From Strigops habroptila (taxonomy: Eukaryota; Chordata; Aves; Psittaciformes; Psittacidae), in assembly GCF_004027225.2 (NCBI RefSeq), contig NC_044301.2, positions 21,160,223 through 21,224,222 on the forward strand: 64,000 nucleotides of DNA, given 5' to 3'. Both the position numbers and the translations under genes were made by a program. Shown here piece by piece: positions 1 to 64,000 of this stretch; the stretch's first letter is position 1, and each line of letters begins with the position of its first letter. The notes under the pieces were generated by a model. It was not told the origin of the DNA, did not search any database, and saw only the letters and a program-made list of their open reading frames with translations.

Positions 1-306
1 TGTGGTGTGACCAGTGACAAACCCAGCATTCTTCCTGCAGTTTGATGCTGAGGTGAGGCAAGAGCTGCACAGAATAACCTGTGCAGTGTTGCGCTGGCAG
101 GACTGCAGCTTTATGCTGGATACAGAGCACGCCTGAATCCCTTCAAAGCATTCTCACCCCAAAACATTCTGAGATGCAGTAAGCTCTTGCTGGTTGGTTT
201 TTCCCCGGTGTCTTTCTGGTGTGGCAGAGTAATATAAGTCTGAGCGGTGGGCTGGGAGCGGGAGTCTCCATGGTGCTTTCATATCTTCTTTCTCCGTGAT
301 CTGCAG

Positions 307-430
307 CAAGACTTTGTGAGCATGCTAAATTGTGCAGCTTCTACAGGACGCAGCACAGCGGGAGGCCCTACAGGAGTACCGCTGGCCTGGCAACACGTTG
401 CTCGGGCTGTCAGTCCTGGTCTGAGACAAT
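307..430 (+). pseudogene. Exon-like segment, left-arm copy
   Basis: A pyrimidine-rich tract ending in CTGCAG precedes a segment matching the right-arm exon-like sequence at 15745-15891. This copy has several single-base losses relative to the right arm, so no frame stays open. The end is not defined. It is probably an inverted copy of a downstream exon of the TANGO6-like gene, but I assign that only from position and orientation. Confidence 0.3.
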
Positions 431-1151
431 GCTGCTGCACACCTTCCAGCATCAGAGTTGTGCAGCTGGTCACAGGGAAGGACGGATTGCAGGGAATCTG
501 CAAGTGCTGAATCTTCAGAGGGTGCCTGAGCTCTCCTCCCAGGCTGTCGCTGGTTCCCTCTTCTTAGTGCCTCTGCCTCAGTTTCCTTCCTGTAGAGCAT
601 GGATAGTACGGCTCATGCTGAGCCCAGCGTTATCTGTGTGGGAGGAGATCCCACTGGGAGCTGCTCTCCCTGCCTCTGAGGTCTGCAGAGGGCAGCCTGA
701 GCCAGTGCTGCAGCTGAAGCCTCCCTACAGCTCCTGCAGCATTAATCCCTCGCAGAGGAATGAATGGCAGCCAGCTCTTGTGTTGGGCCAAAATGCTTCT
801 GAATGAGTGACCTGGAAAAGAGGGCACCTCCTCTGGAGCTGCTCTCGGTGCAGCATGGTACCTGGAGGCAGCAGTGGGGCCTTGGAGCTGGTCTGTGTGC
901 CAGCTTCAGAAGCAGGAGGGATTGCTGGAGCTCAGCAGCTCTCCCAGCCCAGATCAGGTGCTGGGGATGGGGAGGGTTCAGGAAAATGGAAGGAAACTTG
1001 GGTCTTATCAGAGAAGCACTTTTGCTTTGCCAGTAACAGACCACCTTCTGTGTTAGAAGTGTCTTGTGGGGCAGGACGGTGCAGGCTTAGCACCTTCTGT
1101 GGAGCTCCTTCCTGCAAGAGGTCCCTTGGAGTTACAAACAGGGTGTTCAGC

Positions 1152-1571
1152 TGTGGACAGGATTTGGCTACTCTCAGCAGGACTCCCAGTGCTGTTCAGC
1201 TGATAGAAGGAGACGTGTTGGAACTTGTCGGTCATAAACCATGGGAGGAATAAGATAAGGATAAAAGCTTGGCTGAAAAAGAATGGCCCAGTGTTTATCA
1301 ATCACGGGTTGGAAAGGTTGAGGGAGAAGGGAGTAGCCGACCTTGATGAAGAGGAGCTAACTCTTTGTGTAAGAAAAGATGTTGCTGGGGGAGATAAATG
1401 CTTGATTAATAGTTTGTCTTATGCACTAGCCAATCAGTGTGTGCCTTCTGTAAAAGATAGACCAATCAGTATGAGACATGCTAGGTAGGACAAGTATAAA
1501 TGTATATGGATAACTGTAATAAAACGACATCTTGTTGCATTCAAGCTGCGTCCCGTCTCTCAATCGCGGCA
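1152..1571 (+). mobile_element. Solo LTR, alpharetrovirus-like family (left arm)
   Basis: It starts TGTGGACAGG and ends GCGGCA, with a TATA-like GTATAAA and an AATAAA near 1520. It matches the two LTRs of the provirus at 16388-19756. It is flanked by a perfect 6-bp duplication TTCAGC (1146-1151 and 1572-1577), the length typical of alpharetroviruses. The same solo LTR with the same duplication is in the right arm, so it inserted before the arms were duplicated. Confidence 0.85.
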
Positions 1572-2764
1572 TTCAGCAGCATAGACCTTGGCTCTGGCGT
1601 TTGGGGGAGGGTAGGGTCCATTCTTGTGACTCCCTATGATGAACAGGGCTTTCTGTGGAGGAGGCCTCTCTTCTGAAACCTTCCCGCATAGCTCCTTTTC
1701 CTGCCGTTCCCACCAGCACCACACTGCAGGCTTTGCTGCCTGCCCTGACAGCAGCCCAGCTCTCTGCTGCACGTTCCAACCCAGAAGGACATCTCCAGCC
1801 CAGGAATTCAGTTTTAAGAAGCTGGTGACTTGCTTACTGGCATGCCCCTAGGCAGGCTAAGCTCTTAAATGCTGTGATTGTTGTAGTATTTTGTTGTAGT
1901 AATGATTTGTTGACTAGCTGGCAGCAGAGACCAGTCTGAAGGGCTGCTCTGTGGTTCTGTTCACAATGAGTGCTGGGGATTTGGGGCGGATCCCTCCTTA
2001 ATGGCATTAAGTGCTGGAGGCCTGAAAGCAGCCAGATTAGTGAGAGAGACTTCAGCCTGTGGATTTGTGGGGTTTCTTGCCTGGCAAAGTGTCATTTGAT
2101 GCTGAGTGAGAAATCATCCTTGGGCGTTCACAGGGAGGCTTTGTGTACAAAAGGTTCTGGGTTAGGAAGAATGGCTCCACAGGGATTAGCACAGGAAAAA
2201 AGGTCTGTTTGCATCAATACAGCAGGGCAGAACATTATCAGGATAATCTCCCTCCTAGCCCTCCTACCTGGGTTGTCACACTGCAGGCAAAAGTTCTTTT
2301 TTGTTCTCCTGGGCACATCCAGCCTTGGAACAGAGATTGCTTTCCAGCTGCACAGGCTGGAGGGAGGTGTGGGGAGCACTCTGGTGTGAAGGGACAGCAT
2401 CTTCTGAGCAGGTAGTTCACCAGCTGACCAGCTGGAAGAAAGTCCCTTGGAGAACTGGTGAAAAGACTTTATTTCCTGCACCACTCCAGCTAAAAGCTAT
2501 GGAGGGAGGTAGAGCCTGATAAAATGAGGACCTGGACACAACAACCCTGAGTCCAGCTGGGTCAGGCTTGGTGTTTAACCATTTTCTAGACCAAGTTTTC
2601 CCAGCATTATGGCTTTGACTGAAAGCATCTTACCTGGCTTCTAGTTTCAGATGATTCCTTTAAAAGGGTTCAAAAGGAAACACTCCTGTGAGTGCTTTTT
2701 CTCTGCTCTGTGGGCAGCAAGGTAGGGCTTGTGTGCAGTGAGCTGGTGTTCTGCTGACAGATAG

Positions 2765-2931
2765 GGTACGCCACAAAGTGACCACACACTAGCTGTATAA
2801 TATGCAGAGTTTATTAAACAAGCACGCTAAAGCCAATAAGCACACTAAAGCAAGCACACTAATGTGAACTAGGTAAATATATCTCTCTATATAGTGAATA
2901 AGTACGATAAAGCAAATCAGAGATATAGGTA
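2765..2931 (-). mobile_element. Older LTR fragment (left arm), host of the young ERV
   Basis: An AT-rich segment continues, on the far side of the young provirus, from sequence at 6213 onward. On the minus strand it carries an AATAAA and ends near TGGCGTACCC, as an LTR R-U5 would. The young provirus at 2932-6212 splits it, leaving GGTA on both sides. The family is not recognised. Confidence 0.45.
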
Positions 2932-3466
2932 TGTCATAAATTGTGACCACAACGGATCATAATCCAATTAAAATTTTATTAATTATAGCAAGTAGAATAT
3001 GAGCAAAAACAGCGCTGGACGACAGGGGAGTCTGCGCTCCGCCACTGCCGTGCTGAGCAGTTCAAACAGTCCCTTTTTATACATCTTTACTTCCGTGTTC
3101 ATGAAGTAGTGGAGGTACTCTGCGCATGCTTCAGTTGTTGTTAGGGGGTCGTTTTCTACCTCCTGGTGGTCGTTGAGGCCGAAATAAGAAGTCTTTCTCC
3201 TTTATCCCATAGTTGACCCCTCATTCACATGTCCTTATCTGGGGTTGTTTGTCCTGTTTCTGTCGGTTCCTGGAAGTCTGGCGGTTATCTCGCGATTGTG
3301 GTTATCTTATCTTACTCAAGCAGTGTCCGGGTTTCTGTTTGCATAAGCGATTTCACATCTTTGTTGCCTAACCTTTACATTGAGCTTAACATAAATCTTA
3401 ATAAACAATATCCTAGTCCATAGTTTCTCACAATCCCCCCTTTTCTTTTTATCCTATTATTGTTTA

Positions 3467-4612
3467 TTAGACGTTACTTTCATTTCGGCACTGCGAACAA
3501 ACCTTTTTCCACAATCCCAATATTTATCATAACACTCACAAGGTAATACCTCACAATTACAAAAGGCATAGTTCCCACGTGGCATAATGTATTCACAGCA
3601 ATCTTCATCTTCATTAATAGATACACTCTTATATTTTGCCCCAGACCTCGTAGTTAAAATAAGCAGTTTAGCTATGTCAAAACCGTTCTTTAATAAAGTG
3701 TATTTTATGTTTGTTATTGTCTAGTTCATAGGTTTATGAGGGTTTCCATTTGCTTGGGTTATTATCAATAACAAAACTAACGGTATACCAGAAAAAAGGG
3801 TGTCTGTTAATTTTGCCAATTTAAGTATATTTTTACCAGTCCTGGGGAAGTTCGGCCATTGCTGCTTTTGTGTCCCATCGTTCTGGTTCTTTTCTCCACA
3901 GTTTGTTCCTCCTCTGCCTCGCCCGTCGACTCGGTTGCTTCGAGCCACGGGGTGTACCATCTTCTCGGCAGCAAGGGAATTCTTCAGGAGAACAGTTGTT
4001 TCGGGCTTTCTGCCTGTTTATATAGGCTTCCCACTTTGCAGCTTTAACTAATGGGGCAAAGTAAGACACGGTCAGTACTTCCCTTCTGCATTTTTATAAC
4101 CAAAATTTCAGCTACAAAGGGGACTGGTTCGTTGGAGTGGTAGCAATAATATTGAGGGTTTATTCCTTTGGCAAAAATTTCCCACCACTCATGGGATTCC
4201 CGAATAATTTCTTGTTTAGACTCTAATTGCTTTAATTTCCACTCAGTGAGAGTTCTTTGGATTTTCCAACACTGTGTGCAAACTCCTATTGGAGGGTATC
4301 CACATTCACAATGTGTCTACCATTTATCCTGGCATACCTTACACCTAAAACAAGCAAATGGATAACAATTGCAGTTCAAATCATTACACCCACCTAATTC
4401 GTATATCTAGAGTGCATATATTATTTACATCAACATATCTTCTATATTTAATATTGTGAGGTTGCATAAGTTTAGCAATTTCCTTCAACACACTTTGTAC
4501 GCTTCCATATATAATAGAAAAAAGAGAAATAATTATAGCAAATATAAACAGCAATACACACTTTATACCGAAAGGTAATGCGGCAAAATAATCAAATAAA
4601 GTCTTTATCATT
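3467..4612 (-). other. Block of small ORFs, left copy (mirror of 11563-12707)
   Basis: This is the reverse-oriented copy of the unfamiliar 1.2-kb cargo described for the right arm. Two run-length differences alter its frames: an A-run near 4510 (6 against 7) fuses the membrane mini-ORF to the next short frame, giving 75 codons at 4611-4384, and an A-run near 4095 (5 against 4) breaks the cysteine/arginine-rich frame. The leader-like ORF (3960-3721) is the same as its right-arm partner. Confidence 0.65.
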
Positions 4613-4640
4613 ACGTTATCTTTTCAGGGTTATCTTGGTG

Positions 4641-5315
4641 TCACCTGGAGTACTGATTACTTTCCAGTGGGGTCTCAATTAAGTTTCCCATTTCGGTTCT
4701 TTTAAAATCTCGTAGGTCAGCCGAGTTTAGGGGTACGGAAATATATCCGATCACAGGTTGAGGTCCCCCCATGGGTATTTCCCTTAGGGGGTACATCTGA
4801 GCTGCCCCTTTTTGACTTCTAGTTACGCGTCTAGGAAGAGGGGGGAGACCCTTGTTCCGACTCTGGTGGGGGAGTGGGCGCTCTGGGGACTTCTGTGGGA
4901 GCAGGAGGAGGAATGTAAGGAGGGGGGTTAGAAGGGTTTCGTCTAACTCTTCCTTCTTTTTCTTTTGTTTAGTTTTTATTTCATTCAGCGGATAAAGTCT
5001 AGCTCTCGGTCTTTCTAGCCACACTTCCGCATATTGACTCTCCTCCGGGTTAAGGGGATTTTTATTATTAACCCAGAGGTTTAATTGCTGTCTTACCCAA
5101 TCTTCTTCTGACCCATAGACTGGCCAAAAGACATTTTTAGAAATCTTCTTCCCTCCCCATATCTTAGTACAATATTCTATCATTTTTTGCTTATCTTTCC
5201 CTAGGGTTCCAGGGGAATATCTCCAATTGTCTAAGATATATGCCAGAGGGGTATTCTTAGGTACAGTGTGTACCCTCCCCATGGGAGTCGAAGGCTTGCT
5301 GCCCTTCGCCCCCAT
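4641..5315 (-). pseudogene. gag: Truncated Gag (MA-p12-start of CA), left copy, frame disturbed
   Basis: Mirror of the right-arm gag. It begins with the same MGAKGS myristoylation-type start and matrix region. A C-run of 6 instead of 7 near 4922 shifts the frame just before the PPPY late-domain motif, and a second run difference near 4846 (6 against 5) shifts it back, so the proline-rich stretch is replaced by unrelated residues. Both changes are at homopolymers, which makes consensus error likely. As on the right, Gag stops shortly after the start of capsid. Confidence 0.8.
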
Positions 5316-7447
5316 CTTCTGGATTATCCACAAACACACACTCACTCGCTCCCCTTATTCCTGGCCCAGTCCCTCGCGGGAGGTGGGAAACGCAGTACTA
5401 AAGGGTCCACACTCGCTTGGTTCAGTATATCGAACCTCTCGTTCATTATAATCCAGGATACCCAATCCCGCCCGAACGGCGAACCCGCGAACAACTTCGC
5501 AGTATACTTACGCGTCCTGCGTCTTCGTCCGGACTCCCGTGCACAGAATTTTATGGGATTTTACCGGTCCTTTTTTGCTCAATATCCTAGAATTTAGGTT
5601 CGTCGGTAAGGTTGGAGTGAGCTGTTGGTCGCGGGGCCGCGAAATGTCGCGGGGCGCCTCCCCGGAGGACCAAAGCCCACCGTTCCTTATCCGAGTCACG
5701 GCACCAGAAATTGTCATAAATTGTGACCACAACGGATCATAATCCAATTAAAATTTTATTAATTATAGCAAGTAGAATATGAGCAAAAACAGCGCTGGAC
5801 GACAGGGGAGTCTGCGCTCCGCCACTGCCGTGCTGAGCAGTTCAAACAGTCCCTTTTTATACATCTTTACTTCCGTGTTCATGAAGTAGTGGAGGTACTC
5901 TGCGCATGCTTCAGTTGTTGTTAGGGGGTCGTTTTCTACCTCCTGGTGGTCGTTGAGGCCGAAATAAGAAGTCTTTCTCCTTTATCCCATAGTTGACCCC
6001 TCATTCACATGTCCTTATCTGGGGTTGTTTGTCCTGTTTCTGTCGGTTCCTGGAAGTCTGGCGGTTATCTCGCGATTGTGGTTATCTTATCTTACTCAAG
6101 CAGTGTCCGGGTTTCTGTTTGCATAAGCGATTTCACATCTTTGTTGCCTAACCTTTACATTGAGCTTAACATAAATCTTAATAAACAATATCCTAGTCCA
6201 TAGTTTCTCACAGGTATATAAGTACCGAAGAAAGTTAGCAATGCATTAAATCATTACTGTATAGAGAGAACAGAGATTAAGAAGAAATACATCACCAATT
6301 ACCACTGAATCATCATCCAGGCCCACACTTCCAGCTGGGAAGCCCCGTTGCAGCCGATGCCAGGAGTCTCAGGTAATTGGGGAAAATTCCTACGCGGTGC
6401 ATCCACCCATAGGTGAGGCTTCTCTCATGGCCACAAGAGGATCCCGCTTTTATACCCTTATCAAAACAACCGGCTTTATGCCAGATCTCTAATTGTTTTT
6501 CTCGTGGGACCGTGCAGTTTCTCACGATCTCACCCTTGTCCACTCTGAGAGCGTTGGCAAGGCGCCCCAGTGCGGCCAAGTATGAAGGTCATAGAACAGC
6601 TGCACACCTGTGTTTTCCTGCCTCTTTCCAACAAACAGTCACGAGGAACATAAACATATATACTCTGCTGAATACACTGTGGCAAACAACATCCTTTGTT
6701 ATGTCTCTCGGTCATGAGAGGGAATCAACTCTCAGCTAGGTTCCCATCCATTACAGCTGGTAACAGTGGCTTGCCCGGGAAGGGTGTGCTGGTTTCGAGG
6801 AGGAGGGCATTGACCATGTTTTGGGAGGGTGCTGCTTGAGATGGAGGAGAGGAACATGGCCCTACAAACCTCCTTAGAGCCCCTGCAACCCCCTTGCTCA
6901 GCTCAGCACAGCACGCGTCAGCCCAGCTGCCCTGCTAGGGACTGATCTCTGTATTTTGAGATTTGGCTCCAAGTGCAGTATTTCCATAAAGATTTGCTAA
7001 TTCAGAGGTGCCTGTTGCATCTCTCAACACAAGACCTTAGCCCTAAGCCACAGACTTCCTGAAGAGCTGGATGCAGTGTTCCTGTAGCTTGGAGCCCTGC
7101 TGTGGTTAAGCAAATGCTAGGAGAAAGATGGTGCCGAAGGCTGCTTTTAATACAGAATATGGCATAATCAGGGAAAACAGGCTCTAGACAGAAAGGAATG
7201 GAGGCTGCCTCGTCTGGTTTCATCAAAGTTCATTCTTTGTTGGGGTGATGATCGGAGGGAAGTCAGGGTCAGTCGATGGTGACCTGAGGACAGTTCTGCT
7301 GCTGCTGCTGGCTTTCCCATGACTTTATTCTCTGCTGATGATCACGACAGCACATATCTTCTTTTCAAAGCCCAGAGTGGTGGAGATGGGCATTTAGCTG
7401 ATGGGCTATCGAAGTGTTATCTAGCAGGCAACAGCATATAATTGAGT

Positions 7448-7930
7448 TCATTGGCTGTTTTCCCCCAAAATTAAATCCCCTTGAGGTACACACCAGACTT
7501 CCCCATATTCCCGCATTACCCACCAAGTATATCCAGGTCCCTGAGCGAAAGCAACCCCGCGAGTGGGTTTGCCTTTACCTGAAGCAGGAATAACCCAGAC
7601 TGTCTTCCCCAACAAATTCTTTATGTGCACCACAGGAACGTTATCCCCCTCTATGGTACGTAAAAGTTCTGATTGGGCTCCAAAAGCCGAGGGGCCGACC
7701 TCGAGTCTCCCCTGGAGCTTTCTGCCAGAGGCTCCAGGTAGGACCATTCTCCCTGGCTGCGGTGTAAAACACATTTTTCACATCTTGCCTGGTCTAGACT
7801 GGTCCGAGGGCTACTGCATGAACTATCTCTCGTTTAATTTGTTCAAAGGCTTGTTGTTGCTCAGGGCCCCATTTGAAATCATTCTTCTTCCGGGTCACGT
7901 GACAGGGCTTATAATCAGAACGTGGACGCA
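7448..7930 (-). pseudogene. Retroviral pol remnant, left copy
   Basis: Mirror of 8245-8727. It has a piece resembling the connection region of reverse transcriptase (about 7930-7775) joined to a piece like an integrase C-terminus (ending at 7448, with TVWVIPASGKGK and YTWWVMREYG). The frames differ and are interrupted by stops, so this is a deleted remnant, not a gene. Confidence 0.6.
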
Positions 7931-8056
7931 CCGCGTAGAAATTTTCCCCAATTACCTGAGACTCCTGGCATCGGCTGCAACGGGGCTTCCCAGCTGGAAG
8001 TGTGGGCCTGGATGATGATTCAGTGGTAATTGGTGATGTATTTCTTCTTAATCTCT

Positions 8057-8118
8057 ATAGGTATATAAGTACCGAAGAAAGTTAGCAATGCATTAAATCA
8101 TTACTGTATAGAGAGAAC
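8057..8118. other. Palindrome spacer (62 bp)
   Basis: The symmetric sequence stops at 8056 and resumes in reverse complement at 8119. The unpaired 62 bp are AT-rich and also occur next to the retroviral insertions at about 6211-6273 and, reversed, at 9900-9961. The palindrome centre therefore sits inside an older repeat that is present several times in alternating orientation. Confidence 0.88.
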
Positions 8119-8244
8119 AGAGATTAAGAAGAAATACATCACCAATTACCACTGAATCATCATCCAGGCCCACACTTCCAGCTGGGAAGCCCCGTTGCAG
8201 CCGATGCCAGGAGTCTCAGGTAATTGGGGAAAATTTCTACGCGG

Positions 8245-8727
8245 TGCGTCCACGTTCTGATTATAAGCCCTGTCACGTGACCCGGAAGAAGAATGATTTC
8301 AAATGGGGCCCTGAGCAACAACAAGCCTTTGAACAAATTAAACGAGAGATAGTTCATGCAGTAGCCCTCGGACCAGTCTAGACCAGGCAAGATGTGAAAA
8401 ATGTGTTTTACACCGCAGCCAGGGAGAATGGTCCTACCTGGAGCCTCTGGCAGAAAGCTCCAGGGGAGACTCGAGGTCGGCCCCTCGGCTTTTGGAGCCC
8501 AATCAGAACTTTTACGTACCATAGAGGGGGATAACGTTCCTGTGGTGCACATAAAGAATTTGTTGGGGAAGACAGTCTGGGTTATTCCTGCTTCAGGTAA
8601 AGGCAAACCCACTCGCGGGGTTGCTTTCGCTCAGGGACCTGGATATACTTGGTGGGTAATGCGGGAATATGGGGAAGTCTGGTGTGTACCTCAAGGGGAT
8701 TTAATTTTGGGGGAAAACAGCCAATGA
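8245..8727 (+). pseudogene. Retroviral pol remnant, right copy
   Basis: The first part encodes FKWGPEQQQAFEQIK-like residues typical of the RT connection domain, then a TAG at about 8378. A different frame, from about 8500, encodes VVHIKNLLGKTVWVIPASG and YTWWVMREYGEVW, resembling an integrase C-terminal domain. RNase H and the integrase core are missing, so the two ends of pol are joined by an old deletion. The element family cannot be fixed from this much. Confidence 0.6.
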
Positions 8728-9844
8728 ACTCAATTATATGCTGTTGCCTGCTAGATAACAGGTTAATAACCCTTCAGCTAGATGCTCATCTCCACCACTC
8801 TGGGCTTTGAAAAGAAGATATGTGCTGTCATGATCGTCATTGGAGAATAAAGTCATGGGAAAGCTGGCAGCAGCAGCAGAACTGTCCTCAGGTCACCATC
8901 GACTGACCCTGACTTCCCTCCGATCATCACCCCAACAAAGAATGAACTTTGATGAAACCAGACGAGGCAGCCTCCATTCCTTTCTGTCTAGAGCCTGTTT
9001 TCCCTGATTATGCCATATTCTGTATTAAAAGCAGCCTTCGGCACCATCTTTCTCCTAGCATTTGCTTAACCACAGCAGGGCTCCAAGCTACAGGAACACT
9101 GCATCCAGCTCTTCAGGAAGTCTGTGGCTTAGGGCTAAGGTCTTGTGTTGAGAGATGCAACAGGCACCTCTGAATTAGCAAATCTTTATGGAAATACTGC
9201 ACTTGGAGCCAAATCTCAAAATACAGAGATCAGTCCCTAGCAGGGCAGCTGGGCTGACGCGTGCTGTGCTGAGCTGAGCAAGGGGGTTGCAGGGGCTCTA
9301 AGGAGGTTTGTAGGGCCATGTTCCTCTCCTCCATCTCAAGCAGCACCCTCCCAAAACATGGTCAATGCCCTCCTCCTCGAAACCAGCACACCCTTCCCGG
9401 GCAAGCCACTGTTACCAGCTGTAATGGATGGGAACCTAGCTGAGAGTTGATTCCCTCTCATGACCGAGAGACATAACAAAGGATGTTGTTTGCCACAGTG
9501 TATTCAGCAGAGTATATATGTTTATGTTCCTCGTGACTGTTTGTTGGAAAGAGGCAGGAAAACACAGGTGTGCAGCTGTTCTATGACCTTCATACTTGGC
9601 CGCACTGGGGCGCCTTGCCAACGCTCTCAGAGTGGACAAGGGTGAGATCGTGAGAAACTGCACGGTCCCACGAGAAAACAATTAGAGATCTGGCATAAAG
9701 CCGGTTGTTTTGATAAGGGTATAAAAGCGGGATCCTCTTGTGGCCATGAGAGAAGCCTCACCTATGGGTGGATGCACCGCGTAGGAATTTTCCCCAATTA
9801 CCTGAGACTCCTGGCATCGGCTGCAACGGGGCTTCCCAGCTGGA

Positions 9845-9957
9845 AGTGTGGGCCTGGATGATGATTCAGTGGTAATTGGTGATGTATTTCTTCTTAATCT
9901 CTGTTCTCTCTATACAGTAATGATTTAATGCATTGCTAACTTTCTTCGGTACTTATA
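9845..9957 (+). mobile_element. Older LTR-like segment (right arm), 5' of the young ERV
   Basis: AT-rich sequence shared with 6217-6330 and with both sides of the palindrome centre. It continues beyond the young provirus at 13248-13430, where AATAAA and a likely LTR end are seen. The provirus interrupted it at TACC. Confidence 0.45.
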
Positions 9958-10467
9958 TACCTGTGAGAAACTATGGACTAGGATATTGTTTATTAAGATT
10001 TATGTTAAGCTCAATGTAAAGGTTAGGCAACAAAGATGTGAAATCGCTTATGCAAACAGAAACCCGGACACTGCTTGAGTAAGATAAGATAACCACAATC
10101 GCGAGATAACCGCCAGACTTCCAGGAACCGACAGAAACAGGACAAACAACCCCAGATAAGGACATGTGAATGAGGGGTCAACTATGGGATAAAGGAGAAA
10201 GACTTCTTATTTCGGCCTCAACGACCACCAGGAGGTAGAAAACGACCCCCTAACAACAACTGAAGCATGCGCAGAGTACCTCCACTACTTCATGAACACG
10301 GAAGTAAAGATGTATAAAAAGGGACTGTTTGAACTGCTCAGCACGGCAGTGGCGGAGCGCAGACTCCCCTGTCGTCCAGCGCTGTTTTTGCTCATATTCT
10401 ACTTGCTATAATTAATAAAATTTTAATTGGATTATGATCCGTTGTGGTCACAATTTATGACAATTTC

Positions 10468-10485
10468 TGGTGCCGTGACTCGGAT
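10468..10485 (+). other. Primer binding site, tRNA-His type
   Basis: TGGTGCCGTGACTCGGAT lies 5 bp after the 5' LTR. It is the complement of a tRNA-His 3' end, the same primer type used by class I HERV-H-like elements. The left-arm copy is at 5689-5706. Confidence 0.9.
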
Positions 10486-10858
10486 AAGGAACGGTGGGCT
10501 TTGGTCCTCCGGGGAGGCGCCCCGCGACATTTCGCGGCCCCGCGACCAACAGCTCACTCCAACCTTACCGACGAACCTAAATTCTAGGATATTGAGCAAA
10601 AAAGGACCGGTAAAATCCCATAAAATTCTGTGCACGGGAGTCCGGACGAAGACGCAGGACGCGTAAGTATACTGCGAAGTTGTTCGCGGGTTCGCCGTTC
10701 GGGCGGGATTGGGTATCCTGGATTATAATGAACGAGAGGTTCGATATACTGAACCAAGCGAGTGTGGACCCTTTAGTACTGCGTTTCCCACCTCCCGCGA
10801 GGGACTGGGCCAGGAATAAGGGGAGCGAGTGAGTGTGTGTTTGTGGATAATCCAGAAG

Positions 10859-11533
10859 ATGGGGGCGAAGGGCAGCAAGCCTTCGACTCCCATGGGGAGG
10901 GTACACACTGTACCTAAGAATACCCCTCTGGCATATATCTTAGACAATTGGAGATATTCCCCTGGAACCCTAGGGAAAGATAAGCAAAAAATGATAGAAT
11001 ATTGTACTAAGATATGGGGAGGGAAGAAGATTTCTAAAAATGTCTTTTGGCCAGTCTATGGGTCAGAAGAAGATTGGGTAAGACAGCAATTAAACCTCTG
11101 GGTTAATAATAAAAATCCCCTTAACCCGGAGGAGAGTCAATATGCGGAAGTGTGGCTAGAAAGACCGAGAGCTAGACTTTATCCGCTGAATGAAATAAAA
11201 ACTAAACAAAAGAAAAAGAAGGAAGAGTTAGACGAAACCCTTCTAACCCCCCCTCCTTACATTCCTCCTCCTGCTCCCACAGAAGTCCCCAGAGCGCCCA
11301 CTCCCCCACCAGAGTCGGAACAAGGGTCTCCCCCTCTTCCTAGACGCGTAACTAGAAGTCAAAAAGGGGCAGCTCAGATGTACCCCCTAAGGGAAATACC
11401 CATGGGGGGACCTCAACCTGTGATCGGATATATTTCCGTACCCCTAAACTCGGCTGACCTACGAGATTTTAAAAGAACCGAAATGGGAAACTTAATTGAG
11501 ACCCCACTGGAAAGTAATCAGTACTCCAGGTGA
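10859..11533 (+). CDS. gag: Truncated Gag: matrix, p12-like PPPY region, first residues of capsid
   Basis: I start at the ATG giving MGAKGSKPS, because glycine at position 2 fits N-myristoylation; an in-frame upstream ATG at 10829 also exists. Residues 1-100 have the gammaretroviral matrix look (WPVYGSEEDWV near 65). A lysine-rich stretch near 120 is followed by a proline-rich segment with the PPPY late-domain motif near 135 that recruits NEDD4-type ligases. About 35 residues of capsid follow (PLREIPMGG, then a segment near ISVPLNSADLRDFK) before a novel tail and a stop. Full gammaretroviral Gag is over 500 residues, so most of capsid and all of nucleocapsid are missing. Confidence 0.85.
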   Translation: MGAKGSKPSTPMGRVHTVPKNTPLAYILDNWRYSPGTLGKDKQKMIEYCTKIWGGKKISKNVFWPVYGSEEDWVRQQLNLWVNNKNPLNPEESQYAEVWLERPRARLYPLNEIKTKQKKKKEELDETLLTPPPYIPPPAPTEVPRAPTPPPESEQGSPPLPRRVTRSQKGAAQMYPLREIPMGGPQPVIGYISVPLNSADLRDFKRTEMGNLIETPLESNQYSR

Positions 11534-11562
11534 CACCAAGATAACCCTGAAAAGATAACGTA

Positions 11563-11703
11563 ATGATAAAGACTTTATTTGATTATTTTGCCGCATTACC
11601 TTTCGGTATAAAGTGTGTATTGCTGTTTATATTTGCTATAATTATTTCTCTTTTTTTCTATTATATATGGAAGCGTACAAAGTGTGTTGAAGGAAATTGC
11701 TAA
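11563..11703 (+). CDS. 46-residue single-pass membrane mini-protein (hypothetical)
   Basis: A short polar start is followed by about 20 hydrophobic residues (CVLLFIFAIIISLFFYYIW) and then a basic tail, KRTKC, as in a type III or signal-anchored membrane peptide. I recognise no family. The frame depends on a run of 7 T at 11651-11657; the left arm has 6, which fuses it to the next frame. It lies just after gag, where the start of pol would be. It could be an accessory peptide or chance. Confidence 0.4.
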   Translation: MIKTLFDYFAALPFGIKCVLLFIFAIIISLFFYYIWKRTKCVEGNC

Positions 11704-11707
11704 ACTT

Positions 11708-11791
11708 ATGCAACCTCACAATATTAAATATAGAAGATATGTTGATGTAAATAATATATGCACTCTAGATATACGAATTAGGTGGGTGTAA
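11708..11791 (+). CDS. 27-residue ORF (hypothetical)
   Basis: Opens with ATG five bases after the previous stop and encodes a basic, polar peptide with no recognisable feature. In the left arm it is continuous with the membrane mini-ORF because of a one-base run difference, so the two may really be one 75-codon frame. Function unknown. Confidence 0.25.
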   Translation: MQPHNIKYRRYVDVNNICTLDIRIRWV

Positions 11792-12341
11792 TGATTTGAA
11801 CTGCAATTGTTATCCATTTGCTTGTTTTAGGTGTAAGGTATGCCAGGATAAATGGTAGACACATTGTGAATGTGGATACCCTCCAATAGGAGTTTGCACA
11901 CAGTGTTGGAAAATCCAAAGAACTCTCACTGAGTGGAAATTAAAGCAATTAGAGTCTAAACAAGAAATTATTCGGGAATCCCATGAGTGGTGGGAAATTT
12001 TTGCCAAAGGAATAAACCCTCAATATTATTGCTACCACTCCAACGAACCAGTCCCCTTTGTAGCTGAAATTTTGGTTATAAAATGCAGAAGGGAAGTACT
12101 GACCGTGTCTTACTTTGCCCCATTAGTTAAAGCTGCAAAGTGGGAAGCCTATATAAACAGGCAGAAAGCCCGAAACAACTGTTCTCCTGAAGAATTCCCT
12201 TGCTGCCGAGAAGATGGTACACCCCGTGGCTCGAAGCAACCGAGTCGACGGGCGAGGCAGAGGAGGAACAAACTGTGGAGAAAAGAACCAGAACGATGGG
12301 ACACAAAAGCAGCAATGGCCGAACTTCCCCAGGACTGGTAA
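11769..12341 (+). CDS. Cysteine-cluster plus arginine-rich reading frame with one in-frame TAG
   Basis: One frame is open from 11769 to 12341 except for a TAG at 11856-11858. Before the TAG are seven cysteines in 19 residues (spacings C-x4-C-x-C-x4-C-x2-C-x2-C); just after it come HCEC and CTQC. This looks like a zinc-binding cluster. Next is a helical, tryptophan-rich stretch (about 11910-12000), then a CC pair, then a strongly basic segment at 12215-12300 (SRRARQRRNKLWRK) like an RNA-binding arginine-rich motif, ending QDW. There is no ATG at the front, so it may be a spliced exon. Cys cluster plus basic motif recalls retroviral regulatory proteins as an analogy only; I see no proven homology. 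Confidence 0.5.
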
Positions 12342-12453
12342 AAATATACTTAAATTGGCAAAATTAACAGACACCCTTTTTTCTGGTATACCGTTAGTTT
12401 TGTTATTGATAATAACCCAAGCAAATGGAAACCCTCATAAACCTATGAACTAG
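12214..12453 (+). CDS. 79-residue leader-like ORF with hydrophobic segment
   Basis: It begins with ATG and overlaps the arginine-rich frame in another phase. The first 50 residues are basic and polar. Residues about 55-72 are hydrophobic (LFSGIPLVLLLIITQA) and look like the core of a signal peptide with a small-residue end. It stops soon after. Long basic leaders before the hydrophobic core are known for some retroviral envelopes, so this may be the start of an envelope or secreted product whose remainder lies in the next frame. Confidence 0.45.
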   Translation: MVHPVARSNRVDGRGRGGTNCGEKNQNDGTQKQQWPNFPRTGKNILKLAKLTDTLFSGIPLVLLLIITQANGNPHKPMN

Positions 12454-12707
12454 ACAATAACAAACATAAAATACACTTTATTAAAGAACGGTTTGACATA
12501 GCTAAACTGCTTATTTTAACTACGAGGTCTGGGGCAAAATATAAGAGTGTATCTATTAATGAAGATGAAGATTGCTGTGAATACATTATGCCACGTGGGA
12601 ACTATGCCTTTTGTAATTGTGAGGTATTACCTTGTGAGTGTTATGATAAATATTGGGATTGTGGAAAAAGGTTTGTTCGCAGTGCCGAAAATGAAAGTAA
12701 CGTCTAA
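12441..12707 (+). CDS. Cysteine-rich 88-residue frame without start codon
   Basis: Open from a TAA at 12438-12440 to a TAA at 12705-12707. It has charged residues, then CC, CNC, CEC and a final C within about 30 residues, with many aromatic residues around them, suggesting a small disulphide-linked or metal-binding fold. No ATG lies near its beginning, and it starts where the leader-like ORF ends in another phase. I do not recognise it. It ends 17 bp before the polypurine tract. Confidence 0.4.
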   Translation, partial: TYELDNNKHKIHFIKERFDIAKLLILTTRSGAKYKSVSINEDEDCCEYIMPRGNYAFCNCEVLPCECYDKYWDCGKRFVRSAENESNV

Positions 12708-12724
12708 TAAACAATAATAGGATA

Positions 12725-12742
12725 AAAAGAAAAAGGGGGGAT
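12725..12742 (+). other. Polypurine tract of the right-arm ERV
   Basis: AAAAGAAAAAGGGGGGAT directly precedes the 3' LTR start at 12743, as expected for the plus-strand primer. The mirror copy is at about 3433-3450. Confidence 0.85.
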
Positions 12743-13247
12743 TGTGAGAAACTATGGACTAGGATATTGTTTATTAAGATTTATGTTAAGCTCAATGTAA
12801 AGGTTAGGCAACAAAGATGTGAAATCGCTTATGCAAACAGAAACCCGGACACTGCTTGAGTAAGATAAGATAACCACAATCGCGAGATAACCGCCAGACT
12901 TCCAGGAACCGACAGAAACAGGACAAACAACCCCAGATAAGGACATGTGAATGAGGGGTCAACTATGGGATAAAGGAGAAAGACTTCTTATTTCGGCCTC
13001 AACGACCACCAGGAGGTAGAAAACGACCCCCTAACAACAACTGAAGCATGCGCAGAGTACCTCCACTACTTCATGAACACGGAAGTAAAGATGTATAAAA
13101 AGGGACTGTTTGAACTGCTCAGCACGGCAGTGGCGGAGCGCAGACTCCCCTGTCGTCCAGCGCTGTTTTTGCTCATATTCTACTTGCTATAATTAATAAA
13201 ATTTTAATTGGATTATGATCCGTTGTGGTCACAATTTATGACATACC

Positions 13248-13430
13248 TATATCTCTGATTTGCTTTATCGTACTTATTCACTATATAGAGAGATATATTT
13301 ACCTAGTTCACATTAGTGTGCTTGCTTTAGTGTGCTTATTGGCTTTAGCGTGCTTGTTTAATAAACTCTGCATATTATACAGCTAGTGTGTGGTCACTTT
13401 GTGGCGTACCCTATCTGTCAGCAGAACACC
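13248..13430 (+). mobile_element. Older LTR fragment, 3' of the young ERV
   Basis: Direct continuation of the segment interrupted at 9957. It contains GTGTGCTTGCTTTAGTGTGC-like short repeats, AATAAA near 13361 and an end resembling GGCGTACCC. This is probably the R-U5 part of an old LTR of unknown family. Confidence 0.45.
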
Positions 13431-14611
13431 AGCTCACTGCACACAAGCCCTACCTTGCTGCCCACAGAGCAGAGAAAAAGCACTCACAGGAGTGTTTCCT
13501 TTTGAACCCTTTTAAAGGAATCATCTGAAACTAGAAGCCAGGTAAGATGCTTTCAGTCAAAGCCATAATGCTGGGAAAACTTGGTCTAGAAAATGGTTAA
13601 ACACCAAGCCTGACCCAGCTGGACTCAGGGTTGTTGTGTCCAGGTCCTCATTTTATCAGGCTCTACCTCCCTCCATAGCTTTTAGCTTGGAGTGGTGCAG
13701 GGAAATAAAGTCTTTTCACCAGTTCTCCAAGGGACTTCTTCCAGCTGTGTCAGCTGGTGAACTACCTGCTCAGAAGATGCTGTCCCTTCACACCAGAGTG
13801 CTCCCCACACCTCCCTCCAGCCTGTGCAGCTGGAAAGCAATCTCTGTTCCAAGGCTGGATGTGCCCAGGAGACAAAAAAGAACTTTTGCCTGCAGTGTGA
13901 CAACCCAGGTAGGAGGGCTAGGAGGGAGATTATCCTGATAATGTTCTGCCCTGCTGTATTGATGCAAACAGACCTTTTTTCCTGTGCTAATCCCTGTGGA
14001 GCCATTCTTCCTAACCAGAACCTTTTGTACACAAAGCCTCCCTGATGAAGCCCCAAGGATGATTTCTCACTCAGCATCAAATGACACTTGCCAGGCAAGA
14101 AACCCCCACAAATCCACAGGCTGAAGTCTCTCTCACTAATCTGGCTGCTTTCAGGCCTCCAGCACTATGCCATTAAGGAGGGATCCGCCCCAAACTCCCC
14201 CAGCACTCATTGTGAACAGAACCACAGAGCAGCCCTTCAGACTGGTCTCTGCCTGCCAGCTAGTCAACAAATCATTACTACACAAAATACTACAACAATC
14301 ACAGCATTTAAGAGTTTAGCCTGCCTAGGGGCATGCCAGTAAGCAAGTCACCAGCTTCTTAAAACTGAATTCCTGGGCTGGAGATATCCTCCTGGGTTGG
14401 AACGCCCAACAGAGAGCTGGGCTGCTGTCAGGGCAGGCAGTGAAGCCTGTAGTGTGGTGCTGGTGAAACTGGTGGGAACGGCAGAAAAAGGAGCTATGAG
14501 GGAAGGTTTCAGAAGAGAGGCCTCCACAAAAGGCCCTGTTCCATCATAGGGAGCACAAGAATGGACCCTACCTCTCCCCCAAACGCCAGAGCCAAGGTCT
14601 ATGCTGCTGAA

Positions 14612-15036
14612 TGCCGCGATTGAGAGACGGGACGCAGCTTGATGCAAGCAAGATGTCGTTTTATTACAGTTATCCATATACATTTATACTTGTCCCTACC
14701 TAGCATGTCTCATACTGATTGGTCTATCTTTTACAGAAGGCACACACTGATTGGCTAGCTAGCATAAGACAAACTATTAATCAAGCATTTATCTCCCCCC
14801 AGCAACATCTTTTCTTACACAAAGAGTTAGCTCCTCTTCATCAAGGTCGGCTACTCCCTTCTCCCTCAACCTTTCCAACCCGTGATTGATAAACACTGGG
14901 CCATTCTTTTTCAGCCAAGCTTTTATCCTTATCTTATTCCTCCCATGGTTTATGACCGACAAGTTCCAACACGTCTCCTTCTATCAGCTGAACAGCACTG
15001 GGAGTCCTGCTGAGAGTAGCCAAATCCTGTCCCACA
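14612..15036 (-). mobile_element. Solo LTR, alpharetrovirus-like family (right arm)
   Basis: Reverse-oriented partner of 1152-1571, about 425 bp, with GCTGAA on both sides (14606-14611 and 15037-15042), the complement of the left-arm duplication. Same family as the LTRs at 16388 and 19332. It differs from its left-arm partner by several small indels. Confidence 0.85.
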
Positions 15037-15744
15037 GCTGAACACCCTGCTTGTCACTCCAAGGGACCCCTTGCAGGAAGAGCCTCCACAGAAGGTGCTA
15101 AGCCTGCGCCGTCCTGCCCACAAGACACTTCCTCTAACACGGAAGGTGGTCTATTATTGGCAGAGCCAGAGTGCTGCTCTGATGAGACCCAAGTTTCCTT
15201 CCATTTTCCTGAACCCTCCCCATCCCCCAGCACCTGATCTGGGCTGGGAGAGCTGCTGAGCTCCAGCAATCCCTCCTGCTTCTGAAGCTGGGCACACAGA
15301 CCAGCTCCAAGGCCCCACTGCTGCCTCCAGGTACCATGCTGCACCGAGAGCAGCTCCAGAGGAGGTGCCCTCTTTTCCAGGTCACTCGTTCAGAAGCATT
15401 TTGGCCCAACACAAGAGCTGGCTGCTGCTCATCCCTCTGCGAGGGGTTAATACTGCAGGAGCTGTAGAAAGGCTTCAGCTCCAGCACTGGCTCAGGCTGC
15501 CCTCTGCAGACCTCAGAGGCAGGGAGAGCAGCTCCCAGTGGGATCTCCCTCCCACACAGATAACGCTGGGCTCAGCATGAGCCGTACTATCCATGCTCTA
15601 CAGGAAGGAAACTGAGGCAGAGGCACTAAGAAGAGGGGAACCAGCAACAGCCTGGGAGGAGAGCTTGGGCATCCTCTGAAGATTCAGCACTTGCAGATTC
15701 CCTGCAATCTGTCCTTCCCTCTGACCAGCTGTACAACTGTGACA

Positions 15745-15891
15745 CTGGAAGGTGTGCAGCAGCATTGTCTCAGACCAGGACTGACAGCCCGAGGCAACGT
15801 GTGCCAGGCCAGCGGTACTCCTGACTAGGGCCTCCCGCTGTGCTGCGGTCCTGTAGAAGCTGCACAATTTAGCAATGCTCACAAAGTCTTG
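15745..15891 (-). pseudogene. Exon-like segment, right-arm copy
   Basis: On the minus strand a pyrimidine tract ends in CTGCAG at 15892, followed by an open frame of about 45 codons containing QDFVSIAKLCSFYRT and STAGLAHVAS, which reads like alpha-helical repeat protein. A GT for the donor is possible near 15770-15745 but not certain. Strand and order fit a late exon of the TANGO6-like gene (34.1 kb downward). The left-arm copy is broken. Confidence 0.35.
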
Positions 15892-16286
15892 CTGCAGATC
15901 ACGGAGAAAGAAGATATGAAAGCACCATGGAGACTCCCGGCTCCCAGCCCACCGCTCAGACTTATATTACTCTGCCACACCAGAAAGACACCGGGGAAAA
16001 AACCAACCAGCAAGAGCTTACTGCCATCTCAGAATGTTTTGGGGTGAGAATGCTTGAAGGGATTCAGGCAGTGCCTCTGGTATCCAGCATAAAGCTGCAG
16101 TCCTGCCAGCGCAACACTGCACAGGTTATTCTGTGCAGCTCTTGGCCTCACCTCAGCATCACAACTGCAGGAGATGCTGGGTTTTGTCATGGTCACACAC
16201 ACACTGAACTGCTCAGAGAGTCTCAAACCGGCTCTTTCTTAGAGTAGTCTTCTCATCTACCCTCAGGCCCAAATCAGACACGATAC

Positions 16287-16369
16287 CTTGAGCACATCTT
16301 CCACACAGCTGCCAAGCTCTGCCTCTGTCACCAGCACGGTCCCTGCTGATAAATCTTCCACTGCTAGCT
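16287..16369 (-). pseudogene. Exon of TANGO6-like gene (candidate)
   Basis: The minus strand shows TTTTCAG before the segment and AAG|GTATCG after it. The 83 bp between are open in one frame with residues LAVEDLSAGTVLVTEAELGS. Both splice sites and the acidic, helical composition suggest a real exon. The alpha-like provirus inserted only 12 bp upstream of its acceptor. Assignment to TANGO6 rests on position and strand. Confidence 0.45.
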
Positions 16370-16709
16370 CTGAAAACAACAGGCAGATGCCGCGATTGAG
16401 AGACGGGACGCAGCTTGATGCAAGCAAGATGTCGTTTTATTACAGTTATCCATATACGTTTATACTTGTCCCTACCTAGCGTGTCTCATACTGATTGGTC
16501 TATCTTTTACAGAAGGCACACACTGATTGGCTAGCATAAGACAAACTATTAATCAAGCATTTACCTTCCCCCAGCAACATCTTTTCTTACACAAAGAGTT
16601 AGCTCCTCTTTATCAAGGTCGGCTACTCCCTTCTCCCTCAACCTTTCCAACCCGTGATCGATAAATAAACACTGGGCCATTCTTTCTCAGCCAAGCTTTT
16701 ATCCTTATC

Positions 16710-18090
16710 TTATTCCTCCCATGGTTTATGACCGACAAGCTCCAATACGTCTCCTTCTATCAGCTGAACAGCACTGGGAGTCCTGCTGAGAGTAGCCAAA
16801 TCCCGTCCCACATCTCTCCCTTCCTGTTGCACAAAAAGAATTTTTTTCATGGAACGCTCTATCAATCTCTGTAGACACTGCAAGAGACAGGGTAAAAGGA
16901 TTAACAGGAGAACAAAGACAGCCAAGGCGTAAACAATTGTCTTTACCAAACTCCTTAACCAACCTGGCAGTCCCCATCCCCCAAGGAGTTTATCTAACCA
17001 ATCCCAACTATCGTCTTGTCGGAGTTTAAAGACTCCTTTTTTAAGCTGTTGAATACTGGCATGGATTGATTCTGAGTGATCGGAGAGATTCATACAACAC
17101 ATGCCTTCAAAATCTTCACAGCCATGGCCTTGCGCTAAAAGCAAAAAGTCTATAGCAGCTCTATTTTGTAATGTAGCATGGCGAACACTATCTACATCTA
17201 ATAAAAGACCAGATAATGCATTGCTAGTAGCATTAGTTTGTTTAGCAAGCCAGCAGCCAAGATTATCTGGAGTCATTAATGCTCTCCCAGCGGCAAGCCC
17301 AGGTATCAGAAGAGAGGTAACAAAGAGTTGACTAAAAGACCAAAACTCCGCGCTATCATCGCAATCAGGGGTATATGCATGAATGCCACGCTTCGCTCTA
17401 TGAGAAAGACAGTGTTGTAAAATCATAGATGTATTAGGAGTCAGGACAGAAAGGCGTCCGAGGCTACATGGACCTCCTTTTATATGAGAAGGGATAACGG
17501 GCCACGCCCTATCTCCACAGATAAAAAAATATTCCCAACGGTAATAGAAGAGGAACATTGCTAGATCTGGATAAATTTGTTGCTGTGTAATTACACCAAA
17601 CACTAGCATTTTTGAAAACAGGATGGGCAGGAGAGACATCCCATGCCCTAGATTGGTTTTTTCCTGTATAGTTAAACTTAACACAAAAATCCATTTTTAC
17701 CGATCCGAGGAGTTCAATCTCTTGTGGTTCTAGGGTAGCCTGTGGGAGAAAGGGGACCCACGCATCCCAATTATCCGTCAGATTTTGTGATAGAGCTGGA
17801 AAAACGGTTTTCAATCCCGCAGGTATCGGCCACTTATCTAGCGGCAGGCCCACGAGACATGTGGAGAAAGGGTTATTAGGCGAGGCGGTTGCAAGACACA
17901 AAGTGTCCTGACCAGTTATATTTGCTAGCGTGACCCATACATTAACCTTAGGAAGTGCAGGAAGAAATGGATAGCTCTGCTCAGTCCTTACTGCCGCTAT
18001 AAGGATAAGCACTACTCTAAAAACAGTTTTTTGCCTGCCTTTAGCTTCCATGCGAATCGTTTTCTGCATTTTTCTTTTGCTCGATCCCAA
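16710..18090 (-). pseudogene. env: Alpharetrovirus-like envelope gene with one frame break
   Basis: The surface part (from 18090) starts with a basic leader and hydrophobic core (VFRVVLILIAAV) and has several N-glycosylation sites (NIT, NLT, NYT, NQS). The frame breaks at a run of seven T near 17523-17529. The other frame then carries the transmembrane subunit: QNRAAIDFLLLAQGHG, a CX6CC motif (C-EDFEGM-CC), NLSDHSES, and a membrane segment rich in L, V and I near 16900. It reads on into the LTR and stops at 16710. Env in this group mediates receptor binding and fusion. The break is at a homopolymer, so error or slippage is possible. Confidence 0.85.
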
Positions 18091-18502
18091 TCTTGTTTAA
18101 GGACAGGCCATATAGCAGGAACTAGGTTTGTTTTACTACACTCTAAACCACAAGCTAACACCTCCTTCGACCTTTTATACACTAAATGAGACCAGTCTAC
18201 ACAACTATGTAAATAACGGCTATTTCCTAACGATTCGTGCCCTGTGACAACTAAGACTTTTGCTACATCAATTTCCTTTTCTAAAGTCACAAGTTTTACA
18301 TAAAATACAAACGATTTCTGCAGTTGATATTTCTTTACACTGATTCATATAGTCCTTCCTTGCTTGCGGTATTCAATTCATGTTGTCCTGGCTCTCCTCA
18401 GGAGATTCACCGATTTGTCGTTCGGAAGGGTGGTCCGGAGGATGATCGGAGTCCTCACCAGATGATTGTGGTAGGGATTTTAGATCATGCAGAGTCATAA
18501 CA

Positions 18503-19192
18503 TTAAGTATCAAAGACAGAAGACAGCAAGCTCGCAAAATACGGGGAAGAAAGCCCATGTTCAGTAACAGTGCGGCGCAGCTCCTTAACTACCGGAAAAG
18601 ACAAAGCCTCCCACTGTGCCCCCTGACCTTGATATATTACGGTGGCTACAATCGTCTTAGCAATTTCCAGATCTCCCTCCTTCAAGGCTTGTCGTCTTAT
18701 GTTAACCCAAACATCGCGTGGGTCAGGGGGGTAGAGGTCTGGCTCTTTTTCAGGGTCCACCGGTCCCGGATCAAAGGGGTATTCCTCTGGGGAGAAACCC
18801 GCGGCACAGACCTCCAAAGGCTTGAGGTTTTTTCGGTCCTCTGATAACAGCGGAGGTACCGTGGGAGAGTCTGCTTCTCTCTCCGCTACATCTTTGTGGC
18901 TTTTTTCCTGGACTTTCAAAGCCTCAAAAATGCTTCTCCACCAAGGGAGCATGCGCTGCGCCTCGGCGTTCCCAGTTGTCACTGCATCCCATAATTTCAC
19001 CCCCACATCGTCCCGAAGTTCCTTCGTAAAAATACTAGATGCAGTCACAGTGGATATTTTCACCTGCACCCATTTAAGCATTGCTTTAAGGTCATGACCA
19101 GGAACATTTTTCCCATGCTTTCGCAGGAGAGCTTTCATAAGCTCATATACATCTCTCTCTGGGGAAGATTCTTGATTTCCCATGTTTCCCAC
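18503..19192 (-). pseudogene. gag: Truncated Gag (matrix to early capsid)
   Basis: It starts MGNMGNQESS with a glycine after methionine and a helical matrix-type region with paired tryptophans (WVQVK near 42; MLPWWRSIF near 82). A proline/aspartate-rich linker follows (DPGPVDPEKEPDLYPPDP), then a capsid-like start (WEALSFPVV near 200). It stops at 229 residues, far short of full Gag (over 500). The env region follows at once, so the deletion removed the rest of gag and all of pol. The matrix type resembles the betaretrovirus-like gag at 62.96 kb. Confidence 0.8.
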
Positions 19193-19310
19193 AGCTCACC
19201 TCTCTACTCCGGAGGGATTAGTGCTGGCCAGCTCCTGCTTCCTTTCAGCAGCTCATTCAACGTTCTGTGGGACTCGCAGCAAGCCGCTCAGCTAGGCGGT
19301 TCGTTGACCC

Positions 19311-19328
19311 ATCACGTCGGGGTCACCA
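19311..19328 (-). other. Primer binding site, tRNA-Trp type
   Basis: On the minus strand this reads TGGTGACCCCGACGTGAT, three bases after the 5' LTR, complementary to tRNA-Trp. It is the primer used by avian sarcoma-leukosis type viruses. Confidence 0.93.
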
Positions 19329-19762
19329 ATTTGCCGCGATTGAGAGACGGGACGCAGCTTGATGCAAGCAAGATGTCGTTTTATTACAGTTATCCATATA
19401 CGTTTATACTTGTCCCTACCTAGCGTGTCTCATACTGATTGGTCTATCTTTTACAGAAGGCACACACTGATTGGCTAGCATAAGACAAACTATTAATCAA
19501 GCATTTACCTTCCCCCAGCAACATCTTTTCTTACACAAAGAGTTAGCTCCTCTTTATCAAGGTCGGCTACTCCCTTCTCCCTCAACCTTTCCAACCCGTG
19601 ATCGATAAATAAACACTGGGCCATTCTTTCTCAGCCAAGCTTTTATCCTTATCTTATTCCTCCCATGGTTTATGACCGACAAGCTCCAATACGTCTCCTT
19701 CTATCAGCTGAACAGCACTGGGAGTCCTGCTGAGAGTAGCCAAATCCTGTCCCACAGGCAGA

Positions 19763-20291
19763 AACATCAGCACCCTCACACGCTGGGGAGCCTCCGGCAG
19801 AACAGCAACCCCACCATGCCCCAGCACCGGAAAGCACTTCCATAGTTCTCTTGCCTTCCCTCCAATCAAGGAAGCATGGGAACCAATGAGCCCTCGTTAG
19901 CTGCTCTAAATATTACTGTAGTGTTGTAAACTCATCAAGGTTACAAGCAAATCAAAGCAGAACATGACTTCTTGATGGATTATTCCCTGGAGAGCTGCTT
20001 GGTCAGCGTGGGGAACTGATGGCTTCTGTCTGGAAGCCCAAAACGAGCCTGTCAGACTGGGATAGTTTCCAAAGGAGCACACGGCAGAAGCCCCACTACT
20101 CAGCTCTTACACTATAGTAATTTGACTCAAGTGCTAGTGAATGCGGTGCACCCAGCCACACAACCACATTCACAACTGGCAGAGCTGCGCTTGCATGCTC
20201 AGCAGCCCGGAAACCAGCCCAAGAAAATTCTGATGGAAAGACAAAAGATCATGGAGAAGAGAAACCAGACTCTTCTCCGATCAGCTGGTAC
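19763..20291. other. Intron-like DNA without recognised features
   Basis: Single-copy looking sequence between the provirus and the TANGO6-like exon at 20292. I see no open frame, repeat or RNA gene that I can support. Confidence 0.5.
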
Positions 20292-20454
20292 CTGCTGCCT
20301 CCGAGCATCGCAGGAATGGTGCCAACAGGGGCTGGAGCAGGTACTTCTCTGCCAACTGGGGGTGCTCTTTCACCATGGTGAGCAGCGTCATGGTGGCCAC
20401 ACGCTAGAACTGGAACGCTGTCAGCTTGTCCTGGATGTGCAGCAAGTCCAGAAT
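20292..20454 (-). pseudogene. TANGO6: Exon of TANGO6-like gene, with in-frame TAG
   Basis: The minus strand has TTCCTTCCAG as acceptor and GCAGCAG|GTACCAGC as donor around 163 bp. The frame reads ILDLLHIQDKLTAFQF, a stop, then RVATMTLLTMVKEHPQLAE and a leucine-rich end: helical-repeat (HEAT-like) protein, as expected for TANGO6, which acts in secretory-pathway organisation. The TAG at 20404-20406 is a plain substitution, likely from CAG. Gene name is inferred from order, strand and protein type. Confidence 0.55.
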
Positions 20455-20847
20455 CTGGAAGGAAAGTCCACGATAAAGGAACAAAGATCAGCAGCCCCTC
20501 AGATGGGGGCCAGGCCGGCTCCTTGCAGCCAACAGCAGATTGAGGAGCCTCCTGTACGCTGCTTTGCTGGACATTTGGCATGACATTCCACATGCAGAAG
20601 GGCCAGTCTCCTTCCCGTGCGCATGTTAATGCGGGATACATTTCTGGGCTCAAACCAAGAGCCTGCACCACTCCCATAGCCGAAGGCTGGAAGCAAGAGC
20701 TCCGCAGCAGAGCACTCCTTGTAGCACAGTGCTGAACAGCTCGTGCCATCAAGCAACATTATCCAGCATTTCAATCAAATATGGAAAATTCAGGAGTAGG
20801 GAGGAAACACATCCCACTGCCAGAGCAGCAGAAAAATATATCCATGT

Positions 20848-21395
20848 TGTCCTGGCTCAAGCCAGGCCACGATCAAGCCAATGTGACAGTACTGGGATGA
20901 AAACAGGGAACAAGGATGTCTTTACAAATAGATTAGAGAAGCTGGGAAGAGAGGAGACAAGGATATTTTTACAAATACATTAGAGAAGTTGGGAAAACAG
21001 GGAATGAGGATGTCTTTACATAAGTTAGGGAAATTGTGTAATCAGCAAACAGCACAGGAACAGAGATGGGTGTGCCTTCACAAAAAGAGTGTTATCAGCA
21101 AATAGCAAAATGTTGCAAAAAACTGCAAAGTTTAAGGCCGTGAAGTAAAGGGGGGTACATACTAAGGGGGAACATGTAGTAGGCATATCAGGAAGTCTGT
21201 ACCTTCTGAGTACCTTAACCAATGGGGAAAGGGAGGGGGGGTATGTGGCTGGGTGGATAGGGTTAAAAGAGGTTGCATCCTCTGACCAATTTGAGAGACA
21301 CTGCAAGGGAATGTCCCTGTGGACTCTGCCTTTATTCAAATAAAGTCATTAAAAGACTCCTCTGTCTCTTTTTTGGACATTAATTGGTGATTGCA
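20848..21395 (+). mobile_element. Solo LTR-like element
   Basis: The segment starts TGTCCTGGCTCAAGCC, contains repeated AGGATGTCTTTACA-like units, an AATAAA at about 21339-21344 and a T-rich end finishing TTGCA. That is LTR-like, but I find no matching target duplication and no second copy in the window, so the boundaries are guesses. Confidence 0.35.
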
Positions 21396-23160
<1,765 letters not shown>

Positions 23161-23253
23161 TAGGTACCTGCTTGGGCCGTCCCTGCAGGACGAGCAGCTC
23201 CCGCACCACCAGCAGCTGGCAGACGCAGTCCATGACGTGCCGCAGGGCTTCCC
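23161..23253 (-). pseudogene. TANGO6: Exon of TANGO6-like gene (candidate)
   Basis: Minus strand, ending at a good donor (AAGCAG|GTACCTAG). The frame reads EALRHVMDCVCQLLVVRELL and then VLQGRPKQ, an amphipathic helical segment. The acceptor side is uncertain, with AG dinucleotides near 23255-23275 and a TGA just upstream in this frame. The old provirus at 23296 begins immediately upstream of this exon. Name inferred from strand, order and helical-repeat character. Confidence 0.5.
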
Positions 23254-23766
23254 GGTGCCACGCTCACTCTGTTTCTGAAATACCCTGTTTAAAAAGATTC
23301 AAAGAAATCACTTCACAGTACACACTGTAAAGTAAAGCACAGGCCTTTATTGGAGCCGGGAGCACGTGGGGGTTCAAACCTCCATACACGTGTCCAAAGC
23401 ACAGTAAATTTCAGGGGTTTTTTTATACTTTACTTTTCCGTCTTGATATAATTTTATCTAAAGCATCCACATATACAATTCGGTAAGTTACATAACTGTA
23501 GTTCTCTTATCCTACTGCACACTTGGGTTAGGGCTACAACGACAGTCTATTGGTTAGTATTAATCAGGATTCTTACAGGTGTTTACCTTTTAGCTTTAGT
23601 ATTATTGATCACCTGCTAATACGTGCAAGCTTCGTGCTTAGTTCTTCGTTCAAATTGTTATCATATCTTGCCATTAGGGATGTCTCTGCTTAGAAGCAAT
23701 TTACGGAAGCAGGTGCAAGCTGTCTACAGGCCCGAATTCTAACGCAGAATGGGCTTCTCACCAGAA

Positions 23767-23858
23767 GGGCAGGTTCCCACCCGCAGAGGGGCCCCCTGCT
23801 AAGTGAGCAGTAGGGCAGTTCCCCACCCGCAGAGGGGCCCCCTGCTAAGTGAGCAGTC
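23767..23858 (-). repeat. 46-bp tandem duplication in the 3' LTR
   Basis: Two 46-bp units (23767-23812 and 23813-23858), each containing CCGCAGAGGGGCCCCCTGCT, stand side by side. The 5' LTR has one. This lies in U3, where enhancer duplications are common in retroviruses. Confidence 0.85.
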
Positions 23859-23929
23859 GTGTTTAAGCGCTAAGTCCATACTCATGCTAAAAAGTAATGT
23901 TATTTCAACTAAGGCCTAATGGCTTGGTC

Positions 23930-26140
23930 TCAATATCCCTCCTTTTCCTTAAAATTGTGCAAATTCTTTTGCACAGTCCATAGTATGTACACTTGTTGAG
24001 CTACCGTACGAACTTTCCACCACATCCACAAATTAACAATTGTTAATAAAGCCGTAGTCAGTAGTAGCACAAGAACGGGGCAGACCAGAATATTAAAAAG
24101 TTGAGTTGCTGTAGGAGATTGCCATTTTGTCCCTACCAAGAAAATTTCCCACCAGTGTTCTCCAGTTTTCTTGGTGTTGGTGATGATTTTTTAAATTTCT
24201 TCTACATTATGTTTAACAGTCCATACTGCTTGGCGGGAAGTTTCATTAACCTTCTGTATCATCTTCTGACGATCTGGGTGATACAACGTTTTCTTTAGCA
24301 TTTCTATTTTCATTCCAATTTGTAGGACAGGTATATCGTGGTATAACACATAGTTATCTTGTATTAGTTGGTTAGTAGTTACAGGGATGGTGTAGTTAAA
24401 ATAACATCCAATGATTTGGGTAAAATTACACACACAAAAGTTAGTAGCGTTTGTTTCTTCAATACAGCTATCAATTGTTACATTCTCACACGCGGTTCTT
24501 ATACAAGCACATCCCTTTCCAATATAATACACTTGGGAGCTTACATGAGTGACAGGGGTCATTTTGAAAATGCAAGTGCTGTCCTCGGCATCGAGACAGA
24601 GATCTTCATTTTCAGTTATAGCATTTTCACAGATAAACCCTAACTGTTCTCTTGGGGTACATGCCTCTGTACTTATAGTTTGCCAATTTTGGGTCTTAGT
24701 GTTAAATCTTGTCCATACGTTGTGGCCCATCGGTCTCACTACAATGTCCCGGTGTATGGTCCCTAGAGACAATACAGGAAATATGTCTAATATTTTGGCA
24801 TATTCAATTGTCAATACAAAAGCAGTAATTTCTCTTTGAAATGGGTTATATGTAAAATTTACTAGTTTCCACCATGCTTGATATGTTTTCTCGAACTCTG
24901 TGGTAGTATGATTTCTAGTAATAATTGTTCGTACCTCTTGTGGCAAAAGTCCTGTTTCTCCTTCCCTAATAATAGCCGCTGCAAGAGACTGTAACCAAAG
25001 TTGTGACTGAATACAGCTTAAAGCTAGGGACACTTTTCCTTGCAAATTCCCTATGAAGTTAGTAATGTGATACAGGTCCTGGGAGATGTGTTCTGCTAAC
25101 ACTGTTGTAAGATCACTTACCAACTGCTGTGTTTCAGCAATGATAAGGAGAGATGATCTGAGCGGAATTTCTAGATTTCCTAACTCTGAGGTGACTGTAC
25201 TTAATTTATTTACTAAGGTTTCCTGATCGATGGAGTTTTAAGACTCCCATTCCTGATCCGAACCATCCCGTCAAATCCCTTCTATGTCTAGTATGGGGTA
25301 TTCTAGATTGAATCCAGGTTCCCCATCCTATAAGGCTTTGGTTAATAAAAGGTTTACATTCCGATTTTATGGTCGAGATATCGGCTTGTAGCCTTACCAC
25401 CACTTTCTTTAAAGAGTATTTGGGGTCTAGCATCAATTTTTGTTCATTTGATTGCCTTACCACATAAGGTCCTGCAAATGAGGGATTGTGATATTTGACA
25501 GCACATTCTGAAGGGGAGAAGTCTGTAGGGGAGAAGGGAGTAGGTGTGGTGAGTGTGGTGACTTCCACTCTCAGCCTGAGTACTTTTCCATCCAGTCCTT
25601 GTGTCCAGTTAAATTCTAGAACATGTGGTTCAGTTACTGTAAGATTAAGTTGGCAGGTTTCTCAATCAGAACAGCTAGCTAAAATTTGATTTTGTCCTAT
25701 TCGAGTTATTGCAAACTCAGGGATATAAAGTTTAGGATAGGATACGTCTCCATATCTTTGTGCGCATATCTGGATTTGGGTGTTATTATTAACAGATATT
25801 GTTGGGGTGTATTCCTCTAAGGGAGGTCTGACAGGTATCTCTTGAATATAATTTCCAACCACGTATTGTAAATAAATGGTCTCTTCTATCCTTCCCCCGA
25901 GGGAAAGACTGTGAGTAGTTAAGTGACCGTCGATGGTCAGGTAAGTATCCATAACCTCACCCTCTCTATCTGTATTATGCAGTCCACCTACATTGTGTTT
26001 TATATCAAGATGTTTCCTACATACCTTGGAAGTCTTGGCAATTCCCAGATTACAAAGATGAATAAATTTACCACCGTAAACGCACAGAAGTGGATCCAAT
26101 AAGCTCTGCTTTCCATGTCGCGGTAGACTTCTCTGGTGCA
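23930..26140 (-). pseudogene. env: Unusual envelope gene: short surface part, long transmembrane part
   Basis: Signal-like start near 26120 (FCAFTVVNLFIFVIW). The surface part runs to a furin-type RHRR near 25280 with at least one in-frame stop (about 25662). A glycine-rich fusion-peptide-like stretch (WFGSGMGVL) follows, then a stop or frame shift, then a long ectodomain (25123-24191) with many cysteines (CACIRTAC, CVCNF) and N-glycosylation sites, a stop, and a membrane anchor (VCPVLVLLLTTALLTIV) with a short tail ending at 23930. The transmembrane part is about 450 codons, longer than the surface part. I see no CX6CC or gamma-type immunosuppressive segment, so it differs from normal gammaretroviral Env. 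Confidence 0.65.
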
Positions 26141-27110
26141 GGGGCTTTCTTTATCTTGGAGTAGTGCAGCCAAGTGGTTATCCCGTGAGCTTTCACTGCA
26201 GTGTATGTCGCCAGGAGTGTCTGGTACGGTCCTTTCCACTTTTCACCTAATGTGAAGGATTTAATGTAAATCCAGTCTCCCAGCTTAACGTCATGTAATG
26301 GGTGATCAAGACCTCTTGATCGAGTGTCCATTACCTGTTTGTTAATATTCAATAAGTTGTTTACCTAATTCTATAATGTAATCTCTCACATACCCTTCTC
26401 CCGCCTGATTTAAATCTTCCCCTTGATATTGTACAGTATACGGTTGTCCATAAAGCATTTCAAAAGGGCTTAGTTTCTCTTTTAATCGCGGTTTAACCCT
26501 TATCCGCAACAAGGCTAGAGGTAATGCTTGACTCCAGTTTAAATTAGTTTCTTGACAAATCTTTGCTAATTGTTGTTTAATCAAATGATTCATTTTCGCT
26601 ACCTGTCCACTAGCCTGTGGTCGATAAGGGGTATGTAGCTGCCAATCAATTCGTAATATCTGACTGATTCGCTGTACAATTTGTGCACAAAAATGAGTAC
26701 CTCTATCTGAGGATATGGTTGCTGGCACTCCAAATCTGGGGATTATTTCATTAAGGAGCACCTTATTTACTTCTCGAGCCTTGTTGCTCCGTGTTGGAAA
26801 AGCTTCTGGCCAGCCAGAGAAGGCATCTGTTAGTACCAAAAGGTACCTGTACCCTCCTTTTCTGGGTAATTCAGAGAAATCAATTTGCCACTGTTGTCCA
26901 GGGACATTGCCCTTCCCAATCGCCCCTAAACTGGGTTTACTAGTAGTCTGGGGGTTATTACGGAGACAGAGTTTGCATTGTTTTGTTATTTGTGTTACTG
27001 TGGTGTATAGGTTACGTCCCACTATTCGTCTCCTTAAACTATTATATAGGGCGTCTGCTCCCCAGTGCGTCTTATTATGTTCTTCTTGAACTATTTTCCA
27101 TAATATTCAT
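26068..27110 (-). pseudogene. pol: Integrase domain, catalytically altered
   Basis: A zinc-binding-type CKLC segment near 26975 is followed by the core: QIDFSEL (first D), SSDRGTHF (second D) and SGQVAKMN, where the third catalytic residue, normally glutamate, is alanine. A C-terminal domain with DWIYIKSFT and WKGPYQTLL lies in another frame (26352-26068). The frame change near 26345 and the lost glutamate mean no active integrase. The gamma-type SGQV motif places this pol with gammaretroviruses. Confidence 0.8.
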
Positions 27111-27971
27111 TCTGGCACTACTATTTGTCCTTCAGGAAGAACATACATTTTATCTTTAAGTTGTGCCTTTAAATCCTGAGCTAGTTTAAAATCTTCCTTT
27201 GAATAAGAAATTTCAGAATTAATACTTACTATCTTTCCGTCTGGTATTATGGCCAATAGGTTTACCTCTCCTTCTTCTGCCACTCTTTTTGCCTCTAAAT
27301 CTGCCAGTCGGTTCCCTTTTTCCTGATCCGTGTCACCCCTTTGGTGTCCTCTGCAGTGCATCACTGCCACTCGATTCGGCAATCTTATAGCTTCAAGAAG
27401 CCTCAATATCTCTGCAGAGTGCTTGATTTGTTTTCCATGAGACATCAAAAGCCTGCGGCTCTTTCCACACAGCCCCGTGGGCATGAACTACTCCAAATGC
27501 GTATTTTGAGCCTGTCCAAATATTAATGTCTCTTCCATTGGCTAATTCTAGCACTCTTGTTAGAGCAATAATTTCGGCTTTTTGCGACAATGTTCCTGCT
27601 GGGAGGGCTCGGGCTTCAATGGTTCTCTGAGTAGTGGTTACAGCATATCCTGCTTTCCAAACCCCATTTTTAACAAAGCTGCTTCTGTCAGTGAACCAGG
27701 CTTCTGTTTTCGGCAAGGGTTCTTCTTTTAAATCAGGCCGGCTTGAGTAAGTGGCTTCGATGGTTTCTAGGCAGTCATGAGTTACCAGTTCCCTGATTGC
27801 TGCGGCATTGCTGAGAAAAGAGGCTGGGTTGACAATATTAGTAGTGACTATATCTACATCATCTGGTTCTACCAATATCGCTTGGTACTTAAGGAACCGA
27901 GAGGGAGACAGCCAGTGCCCCCCTTTTTGTTCCAGTACCGCAGATACGGTATGCGATACCAGGATAGTCAT
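27107..27971 (-). pseudogene. pol: RNase H region, catalytically altered
   Basis: It follows the RT connection (LSPSRFLKYQAIL). WFTDRSS stands where TDGSS is usual, AEIIALTRVLEL keeps the glutamate, and IWTGSKYAFGVVHA has glycine in place of the second catalytic aspartate. Two overlapping frames (27971-27393 and 27484-27107) show a frame shift. The enzyme would be inactive. Confidence 0.8.
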
Positions 27972-28222
27972 CCTTTGCCCTATAGTGAATTTTCAAGCTT
28001 CCTGGATGTTTAGGACCACGGCTGCTACTGCCCGTAAGCATCCAGGCCATCCTTTGCTTACTTCATCTAGTTGCTTTGGGAAGTAAGCTACAGCTCTTTT
28101 ATAGGGTCCTATATTTTGAGCTAGGACCACGAGGGCTATGCCTTGTCTCTCATGTAAAAATAACCAAAAGGGTTTGGTGACGTCTGGCAGTCCGAGGGCT
28201 GGGGCCCTCATTAATGCCTTCT

Positions 28223-28788
28223 TGTCCTGGGTTCAGCTACAGCAGTCATTTTTCTCCTTCTTAGTAGCTGGCGCAGTGCTGTGTTTTTTAACTTTCAGCC
28301 TGGGAACAACGCTGATAACACTGATGTTTTTAGTTGTTGCTAAGTAATGTTTACTCCGACCAAGGACTTTCTCAGTCTCATGCTTTGCCAGGGAGGAGGG
28401 GAAGCCGGGAGGAAGCAGAGACAGGACACCTGACCCAAACTGGCCAAAGGGGTATTCCATACCATGGCACATCATGCCCAATATATAAACCGGGGGGAGT
28501 TACCCGGAAGGCCAGATCACTACTTGGGTCGGGCTGGGTATCGGTCGGCGGGTGGTGAGCAATTGTATCCTCTCCCCTTGTTATTTCCCTTATCATTATT
28601 ATCATTGGTGGTAGCAGTAGTGGTTTGGTATTATTCCTTAGTTACTGGACTGCTCTTATCTCAGTCCGTGGGAGTTACATTCTTCCGATTCTCCTCCCCA
28701 TCCCTCCGGGAGCGGGGGGAGGAAGAAGAGGGGGAGTGAGCGAGCGGCTGCGTGGTTCCGAGTTACCGGCTGGGCTCAAACCACGACA
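28223..28788 (+). mobile_element. Solo LTR inserted in the old provirus's pol (copy 1 of 3)
   Basis: 566 bp from TGTCCTGGG to CACGACA with a perfect 5-bp duplication CTTCT (28218-28222 and 28789-28793). It splits the RT from its connection region. Two more copies, in opposite orientation, are at 35765-36341 and 43595-44163. Minus-strand orientation would give TGTCGTGGTTT as the start. Coding direction of the parent element is unknown. Confidence 0.9.
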
Positions 28789-29640
28789 CTTCTTTAATTC
28801 ATTAAATGCCCATTTTGTTTCCCCAGTCCACTGTAATTCCCTCGTTTCTGTTTGCAGCAATTGGCATAGGGGTTTTACTAATATACCATAATTATCGATC
28901 CAGAGTTGACACCAACCTGTCATCCCAAGAAACGTCTGAAGTTCCTCAGGTGTCCTGGGTTGAGGGGTTTGGCTGATCGTTTCTTTGCGTTCTTGTCCTA
29001 ATTTTGGCTGCCCCCCTGAGACCTCATACCCCAGGTAGGTGACTTCTTGCTTCATTATTTGTGCCTTTTGCTGAGATACTTTATATCCTTTAAGTCCGAG
29101 AATATTTAACAGGCTTACCGTCCATTCCCTACAGCTGTTTAAGGTTTCGGTGGCTATCAACAGGTCGTCCACATATTGGAGCAAAACTCCTTCCCCAGCG
29201 GGTGCCGTCCAGTCCTCAAGGTCTCTTGCCAGTTGGTTTCCAAATAATGTTGGGCTACTTTTGAAGCCTTGGGGTAACACGGTCGAGGTGAGTTGGGACT
29301 TCCAACCTGACTCCAGATTTTCCCATTCAAAAGCAAACAATTTTTGGCTCTCTGGCTCCAAGGGCAGGCAGAAGGCGGCATCTTTTAAGTCTAAAACAGT
29401 AAACCAAACAAGATTCTCTCTTAGTTTTGTTAACAAAGTATAAGGGTTGGCCACGACGGGATAAAGGTCTTCTATTATTTTATTGATAGCTCTTAGGTCT
29501 TGTACTAATCGATAACTTTTCCCATCCAGTTTCCAGATTGGCAGAATGGGGGTGTTATATTCAGATTCACATTCTACTAAAAGGCCAAATTTGAGAAAGG
29601 AATCTATTACAGGTTTAATTCCTGTCTTCTAGTTTGAGGG
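28789..29640 (-). pseudogene. pol: Reverse transcriptase domain
   Basis: Minus-strand frame with the RT fingers-palm: VLDLKDAAFCLPL, LPQGFKSSPTLFGN, and the catalytic LLQYVDDLL intact, then GYEVSGGQPKLG and the connection near NELKK, where the solo LTR at 28788 cuts the frame. The part upstream of 29454 is out of frame. Gammaretroviral type by the YVDD and FAFEWE motifs. Confidence 0.85.
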
Positions 29641-30172
29641 GGTATTGTTTGATTCTTACCAGATGTGTCCTGGGCTTCAGTCTTACTTGGATCGGTTTGG
29701 CATGCTTTGCCTTACATGGTATTCCGTTGGCCCACACTCCTGGATAGACTTGATCCAAGATGTCCAAGGGGACCTGCTTTGTTACCTGTGGCTGGATTAG
29801 AGCTAAACTTAATATTTCGATTAATTGGTCATCTCTAATTTGTATTTCACCATTTTTAAACTTGATCTCTGCTTCCAATTTTTCTAATAGATCCCTTCCT
29901 AATAATGATTTTGGGGCATTTGGCATATATAAAAATTTGTGCGTTCCTATCATTTTATCCATTTTATATTGGAGAGGTTGCATGTATGGTACCTTCTGTC
30001 ACTGGCCTGTCGCCCCAATCACATTTAAAGATTCATTATAGATCAAAGCTAATTGGTGATTTAACACAGAAAATGTAGCTCCAGTGTCTACTAGAAATTC
30101 TACATTTGTGTCTTCTTTCCCCAGCTTCATTATAACCAGGGGATCAGCCGGGGTTCGACCCTCTGGTCCCCC
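29641..30172 (-). pseudogene. pol: Protease domain and start of RT
   Basis: After the gag stop (TAG 30173-30175) the frame continues with FLVDTGATFSVLN, the aspartic protease active site (DTG), then NAPKSLLGRDLLEKL, typical of the protease C-terminus, and the start of RT (RIKQYPLKLE). A stop-bounded piece is open at 29983-29615. Position after a gag TAG fits stop-codon readthrough as in gammaretroviruses. Confidence 0.75.
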
Positions 30173-31758
30173 CTATTCTATTTCTAATTCAGCAAGGCGT
30201 GAGAGGTGTCCCTCCTCCCTCCTCAGTTTGGGACACTGCCTTTTCCAGTGCCCTTCCTGTTTAGAAAAAGCACACTGATTAGCCCCTACCCTATTATTAG
30301 GGGCCCTTGTTTTACGACCCTGAAAGCAATCTTTCCATGTACCTCGAGTTTTTCCATCTCCCTGATAGTTTCCTTTCCCTAAGGCTGCAATGGTCGCATG
30401 AGTAATTGTTCGACTTAATTTTTTCCTTTCATTACTGTCTCGGTTGTGGTACACCCTCCATGCTTCCTCAATAAGCTTTTCGATATCTTTCTGGTCCTCT
30501 GCTCTAAGTTTTTGTAGTTTCTTTCTAATATCATCTGAGGATTGTCCTAGAAAGAGGGATATCAGCTGCTGCCTTCCCTGGTCTCCGGAGGGGTCCATGG
30601 TAGTATATTTTCGCATTGCCTCCCGCAATCTATCCAAATATTCTGTAGGAGTTTCACCTGTGTTTTGTTTGACAGCATATAAAGCTCCCCAATTCACGGA
30701 CTTAGGAATTGCGTGCTCCAATCCAAATGCAATCCATGTTTGATATCTTTTGAGAAGTTGATAATGGTTGGGGTTATTATAACCCCATTGTGGTTTAGCT
30801 GTAGGGACATAATCGTCTGCATTTCCCTGCAACATTTGTGCAGCGATTAATGCCTAACATGGGTTCTGGCGGCTTTAAGTGCTAGTTCCTTTTCAGTTTC
30901 TGTGAGTGCATCTAACATTAAATCAATATCGTCCCAATCCGGGTCTAGGGCTTTAGTGAAGGTTTTGAATTTTTTTGCTATGCCTGCAGGATCATCTCTA
31001 TAAGTCCTTGCTATTGATTTCCAACTTTCTAAGTCTCCCATAGAGAAATTAAACTTTAGTTCCATGGGTCCCTCAGGTCCCGCAGCTTCCCTAAGCGGGG
31101 CTTGTATCATGCCCTTATCTTTTACTCTGGGTGAGGCCGATCAAGCTCGCAGCTTAGCCCGTGTCCTCCCGCTTAGCGGCGAAAAAGACGGTGGGGGGGA
31201 GTTTTGTTGCCTTCCCCTCTCCTTTCGCACCTCACGCTCCGGAGAAGGGGGAGGAGTTGATGCTTTTTCTGCAGTTTCCCTGGGGCTAACAAAATCTTCT
31301 AACATTTCCTCAGGCCCCCCCCCTCCTTGTATTTCAAGCACCTCTGGCCTATAGAGCATGATGAGCAACACCAATTTCCCTACTCCTTGCTTTTTATTCT
31401 CTCTTTCTAGAGTTAATACAAATGGATCCTTGGGTGCTATGTTTATGCCACACTCTTTCTGCCACTCTGGATGTTCCCGGAGTGTGAAAAACATATCTGC
31501 GTAAACGACTTCATCCCACTTTCCTTCCCTTTGTAAGGAAAGCATTAACTCTAACATCATATCATAGTTTAAGGATCCATTTTCTGGCCGGTTTTCTCCC
31601 CCTTCCGATTTATACAACGGCCACCACCGGTTACAATATTTTATCAAGGTCTTTTTGCTCGTGATTCCTCCTGGGGGATCCCCAATTTCCTTCCAGTGTG
31701 TTAAGATGCATCCCAGGGGACTTTTAAGCATTAAATTTCGACTTTCCTGGTTTCCCAT
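30173..31758 (-). pseudogene. gag: Gag, broken into three frames
   Basis: Matrix begins MGNQESRNL (31758), with LKSPLGCILTHW and WWPLYKSEG as in gammaretroviral Gag. A proline-rich linker near 31250 lacks a clear PPPY. Capsid pieces follow in other frames (31110-30847: FSMGDLESWKSIARTY; 30835 on: QTWIAFGLEHAIPK and a major-homology-like segment TPTEYLDRLREAM). Nucleocapsid has one zinc knuckle with the first cysteines altered (CAFSKQEGHWKRQC). It ends at a TAG. Several frame shifts make it non-functional. Confidence 0.8.
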
Positions 31759-32547
31759 TTTTACTTGCTTTGCTGACTACCCACCTTACTGATTCTTCAC
31801 TTCATTTTCTCAACAGCAATATACCTTAATTACTTCCACAAACCTATACTTTTCTTCCCATTCAGACCAAATTCCACACCCTGTGCAATAAAAATCCCAT
31901 TCAAATTTTACCCACAACTTTTTGTTACACCGGATACAACTTAGAACGAAATTTGGCTTACATTCAGTCTCAACCTAATACATATACTTTTCTTTTTGCT
32001 TCGTCCGTCTCTGGCTGTTTCCCTCGTGGGAGAACAGAACCGTGGATCAGAACTCCGCACTCACTTCATACCTAATTGTACATCTCACACATAAGTTCAC
32101 TCATTCCATATCATGCAGTTATATTTTAATAACTATTTTTTGTTCCAGACGTTATTCAACAGATACAGGGTACCGAATTCGAAGGCTTAAAACAAATCCA
32201 TATGTAATAAGTTAGGAGGCTGATAACAATAGCTAAGATTGCACAAATTCCACCCTCTATCCATATACGTGCAAGCGGGACTTTAACCCACAATCCACAC
32301 AACAATGGGGACTCTAACCCCGAGCACCCATATACCGCTAGCAGGTCAGTGCTGCAATACCCAGCGTACGACTTATGAGTAACCCAGAACCACAAAGTAA
32401 GGTAGCGCTTTGAAGTTGCGTACCTGTCTCAGGGTCTTGTCCATTCCTGCGATGATCCAACAGAGACCGGGGAGTCTCTCCAGAGTATTCTCCAGGGGCG
32501 CCCTGAGGGTCCCCGGCCCTGGAGGGTCTCACAGCCAAACGGAGAGC

Positions 32548-32565
32548 CTCCTGGCTGGCTCGCCA
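32548..32565 (-). other. Primer binding site-like sequence
   Basis: TGGCGAGCCAGCCAGGAG on the minus strand follows the 5' LTR by a few bases. The TGG start and position fit a primer site; I cannot name the tRNA. Confidence 0.6.
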
Positions 32566-33433
32566 ACTTGATTCAAAGAAATCACTTCACAGTACACACT
32601 GTAAAGTAAAGCACAGACCTTTATTGGAGCCGGGAGCACGTGGGGGTTCAAACCTCCATACACATGTCCAAAGCACAGTAAATTTCAGGGGTTTTTTATA
32701 CTTTACTTTTCCATCTTGATATAATTTTATCTAAAGCATCCACACATACAATTCAGTAAGTTACATAACTGTAGTTCTCTTATCCTACTGCACACTTGGG
32801 TTAGGGCTACAACGACAGTCTATTGGTTAGTATTAATCAGGATTCTTACAGGTGTTTACCTTTTAGCTTTAGTATTATTGATCACCTGCTAATACGTGCA
32901 AGCTTCGTGCTTAGTTCTTCGTTCAAATTGTTATCTTGCCATTAGGGATGTCCCTGCTTAAAAGCAATTTACAGAAGCAGATGCAAGCTGTCTACAGGCC
33001 CCAGTTCTAATGCATTGCTTATCATGCCTCACCAGAAGGGCAGTTCCCCACCCACAGAGGGGCCCCCTGTTGAGTGAGCAGTCATGTTTAAGTGCTGAGT
33101 CATACTCATGCTAAAAAGTAAAGTTATTTCAACTAAGGCCTAATGGCTTGGTCTCAAAAACAAACCCCAGAGTGGTGAGGACAGCTCGGCCGCTGGCATT
33201 AAACCCACTGGTCCCAACTGTGTGCTGGGCCCCCTCCAGCCCCTCGCCAGGCTCCCATCTATTCCCTTACATGAGGATTAACACGCATGGCATGGGAGCT
33301 GCCACTGGGAGCCATGGAGCTCCAGCCATAGGGCATGGAGAGCTGGCTCAGGCTAGGCTGGTGACCCAGGTACTGGGTGCCCACACCAGCACTAATGGCA
33401 CAGGGGGAGTGGGAGGAGAGGGGACCCACAGAC

Positions 33434-34064
33434 CTCGCTGTAGGTGGCAGGTCCATGGCCCAACAGGCAGAGGCTGGCAAGGAGGCCAAGATGGCGGGCA
33501 AGGAGCGGAGCACCCAACACAGGGTACTGGGCCAGCTTGGACAGGGCGATGGCATGGAGCCGGGCCCTGCTGGTGGCCGGCGGTGCCGGGGGCGGCACGG
33601 GCCCAGCCCCACGGCGCCTCACAGCGCCCGCCCCACCGCCTGGCCCTGCACCACGCTCAGCGTGTCGGCACTGGGTGGCAGAGCGGCCCCAGGCCCGGCC
33701 CCGCGGGCAACGGGAACGGCGGCGAGCGCGGCCGCTCCTTCAGGTACAACAACAGCACCAGCAGTGCGCAGGCAGCGGCCCAGCACAAGTCAGCCTCACC
33801 CACCACCCCGGCAGCTAGCGCAGGGGCCCTAGCCAGGACGGCATGACGCAGGCCACGCAGCGCCGCCCAGCCCAGCGCCCACCGCAGCTGCTCCTCTAGT
33901 GCTGACACATTGCTGCGCAGCGTCTCCAGTCGCAAGGCGCTCACCGGACCCAGCGGGCGGCCATAGCAACAGTTCCAGCTCCACGCTCCCACTCCGACTC
34001 CATACCGCCCGCCCACCAACTTGGGGAGGCCGCAAAGAAGCGGTGCACAGCTCGCCACCGCCAT
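33434..34064 (-). pseudogene. TANGO6: First exon(s) of TANGO6-like gene
   Basis: ATG at 34064 in a GC-rich region. Early residues include LRSNVSALEEQLRWALG and LLVLLLYLKER, which match my recollection of the TANGO6 N-terminus in pattern. Later, in other frames, come SADTLSVVQGQ and ALSKLAQYPVLGAPLLARHL. At least two frame changes occur near 33650 and 33610. A donor GAG|GTCTGT lies at 33434. TANGO6 follows CDH1 in the same orientation in vertebrates, as here, which is the strongest support. Confidence 0.55.
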
Positions 34065-34200
34065 CTTGGGGTAGTCGGGCGCGGAGGCAAAGCCATGCCG
34101 CCCGCCGCCATCTTGGGCAGGGCAGAAGGAGGCGGTAGCCTAAGGGACCTGCTACGGTGGGGTGGTGGTAGTTGTGCGTGGTGTAGGTGATGTCGCTCCA
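34040..34200 (-). promoter_or_regulatory. GC-rich promoter region with two CGCCATCTTGG motifs
   Basis: CGCCATCTTGG at about 34060 and GCCGCCATCTTGG at about 34105 resemble YY1 sites of housekeeping promoters. They surround the ATG of the TANGO6-like exon, and the region is CpG-rich, suggesting an original CpG-island promoter. Confidence 0.45.
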
Positions 34201-35764
34201 TTGGCGCTCTGCTTCTGCCCAATAAGGACCGCAGCTGTTCCCTTCCTGGGGTGTGAAACTGGTGGTGTAGGTCTTGTTCCTGCTCCCCACAGGTGTCAGC
34301 AGCCCTTCTGGCAGGTGAGGTGTTTTGGGGGAGCTCCCACGCCAAGGCTCGTCCCTGCACCCAGCACAAGCTCTGGCTGCATCCAGCAAAAGTTAACAGC
34401 TTCCGGAGAACAGCAATTCTACAAAGGTGGAGCCCAAATGCATGTTGTAATGGGCCTGTGGAGGCAGAGATGTGCAAGGTGGTGTTGTCCCAAAATCAAC
34501 TAACATACAGAGTCGAGATACTTGTTTATTTCATGTCTGCACGGAGGTGGGTGCTCAGTGGTAACCCCACAGCGCTAGCCAGCCTCAGTCTGCCAGCTAC
34601 CCACTGTTACACATTTCAAACAGGGAAAATCAGTTTTCCATATACTGACAACAGTCCGTATTTGCAACCATTGGCTTTTATATTCTCTCATCTCTGTTTA
34701 AAAACACAGTCTATATTTCACTGTGCATGTTCTGTGAGTAAGGGTCTCATCTCAGGGAGTGTGACTTTTAGTATTATAATGAACCAAGTTCCTTTAGGAA
34801 CGCAGTTATCTTCAGTTTTGCTGAGCTTTTCAAAATTACATGTGCCTTCCTAATCTTTCTGGAGTTGTTTTACTCTTCTGATCCAGATGGTTCACTGATC
34901 AGTCTTCTACCTCTCCTCAAGGTCTGAAACACTGTTTTATCTCGCTACATGCAATTCTAAACTCAATTTTCAAGCTTCCACATACATAATCCTTTACAAA
35001 ATCTTAACTTCTTCACTGGTGGATAACAATGGGTGTTGGTGTCAGCTCTTGGGGTCAGTGGCCAGACCTACCTTTGGAATAAACAGGTTGTGTATGTGTG
35101 CAAAGCACACAAATGAGCAGCTTACCTCTCCAGGATCATAAGGCAGGATGACTGCAAATCCTTTGCCACCCTCCCAGGCTGCTCCATGTTTGGAAGCCTT
35201 CGAGCACTGTAGGGCATGTTACTCTCTTGTGTTTTCTTGTGTTTCCTTACAGGGCAGGGCCTCTGAAGGAAGGTCACAACAATTCCAGGGCTGGACAAAC
35301 ATCAGCTATCTCTCACTCTTGCTAACAGCCTCCTCGCCTCTGCCACATGCGGGTCAGCAGCGCAGGGTGTCAGGCCAGGCACTGTGCACACAGCCACCAT
35401 GGTAAGGCACAAGCCTGGTTTTCACACTGTGTCCTGCACCTCTTTTTCCCTAGAGCTTGTCCAGGCACACTTTGCACAAGGCGAAGCTGGGACCTGCTTT
35501 TAGCTGCCAGCTCTGCCTACTCTCAGCCCCTGGCGATGAGAAAACACTTGCTCTGGTATGGATCCACATCTGTTACACAGATTTTGGCGACCCTTTTCCC
35601 ATGATAAAAATATACAAACAAGCTAAACACAGAATTCAGAATTTCAGTAAAACCATTTTGATTTCCAAAAGCGCCTTTCATTGCACAATAATTACACCTG
35701 GCACAACACAGCAGGAAATCATCATAATCTGGGCTACAGAAAAATAGAAATCTGCCTGTATGTA
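34201..35764. other. Intergenic DNA between TANGO6-like and CDH1-like genes
   Basis: No open frame with convincing coding character and no repeat that I recognise. This is the gap between the first exon of one gene and the 3' end of the next, together with 36342-36916. Confidence 0.5.
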
Positions 35765-36341
35765 TGTCGTGGTTTAAGCCCAGACGGTAACTCAGAACCA
35801 CGCAGCCGCTTGCTCATTCCCCCCCTTTTCCCCCCCTCCCACTCCCAGAGGGATGGGGAAGAGAATCGAAAGAATGTAACTCCCATGGGTTGAGATAAGA
35901 ACAGTCCAGTAACTAAGGTATAATACAAAACCACTACTGCCACCACCAATGATAATAATGATAAGGGGAATAACAAGGGGAGAGGATACAATTGCTCGCC
36001 ACCCGCCGACCGATACCCAGCCCGACCCGAGCAGTGATACGGGCCTTCCGGGTAACTCCCCCCAGTTTCTATACTGGGCATGACGTGCTGTGGTATGGAA
36101 TCCCCCTTTGGCCAGTTTGGGTCAGGTGTCCTGTCTCTGCTTCCTCCCGGCTTCCCGTGCCCCTCCTCACTGGCAGAGCATGAGACTGAAAAGTCCTTGA
36201 TCGGAGTAAGCATTACTTAGCAACAACTAAAAACATTGGCATGCTATCAATCAGCATTGTTCTCAGGCTAAAGTCGAAACAACAGCACTGCACCAGCTAC
36301 TAAGGAGGAGAAAAATGACTGCTGTAGCTGAACCCAGGACA
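35765..36341 (-). mobile_element. Solo LTR (copy 2 of 3)
   Basis: 577 bp from TGTCGTGGTTT to CCAGGACA, the reverse orientation of 28223-28788. Flanks ATGTA (35760-35764) and GTGTA (36342-36346) are a 5-bp duplication with one mismatch. Confidence 0.88.
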
Positions 36342-36916
36342 GTGTACTCTATCAAATATAATTCCCTCACATATAGCACATGATGGCGCATCTTTGGTCT
36401 GCATTTATCGATCACTTCGCCCTGCTCTGGCAGAGGCATGGTGCCAGGGGCTCCTCCACTTTTCCAGCACCAGCTTTGTGAGCCAAGCACAGTGGCAGGT
36501 TGGTGGTTGTGTCTGGGCAGGGAGTATGAGGTATTTCAGAGAGCACCAGAGAAATCCTTTTTCCCCTGCAGCAAAGAGAGGGAGGCGCTGGGGGCCTGTC
36601 CCTGCCAGGGAAGAGGAGCTGATCCTGGCCCACACAGCCAGGAGAACCTCAACTCCAGGATGGGGAACAGGCTGGATGGCTCCATGCCCTGCCTGGAGCT
36701 GAGGAGGGGAAGGAAACACAGAAGCTCCCCAATAAGCCCTCCCCAGCCCTGGTGACCCCGTGATTCCCCTGTGCTGAATGAGGGGGACATGGACATCAGG
36801 CTGAGGGGTGTTGGAGGGGGGTTCAGCTGCCCCCAGGCAAAGACCAATGTCAGTCCGGTGGGGTGAAATGAGGCGAGCTGGCTTCACCAGGCAGCTGCCA
36901 GCTGGGCTGGAGGATC

Positions 36917-37130
36917 CTAGTCATCCTCCTCCCCACCACTGTAGAGGTCTGCCAGCTTCTTGAAGCGGCTACCCCAGTTGTTAAGGTAGTCGTAGTCCTG
37001 GTCGTAGTCAGAGGAGGAGGAGTTGAGGGAGCTGAGTGAGGTGGCCTCCAAGCCACTGCCCTTATAGTCAAACACCAGCAGGGAGTCGTAGTGGGGGGGC
37101 CATGGGGTCTGCGTCAGCCACCTTCAGGTT
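36917..37130 (-). pseudogene. CDH1: CDH1-like exon 16 (catenin-binding tail)
   Basis: Acceptor CTCACAG|AACCTG. It encodes the beta-catenin-binding end: serine-rich [17 protein letters not shown], then [19 protein letters not shown] and GGEDD with TAG at 36917-36919. A G-run of seven at 37093-37099 puts the first third out of frame with the rest. The reading frame of the tail itself is clean. Confidence 0.85.
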
Positions 37131-37272
37131 CTGTGAGGGGCAGAGAGGTCAGTGCCCGTGTCCCCTGGGCTGGGGACACCACAGGCTGGGGGGTGCTCTG
37201 ACGGTGCCAGCATGGAGCAAGGGTTTTACCACCCCAGTCCTGCCCAGAGCACCACGTGGGGCCAGGGCTCAC

Positions 37273-37422
37273 TTCATCAATGAATTTTCTGATCTCATCA
37301 GGGTTGGCAGGCCGGGGCCGGTACTGGTACTGGGGGGCAGCCATCAGCAGGGGGATCATATCGTTGTGGATCACCTCAGGGCAGGCATCCAGGCCCCGGT
37401 GCAGCTGACTCAGGTCATAGTC
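37273..37422 (-). pseudogene. CDH1: CDH1-like exon 15
   Basis: Good splice sites (CACAG|GACTAT and GAA|GTGAGC). Open throughout: [20 protein letters not shown], then [13 protein letters not shown]. This is the conserved cytoplasmic region next to the p120/beta-catenin sites and is the best preserved exon. Confidence 0.85.
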
Positions 37423-37767
37423 CTGTGTGGGGATGGAGCAGGGGGGACATGAGGAGACAACACTCAAGGGATGGCCATGGACACCACCATGGGAAGGACC
37501 AAAGGTGCCACAGGGACCCAGCAGGCAGGGTCCGGCCCGGCACAGTCATCCCACCTGGTCCTCCTCACCACCACCCTCCTCATCATAGTGGAAGACATTG
37601 TCCCACTTGTCATCCTTGGGCGGGAGCAGTGGCTCCTTCACCACCTTCCTCCGCCTGGTGAAGAGCGGCAGCAGCAGGACTGTGAGCAGAGGGCACCAGC
37701 ATCAGGGTGGCAGGGTGAGGGTGGCCCCATCCCTATCCCCATCCTGTCCCCATCCCACGGTATTCAC

Positions 37768-37999
37768 TAAGCAGCACCAGGATTCCCCCCAGGATGGTGG
37801 GGATGCCCAGCCCACTGGTGATGAATGCTCACCATTTGCAGTTTTTGGCCAGCCCTTCGCAGTCACACACCTGAGCTTTGACTGGCATCACCTGCAACTT
37901 GCATTGGCTGGCTGTCAGCTTTAGGAAGATGCTGTATTCCCCTGGCTCCAGCTCCCTCACCAGCTTCAGCACCAGCAGGTTGGGCAGCAGAAAGAGCAG
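37768..37999 (-). pseudogene. CDH1: CDH1-like exon 13 with TGA before the membrane segment
   Basis: It codes for the end of the fifth repeat (LVRELEPGEYSIFLKL), the cysteine motif VCDCEG and the start of the membrane helix (GIPTILGGILVLL), which continues in exon 14. A TGA at 37829-37831 falls between the cysteine motif and the membrane helix. The donor is CTTA|GTGAAT. Confidence 0.8.
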
Positions 38000-38177
38000 C
38001 TGGGCTCAGAATCTGGCTTCTCAGTTTGGGGACACCATTGGCACCGGTGCAGTTCCCCAGCCTGGTGCCCACCACGGGGCCAACACCAGCTGCACTTGGA
38101 GGATCATGGAGAGCCAGAGGGGCCTGGGATCAGCCCACGCTCGGCATCTCCTCACCGCTCCATGCCAAGGATGGGTG

Positions 38178-38212
38178 GCCAGGCCAGGCCAGGCCAGGCC
38201 AGGCCAGGCCAG
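38178..38212 (+). repeat. AGGCC pentanucleotide repeat
   Basis: About seven tandem copies of AGGCC in intron 12 of the CDH1-like gene. Confidence 0.85.
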
Positions 38213-38283
38213 ACCAGGCAGCACCTACCTTGTCCAACCACCCCAACGGTCCAGTTGGTGCCAGAGCTGTGCTCCAGCACTGC

Positions 38284-38455
38284 CTAGAAGGGGTAGGTGT
38301 TGGGGGGCAGGTCCTTGTCGATGATAGTCAGCATCTGCTCCTCAGGCTGCCAGTTGCAGACATCAAAGATCCGGGGCCCCGGCATGGGCCTGTTGTCGTT
38401 CGTGTCCTGGAGGAGGAAGAGCAGCATCCCCATGCTGGTGGCATCCGGCGGCCCT
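38284..38455 (-). pseudogene. CDH1: CDH1-like exon 12 with TAG
   Basis: DATSMGMLLFLLQDTNDNRP and IIDKDLPPNTYPF, then TAG at 38284-38286 where related cadherins have a polar residue; the exon continues to about 38233 with SSGTNWTVG. The acceptor is CCGCAG|G. The stop is a substitution and not tied to a homopolymer. Confidence 0.82.
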
Positions 38456-40274
38456 GCGGGGCTGAGGGTTAGCATGGCACCTGGTAGGGGGTCCCGGCCC
38501 AGCCCAGCCCCTGCCCCAGGAACCCCAGTGAGACAGGGGCAGGTGGCATTGGCCCCTTCCCAAAGGGCAAGGCAGGGTGCTCCTCACCACTGTCCACAGT
38601 GCTGTTGATGGTGTAACACCGACTCCTGGTCCAGAGGCTGGGCTGTGGTGACAATGCTGTTCTCAGGGTTGATGGCAAGCCACTCTGCAGGATCACTGCC
38701 CATGCGGTACCTGGGGCAAGAAGGGGACAATGGGGGGGGATGCTCTGTGGGAGGGAAGGGGCACATGGCACAGCAGGCACAGTGCAGCCTCTTGGGCACC
38801 ACAGCACAGCCCCCTGCCACCAACCCCCCAACACTCACGTGTTTTTCTGCCTCTGATCCCTGTCTGGGTCCCAGGCCATGTAGGAGGTGACCTGGTGCCC
38901 CAGCAGCAGGTCCTCCATCACCTCCACCCTCTTGACTGGGGGCACAAAGACAGGGGCTTCGTTCATGTCTCTGACCATCACCAGGATCCTGGCCGTGGAG
39001 AGCAGCAGGGTCACAGTGAAGGTGATGGTGTTCTCCACCGTCACCACAAGGTTGTACCAGTTCTCGGTCTCATAATCCAGGCCCTAGGGTGGCAGGAGAG
39101 AGGAGCTGGGCAGCACTGGCAGGGAGGCAGCCAGCAGCACAACCCACCTTGGCGGTTTTCAGGATGCCATCGTTGTTTTTGGGGTTGGTGGTGATGCTGA
39201 AGTCACCATCCTGGTCCCTGCTCTTGATTTTGTAGACAGCTTGCCAGGCCAGGGAGCCCTGCATGTCCCCATCTGTCACGTGCAGCTGGGTCACCACCAC
39301 CCCCACCTCATTCTCATTCACCGTCCCCTTGTACTGCAAAAGAGAGAATGGGGATGGTCACCCTCATGGTCCTGGGCACCCTGGGGTGGAGGGACTTGTA
39401 CCACAATGGTCCAGGGAGGGCAGCAGCTCATGGGAGCTGGCTCAGGTACCATGGTGGGGTCAAAGACAGGAGCATTGTCATTGGCATCAGTGACTTCCAC
39501 GATGGTGGTGGCAGTGTTGGTCAGGCCATTGCCCTCCTGGTCTGCAGCCTGGATGATCAGCGTGTAGTTGGGAGTGGTCTGCAAGCCAAAATCACCATGG
39601 TTAGGGCAGGGATGGGGTCTGGCATGTCCCCCTCCTCCAGGGGCATTGCCTGCCTGCTCTTCCACCCTTCTCCAGCCACCATGTTCACCACCAACACAGA
39701 CACTTGCTGATGTCCCCGCTGCCCACCCAAAGGGCTGGCAGTCCACCCACTCCTGGGGCTCAGCAGAGACAGGGACCCCTGCAACATCCCTACTGCAGAT
39801 CCCCGATGGGCTTTTGGGGCTGCAGACACCCCCAGAGCAGGGGATGGTGACCCAGGGATGGCAAGTCCCCAAAACAGCCAGACCCTGGAGCTCCGGCATC
39901 CCTAGCTCCCTGCAGCGAGTCCCACCACCAAGCTGCTGCACTGTCCCCCAGGATGCAGCAAGGGTTCCCACCTCCCAGTCCAGCCTCATGCCGATGACGC
40001 TGATGATGCCCTTCTCAAGGTCGATGGTGAATATCTGCTGCACACTCTTAGGCTCCTCACCGAGGATGGAGTAGCCGGTGATGACATTGTTCATGTTGAT
40101 TGCATCATCTGCATCCATGGCGTTCACAGTCATCACGGGTGTGCCTGGACATGGGGACAAGCAGGGGAGATTTTACTCATGGTACAAAACCCACTGGACA
40201 CTGTGGCACAGTTCCAACTCAGGGCTCTGCGTGGTCCCAGCCACGGGGCCACCAGCTCGCCAGCCCCCACGCAC

Positions 40275-40416
40275 CCAGCTTTGCATTCTCCTTGATGTAG
40301 CCAATGAAGACTTGTTTGGTGAAGACAGGCTGGTTGTCATTCTGGTCTGTCACAGTGATGATCTCCATGGGGTCCTCCACAGGCTGCCCGTTGGCCGACA
40401 TGGCGTGGGAGAAGAG
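40275..40416 (-). pseudogene. CDH1: CDH1-like exon 6, HAM in place of HAV
   Basis: [19 protein letters not shown] and then [12 protein letters not shown]. Classical type I cadherins normally have HAV at this position of the first extracellular repeat; here it is HAM, and one residue is missing before TVTDQ. Splice sites are good. Confidence 0.8.
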
Positions 40417-40490
40417 CTGCGAGGGCACCATCAGCCGCATGCAGCCACAGGGACCGTCCCATCCTCTCCCCATCCCAGCCCCCCACTCAC

Positions 40491-40650
40491 AATATATTTG
40501 CCAATCTCCTCCCTGTCCAGTGGCTTCATCACCTCCAGCCACCCCATCTCCTGCTCGATGGTGAAGACCCCCACGGGGGGGGGGTGTGTCTGCCCCCTGC
40601 CCCGTGATGCTGTAGAAAACCTCGGTCTCCTTGTCCTTGTTAGATTTGAG
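40491..40650 (-). pseudogene. CDH1: CDH1-like exon 5 with frame shift at a 10-G run
   Basis: It starts with [20 protein letters not shown] as in classical cadherin repeat 1. A run of ten G on the plus strand (40575-40584) shifts the frame; the continuation, [20 protein letters not shown], is in another phase. This could be a consensus error at the run. Confidence 0.8.
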
Positions 40651-40740
40651 CTGGCAGCAAGGTGGAGGGGGTGGGTTAGAGGGGTCCCAGCACCCCGGGC
40701 ACCCCCCTGCCCTGTGCTCCATCCTTGTGGGGCCTCGTAC

Positions 40741-40872
40741 CTGCACCAGCTTCTTGGGGAAGGGCTCCCACTCATTCTCAGGGCAGTTGATGGGGAGGAT
40801 GACCCAGTCCCTCTTCTGCCAACAGAGGTCGTGGCCAGGCTTGGGGAAGGTCAGCACATCGGGTGCAGTGTC
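40741..40872 (-). pseudogene. CDH1: CDH1-like exon 4 with furin site and conserved DW start
   Basis: [18 protein letters not shown]: basic prodomain cleavage site followed by the aspartate-tryptophan that makes the strand-swap adhesion contact (Trp2) in classical cadherins. Open throughout with normal splice sites. Confidence 0.83.
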
Positions 40873-40980
40873 CTGCAGGGAGAGTGTCTCTGCTCAGTGC
40901 CAGCACCTTGTCAAGCCCCTGCACGCTCTGCTCTGGGGAGAGGGGCTGTGGTGACCCTGGGGAGAGGGGCTGCGCTTTAC

Positions 40981-41216
40981 CTCTTGCTGCTCCTGGTTGT
41001 GGTAGCGATGGTGATGGTGCCACCACCTGCACAGGGTCACCCTGGCCAAGCGCTTCTTGCCTGCAGCATCCCAGGTGTGGACGGAGAAGCTGATCTCCTG
41101 CTGCTGGAGCTGCAGGGGCCAGGTTGCAGAGACGACACCATCCCCACTCACCTTGAAGCGCATGTTGTCCAAGAGGTACGGGGCATGCCACTGCTCGCCA
41201 CAGTTCCCAAAGCTCA
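40981..41216 (-). pseudogene. CDH1: CDH1-like exon 3 (prodomain)
   Basis: FGNCGEQWHAPYLLDNMRF, SVHTWDAAGKKRLARVTL and a histidine-rich HHHHRYHNQEQQE end, as in E-cadherin prodomains. Acceptor CCACAG|TGAGC and donor GAG|GTAAAG are fine. It is separated from exon 2 by 17.2 kb because of retroviral insertions. Confidence 0.82.
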
Positions 41217-43356
41217 CTGTGGACATGGAGAGTGGGTGGGCACAGGGCTCCTGGTGTAGCTCCCAGGAAGCTGGCAAGGGCAGGGCAGGCAGCAGAGCTG
41301 GAGGGCACAGGACAGCATGACACTGGCACACACAGCACAGCCATGGCGCAGAGACCCAGGGGGACCATGGGGTAGCAGGCAGGGCAGGGATGCACCGTGC
41401 CACACATCCTGCCAGCATCCTGTCCTGGGCATGGTGTGTGGCACAGCACACAGGGCATCCCTGCCATGGTGTTGGTGCAGGACTGGGTACGGCACAATTG
41501 GCTGTACCACGGGATTGCTGCCAGCCCATGACAACAGGGTGGATGGCACTCAGCACAGCATGTCCCTATCTATAGCACCATGTACAGCACATCCCCGCAC
41601 ACAGCACCGTGCACATCACATCCCCACACATACCACATCTGTGGCATGTCACCATGCACAGTGCATCCCTGTGGCACAATATGTCCCCATGTGTGGCATG
41701 TCACCCATGCTGTGCCTGGAGTTGCTGCTCCGGCTGCTTTTCAAATAAAACCAGGGTCAGCACTCGCTCACCCGCACTGACACCCAGCACCCTAGCACCC
41801 AGCATCCCAGCAGCAGGGCCCTGGGGGCTGCCATGGCTGATCCGCAGGGTACTGCAGATTGGTGGGTTACAGTGCCCTGGTCCCTTGGGACCCATGGGCA
41901 TCCCTGAGCCCCCACATGGCCAGGGACCACAGCCACATGTCTGCAGCAAGCTGCAACCCACTGCAGGAGGGGGACATTAATCTGTGTGGCAGGAAGGTGC
42001 CAGCCCCAGTGCACCCATGGTGCAGGGCAGCAGCTGGGGCACCCAACCTGCCCAGGCACCCTTCAGTGCCTCTGACACCTCTGCTGGGGGGGTCCCCAAG
42101 GACAGCAGCACCCACAACAGACTGGGGCAGACACCGTCCTGGCGTCACCAGCTTGGCACCCTGCTGGGGTGTGGTATGAGCCGGGACCAGCACATGGGGG
42201 ACCGTGGCCAGCCCAGGGGGAGGCTCTGAGCACACCATGGCCATCAGCAGGCATCACATGAGCTGGGGCCATGCTGCCAGGAGCTCCCAAACAAACACCC
42301 TTTGTCTGGGAGAGGGTTTGTTTGAGCCAGCAGCACCCAGGCTGGAGCCCCTGCCAGCGCAGCCACCATCAGCCCCAGCATGACCCACACCACGCAGAAC
42401 GGGTGCCAGGGTGGGACACAGCACAGCACACCCAAACACCAGCACAAGACCACTGCTGGGGCCAGTCCTGCCGCCTGAGGGGTTATGTCAGCCTGCATGG
42501 AGCCAGGAATTCGGAGGCAGCAGTGGGATAGAGGCAGGTGGGGAGTGATCACCGAATCCTGGGCTGGTGGCTGCCCCCCTGGCCAACATGGTGCCCCCAA
42601 CCCAGCCCAGAAGGACCCACCAGCATGATGCCAGCCCAGCTTGGCCCCATGGCAGAACCCCTGGCAAAGGCTGTGGGACTGGTGGGGCCAGCTGGGCAGG
42701 AACATGCTGGGGCAGGCCGGGTGCTGACACAGCACAGGCTGGCAGCGGGGGGAGGCACCCCAGCACCCATGGGTGCAGGCACAGTGCTTGGCACCTGGGA
42801 GCTGGCACCATGCCAGATGGGTGCAGCAAATGGACAGTGCTCAGCCCCCAGCCCCACACTGGGTGCAATGAGTTCTCAGTGCTCAGCCCCACACCAGGTG
42901 GGTGCAATGAGTGCTTGGTGCTCAGCGCCCGCTCCCCCCTTCCCACCTGGACACGTACAACCTCTTTTTCCAGCTCCTCAGTTGAAAACGTATCCCCAGC
43001 CCTCCCCTCCCCGGGGCCGGGAGCCAGGAGGCCCCTCTCCTCTCTGGGAATGGTGGGGAGAGAGGTAAGGAGCTGGAGAGGTCCTTCAGGGGGATCCCCC
43101 TTTCTAAGCCCCACCCACCGGCGAGACAGACAAGCCCCCTGCATGACCAGGCTGCTGACCAGGGCAGGGGGATGAGACCCCACACCGGGATGGGGAACAG
43201 GGCAGCCCCCCAACCCACAGTGTGTCACCAGGGCTGGGCACAGCCTGGCTCATGGCTTGGTGTGGTTTGCACAAGCGCTGCTGGGGTAAAGGTGATGGCA
43301 CCCACTGATGTCACCAGAGTTTCACCATGACTTCAGACTCTTGAGGTTCCCCCACC
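41217..43356 (-). other. CDH1-like intron 2, 3' part
   Basis: GC-rich and repetitive in composition (CACCATG/CAGCA-rich) but without a gene, LTR or LINE that I can support. The retroviral stack begins at 43362. Confidence 0.5.
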
Positions 43357-43594
43357 CAGGGTGTTAGGGTCCGACTGGAGAAAACCCCAGTATCGGACCC
43401 TGTTTCAGTTCATGATCCCAAGAGTGAAATTAAGACGCAAACGAGGTCAAGTACTGCAATTGATTAGTTGGTTTATTGACAAAAGACAATTATTAAAAAA
43501 ACAGGGAAATTATTGTAATAAAGGGGATAGCAATAGGACAGATTGGAAAAAAGGTAGAAAACAAAGCAAGGGCATGGGCTGGTTCATAACCAAA

Positions 43595-44163
43595 TGTCGT
43601 GGTTTAAGCCCAGACAGTAACTCAGAACCATGCAGCCGCTTGCTCACTCCCCCCTTCTTCCTCCCCCCGCTCCCAGAGGGATGGGGAGGAGAATCAAAAG
43701 AATGTAACTCCCACAGGTTGAGATAAGAGCAGTCCAGTAACTAAGGTATAATACAAAACCACTACTGCTACCACCAATACTAATAATAATGATAAGGGAA
43801 ATAACAAGGGGAGAGGATGCAATTGCTCACCACCTGCTGACCGACACCCAGCCCGACCCGAGCAGTGATCTGGCCTTCCGGGTAACTCCCCCCTGGTTTC
43901 TATACTGGGCATGACGTGCTGTGGAATGGAATACCCCTTTGGCTAGTTTGGGTCAGGTGTCCTGTCTCTGCTTCCTCCCGGCTTCCCCTCCTCCCTGGCA
44001 GAGCATGAGACTGAGAAAGTCCTTGGTCAGAGTAAACCTTACTTAGCAACAACTAAAAACATCAGTGTTATCAGCGTTGTTCCCAGGCTGAAAGTCAAAA
44101 ACACAGCACTGCACCAGCTACTAAGAAGGAGAAAAAATGACTGCTGTAGCTGAACCCAGGACA
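43595..44163 (-). mobile_element. Solo LTR (copy 3 of 3), inside the ERVL-like 3' LTR
   Basis: 569 bp, same family and orientation as 35765-36341. Flanks CCAAA (43590-43594) and CCGAA (44164-44168) are a 5-bp duplication with one mismatch. Confidence 0.88.
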
Positions 44164-44799
44164 CCGAATAATGCAATTTAAGTTATAAATAGGTTCTCAA
44201 GCACTGCTGACCAATTCATTAGGGTTCCAGGTAGCCGGTCTGTAATACTGTATAATTTGTTACAATGCTTTTATCAAAGCCTCCCATGGGACTGAGCCAC
44301 CCGGGGGCCCACCAATTTGTTTAAAAATATTCACTAGATTTCCTGGAATTACAATATTTGCATTATAATCACGCATGCGCTTCCTTGCTGGGTGGTGGTC
44401 GAGGGGTCTCTGCTGGTCGTCGATAGTCTTCCTCACTGTGTCCACTGATTAACCTCTGTGCTTGTGCAAAAGGCTCTTGTGAATCACTTAACAACTATGT
44501 CCACGGTTTAGGTCAGTTTGTTCTGATTTGTTCATTACCTTGAAGAACCAGCCCCATCTTGCTCTCAACAGAGTGGTCCCAATTTACAGCTTACAATTAA
44601 CAGAGTGGTTTTAATTTACAACTTAGCATTTCAGCTTACAATTCCCCCCTTTGAGGCTTACAGGATACACATATATCCTATAACCTCATCTCATATTATT
44701 TTCCCATATTTAATTCTGAAACACCACTGTGAACAGCAACATTGAATCGTGCCTGCTAGGGCACAAACACAATTATTATTATAATTATTACAAATTCTT

Positions 44800-45225
44800 T
44801 AACCATGTCCAATTTGGTAGCCAAGAGGTAAGTTTGTACCATAAGTCTTCAAAACCTGTGAGGTATCATCTCTAGTGACTTGGTGCAAGATTTGTCTGTT
44901 CCCAAATTTCAGCCAAATCTGTAGATATTTTGCTGCTCTGATCCATATATGTGCAGCAGCTTGTATTTATAATTGTACAGATGCCTCCTTGGGAAGCTAA
45001 TAGCAAGTCAAGGGCCATACAGTTTTGTAGCGTCACCTAGGAGAGGCTGGATACCTCAATCTGTAATGCCTGTATAGCATCTATAATTTCACTTTCAATG
45101 TTTTTAATTACTGCAGATATATTTACAATATTTTTTTCTAATTCACTCACTCCCAACCAAGGGAGAAACCATCTAACAAAATTGTAAAATCCTGTGAAAT
45201 CTTGTGGGACAATTGGCAATAGCAT
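44800..45225 (-). pseudogene. env: Env transmembrane remnant with CX6CC
   Basis: Minus strand: ELEKNIVNISAVIKNIESE, VSSLS, a TAG at 45037-45039, then LQNCMALDLLLASQGG (immunosuppressive-type segment) and C-TIINTS-CC (CX6CC), then a frame shift into WLPNWTW and an isoleucine-rich anchor. This is a gamma-type transmembrane subunit sitting behind an ERVL-type gag. Confidence 0.75.
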
Positions 45226-45393
45226 TATGAATTGAGTTCTCTATGAGGTCGTACAAAACGTACAAAGTAAGTGAAAACTGTGGCACCAGATCAGGTCCCA
45301 CAAAACAAGTAATTCACCTTAATTATTTTCAGTGAGCTATCAAATATATATCTATCCTCCACCCCTCTGCTCACAATCAAGGGGTGGAGCTAG

Positions 45394-46863
45394 TTAGTGG
45401 TGGGGGCACTGGGGCCTTCCACATTTTTCCTTTTCTTTAGGGCCCATGGGGTTTATTTCAGGCCACTCTAACACCAGCTTTTCCAATTTATCAGTGGGTA
45501 ATCCATCCATCAAATCTTTAGGAACGCCCTTTCGCCACCCCAATGTCCGCAACCCTTGCCTTTTATTAGGAATATTTCTACCCTCTGGGCAAGTAGGGGG
45601 TGTCCGGTGTTTCCCATTAGTCGGGCAAGGAAGGGTTTTTACCTCTGTTCGCCTCAGTCCCTTAGTATCAATTTTACTAGAAATATTGACGGGACCGTAC
45701 TTTCTCCCATAATTAATCAACTCCTGGGCAACTTCCCCCCACATCCATACTTTCTTTTCTGTCTTTCGATGAGGTGATAGCAGTCCTTCCAGGGCAGCAA
45801 CAGTCCTTTCACTTTGGGACGTTACTTCTATCTTTCCCTGCAATTGGATCCCCACGGCTTTCAGAGAGTCTGGAAGACCCCAAATGAGGGGAGTCACACG
45901 TTCGGGATCGACTGGTATCATCATCGGGGACTCCTGTTTAAGTCTAAATTCCCAATTGTACATCATTTGCAGACATGCCGCTTTCTGTATATTATTTTCT
46001 ACCAACTGGTCGACTGTCCCTGTGATGGAGAGGGGATCTCCCCTTTCCAAAGGGTTAAGTCCTCCAGCCCAATAAGTTGCTCTTTGAGTTAAGGACCAGG
46101 GTGCGCGGTGGTCACCGGTGGTTAAAAATATTCCCGGCCCCCAATATCCCCCAGCTTCCTTCTCACTTAGTAAAATTTGATCTCCCCCAGACAGCGATAC
46201 TCTCCAAACATATTTGGTTTCTGATTCTTTTGGAGTACGACCGAATTCCTTTTTAAGTTTAGCTAATCCCGTAGCAGTATACGGAACCTCTTTGGTGGTA
46301 ATTTATGGGAATTTGTCCTCTCCGTCTTTGTAAGTATATTCAATTTTTCTCAAGGGTCAGAGAGAAGCGGCAAGAACATTTAATTTTTCTAACCTTAGTC
46401 TCCCCTCTTCCAGGTCACTGTGGGGGTATTCGATTGTTTTCTCGGACAGCGGAGAGGCGCTTTTCTCTGCCAGGAGTTGCTCTTTCAGGGCTAATTGCAA
46501 GTAGTTAGCCTGATTTTTCTCTTAGTCTAACTGCTCTTTTAAGTTAACTACCTGGTCTTGCAGGGCTCGGACCAGGTCTTGTAAAGTTTGCATGAACTGA
46601 GATTCAGCTGTTTGTTGTTGTTCTCTAGCCTCTACTGCAGCAGCCAAGCTGGCACCCAGTACAGCACAGACAATCGATTTACCCTTTCCGGGCCAGAGTT
46701 TTGCGTCCTTTTGCAGGGCGCTTACTCGGTCTGTCACACTTTGCAAATTATGCCAATTTTTCTTGGCCCATTCTACCCCTGGCAGAGAGGGGCTAGCCTT
46801 ATGTTTCTCTAAAAGACCATACAACACATCTCTGCCCTGAGGGGCAGCTTCACTGCTATTCAT
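45394..46863 (-). pseudogene. gag: ERVL-type Gag, frame-broken
   Basis: The first frame (46863-46522) has an N-terminal helical region with VLYGLLEKHKASPSLPG and a coiled coil (LQDLVRALQDQVVNLKEQL). A middle part carries PYTATGLAKLKKEF and WRVSLSGGDQILLSEKEAGG in other frames. The last frame (46050-45394) has GDPLSITGTVDQLVENN, a basic region and KCGRPQCPHH, a possible zinc-knuckle remnant. This layout fits class III (ERVL) Gag; assignment is from pattern only. Confidence 0.65.
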
Positions 46864-46994
46864 TTCTGAATGGGACAGTCGTCTCAGGGAGGCAGCACGT
46901 TTGTTTCAACAAAATCTACCCCTTACGTCCCTGGGAGGTATGCACGTAATACCTTACACTTTACGTGACATTACGGTACTTTTCACTGCAAGGG

Positions 46995-47012
46995 ATCCTG
47001 CCCGTGACGCCA
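46995..47012 (-). other. Primer binding site-like sequence of the ERVL-like element
   Basis: TGGCGTCACGGGCAGGAT on the minus strand, six bases after the LTR end. The form is right; I cannot name the tRNA. Confidence 0.55.
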
Positions 47013-47767
47013 ATTTAATGTCAGGGTCCGACTGGAGAAAATCCCGTCACCACCGTGGATCCCGGGGATCTGTCGTCAGAGGTGGTGGGAGTCCTTCAGG
47101 CTTCGTAGTCGGTATCGGAGCAGAGTGTCCATCAAGAGTCCGTAGTAGTCGTCAGAGGTGGGTGTTGTGAGAAATGCGCTCACCTTTAGAAAAATTTAAC
47201 TGGGGACAAAGTCGGTGGAGCAAAGGTTTATTTACAGCACTGGGTGCATGCCTTCATATCCCGCATGCACACTTGTGAGTACAAAGTTTCTTATAGTCAA
47301 GCCTTTTACATATTCATAGGCCTTTTAGGAAGACGAATCCCACCTCCCAACGCCTGATGCAATCTTCATTCTTTCTTCCAGGAGGGTCTTTTAAGAGCTA
47401 GTTGATAAAGGCTAGTAGTCTTTTTGATATGAACCTTTGATCTACTTAACCCCGTGCATGTGCCTAAAGCCCTTATCTTATACCTTGTTCTGTTACTTCC
47501 AGATTAGATGTTGGTTCAATCAAGCATGACTGCCATGTCATATGTCCGGACTGTCCTATGTCCGGCTGCAAAAGTCCCTTATTCCTGTTTGTTTCACAGT
47601 TTCAGGAATTTACATTCTTCCCATCCGCCTACACGATTGTGTTCAAGCAGGATACAATGCAAAACCAAAGATAAAACAAGCTTTTGCTGAAGCAAACTAT
47701 TTATATTATTAATCACAAACCACCCTTTTTCTCTTTTATCCATTAGTTTGCTGAAGTATTATATGTA

Positions 47768-49678
47768 TTATATTTTTTTTTGAATCTTTTGAAGTCTCTC
47801 GAGCTTGTTTAGTATTAGGCTAGCTTCTTCCAGTTTGTTGTTGTCTCGTTTTCGTAAAATCATTATCTTTTGTGCTCCAGATGCCATGGCCATTTTTGAA
47901 TTCATGGGCATAGCTGTTAACTGCATTCCTTCCACAACACTAGAGATTAATCTTATAAAACAGGGTATTGAACATGGCAAAAACAATAGCCCAGCAAGAG
48001 CACATAACATAAAGAATCCTAACTTCTTCCACCAGGCAACTCCAAGCATACCATCCCACCAACTAGCATCTATCATTGATTTCCACTTTTGAACTGGCAC
48101 CTGGGCTATTTTGCGAATGTTAGTAGCTATGTTTAATACCGCTTCTCCATTATCGTCTATCTTAAGGCAGCAGTCGGAGATGTTAAATTTTCCACACACC
48201 CCTCCCTCTTCAGCAAGGAGATAATCCAAGGCTAACCTATTTTGGTAAACAGCTGCTCTAATCTGAGTCTGCTGATGGGCCAATAGTTCCAAACCAGCTG
48301 CTGTCTGATTGGTAATTAATTCGACCACAGCCTGTAGCCTTATAATACCATTAAGCATATAGATAGGGGTGTGATAGCCCCAGCTTCCATCTTGTGCCCA
48401 AGTGGCCGGTCCATAAGTTTCAATGATTCGTTGGGGGGGCCACTCATCTTCTCCCCACCTTTGGAATCCACCCACTAAAGAGTGCTTTTCCTGTCTCAGG
48501 CTCTCATATAAAGGGACACCCAGCCCATCTCCATCCTCTGGAGGTAAAAGAAAGAATTCTGGCTGGATCAACCCCAAAGCACAGCTTCCCTCCCAATCGG
48601 CTGGCAGTTAAGGATATGCCCATCTGCCACATATCCAAAACAACCCATCTGGTGCTTTCCAGAACCCTTCTCTGATACTCCCTATATGTTTCCAAAATTT
48701 GGATATAGCCTTTATTCCAGAGAAGGGATTAATATTTTTTTTAGTACACTTATATAACTGTATATTTGGGTTTTTAAATCACAACTCATTCCATCTTTAT
48801 TAGACTCATTATATTTGGCCCAATATGACCTCGGGGGTCTTGGTATCCACTTTTGAAAAGTTGAGTTAGTGCTCAAGATCCTCTTACAAGGAGTATCACC
48901 CATTGGGCTCTGAAATCTCGGTCTTTCACCTTAGGCTTTCCATACCAATAAAAATAGAGTTTAGAACCCATCCCCCCGGTCATCTTACTCCACTGGCAGT
49001 AAATGTGTGATTCCACCTGATCACATCAAATGCACTTAGACTTATACCCCTCCAGGGCCATTCTTCCATCATTAAAGGCCCTCCACAAATCCAGCAATTT
49101 GCTACATTCAATTCCTTAGCTATTTTGGTTGCTAAATTAACAAACAGATTTTGGCCTACCGAGGGAAATCCTAGTTCTTCACTCATTCTTTTTCTTACAT
49201 CTGTATATATGTTATTGTGGGTATCCTGTTCTCTTTGTCGTCCTTGCTCTATCAAGTGCCTGGTTATATTTTTGACGATTTCTTCTTTGACCATGTCTTG
49301 AACTCCACCTCCATCTGATATGTCCCAGTGTCCCGCCTTAGTAAAGCATAACCATTGCTCTCCTCTGGGGCAACTCAACCCCAGTCTAATTCCTCCTTTT
49401 CCCAAATTTTCTCCAACCCAGTATTCCTGGCCTCCATATTGACATACCCCTAGGTTCTTTTGATCATAACAGACTTTGTTTATGTGGGTGTGCGCTGTGA
49501 AGGTATAGAGTTGTTGGAGGCCATACCAGATTGTCTGATAGCACTTTTGGCAAGTATCAGGGGTCACAGGGACGACCAATACTGCAGCTAGTATCATTGA
49601 GACAAGCTGAGGTCCAGTATAGCATATACTCCCACCTCTCATGCCTATTGGGTTGCCGCCAACAGCAGAGAAATGCAT
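47768..49678 (-). pseudogene. env: Gammaretrovirus-like envelope, broken
   Basis: The surface part (49678-48980) has a leader hydrophobic stretch (LVSMILAAVLVVPV), many cysteines and CWICGG, the CXXC motif used for covalent SU-TM linkage. A middle section (48980-48580) is in other frames. The transmembrane frame (48577-47768) has YQNRLALDYLLAEEGG, a CX7CC-type motif (C-GKFNISD-CC), an anchor (LGFFMLCALAGLLFLPC) and a tail. No clear RXXR cleavage site is visible upstream. Role in the family: receptor binding and fusion; this copy cannot make a full product. Confidence 0.82.
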
Positions 49679-50271
49679 CTTCTTGGTGGCGAGTAAAGAG
49701 GCTAATCTGGTCTTGCCCTCTCTTGTCTTGCTAATATAACTTCGCTGCAGGGATTAGGGGAGCGTCCTGTTCAATTTGGCAAAATCCCACCTTGTCTATC
49801 AATTTGTTACAATCAGAACTCCTTTTACACCAGTTACAGAAGTAGTTCAGTGAATCCTTTGTGGATACTTGTAGAGCCCTTTTACAGGTCCCTCAGCGTG
49901 TCACCACACTTACGTGACAGGGACCACAATGAGTACATAAAAATGGACGGTGTGTTACGACAGGTATCTGTGGAATTTTTTCCTAGCATTTCCTGTCCCA
50001 TATGCTATTAGACCCGTAGTTCCCTGTCTTTTCCACAGCGTACCCCTATTAGTCTAACTTGTCTCTCACACTTCTCCCAACTGGACCAAAGTCTGTCCCA
50101 AGGGCAATGAATGTCATCCCCTTCCCATATCCACAGGGTTTTACCACACTCTTTATCTTTCCGAGCATTGTGGGCATTGTAGCATTCTACCATGAATAAT
50201 GGATTACAGTCATTATTATGGTGTAGTGGACACCAGTAGTTCTGAACAATGTGTGGTGGATACCAGTAGTT

Positions 50272-51890
50272 TCAAACTCCCGACTCCAAATCGGGCTGAT
50301 TCTCTTCCGATGATTCTGGCTCCTTTCCTGTCAAAACAAGTATACAAGGCTTCTTTTTGATAGTTAATTTTAAGGGATCTTTATGTGGATATACATCCCA
50401 CCCATCCAGAGGATCAACAGGGCCTTTTACTTGAGCAGCATGGGTCCACCCCCTTTCCTTCGTCCGTATTGCTGTTTCTGTTGTCAACAATACCTGATAC
50501 GGCCCTTCCCAATTAGGTTTTAGAGTATCTTCTTTCCAACTTCTTATTAATACCCAGTCCCCAGGTTGTATCTTATGTATACAGAAATCTAAAGGTGGTG
50601 TTTGGGGAAGGCGGCCCTGTTCCTGTAGGTGACTCAGAGTTCTGGCCACCGTTTGAGTGTATTTTTGCACATATGGATCACCAGCCTCTGGAATAGGGAC
50701 ATTTTCTCCATTTCCTAAATAAGGTAACCCAAACATCATTTCATACGGGGAAACTCCCAAATCTTTTTGGGGTGCTGTTCAAATTCTCAACAAAGCCAGA
50801 GGCAAGCACTTAGTCCAGGGTAATTTGGTTTCGATCATTAATTTCAACAATGTTTGGTTTAGAGTTTGGTTCGTCCTCTCAACTCTCCCTGAGCTTTGTG
50901 GATGCCAGGGAGTATGTAAATCCCATTCTATACCCAGGGCACAAGTTACACCTTGTATTATTTTAGAGGTAAAATGGGTACCTCGGTCCAAATCAATCCT
51001 CTCACTGATTCCATATCTGGGAACTATTTGTTCCAGCAGCACCTTAGCCACATTGTTCACGGTGGCCTGAGTAGATGGAAATGCTTCTACCCAATGGGTT
51101 AGGTGATCTACTATTACCAGGAGGTATCTCCACCTCTGGACTGGTGGGAGTTCTGTGAAATCCACCTGTATATGTTGGAAGGGTCTTAATGTTAGGGGCC
51201 TTCCCCTGCAAGCCCGCTGTCTCATTACTTTTCTATTCACCTTTTGACAGATTAGACACCGGTCCACTAATTGCTTTGCCAATGTGTATACTCCAATACA
51301 CCCATAGTGTCTTAAAAATTGATCACACAATGCCTGAGTTCCCCAATGAGTTTCTTGATGCAGCCATGATAGCACTTCCCTCGTTATAGCTTTGTTTAAC
51401 ATTTGTCTTCCATCCGGGAGTACCCACCTATCCTCAGAAGTCTTAATACCCCCTATTCTTAACATCTCATCCTCTTCCTTAGGTGTGAATATTGGGGTTT
51501 TCTCTGGGAGTTTTACTCCGGTTGGAACCAGAGCGAGCACTCTAATAGGTTCCTCTATTGCTGCCTTTTTGGCCTGTTCATCTGCCAAGTCATTCCCTCT
51601 CGCTTCAAATGATGGTCCTTTCTGATGTCCATTAATATGCATGACTGCAATCTCTTCTGGTAGCTCTAAAGCATCTAACACTTCTATAATTAGTTGTCCA
51701 TGTATTAATCCTTTACCTTGGGAAGTAATTAGACCCCTTTCTTTCCAAATTTTTCCGAAGGTATGTACCACTCCATATGCATATTTGGAATCAGTATATA
51801 TTGTCCCTGCCTTCCCCTGGATAAGCTCCAAGGCTCTTTTTAGAGCATACAATTCTCATATTTGGGCAGACCAATCCCCTGGTAGATGTC
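50272..51890 (-). pseudogene. pol: RNase H C-terminal part and integrase
   Basis: After a TGA near 51853-51855 the frame gives ELYALKRALEL and IYTDSKYAYGVVH (RNase H residues present), then an HHCC-type region (HINGHQ, CLICQKV) and an integrase core with VDFTEL, DLDRGTHF and SGRVERTNQ, so the D, D and E are all there. A stop at 50779-50781 precedes the C-terminal part (50760-50272: GDWVLIRSWKED, WEGPYQVLLTT). Two stops inactivate it. Confidence 0.85.
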
Positions 51891-53346
51891 CTTGTTCTAT
51901 CACTGTGGTTTCTTGCCCATCAGTTATAGCATATCCACTAAACCTTTTCCCATTCACACACCTGGAAGACCCATCCACAAACAGGGATTTCCCATAAGGG
52001 AGAGGACTATCCAATAAATCCTCTCGAGTCTTGGTCTGATAGTCTATTAAATCCAGGCAATTATGTTCTGGCTCCTCTTCTACCTCTTTTCCATACAAAA
52101 ACTGAGAGGGATTTAGATTCTTATCTACTACCAGCACCAAGTCATCTTTTTCCATTAAAATGGTCTCATATTTTAAGATTCGAGAGTCGGTTAACCATCG
52201 ACCTGACTTCTGGCTCAGAATTGTTCTGACGGTATGGGGGGTAGATACAATGAGAGCTCCTCCAAAGGTCAGTTTCCGACTTTCCTCTACTAATATTGCT
52301 GTGGCTGCTACAGCCTGCACACAAGTAGGCCACTCTCGCGAGACTGGATCCATTAGTTTCGACAAGTAAGCTACTGGCTTTTTCTGACCCCCCCGTTCCT
52401 GGGCCAATACCCCATACGCAATTCCCCCTTCCACATTCACAAAGAGATGAAATGGTTTTTCCAAGGAGGGGAGTGCTAAAACCAGAGCCGTTATTAATTT
52501 CTGTTTCAAATTTTCAAATTGCTCCTTCTCATTTTCTTGCCACCAAATAGGCTCTTCCCCAACCAATTTTTCATACAGGAATTTGACCAATTAGGCATAT
52601 TTATCAATCCATAATCAACAATATCCTAGCAACCCCAATAACTGCCTCACTTCCCTTTTAGTTTTTGGCAGTGTTAAAGATGTAATTCCAGCGATCCGTT
52701 TGGGATTGATTCTTCACTTTCCCTCACTAATTAAATGACCCAGGTATTTCACTTCCTTTTGTACAAATTGTAACTTGGTTTTTGATACTCTCAGTCCTTG
52801 GTTCCCCAAAAAGTTCAGCAGTTGTATAGATGTTTCTCTGACATTAGCTTCCTTCTTACCTGAGACTAATAAATCATCTACATACTGGAGGATTTTTATC
52901 CCTGGTGGAACTATAAAATGCTCTAGTACCCCTTCTAAAGCCTGTCCAAATAAATTGGGAGATTCTGTAAACCCCTGGGGAAGAGAGGTCCATTGAAGTT
53001 GCTGCTTCCTTCCAGTATCTGGATCTTCCCATTCAAAAGCAAATAAATCCCTACTGTCCTCGGCTAAGGGGCAAGCCCAGAAGGCATCTTTTAGATCTAT
53101 CACACTGAACCACCTATGTTCATGTGGAATTTTATTTAATAAGGTATATGGGTGGTGTACTTGTACCATTTTGTTTATCTCCCGCAAATCTTGAACCAGT
53201 TGGTACGTCCCGTCTGACTTTTTGACCAGCAAGATGGGAGTATTATACGGAGACATGCAGGGTTCTAATAACCCATCCTTTAGTAATGCCTCAATTACAG
53301 GTCTCAGTCCTTTTCTTCCTTCCGTTGATATAGGATATTGTTTCAC
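51856..53346 (-). pseudogene. pol: Reverse transcriptase and start of RNase H
   Basis: 53346-52714 holds the RT palm: VIDLKDAFWACPL, LPQGFTESPNLFGQ and LQYVDDLLVSGKK (catalytic YVDD intact). A stop region near 52700-52590 is followed by the thumb-connection (NEKEQFENLKQKL, KKPVAYLSKLMD) and RNase H LFVDGSSR. It ends at the TGA shared with the next entry. Confidence 0.85.
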
Positions 53347-53467
53347 TTTTACAGGTCAGCTATTCTCTCTAACTTTAATTTCAATTGGTGCCATTTGTAG
53401 TCCTCCTCGGTTCCCCTCTCTGACCCATACCTGTGGTTGAATTTTTGCCTTATCTTCCTCAGTTAAC

Positions 53468-53830
53468 TCAAAGTAACACTACCTTACCCTTCTCCGGAAC
53501 CACTCCAATGTTTAATTTGGCTTGTAAGTCTCTACCAAGTAAATTAAGTCCTGTCTGTGGGACTAGTAAAATGTCTGCTTCTGTATCTTTCCCATTGCCC
53601 CAAATTTTTACCTTTTCTATCACTGGGACTTTAAATCCTTCTCCTTTTGCCCCTACCACCATGGTAGTCTTTTGTCCCTTCTTACATCCTGATGGTAGGG
53701 CTGTAATACATGTTCTTTCAGCCCCTGAATCTACTAAAAAGATAAATTCTTCCCCCTGGGGTCCTAATTGCAGCTTTATCAAGGGCTCTTCATGATTCCC
53801 AGACCCCAGGAGGTAGAGCCCCTGACACCC
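53468..53830 (-). pseudogene. pol: Protease domain
   Basis: It follows the gag TAG (53831-53833) in the same frame, as in gammaretroviral readthrough. FLVDSGAERTCI contains the DSG active site, and LNLLGRDLQAKL is the usual protease end. Open across 53782-53468. Confidence 0.82.
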
Positions 53831-55413
53831 CTATTCCTCACAATATTCCTCTTGTTGGCTGACTGTAAACACCTGCAAATCTCTTTCTCGCTGTGGGCAT
53901 TCCCTTTTGAAGTGACCCTCTTGCCCACAGTAGTAACGTTTGCCACGGTTATTCTTTCTTCCATTCCCGGTTTCCAATTGGTCTGACCAACCCTTCCTCT
54001 ACCTCTTCCGGCTCCAACTTTACTTTCCCTTCCTTTCTTCAATTCATATCTCACCCCTCGGGGTGTTCCAGATGCACACTTAGTCATTTGATGTACTGTG
54101 GCTACCATAAGCTTAGCTTTGGCCTTCTGCCTTTCTTCATCCCTCCTCACATATACCTTCTGAGCCTCCCTTAACAACTCATCCAATCCTCGGTCATGCC
54201 AATCCTCCAATTTTTCCAATTTCCTTTTAATATCTGGCCATGCATGAGTAACAAAGTTAACTTTTAACAATTCCTGGCCTGCTTCACCTTCAGGATCTAT
54301 TCCCGAGTACTGTTGCATATTTTGGCGGAGTCGTTGTAACCACTCCGTTGGGGACTCCTCTTTCCCCTGTTTGTTGTCAAAGACTTTGCCCAAATTCAGC
54401 CCCCTTGGGGCAGCTTCTTTAATTCCTTTTATGATCAACGTCCGATAATCAGACATGTTTCTTCTCCCTTCCGCATCATTTTGGTTCCAATTTGGTCTTA
54501 CAGAGGGGAGTTTCTGTTCTCCTCCTATCCCAGCCTGCTGATTTTCTCCTTCCCAAATCCTCATCCCAGCAGTTCGAATCATCTGTCGTTCTTCAGAAGT
54601 AAATAAACTTCCCATTATGGATTGCATCTCATCCCATGTATAAATGTTGGGCCCTAAAAACTGATCCAGCTGCTCGGATAGACACAAAGGGTCCTCTAAC
54701 AACTTCTTCATTTCCTTCTTAAATCCCCTTACTTCTGTACTAGTGAGGGGTACGTTTACAAATCCCACCCCATTTGGTGCACCCGGCATCGGGACTTCTC
54801 ATAATGGGTGCAGACTAACCAGTCCTGAAGTCTCCCCCCTGTCCTGCATTTCTCTTTCAATAGGATAATTGACCAAGTCCCAAGTTAATCTCTCGGGTTT
54901 GGTCCTTCTTCGCCTCTGGCCCCCTTGTTTTGGAAGGCCAGTGGGCCTCTCCCTTTCCTCCTCTCTTCCTAATCCTGGAGATTTGACAGGATTGTAAGGG
55001 GGAGGTATGTAATCGAGAGGGTCCCATTCTTGTTCTTTTTCTTTTTCCTCAGTTTGTTGTTCCCCTACCTTAAACACCATAATGCCTCCCCTCCAACAGG
55101 CCGCATAGTCACTTTCTTCCTGACTAAATGGCTCCTTAGCATTAACATATAAATTCAAGGCTTGACACATCCACCCCTCAAAGGACCCATACTTTGGCCA
55201 ATATAACGAATCCGGTCTGATGGGTCCCTTAATCCATTCAAACATGCAATAATGTATGATCCTTGCTTTATCCTTTCCCCTGGTGCAGGACATATCCTCC
55301 TGCCCCCATTCAGATAACATCCTCCCTAACGGACTATCTGGAGGTATGTCTGGGAGACATTTCCCCTGTCCCCCTTTCTTCCTGGGACCTCCTTTACTGG
55401 TCCCATTTCCCAT
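53831..55413 (-). pseudogene. gag: Gammaretrovirus-like Gag, broken
   Basis: Matrix begins MGNGTSKGGP with myristoylation-type glycine. LGRMLSEWGQED and YWPKYGSFEGW are matrix motifs. A PPPY late-domain motif (DYIPPPYNP) lies near residue 135. A TGA at 54799-54801 falls at the matrix/p12-capsid junction. Capsid (GFVNVPLTSTEVRGFKKE; PTEWLQRLRQNMQQYSG as major homology region) is open. A frame shift near 53985 puts the single zinc knuckle (CGQEGHFKREC) in another phase before the TAG at 53831. Confidence 0.85.
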
Positions 55414-55803
55414 ATTCCCCGGGGATTCCGATTAACCGTTTCCTTACACTTTATCCCTTCACAGGCCGACCTCCTCGTGGAGGGACGGAACCACGGTTAG
55501 AAGGACTCCACACTCGCTTCGCAGAGGATTCTGCGTCTCAGGCACACACTCTCAATCCTCGTAATCCCAGCCGCCCAGATAGTATTTAACAGTCACTTTT
55601 GTTACCCGGGTTCTGTGCACAGATATTATCGGCTGCCGCGGAAATACTGCCCCGCTTTGGTCCACAAGTCCCCTGCCGGGGTCGTAGGGTCGTCACCGTC
55701 GATCCTCCAGCGGCAAGGAGGGAAAACAAAAGGACCGCTGAAATCAGCGGGGCGCGCCTTCCTTCAGTGATCGTCTCCCCACCGCCGAGGCGAGGTTTCG
55801 AAT

Positions 55804-55821
55804 CTCCCGGACGAGCCCCCA
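55804..55821 (-). other. Primer binding site, tRNA-Pro type
   Basis: TGGGGGCTCGTCCGGGAG on the minus strand, three bases after the 5' LTR; complementary to tRNA-Pro in 17 of 18 positions, as for murine-type gammaretroviruses. Confidence 0.93.
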
Positions 55822-56368
55822 AATTGTGAGAAATGCACTCACAATGCAGAAAAATTTAACTGGGGACAAAGTCGGTGGAGCAAAGGTTTATTTACAGCAC
55901 TGGGTGCATGCCTTCATATCCCGCATGCACACTTGTGAGTACAAAGTTTCTTATAGTCAAGCCTTTTACATATTCATAGGCCTTTTAGGAAGACGAATCC
56001 CACCTCCCAACGCCTGATGCAATCTTCATTCTTTCTTCCAGGAGGGTCTTTTAAGAGCTAGTTGATAAAGGCTAGTAGTCTTCTTTGATACGAACCTTTG
56101 ATCTACTTAACCCCGTGCATGTGCCTAAAGCCCTTATCTTATACCTTGTTCTGTTACTTCCAGATTAGATGTTGGTTCAATCAAGCATGACTGCCATATG
56201 TCCTATGTCCGGCTGCAAAAGTCCCTTATTCCTGTTTGTTTCACAGTTTCAGGAATTTACATTCTTCCCATCCGCCTACACGATTGTGTTCAAGCAGGAT
56301 ACAATGCAAAACCAAAGATAAAGCAAGCTTTTGCTGAAGCAAACTATATATATTGTTAATCACAGTGT

Positions 56369-56540
56369 CCTCGTGGAGGTGTCCTTCTGGAGTTGTCCCC
56401 TTGAAGGTACCCCTAGAGGTGTCCTGATGGAGTTGCCCTCGTGGTGATGTCTCATGGAGGGTGTCCCTCAGGGTCTGTAGTAGTCATCAGTGGAGAGTGT
56501 CCTCACGGAGGCGTCGTTCTGGAGTCATCCTCATGGCAAA
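56369..56540 (+). repeat. Degenerate short tandem repeats in the ERVL-like 5' LTR
   Basis: Units like GTGTCCTCGTGGAGG and GTGTCCTTCTGGAG recur about ten times with changes, and related text occurs at 47090-47165 on the other side of the gammaretrovirus. This looks like a minisatellite inside the LTR. Confidence 0.6.
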
Positions 56541-56913
56541 GGCTCCCTGGCGATGTGCCTCTTGGTGATTATCTTTTCCCCCTTTTATAATGAGTTGGGG
56601 GGAGTACCTCTGTTCTTCATGTCACCTACTACATGTTCCTGGTGGACCAGTTTCCCTGGTCTTGCAGCCACCTCTTCAACTGCAGGTGTCTGCAGCAATT
56701 CTTGGGATAATGGGCAATTCCTCACACCAATCCTGGAGGTCTTAGCTCTTTCCCACTCATCCCTCAGGCAATGGACAGTGGAAGAGTCTTATCTCAACTC
56801 CTCCCACCCATCTCTGAGACAAAAGATAGGTGGAATCCCATCTCAGCTTCTCATGCCAATCTTTGAGACAATGGACAGTGGAGTCTGATTTCAGATCAGT
56901 CTCTCACACAGGG

Positions 56914-58401
56914 CTGATGGGAGAACATCCCAGCCCCAGCCATGTCCTATGTGGCCACCCTAGAGTCCCCACCCACCCACAGAGTGCAGCCATAAGGTCC
57001 CCATCAGCCCCCGCACAGATGTTTGCTTGTTTGCTTCCCCAGCCCAGGCCTGTCCAGACCTGTTGGAGTGAAAACACTGAAACACCAAGCTCAACTCATC
57101 AAGCTAATTACAGGCTGGTTCATCAGCTGCCCTCACAGCAGACAGGCTCTGGTGTGCTGTGTGGCATGGGGAGTGGCCTTGCCAAGTGCCCACCATGCTC
57201 AGCTACCCTCATGGCTGGGCATCACCGGGCTGGACTGTGTCCCATTTGGGCAGACATCCCCTTCCCTCCTCCCATACTCTGTCTCCAGCCAGGACCTGGA
57301 ACTGGAAGTTCTGGGATAGGGGATTTCCAGCAGGTCCTGGCCTCTGGAGACCAGCCCTGCACAGTGGAGAGATGCCAGACACCGAGGCCATGTGGCTACT
57401 GGTCACCCTGGCATCGGGCACAGGCTGCTGCAGCTGGGCAGCTTCTTTAATGATCAACCACAAAGCTAACAAACGGGCAATTCCTGCAGTGTGGAGCAGG
57501 GTCCGGCTCCTGGCTCCAGACCTGCAGCCAGGCAAAGCCCTTCTGGAGCCAGGGGTTCGTTTGGAAGCCCCTGGTGCGGGGCTGGATGCTCTGCACCCCT
57601 TAGCCCCTGTACCCTCCCCAGTTAACTCCATCAGACCATGGTGCCAGCACCACCAGCAGCCATTAATCAGCACAGATGGTGATGGCCCAAACACTGCTCT
57701 GGGAGCTTGTACCTCCCGTCCACTGTGCAGCCCCCCAGCACCCGTGGATCAGGGGGTGGGGATATGCAGGGGCACCCCAAAGTGCCAACGGGTCCCCAAC
57801 ACCCGCTTCCCTGGGCACACATTTCCCTGGTGCCTCCCTGCACCCCGAGTGCCAGCAGCACCCGGCTGCCCCAGCCAAGGCTTGGTAGGTTCACCCCCAT
57901 GAACCCCACAGCTGGGCAAGGCATAGGGCAGGACAGGCGCTGTCACCCTGGCTGCCAGCACTGACAGCTCTGCACCACCTGAGCCAGTGCCACCCGTGCC
58001 AGCGCACCCTGGGGAGAGGCACCTGCTGCCCCACCATGACAGCAGCCTGGTGCAGTGGGAGCACCAGCACCTGCACTGCCACAGGCCCTCGCATGGCCAC
58101 ACAGCTGTGTGCAGACACACAGCCACAGCTCTGTCCCCAATGCCATCTGTAGGGGTGTGCAGTGAGCCTGTCCTCACAGCCGTGGCACCATCCCCGTGGC
58201 ACCATCCCCATGGCCACCCACAGAGCCAGGCAGTGACTGTCCCCATTACCAGACCGGCACCCCACGGGCACAGAGCCACGGCTTCATCCCCCATTGCCAA
58301 CTCCCATACCATACACCCAGCCTATCCCCGCGGCCTCGGCTCCATCCCCACAGTCACCCCTGTGCCACACACCCAGCCCATCCCCGCAGCTCCTGCCTTA
58401 C
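56914..58401 (-). other. CDH1-like intron 2, 5' part
   Basis: Single-copy looking, CA- and CCC-rich DNA; no gene, LTR or LINE seen. Confidence 0.5.
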
Positions 58402-58515
58402 CTCGCCCTAGCGCCCATCCTGCCGCCACACTATCCCGCGGCACGGCGAGGGCAAAGGCGTCCACGGTGAAGCCAGGCTGACAGGACGGTGCCCGCTCGC
58501 ACAGCCAGTGGTCAA
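58402..58515 (-). pseudogene. CDH1: CDH1-like exon 2 (prodomain start)
   Basis: Acceptor CGGGCAG|GTTGAC and donor GCGAG|GTAAGG. It reads VDHWLCERAPSCQPGF and then AFALAVPRDSVAAGWALGR, the typical cysteine-containing prodomain start of E-cadherins. Open throughout. Confidence 0.8.
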
Positions 58516-58562
58516 CCTGCCCGGAGAGAGCCCTCAGTCCTGGGCAGGGTCCCATCCCTCAC

Positions 58563-58610
58563 CTAGAGGAGGAGGCAGAGAGGGACCGAGCAACCCCTCC
58601 ACCGCCCCAT
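58563..58610 (-). pseudogene. CDH1: CDH1-like exon 1 (signal peptide) ending in TAG
   Basis: ATG at 58610 gives MGRWRGCSVPLCLLL and then TAG (58563-58565), directly followed by the donor GTGAGG. In E-cadherins the signal peptide exon ends at this point with a leucine run and a glutamine, so CAG to TAG is likely. Length (16 codons) and junction fit the family exactly. Confidence 0.75.
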
Positions 58611-58860
58611 AGCTGGCAAGGCGGTGCCGAGGCGGTGCCGAGGCGGTGCCGGGGCAGTGCCGCCGCGGAGCCGCAGGTGCCGGCCTCACGGTGCCGGCCT
58701 CACAGTGCCGGCCTTTCCCCCCCGCCGGGGAATCGCCCCTCCCCGTCCCGTCCCGACGGGAGGCGGTGCCACTGTGCCCGCCCTCAGCACCCCGGTACCC
58801 TGGTACCCCCACCCCAGCCTCGCAGCCTTCAGGAGCTCCGTGGGTGCCCATCCAGGGTCA
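58570..58860 (-). promoter_or_regulatory. GC-rich putative promoter of the CDH1-like gene
   Basis: CpG-rich sequence with repeated GGTGCCG/GGCGGTGCC units (58620-58700) directly upstream of the exon 1 ATG. No TATA box is seen, as expected for a GC-rich promoter. Confidence 0.4.
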
Positions 58861-59032
58861 TGGGAGTCTGCGGCAGGTCAGTGGATGGCAGGATGCCCCC
58901 CGGCTGCCCCCGGCTGCCCCCCGGGGCTCTGTCAGCGACGGGACCCCCACCAGCCCCTGCCCATGTACAGCAGCAAAGCCCTTGGCCCCATCGATCAGTG
59001 GATTTATTGCCCATAGCCATGTGGCCAGCAAA

Positions 59033-59530
59033 GCTGGGCAGCGAGGCCAAGAGAATGACATGGAGCTGTTGGAGGAGCCCAGAGGAGACCATGAAGATGC
59101 TCTAAAGGCTGGAGCACCTCTGCTATTGAGACAGGCTGAGAGAGCTGGGCTTGTTCAGCCTGGAGAAGAGAAGTCTCCAGGGAGACCTTAGAACAGCTTC
59201 CAGTGCCTAAAGGGGCCAACAAGAAAGCTGGAGAGGGGCTTTTGACAAGGGCCTGTAGGGACAGGACAAGGCGGAATGGCTTTAAACTGACAGAGGGGGG
59301 ATCGAGATGATATCTTAGGAAGAAGTTCTTCCCTGTGAGGGTGGTGAGAGCCTGGCACAGGTTGCCCAGAGAAGCTGTGGCTGCCCCATCCCTGGCAGTG
59401 TTCAAGGCCAGATTGGATGGGGCTTGGAGCAACCTGCTCTAGTGGAAGGTGCCCCTGCCTGTGGCAGGGGGTTGGAACTGGATGAGCTTTAAGGTCCCTT
59501 CCAACCTGAACCAGTCTGTGACTCTGTTAT
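59033..59530 (+). mobile_element. CR1 LINE fragment, 3' end
   Basis: GAGACAGGCTGAGAGAGCTG, CTGGAGAAGAGAAG, GAAGAAGTTCTTCCCTGTGAG and CCCTTCCAACC are standard CR1 3'-end phrases. It lies between the two cadherin genes. CR1 is the main LINE of birds. Confidence 0.92.
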
Positions 59531-59933
59531 TTGGCACTATGGATGCCCTGCTGCCAGTGCCACTGCTGCTGTCACAGGCATGGGGTGCCCTGCCTGCATC
59601 CACCTGCATGAACACTGTACCCCGTGGGGACAAGGACACCCTGGGGGAGCCCCTGCTGTGGGGGGGACCATGGGTACAGCCCCCCCACCATGGGTGACAC
59701 TGTAGCTGTGCCTGCAGGTGCTGTGCCTGCAGGTACTGTGCCAGGGCCAGGAGCAGCCAGACACTGCTGTGGACAAGGGGACGGGGCTGGGGGGCTGCAG
59801 TGGGGCTGGGTCAGCAGCTCCCCTAGGGCACAAAGGCAGGCAGAGGCTGGAGCATCTAAAAAAAGAAACCACCACATCTTTTATTAAAACTTATACCAGC
59901 ACCTGCTCACCTCATCCATAGCATCACACTACC

Positions 59934-59939
59934 TTTATT
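59934..59939 (-). terminator. Poly(A) signal of the second cadherin gene
   Basis: AATAAA on the minus strand, about 155 bp beyond the stop codon at 60093-60095; a second, weaker signal is near 59879. Confidence 0.55.
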
Positions 59940-60092
59940 TCGTACATTTACAAAAAAAATAAACAAGAAAAAGACAGGAGAGGGAGGTGAAGGGGCTGCT
60001 AGCGAGGCAGGGGCACAGCGGGAGGGGGCGGCCCCAAGGCACGGGCAGTGGTAAGGCATGGGGCAGGGGGGCAGTGAGGCTGTGGGGAGGTC

Positions 60093-62508
60093 CTAGTCGT
60101 CCTCCTCCCCACCACTGTAGAGGTCCGCCAGCTTCTTGAAGCGGCTGCCCCAGCCGTTGAGGTAGTCATAGTCCTGGTCGTAGTCAGAGGAGGAGGAGTT
60201 GAGGGAGCTGAGCGAGGTGGCCTCCTAGCTGCTGAGCCGCTGCCCTCGTAGTCGAACACCAGCAGGGAGCTGGGGGGGGGGGGCATGGGGTCCGTGTCGG
60301 CCTCCTTCAGGTTCTGTGAGGGGCAGAGGGGTCAGTGCCCGTGTCCCCTGGGCTGAGGATGCTGCCAGCTTGGGGGTGCCCCAACAGTGCCAAACCACTT
60401 CATCCCTCAGGTCCCCCCCCAGGGCTGGGGCTCACCTCCTCAATGAAGGTAACGATGTCGTCAGGGTTGGCGGGCTGGGGCTGGTACTGGGAGGCTGGCA
60501 GGAAGGTGGGGGCCATGTTGTTGTGGAGCAGCACCTCGTGGAGGGCATCCATGCCCCGGTGCAGCTGCCACAGGTCATAGTCCTGGGGGGACACACATGA
60601 TGGAGAGGGACAGGGTCAGACTGCCCATGCTGGCACCGGTCCCCCCTGTCATCCCCCCCCAGCACACTCACCTGGTCCTCCTCCCCACTGCCCTACTCCC
60701 CATAGTAAAAGACATCCCGCGTGTCATCCTTGGGCAGAAGCAGCGGCTCCTTCATTACCTTCCTCCTCATGAAGAGCAGCAGCAGGAGCAGCAGGATGAA
60801 TGGGGGGAGCAGCAGCGTCAGTGGGGATGCGTGCCCCCCCCCCCATGAGGGGTGCAGCCCCACAGCACCCCCAGGACCCCTCAATCACGCAGCAAGGCCA
60901 GGAGAGTGCCCAGGGCAGTGAGGATGAAGGGCAGGCTGGTGGCAGCCTGGGTTCTCTGGGGACAGCTCTGCGTCGGCCCCTTGCAGTCGCAGACCCGCAC
61001 AGCGTCCACGGTGATCTGGGCTTTGCCCGGTTGGTCAAGCAGCCACAGGTAAATGGTGTAGAGGTCCAACTCCAGTGGTGCCACCAGCCACAGGGTGACC
61101 ACGTTACCTGAGTGAAATGGGTGGCTCGTGGGGGGACACGCTGGTTACGGCGCAGCCTGCCCTATGCCAAACATAGAATCATAGAATAGTTAGGGTTGGA
61201 AAGGACCTTAAGATCATCTAGTTCCAACCCCCCTGCCATGGGCAGGGACACCTCACCCTAGACCACGTCACCCAAGACTCCATCCAACCTGGCCTTGAAC
61301 GCTGCCAGGGATGGAGCATTTATCAATTCTTTGGGCAACCTGTTCCAGTGACTCACCACCCTCACAGTAAAGAACTTCTTCCTTATATCTAATCTAAACT
61401 TCCCCTGTTTAAGCTTGAACCCATTACCCCTTGTCCTATCACTACAGTCCCTAAGGAAGAGTCCCTCCCCAGCATCCTTGTAGGCCCCCTTCAGATACTG
61501 GAAGGCTGCTATGAGGTCTCCACGCAGCTTTCTCTTCTCCAGGCTGAACAGCCCCAACTTTCTCAGCCTGTCTTCATACGGGAGGTGCTCCAGCCCGATC
61601 ATCCTCGTGGCCCTCTTCTGGACTTGCTGCAACAGCTCCATGTCCTTTTTATGTTGAGGACACCAGAACTGTACACAGTACTCCAAGTGGGGTCTCACGA
61701 GAGCAGAGTAGAGGGAACATCCCCCTGACATTACCTTGAAGCCCAGCTGTCCCTGGAGGTGTGGATGAGCTTGGCGTGGAAGGGGCTGGCGTTGGGGAGC
61801 AGATCCCTGTCATTGATGGTGGGGACCTGTGGCTGGGGGCTGCAGTTGCAGACGGTGATGTCCCAGGGCTCGGCCTCAGAGCTGTTGTCGTTCACAATGA
61901 GCAGGGCAAGGAGCAGGGTGCCGGTGCCTGTGGCGGGTGGCAAGACTGTGGCAGGGAGCAATGCTGAAGGGGGGATCCTCAAAACCTCACGGGGATGGGG
62001 ATGCCCTGAGCAGGGGTGGGGACAGGCAGCCCCCAGCACTGCTCCGCACCAGAGCCAGGATGTGGTTCCTGGTGATGGCAGCACATATCCCTCATGAGGA
62101 AGAGGGAGAACAAGGGCCCCTTTTACAGTCTCACCATCGTCCACAGCCAGCAGCACAGTGGTGTAGGTGCTGCTCTTGACGAAGGCGGACTTGTGGTCCA
62201 GGTGGCCTTGTGCCGTCATGAGGCCAGTCTCAGGGTGCACAGCCGGCCAGCCCATCGGGTTGTGCCTCACCAGGTACCTGGGGGGCAGAGGGGAGCTGGT
62301 GCCATGATGGGGGACAGCAGGGACCCCCCCCCAACCCTGACTCCAACCCTGGCCCCACTCAATTGATCCTCTGCCCCTGCACCTTGTCAGGGTCCTGGTC
62401 CGTGCAGGGGATGAGGGTCTTCCCTGGCGGCATGTCCTCTGGCACCCAGGCAAGCTGCACTGGCAGATCAAAGACGGGTGCCTTATTGACTTCCTCCACA
62501 TTGACCAT
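60093..62508 (-). pseudogene. CDH3: Second classical cadherin gene, 3' half (exons 10-16), CDH3/K-CAM position
   Basis: Exons on the minus strand: 10 62508-about 62384 (cut by an ERV), 11 62277-62135, 12 61927-61735, 13 about 61108-60890, 14 about 60806-60672, 15 60582-60436, 16 60313-60093. Motifs: VEEVNKAPVFDLP, KSSTYTTVLLAVDDG, LLIVNDNSSE, ITVCNCSPQ, VCDCKGP, a leucine-rich membrane helix, DYDLWQLHRGMDAL and [14 protein letters not shown]. Lesions: TAG in exon 14 (60693-60695), TT where the exon 10 donor GT should be, an altered exon 14 acceptor, a frame-shifting insertion near 60226 in exon 16, and CR1 in intron 12. Upstream position fits CDH3. Confidence 0.75.
61172..61733 (-). mobile_element. 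CR1 LINE with ORF2 end
   Basis: The minus strand encodes 157 codons of the CR1 reverse-transcriptase polyprotein C-terminus ([50 protein letters not shown]) and ends in CTATGATTCTATG, the CR1 3' terminus. Truncated at its 5' end. It lies directly next to the donor of exon 12 of the second cadherin. Confidence 0.95.
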
Positions 62509-62832
62509 TGTAAGAGAGGATGGAAACTATTTGATTATTGCCAAAGAGAAGTAACTGCTTGGCTGGAGAAGAAAGAGTTAAAGAAGAAGCAAAGTACGCC
62601 GTGTGATTAAGCAGAGCAACCCAGCTGGACAGGAGCAGGAAAACAGAAAGATAAGGAACTGGTTATTTTGGGACTGTTTGTGAAACGACGAAGAATGCTG
62701 AAAAAACAAAACTGTAAACCAGGAACTAAACATGATGTGCTAAAACTAGCTTGGTATAAAAGGTAGAGCAATAGGCAATAAAGTGATTCGCTGCATGAAG
62801 ATGCTCTGAGCCCGTGCCTTTCATACGCCGCA
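62509..62832 (+). mobile_element. 5' LTR of a betaretrovirus-like element, inside cadherin exon 10
   Basis: 324 bp from TGTAAGAG to ACGCCGCA, with TATAAAAG at about 62755 and AATAAA at 62777-62782, 22 bp apart, as in a short-R LTR. The left edge interrupts the cadherin codons for TIVNVEE. The other end of the element is not reached. Confidence 0.85.
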
Positions 62833-62834
62833 AA

Positions 62835-62853
62835 TGGCCGCCCAAACAGGGAC
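62835..62853 (+). other. Primer binding site, tRNA-Lys-like with one extra base
   Basis: TGGCCGCCCAAACAGGGAC follows the LTR after two bases. It resembles the tRNA-Lys primer sites of beta- and lentiviruses with one inserted C and one substitution, so it may be damaged. Confidence 0.65.
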
Positions 62854-62959
62854 ATGAATAGGAGGCTCACGGAGCCCGAACCGGTGGCGTAGCCCGACTG
62901 AACCAGGAGCCGCAGGAACTTTGATATTGCGCGCCCATCACTGTTAAGAAGGTGAGTGG

Positions 62960-63310
62960 TTGGGAACCAAGGGAGGGAAGTTATCTCGAGATCAGCAGCA
63001 CAGTCTGGAAGTAATGCACCATCTGCTTGAAGCTCAGCATTGGCCCGTATCGGGTCCGCAACTTGTGACTTTGTTAGAATGGATCCGTGATAAAGTGCCT
63101 GACTTTTCAGCTGGCGGCACTTTCCAAATCCCCGCTTGGCAAATTGTTGGTAAATGGCTGCATGATGCTGCTTCAAACGGGGACTCCACAGCAGGGAAGC
63201 ATTTGGCAACCTGGTGGCAGATCCTGGCCACTCTTCGCCAGGTACGGACCAGCGCTGCCGCTGATGCCATCACATCTAAAGAAGCTACTAACGTTTGTGA
63301 GGGGGTATAA
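62960..63310 (+). pseudogene. gag: Betaretrovirus-like Gag matrix, start codon TTG
   Basis: The frame reads GTKGGKLSRDQQHSLEVMHH after a TTG where ATG would be expected, then PVSGPQLVTLLEWIRDK and HLATWWQIL, a typical betaretroviral matrix fold. A splice donor AAG|GTGAGT lies just upstream (62949). It stops after 116 residues; a second piece (63376-63594) contains DPGFIDPEKELDLFSPP, a Gag linker like that of the element at 18.5-19.2 kb. Confidence 0.75.
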
Positions 63311-63375
63311 TCTCCTGAAGCCTCATCACCAGCTGCCCCCCCGCACCCCCTTCTGTCTCCCTGTCTGCACGTCCT

Positions 63376-63594
63376 TTGTCGTCACAGTCCTCACCGCTGA
63401 TCACGACGATCCTCGTGGCGCAAGCACCTCTGTCAGGAACGGCTGAGTCGGGTGATGACCCTGATAATCCTAATGACCCTATGGACCCCTTTGATCCTGG
63501 TTTTATAGATCCGGAGAAGGAGCTGGACTTGTTTTCTCCTCCTGCTGAGTTGCAGACATTTACAAGGAAGCAGGGGTGGGGTCCGGAGGACTGA
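63376..63594 (+). pseudogene. gag: Gag linker fragment
   Basis: Downstream continuation of the 62960 gag in another frame: aspartate/proline-rich (DDPDNPNDPMDPFDPGF; PEKELDLFSPPAE). Ends GWGPED. No capsid or pol follows; instead a purine run appears at 63701-63720. Confidence 0.6.
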
Positions 63595-63700
63595 TGGCAG
63601 GACTGCAGGTGGGAAGCTCTTAACCGAGGGGACATGGGGGTAGCGGTGGCGTGCCCAGCTGTCTCTCGGCCCCACCAGGCTCTCTCAAAGACATGTTAAC

Positions 63701-63720
63701 TAAAAAAAAAGGGGGAACCG
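63701..63720 (+). other. Polypurine-tract-like run
   Basis: CTAAAAAAAAAGGGGGAACC resembles a retroviral polypurine tract. The sequence after it does not match the LTR at 62509, so either an internal tract of a spliced or deleted element, or the 3' LTR lies further on or is of another type. Confidence 0.45.
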
Positions 63721-64000
63721 GGATCAAGCCTCCCCACAAGACAGACTATGGAAAGCCACATTTGTCTTGAACTTTTTAAATCGTAATGGCTAGCTCAGTA
63801 GGTAGAGCAGTTGGGGGGCCTTGCACATTTGGTAGGCTCTCTTTCTTTCACCCCAACAACTCAGCCATAACAGCGTGGAAGTTACGCCACATCTTTATAT
63901 GCACCTTTGTGTTGAAATAATTCAAAACTTATTAAAATTGATTGTTCCATATGCTATATGGAAATACAATTATTAAATTGCTATATGAATAGACACAGTG
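63721..64000 (+). other. AT-rich sequence with a tRNA A-box-like stretch
   Basis: TAGCTCAGTAGGTAGAGCA at about 63789-63810 looks like the D-arm/A box of a tRNA. No B box or full cloverleaf follows, so I do not call a tRNA. The remainder is AT-rich with nothing that I recognise. Confidence 0.35.

What the first reader, a model, noticed from the sequence alone, without database searches (positions are those of the whole stretch)
9962..13243. Young retroviral element carries ~1.2 kb of unfamiliar small genes in place of pol and env
The element has identical-looking LTRs, a tRNA-His primer site, a polypurine tract and a 4-bp target duplication, yet between a truncated gag and the 3' LTR there is no pol or normal env. 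Instead come a membrane mini-ORF, a cysteine-cluster/arginine-rich frame, a leader-like ORF overlapping it, and a second cysteine-rich frame. The overlap of an arginine-rich frame with a leader-like ORF is an arrangement familiar from complex retroviruses. Simple gammaretroviruses do not have it. This could be a new accessory-gene set or captured host or viral sequence.
Basis: partly seen in the sequence, partly recalled or inferred. Interest (0 to 1): 0.88.

Follow-up and report, generated by a model that had tools for sequence, protein, structure and literature searches.

The report
Stripped-down bird retrovirus with accessory gene
The piece in the window is a shrunken copy of a young bird retrovirus; its odd small frames are leftovers of a full-length relative that carries an extra cysteine- and arginine-rich gene between pol and env, which is unusual for this normally simple kind of retrovirus.

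Summary
The element at 9962-13243 is real: 501/501 identical LTRs, TSD TACC, His-type primer site, polypurine tract. Nothing replaced pol and env; two internal deletions removed them. The window's own assembly holds 63 young-family places. Fourteen of 20 fetched loci keep this interval together with env, in the order gag, pol, orfA, orfC, env. The 'unfamiliar genes' are the last pol codons, orfA (46 codons, one membrane span), orfC (broken in this copy), the Env leader and Env's Cys-rich tail. orfC is the novelty: 209 codons, Cys-rich N-terminal third, Arg-rich C-terminus, 128 nt overlap with env, open in 8 of 14 loci. Outside the overlap its variation is mostly synonymous (14 of 22 changes, neutral mean 6, P=0.00015). 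A divergent provirus (pol 54-60% identical, different Env) carries a degraded homologue at the same place. Pfam, PDB and this genome show no other relative. Best reading: a gammaretrovirus-like lineage with a conserved accessory gene, perhaps a nuclear zinc/RNA-binding regulator (function inferred). The window copy is a non-autonomous passenger, doubled in an inverted repeat that reaches the window's edge.

The parts
9962..10462 (+). 5' LTR, 501 bp
   Evidence: Identical to the 3' LTR over 501/501 bases, TSD TACC on both sides
10468..10485 (+). Primer binding site, tRNA-His type (motif recalled)
   Evidence: TGGTGCCGTGACTCGGAT 5 nt after the LTR; no tRNA gene compared
10463..10858 (+). 5' untranslated leader (packaging signal presumed)
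   Evidence: About 97-100% identical in fetched relatives that hold it; packaging role inferred
10859..11533 (+). gag, truncated: matrix, p12-like part, start of capsid, then a few codons out of frame beyond the junction
   Evidence: Open frame; same frame runs 469 codons in L013 and L021; L013 frame matches Gag_p30 E 4e-31
11498..11510 (+). Deletion junction 1 (gag capsid to pol 3' end) in a short stretch shared by both sides; about 4.19 kb missing relative to L013
11499..11558 (+). Last 19 codons and stop of pol (integrase C-terminus), out of frame with gag
   Evidence: 100% identical to the end of L013 pol
11563..11703 (+). orfA, 46 codons, one predicted membrane span
   Evidence: 46 codons in 11 of 14 loci that keep env, 42 in the other three; hydropathy 2.7 over 19 aa; no sign of purifying selection (1 synonymous, 5 other changes)
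11708..12341 (+). orfC, accessory gene (Cys-rich N-terminal third, Arg-rich C-terminus), interrupted in this copy by a small frameshifting insertion and a nonsense codon; 27 codons from its start
   Evidence: 209 codons open in 8 of 14 loci that keep env; synonymous excess P 0.00015; homologue in L026
12214..12453 (+). Env leader/signal peptide, 79 codons; overlaps the end of orfC
   Evidence: 93% identical to the start of L013 env; stop at 12451
12454..12470 (+). Deletion junction 2 (Env N-terminus to Env TM tail); about 1.6 kb missing relative to full env
   Evidence: the two env pieces lie 1.6-1.7 kb apart in loci that keep env; junction exact in L001-L008, L008 being the window copy
12462..12707 (+). 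C-terminal cytoplasmic tail of Env TM (about 80 residues, Cys-rich)
   Evidence: 89% identical to L013 Env C-terminus; in L013/L014 it follows the TM membrane span
12724..12741 (+). Polypurine tract
12743..13243 (+). 3' LTR
2932..6212 (-). Mirror copy of the same insertion in the other arm of an inverted repeat

Best explanation
The window element is a double-deletion, non-autonomous derivative of a young gammaretrovirus-like endogenous retrovirus. Shown: longer relatives in the same genome carry gag-pol-orfA-orfC-env; the window copy lost the capsid-to-integrase part and most of env; the same doubly deleted form sits at three other sites, so it was copied, presumably by proteins supplied in trans by full-length relatives (inferred), while keeping LTRs, primer site, leader and polypurine tract. 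Well supported: orfC is a conserved protein-coding gene (synonymous excess, homologue in a divergent lineage, overlap with env kept). Inferred: orfC is made from a spliced mRNA and acts as a nuclear, zinc-binding (Cys clusters) and RNA-binding (Arg-rich C-terminus) regulator of viral RNA synthesis or export, by analogy of architecture with Tat/Rev-type proteins (about 0.35); an antagonist of a host defence factor is the next choice (about 0.3). orfA may be a small viroporin-like membrane protein, or nothing.
For: Anatomy of relatives: (20 loci mapped). Deletion junctions. Other insertions of the doubly deleted form: L002, L004, L005, each with its own 3' flank. Gammaretrovirus-like Gag p30, Pol and Env. 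orfC open 209 codons in 8 of 14 loci. In the part outside the env overlap, 14 of 22 changes among 11 copies are synonymous, neutral mean 5.95, P 0.00015; of the six frames this one has the most synonymous changes (14 against 3-11); pairwise dN/dS there is 0.09 within group I, against 0.42 for gag and 0.41 for pol. Homologue in L026, between its pol and env: 68 and 46 bits against at most 22 bits in 300 shuffles; searches from two open L026 pieces return the young family next after L026 itself (E 6.7e-6 and 2.5e-6). The orfC/env overlap is better conserved at DNA level between the two lineages (71% over 91 nt) than pol (62%) or the Cys part (58%).
Against: No transcript, peptide or structure supports orfC or its role. 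The AlphaFold model of the window's 160 aa frame is useless (mean pLDDT 45, one sequence). No Tat- or Rev-family match in Pfam or PDB. Inside the overlap the orfC frame does not look constrained among young copies (11 non-synonymous, 1 synonymous), so the Arg-rich tail is the less certain part. With the three broken subgroup II copies added the synonymous excess weakens (16 synonymous, 17 other), and between groups orfC has dN/dS 0.39, above gag 0.21 and pol 0.22. The R-region hairpin is not better than shuffles (z -1.2 and -1.6). The only splice acceptor above threshold near orfC lies inside it. orfC is broken in 6 of 14 loci that keep env, among them the 3 of subgroup II whose Env frame is open, and in the deletion derivatives examined, so it is dispensable in cis. 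L026 is a single degraded locus.
Confidence: 0.82

Rival explanations
1. orfC is an antagonist of a host defence factor (Vif- or Vpr-like adaptor using zinc-binding cysteines) rather than a gene-expression regulator.
For: Cys clusters in a frame without a Pfam match; accessory genes in the pol-env interval of lentiviruses often have such roles (recalled); broken in derivatives that spread inside the genome, as expected if it matters for infection rather than intracellular copying.
Against: A basic C-terminal stretch in both lineages fits a nucleic-acid binder better; no host target known.
Confidence: 0.3
2. The interval is non-coding or env-leader sequence and orfC is a chance frame.
For: Part of the frame lies over env; orfA shows no selection; orfC is broken in 6 of 14 loci that keep env; the orfC frame is unconstrained inside the overlap.
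Against: Synonymous excess outside the overlap, P 0.00015, largest in the orfC frame; protein-level homology in the divergent L026.
Confidence: 0.06
3. orfC is a captured host gene.
For: Capture between pol and env without loss of viral genes is described for a crocodilian ERV (PMC4299795, passages seen).
Against: Outside this family and L026 the best translated match in the 1.15 Gb genome is E 0.68; the L026 homologue implies an old viral residence.
Confidence: 0.06
4. The window copies are an assembly artefact as a whole.
For: The element sits twice in an inverted repeat whose arms differ only by homopolymer indels over 4.5 kb and which reaches the window's left edge, next to 4 kb that read N.
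Against: The same doubly deleted form occurs at three other sites with different flanks. Only the duplication, not the element, may be artefactual.
Confidence: 0.03

Closest known systems
Gammaretroviruses (MLV/XMRV type) and class I ERVs
   Same: Gag p30, gag and pol in one frame separated by a stop, RT best matched by gammaretroviral RT chains (MMLV named; XMRV for the top chains recalled), GPY motif in integrase, CWLC and CX6CC in Env (motifs read by eye, names recalled)
   Different: Extra gene(s) between pol and env; His-type primer site (recalled motif); Env tail about 80 residues and Cys-rich, while gammaretroviral Env tails are typically around 25-35 residues (PMC9967133, passages seen)
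Lentiviral Tat, Rev and Vpu genes
   Same: Position in the pol-env interval, overlap with the env start, Cys cluster plus Arg-rich stretch, a small membrane ORF nearby (analogy, recalled)
   Different: No sequence match in Pfam or PDB; Cys-rich and Arg-rich parts in one 209-codon frame; order orfA, orfC, env differs from tat, rev, vpu (recalled)
Non-autonomous ERV derivatives (ETn/MusD, VL30, deleted HERV-H, IAP delta forms; recalled)
   Same: Young copies with cis elements kept and coding regions deleted, present at several sites
   Different: Carry a broken accessory gene and a Cys-rich Env tail
CrocERV29 with captured KIT-ligand (PMC4299795, passages seen)
   Same: Additional gene between pol and env without significant loss of viral genes
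   Different: That gene is a recognisable host mRNA; no cellular relative of orfC was found here

Membership tests
Gammaretrovirus-like (class I) ERV | Gag p30 and Pol of MLV type, same frame with a separating stop | tested here: met
   L013:
Gammaretrovirus-like (class I) ERV | Gamma-type Env (TLV_coat, CX6CC) | tested here: met
   Pfam E 7e-106; TM matches MLV-related and syncytin entries; motif read
Gammaretrovirus-like (class I) ERV | Simple genome without accessory genes in the pol-env interval | tested here: not met
   orfC; simple genome stated as typical in PMC9967133 (passage)
Tat or Rev family | Sequence match to the family | tested here: not met
   No Pfam family at E up to 10 for orfC (that Pfam holds Tat and Rev models is recalled); 3 PDB chains at E 0.28-1.9, none a Tat or Rev
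Tat or Rev family | Binding to a viral RNA element and gain of expression or export | not testable with these tools
   Needs cell assays; the R hairpin is not significant
Captured host gene | Recognisable cellular homologue | tested here: not met
   Own genome only; the wide protein database was not available
Non-autonomous ERV derivative | Same deletions at several insertion sites with LTR, primer site and polypurine tract kept | tested here: met
   L002, L004, L005 plus the window copy (of L002, L004 and L005 only the end of the 5' LTR is held)

The most novel reading that the evidence does not exclude
A complex gammaretrovirus: a bird retrovirus lineage with MLV-type Gag, Pol and Env that evolved, independently of lentiviruses, a zinc- and RNA-binding regulatory protein (orfC) overlapping the env start, kept through a change of Env type; many copies that lost it live on as deleted passengers of the rest.
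Probability: 0.3. Interest if true: 0.85.

Novelty: new variant of a known kind. Interest (0 to 1): 0.66.

Why it matters
[quoted passage not shown] A selected gene between pol and env in a young bird lineage, with a homologue in a divergent lineage of the same genome, would show that the simple/complex divide is crossed within gammaretrovirus-like viruses. It gives a concrete protein to test, and a natural comparison between copies with and without it.

Tried and rejected
Shared Cys module between orfC and the Env tail: protein alignments gave 48 and 54 of 2000 shuffles at or above the score, tail against tail 453 of 2000, L026 tail against an L026 orfC piece 428 of 2000, and DNA alignment 462 of 1000; dropped. 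TAR-like hairpin: not significant. orfC homologue in the other related provirus of the window (50353-55347, minus): 20 bits, shuffles reach 26; not supported, although its env resembles that of L026 (50% over 465 columns). AlphaFold of the window frame: pLDDT 45, so no fold search was made. Splice signals by a simple recalled matrix: one acceptor above threshold in L013 6600-8450, inside orfC (7521), none in L026 6900-8000; no donor above threshold in the leader of L013 or in window 10460-12500; one donor in L013 pol (6177); inconclusive. IMG/VR and GTDB scans for orfC: no relative; these collections are poor places for bird ERVs. Literature: ten searches in the open PMC library, and passages of five papers (PMC4299795, PMC9967133, PMC2717909, PMC8854603, PMC8310711). 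In these listings and passages I saw no description of an accessory gene in an avian gamma-type ERV; OVEX1 is said to have no obvious accessory ORFs (PMC2717909, passage). Subscription papers are not held, and one search was badly set (a truncated term with whole-word matching). Species: assembly size and contig count fit the kakapo assembly as I recall it, and C25 would be its W; not verified.
Full report
Observation. The element at 9962-13243 has LTRs identical over 501/501 bases, a TACC target duplication, a primer site that I recall as tRNA-His type, a truncated gag and a polypurine tract. With a recalled bird rate near 2e-9 per site per year, no difference in 2 x 501 sites means an age below roughly 1.5 million years.

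What the frames are. A search of the window's own assembly with the Cys/Arg frame gave 91 matches and, with the longer frame of L013, 124 matches (the tool says such counts are lower bounds). The stronger rows cluster into 63 young-family places plus one divergent place on C12 (the place list was typed, and further rows of the same copies were merged or left out). Twenty places were fetched as 10 kb stretches and mapped. Fourteen keep the interval and env (L009-L019, L022, L027, L028; L017 lacks part of gag-pol, and in L028 the 5' end was not found). Five others (L020, L021, L023, L024, L025) are deletion forms, and L026 is the divergent relative. In the 14 the order is LTR, gag, pol, orfA, orfC, env, LTR as far as held; pol was read in L013 and aligned in the others. 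In those with an intact 5' half, the two LTR starts lie about 8.6 kb apart, so the whole is about 9.1 kb. Compared with this, the window copy misses about 4.19 kb from gag capsid to the end of pol, and about 1.6 kb of env. So window 11499-11558 is the end of pol, 11563-11703 orfA, 11708-12341 orfC, 12214-12453 the Env leader, and 12462-12707 the Env tail.

The passenger. Of the eight loci cut out automatically, L008 is the window copy itself. L002, L004 and L005 share both junctions exactly but have other 3' flanks. L001, L003, L006 and L007 share only the env junction, and L020, L021 and L023 also run straight across the env deletion while keeping more of gag-pol. The env deletion therefore probably came first, and different gag-pol deletions followed. 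The doubly deleted form has been copied several times, with proteins presumably supplied by full-length relatives (inferred). In the deletion derivatives orfC is broken (L002-L008, L020, L021, L023; L001 has a stop inside; L024 and L025 lack its 5' part). Eighteen of 63 places lie on C25, against 2.05 expected (P 1e-12; the two mirror copies of the window both count). This fits the W-chromosome refugium described for birds including kakapo (PMC8310711, passages seen), if C25 is a W chromosome, which I did not verify.

orfC. In L013 it runs from 7403 to 8032 and overlaps env (start 7905) by 128 nt (read by eye). It is open for 209 codons in 8 of 14 loci, broken in 6, among them all 3 of subgroup II (L018, L019, L022). 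In L013 it has 18 cysteines, 11 of them in residues 18-65, and ends in an Arg/Lys-rich stretch that stays basic in the copies listed (L019 and L027 were not caught by that listing). Among the 11 group I copies, outside the overlap, 14 of 22 changes are synonymous against 5.95 expected, P 0.00015; in the other five frames the counts are 3-11. Same test: pol 34 of 85 (P 0.007), env after the overlap 15 of 33 (P 0.0035), gag 12 of 36 (P 0.23), orfA 1 of 6 (P 0.90). Pairwise dN/dS outside the overlap is 0.09 within group I, against 0.42 for gag and 0.41 for pol; between groups I and II it is 0.39 for the whole of orfC (0.25 outside the overlap), against 0.21 and 0.22. The changes are not independent of copy relatedness, and env in these copies differs by up to 11.7% while gag and pol differ by at most about 1.1%, so recombination is likely. 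When the three broken subgroup II copies are added the excess weakens: 16 synonymous, 17 other. Inside the overlap the orfC frame shows 11 non-synonymous and 1 synonymous change, the env frame 9 and 3.

The divergent homologue. L026 has gag pieces 38-54% and pol 54-60% identical to the young family, LTRs 97.4% identical over the 302 bases held, and an Env of another type (25% to L013 over 209 columns, but 50% over 465 columns to the Env of the provirus at 47.8-55.3 kb in the window). Between its pol and env lies an orfC homologue: two stretches of 68 and 46 bits against a shuffle maximum of 22 in 300. It is degraded by stops. Searches with two open pieces of it return the young family next after itself, at best E 6.7e-6 and 2.5e-6. 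DNA identity is 71% in the overlap, 58% in the Cys part, and 62% in pol, as expected if both frames of the overlap were kept, or if an RNA signal lies there.

Negative searches. Pfam at E up to 10 gave no family for orfC. PDB gave three chains at E 0.28-1.9, taken as chance. Viral and prokaryote contig scans gave none. The large protein database was switched off. Hence 'no known relative' means none in these collections.

Mechanism. The best guess is a nuclear regulator: Cys clusters for zinc, a basic C-terminus for RNA, expression from a spliced mRNA. None of these steps is shown. The loss of orfC in elements that spread as passengers fits a trans-acting or infection-related role, and speaks against an essential cis role. 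A role against a host defence factor is nearly as likely.

Known or new. By Gag, Pol and Env it is gammaretrovirus-like; by its extra gene it fails the simple-genome feature said to be typical (PMC9967133, passages seen). It is not a member of the Tat or Rev families by sequence. I rate it a new variant of a known kind.

Noticed in passing
window 1-16203: One inverted repeat (98.1% overall, centre near 8102) holds the element twice; over 4.5 kb the arms differ only by 8 homopolymer indels. The 4 kb left of the window read N (gap or withheld). Likely fold-back assembly artefact or a recent palindrome.
   Followed up: partly
window 47768-55347 (-): Another gammaretrovirus-like provirus, pol 54% identical to the young family, Env related to that of L026, no significant orfC homologue; LTR-like repeats 95.5% identical.
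   Followed up: partly
L026 1265-1566 and 9640-9845: The Env frame of L026 runs through the polypurine tract into U3 of the 3' LTR, so its Cys-rich C-terminus is encoded in the LTR.
   Followed up: partly
L009-L017, L027, L028 env 5' part: Env differs by up to 11.7% between copies whose gag and pol differ by at most about 1.1%: several Env variants on one backbone, suggesting recombination.
   Followed up: no
L020 (C1:122.909-122.919 Mb), L023: Tandem arrays of deleted proviruses sharing LTRs (three matches about 4.68 kb apart on C1), as expected from LTR-LTR recombination.
   Followed up: no
window 26149-31722 (-): A third, more distant gag-pol element (pol pieces 30-49% identical).
   Followed up: no
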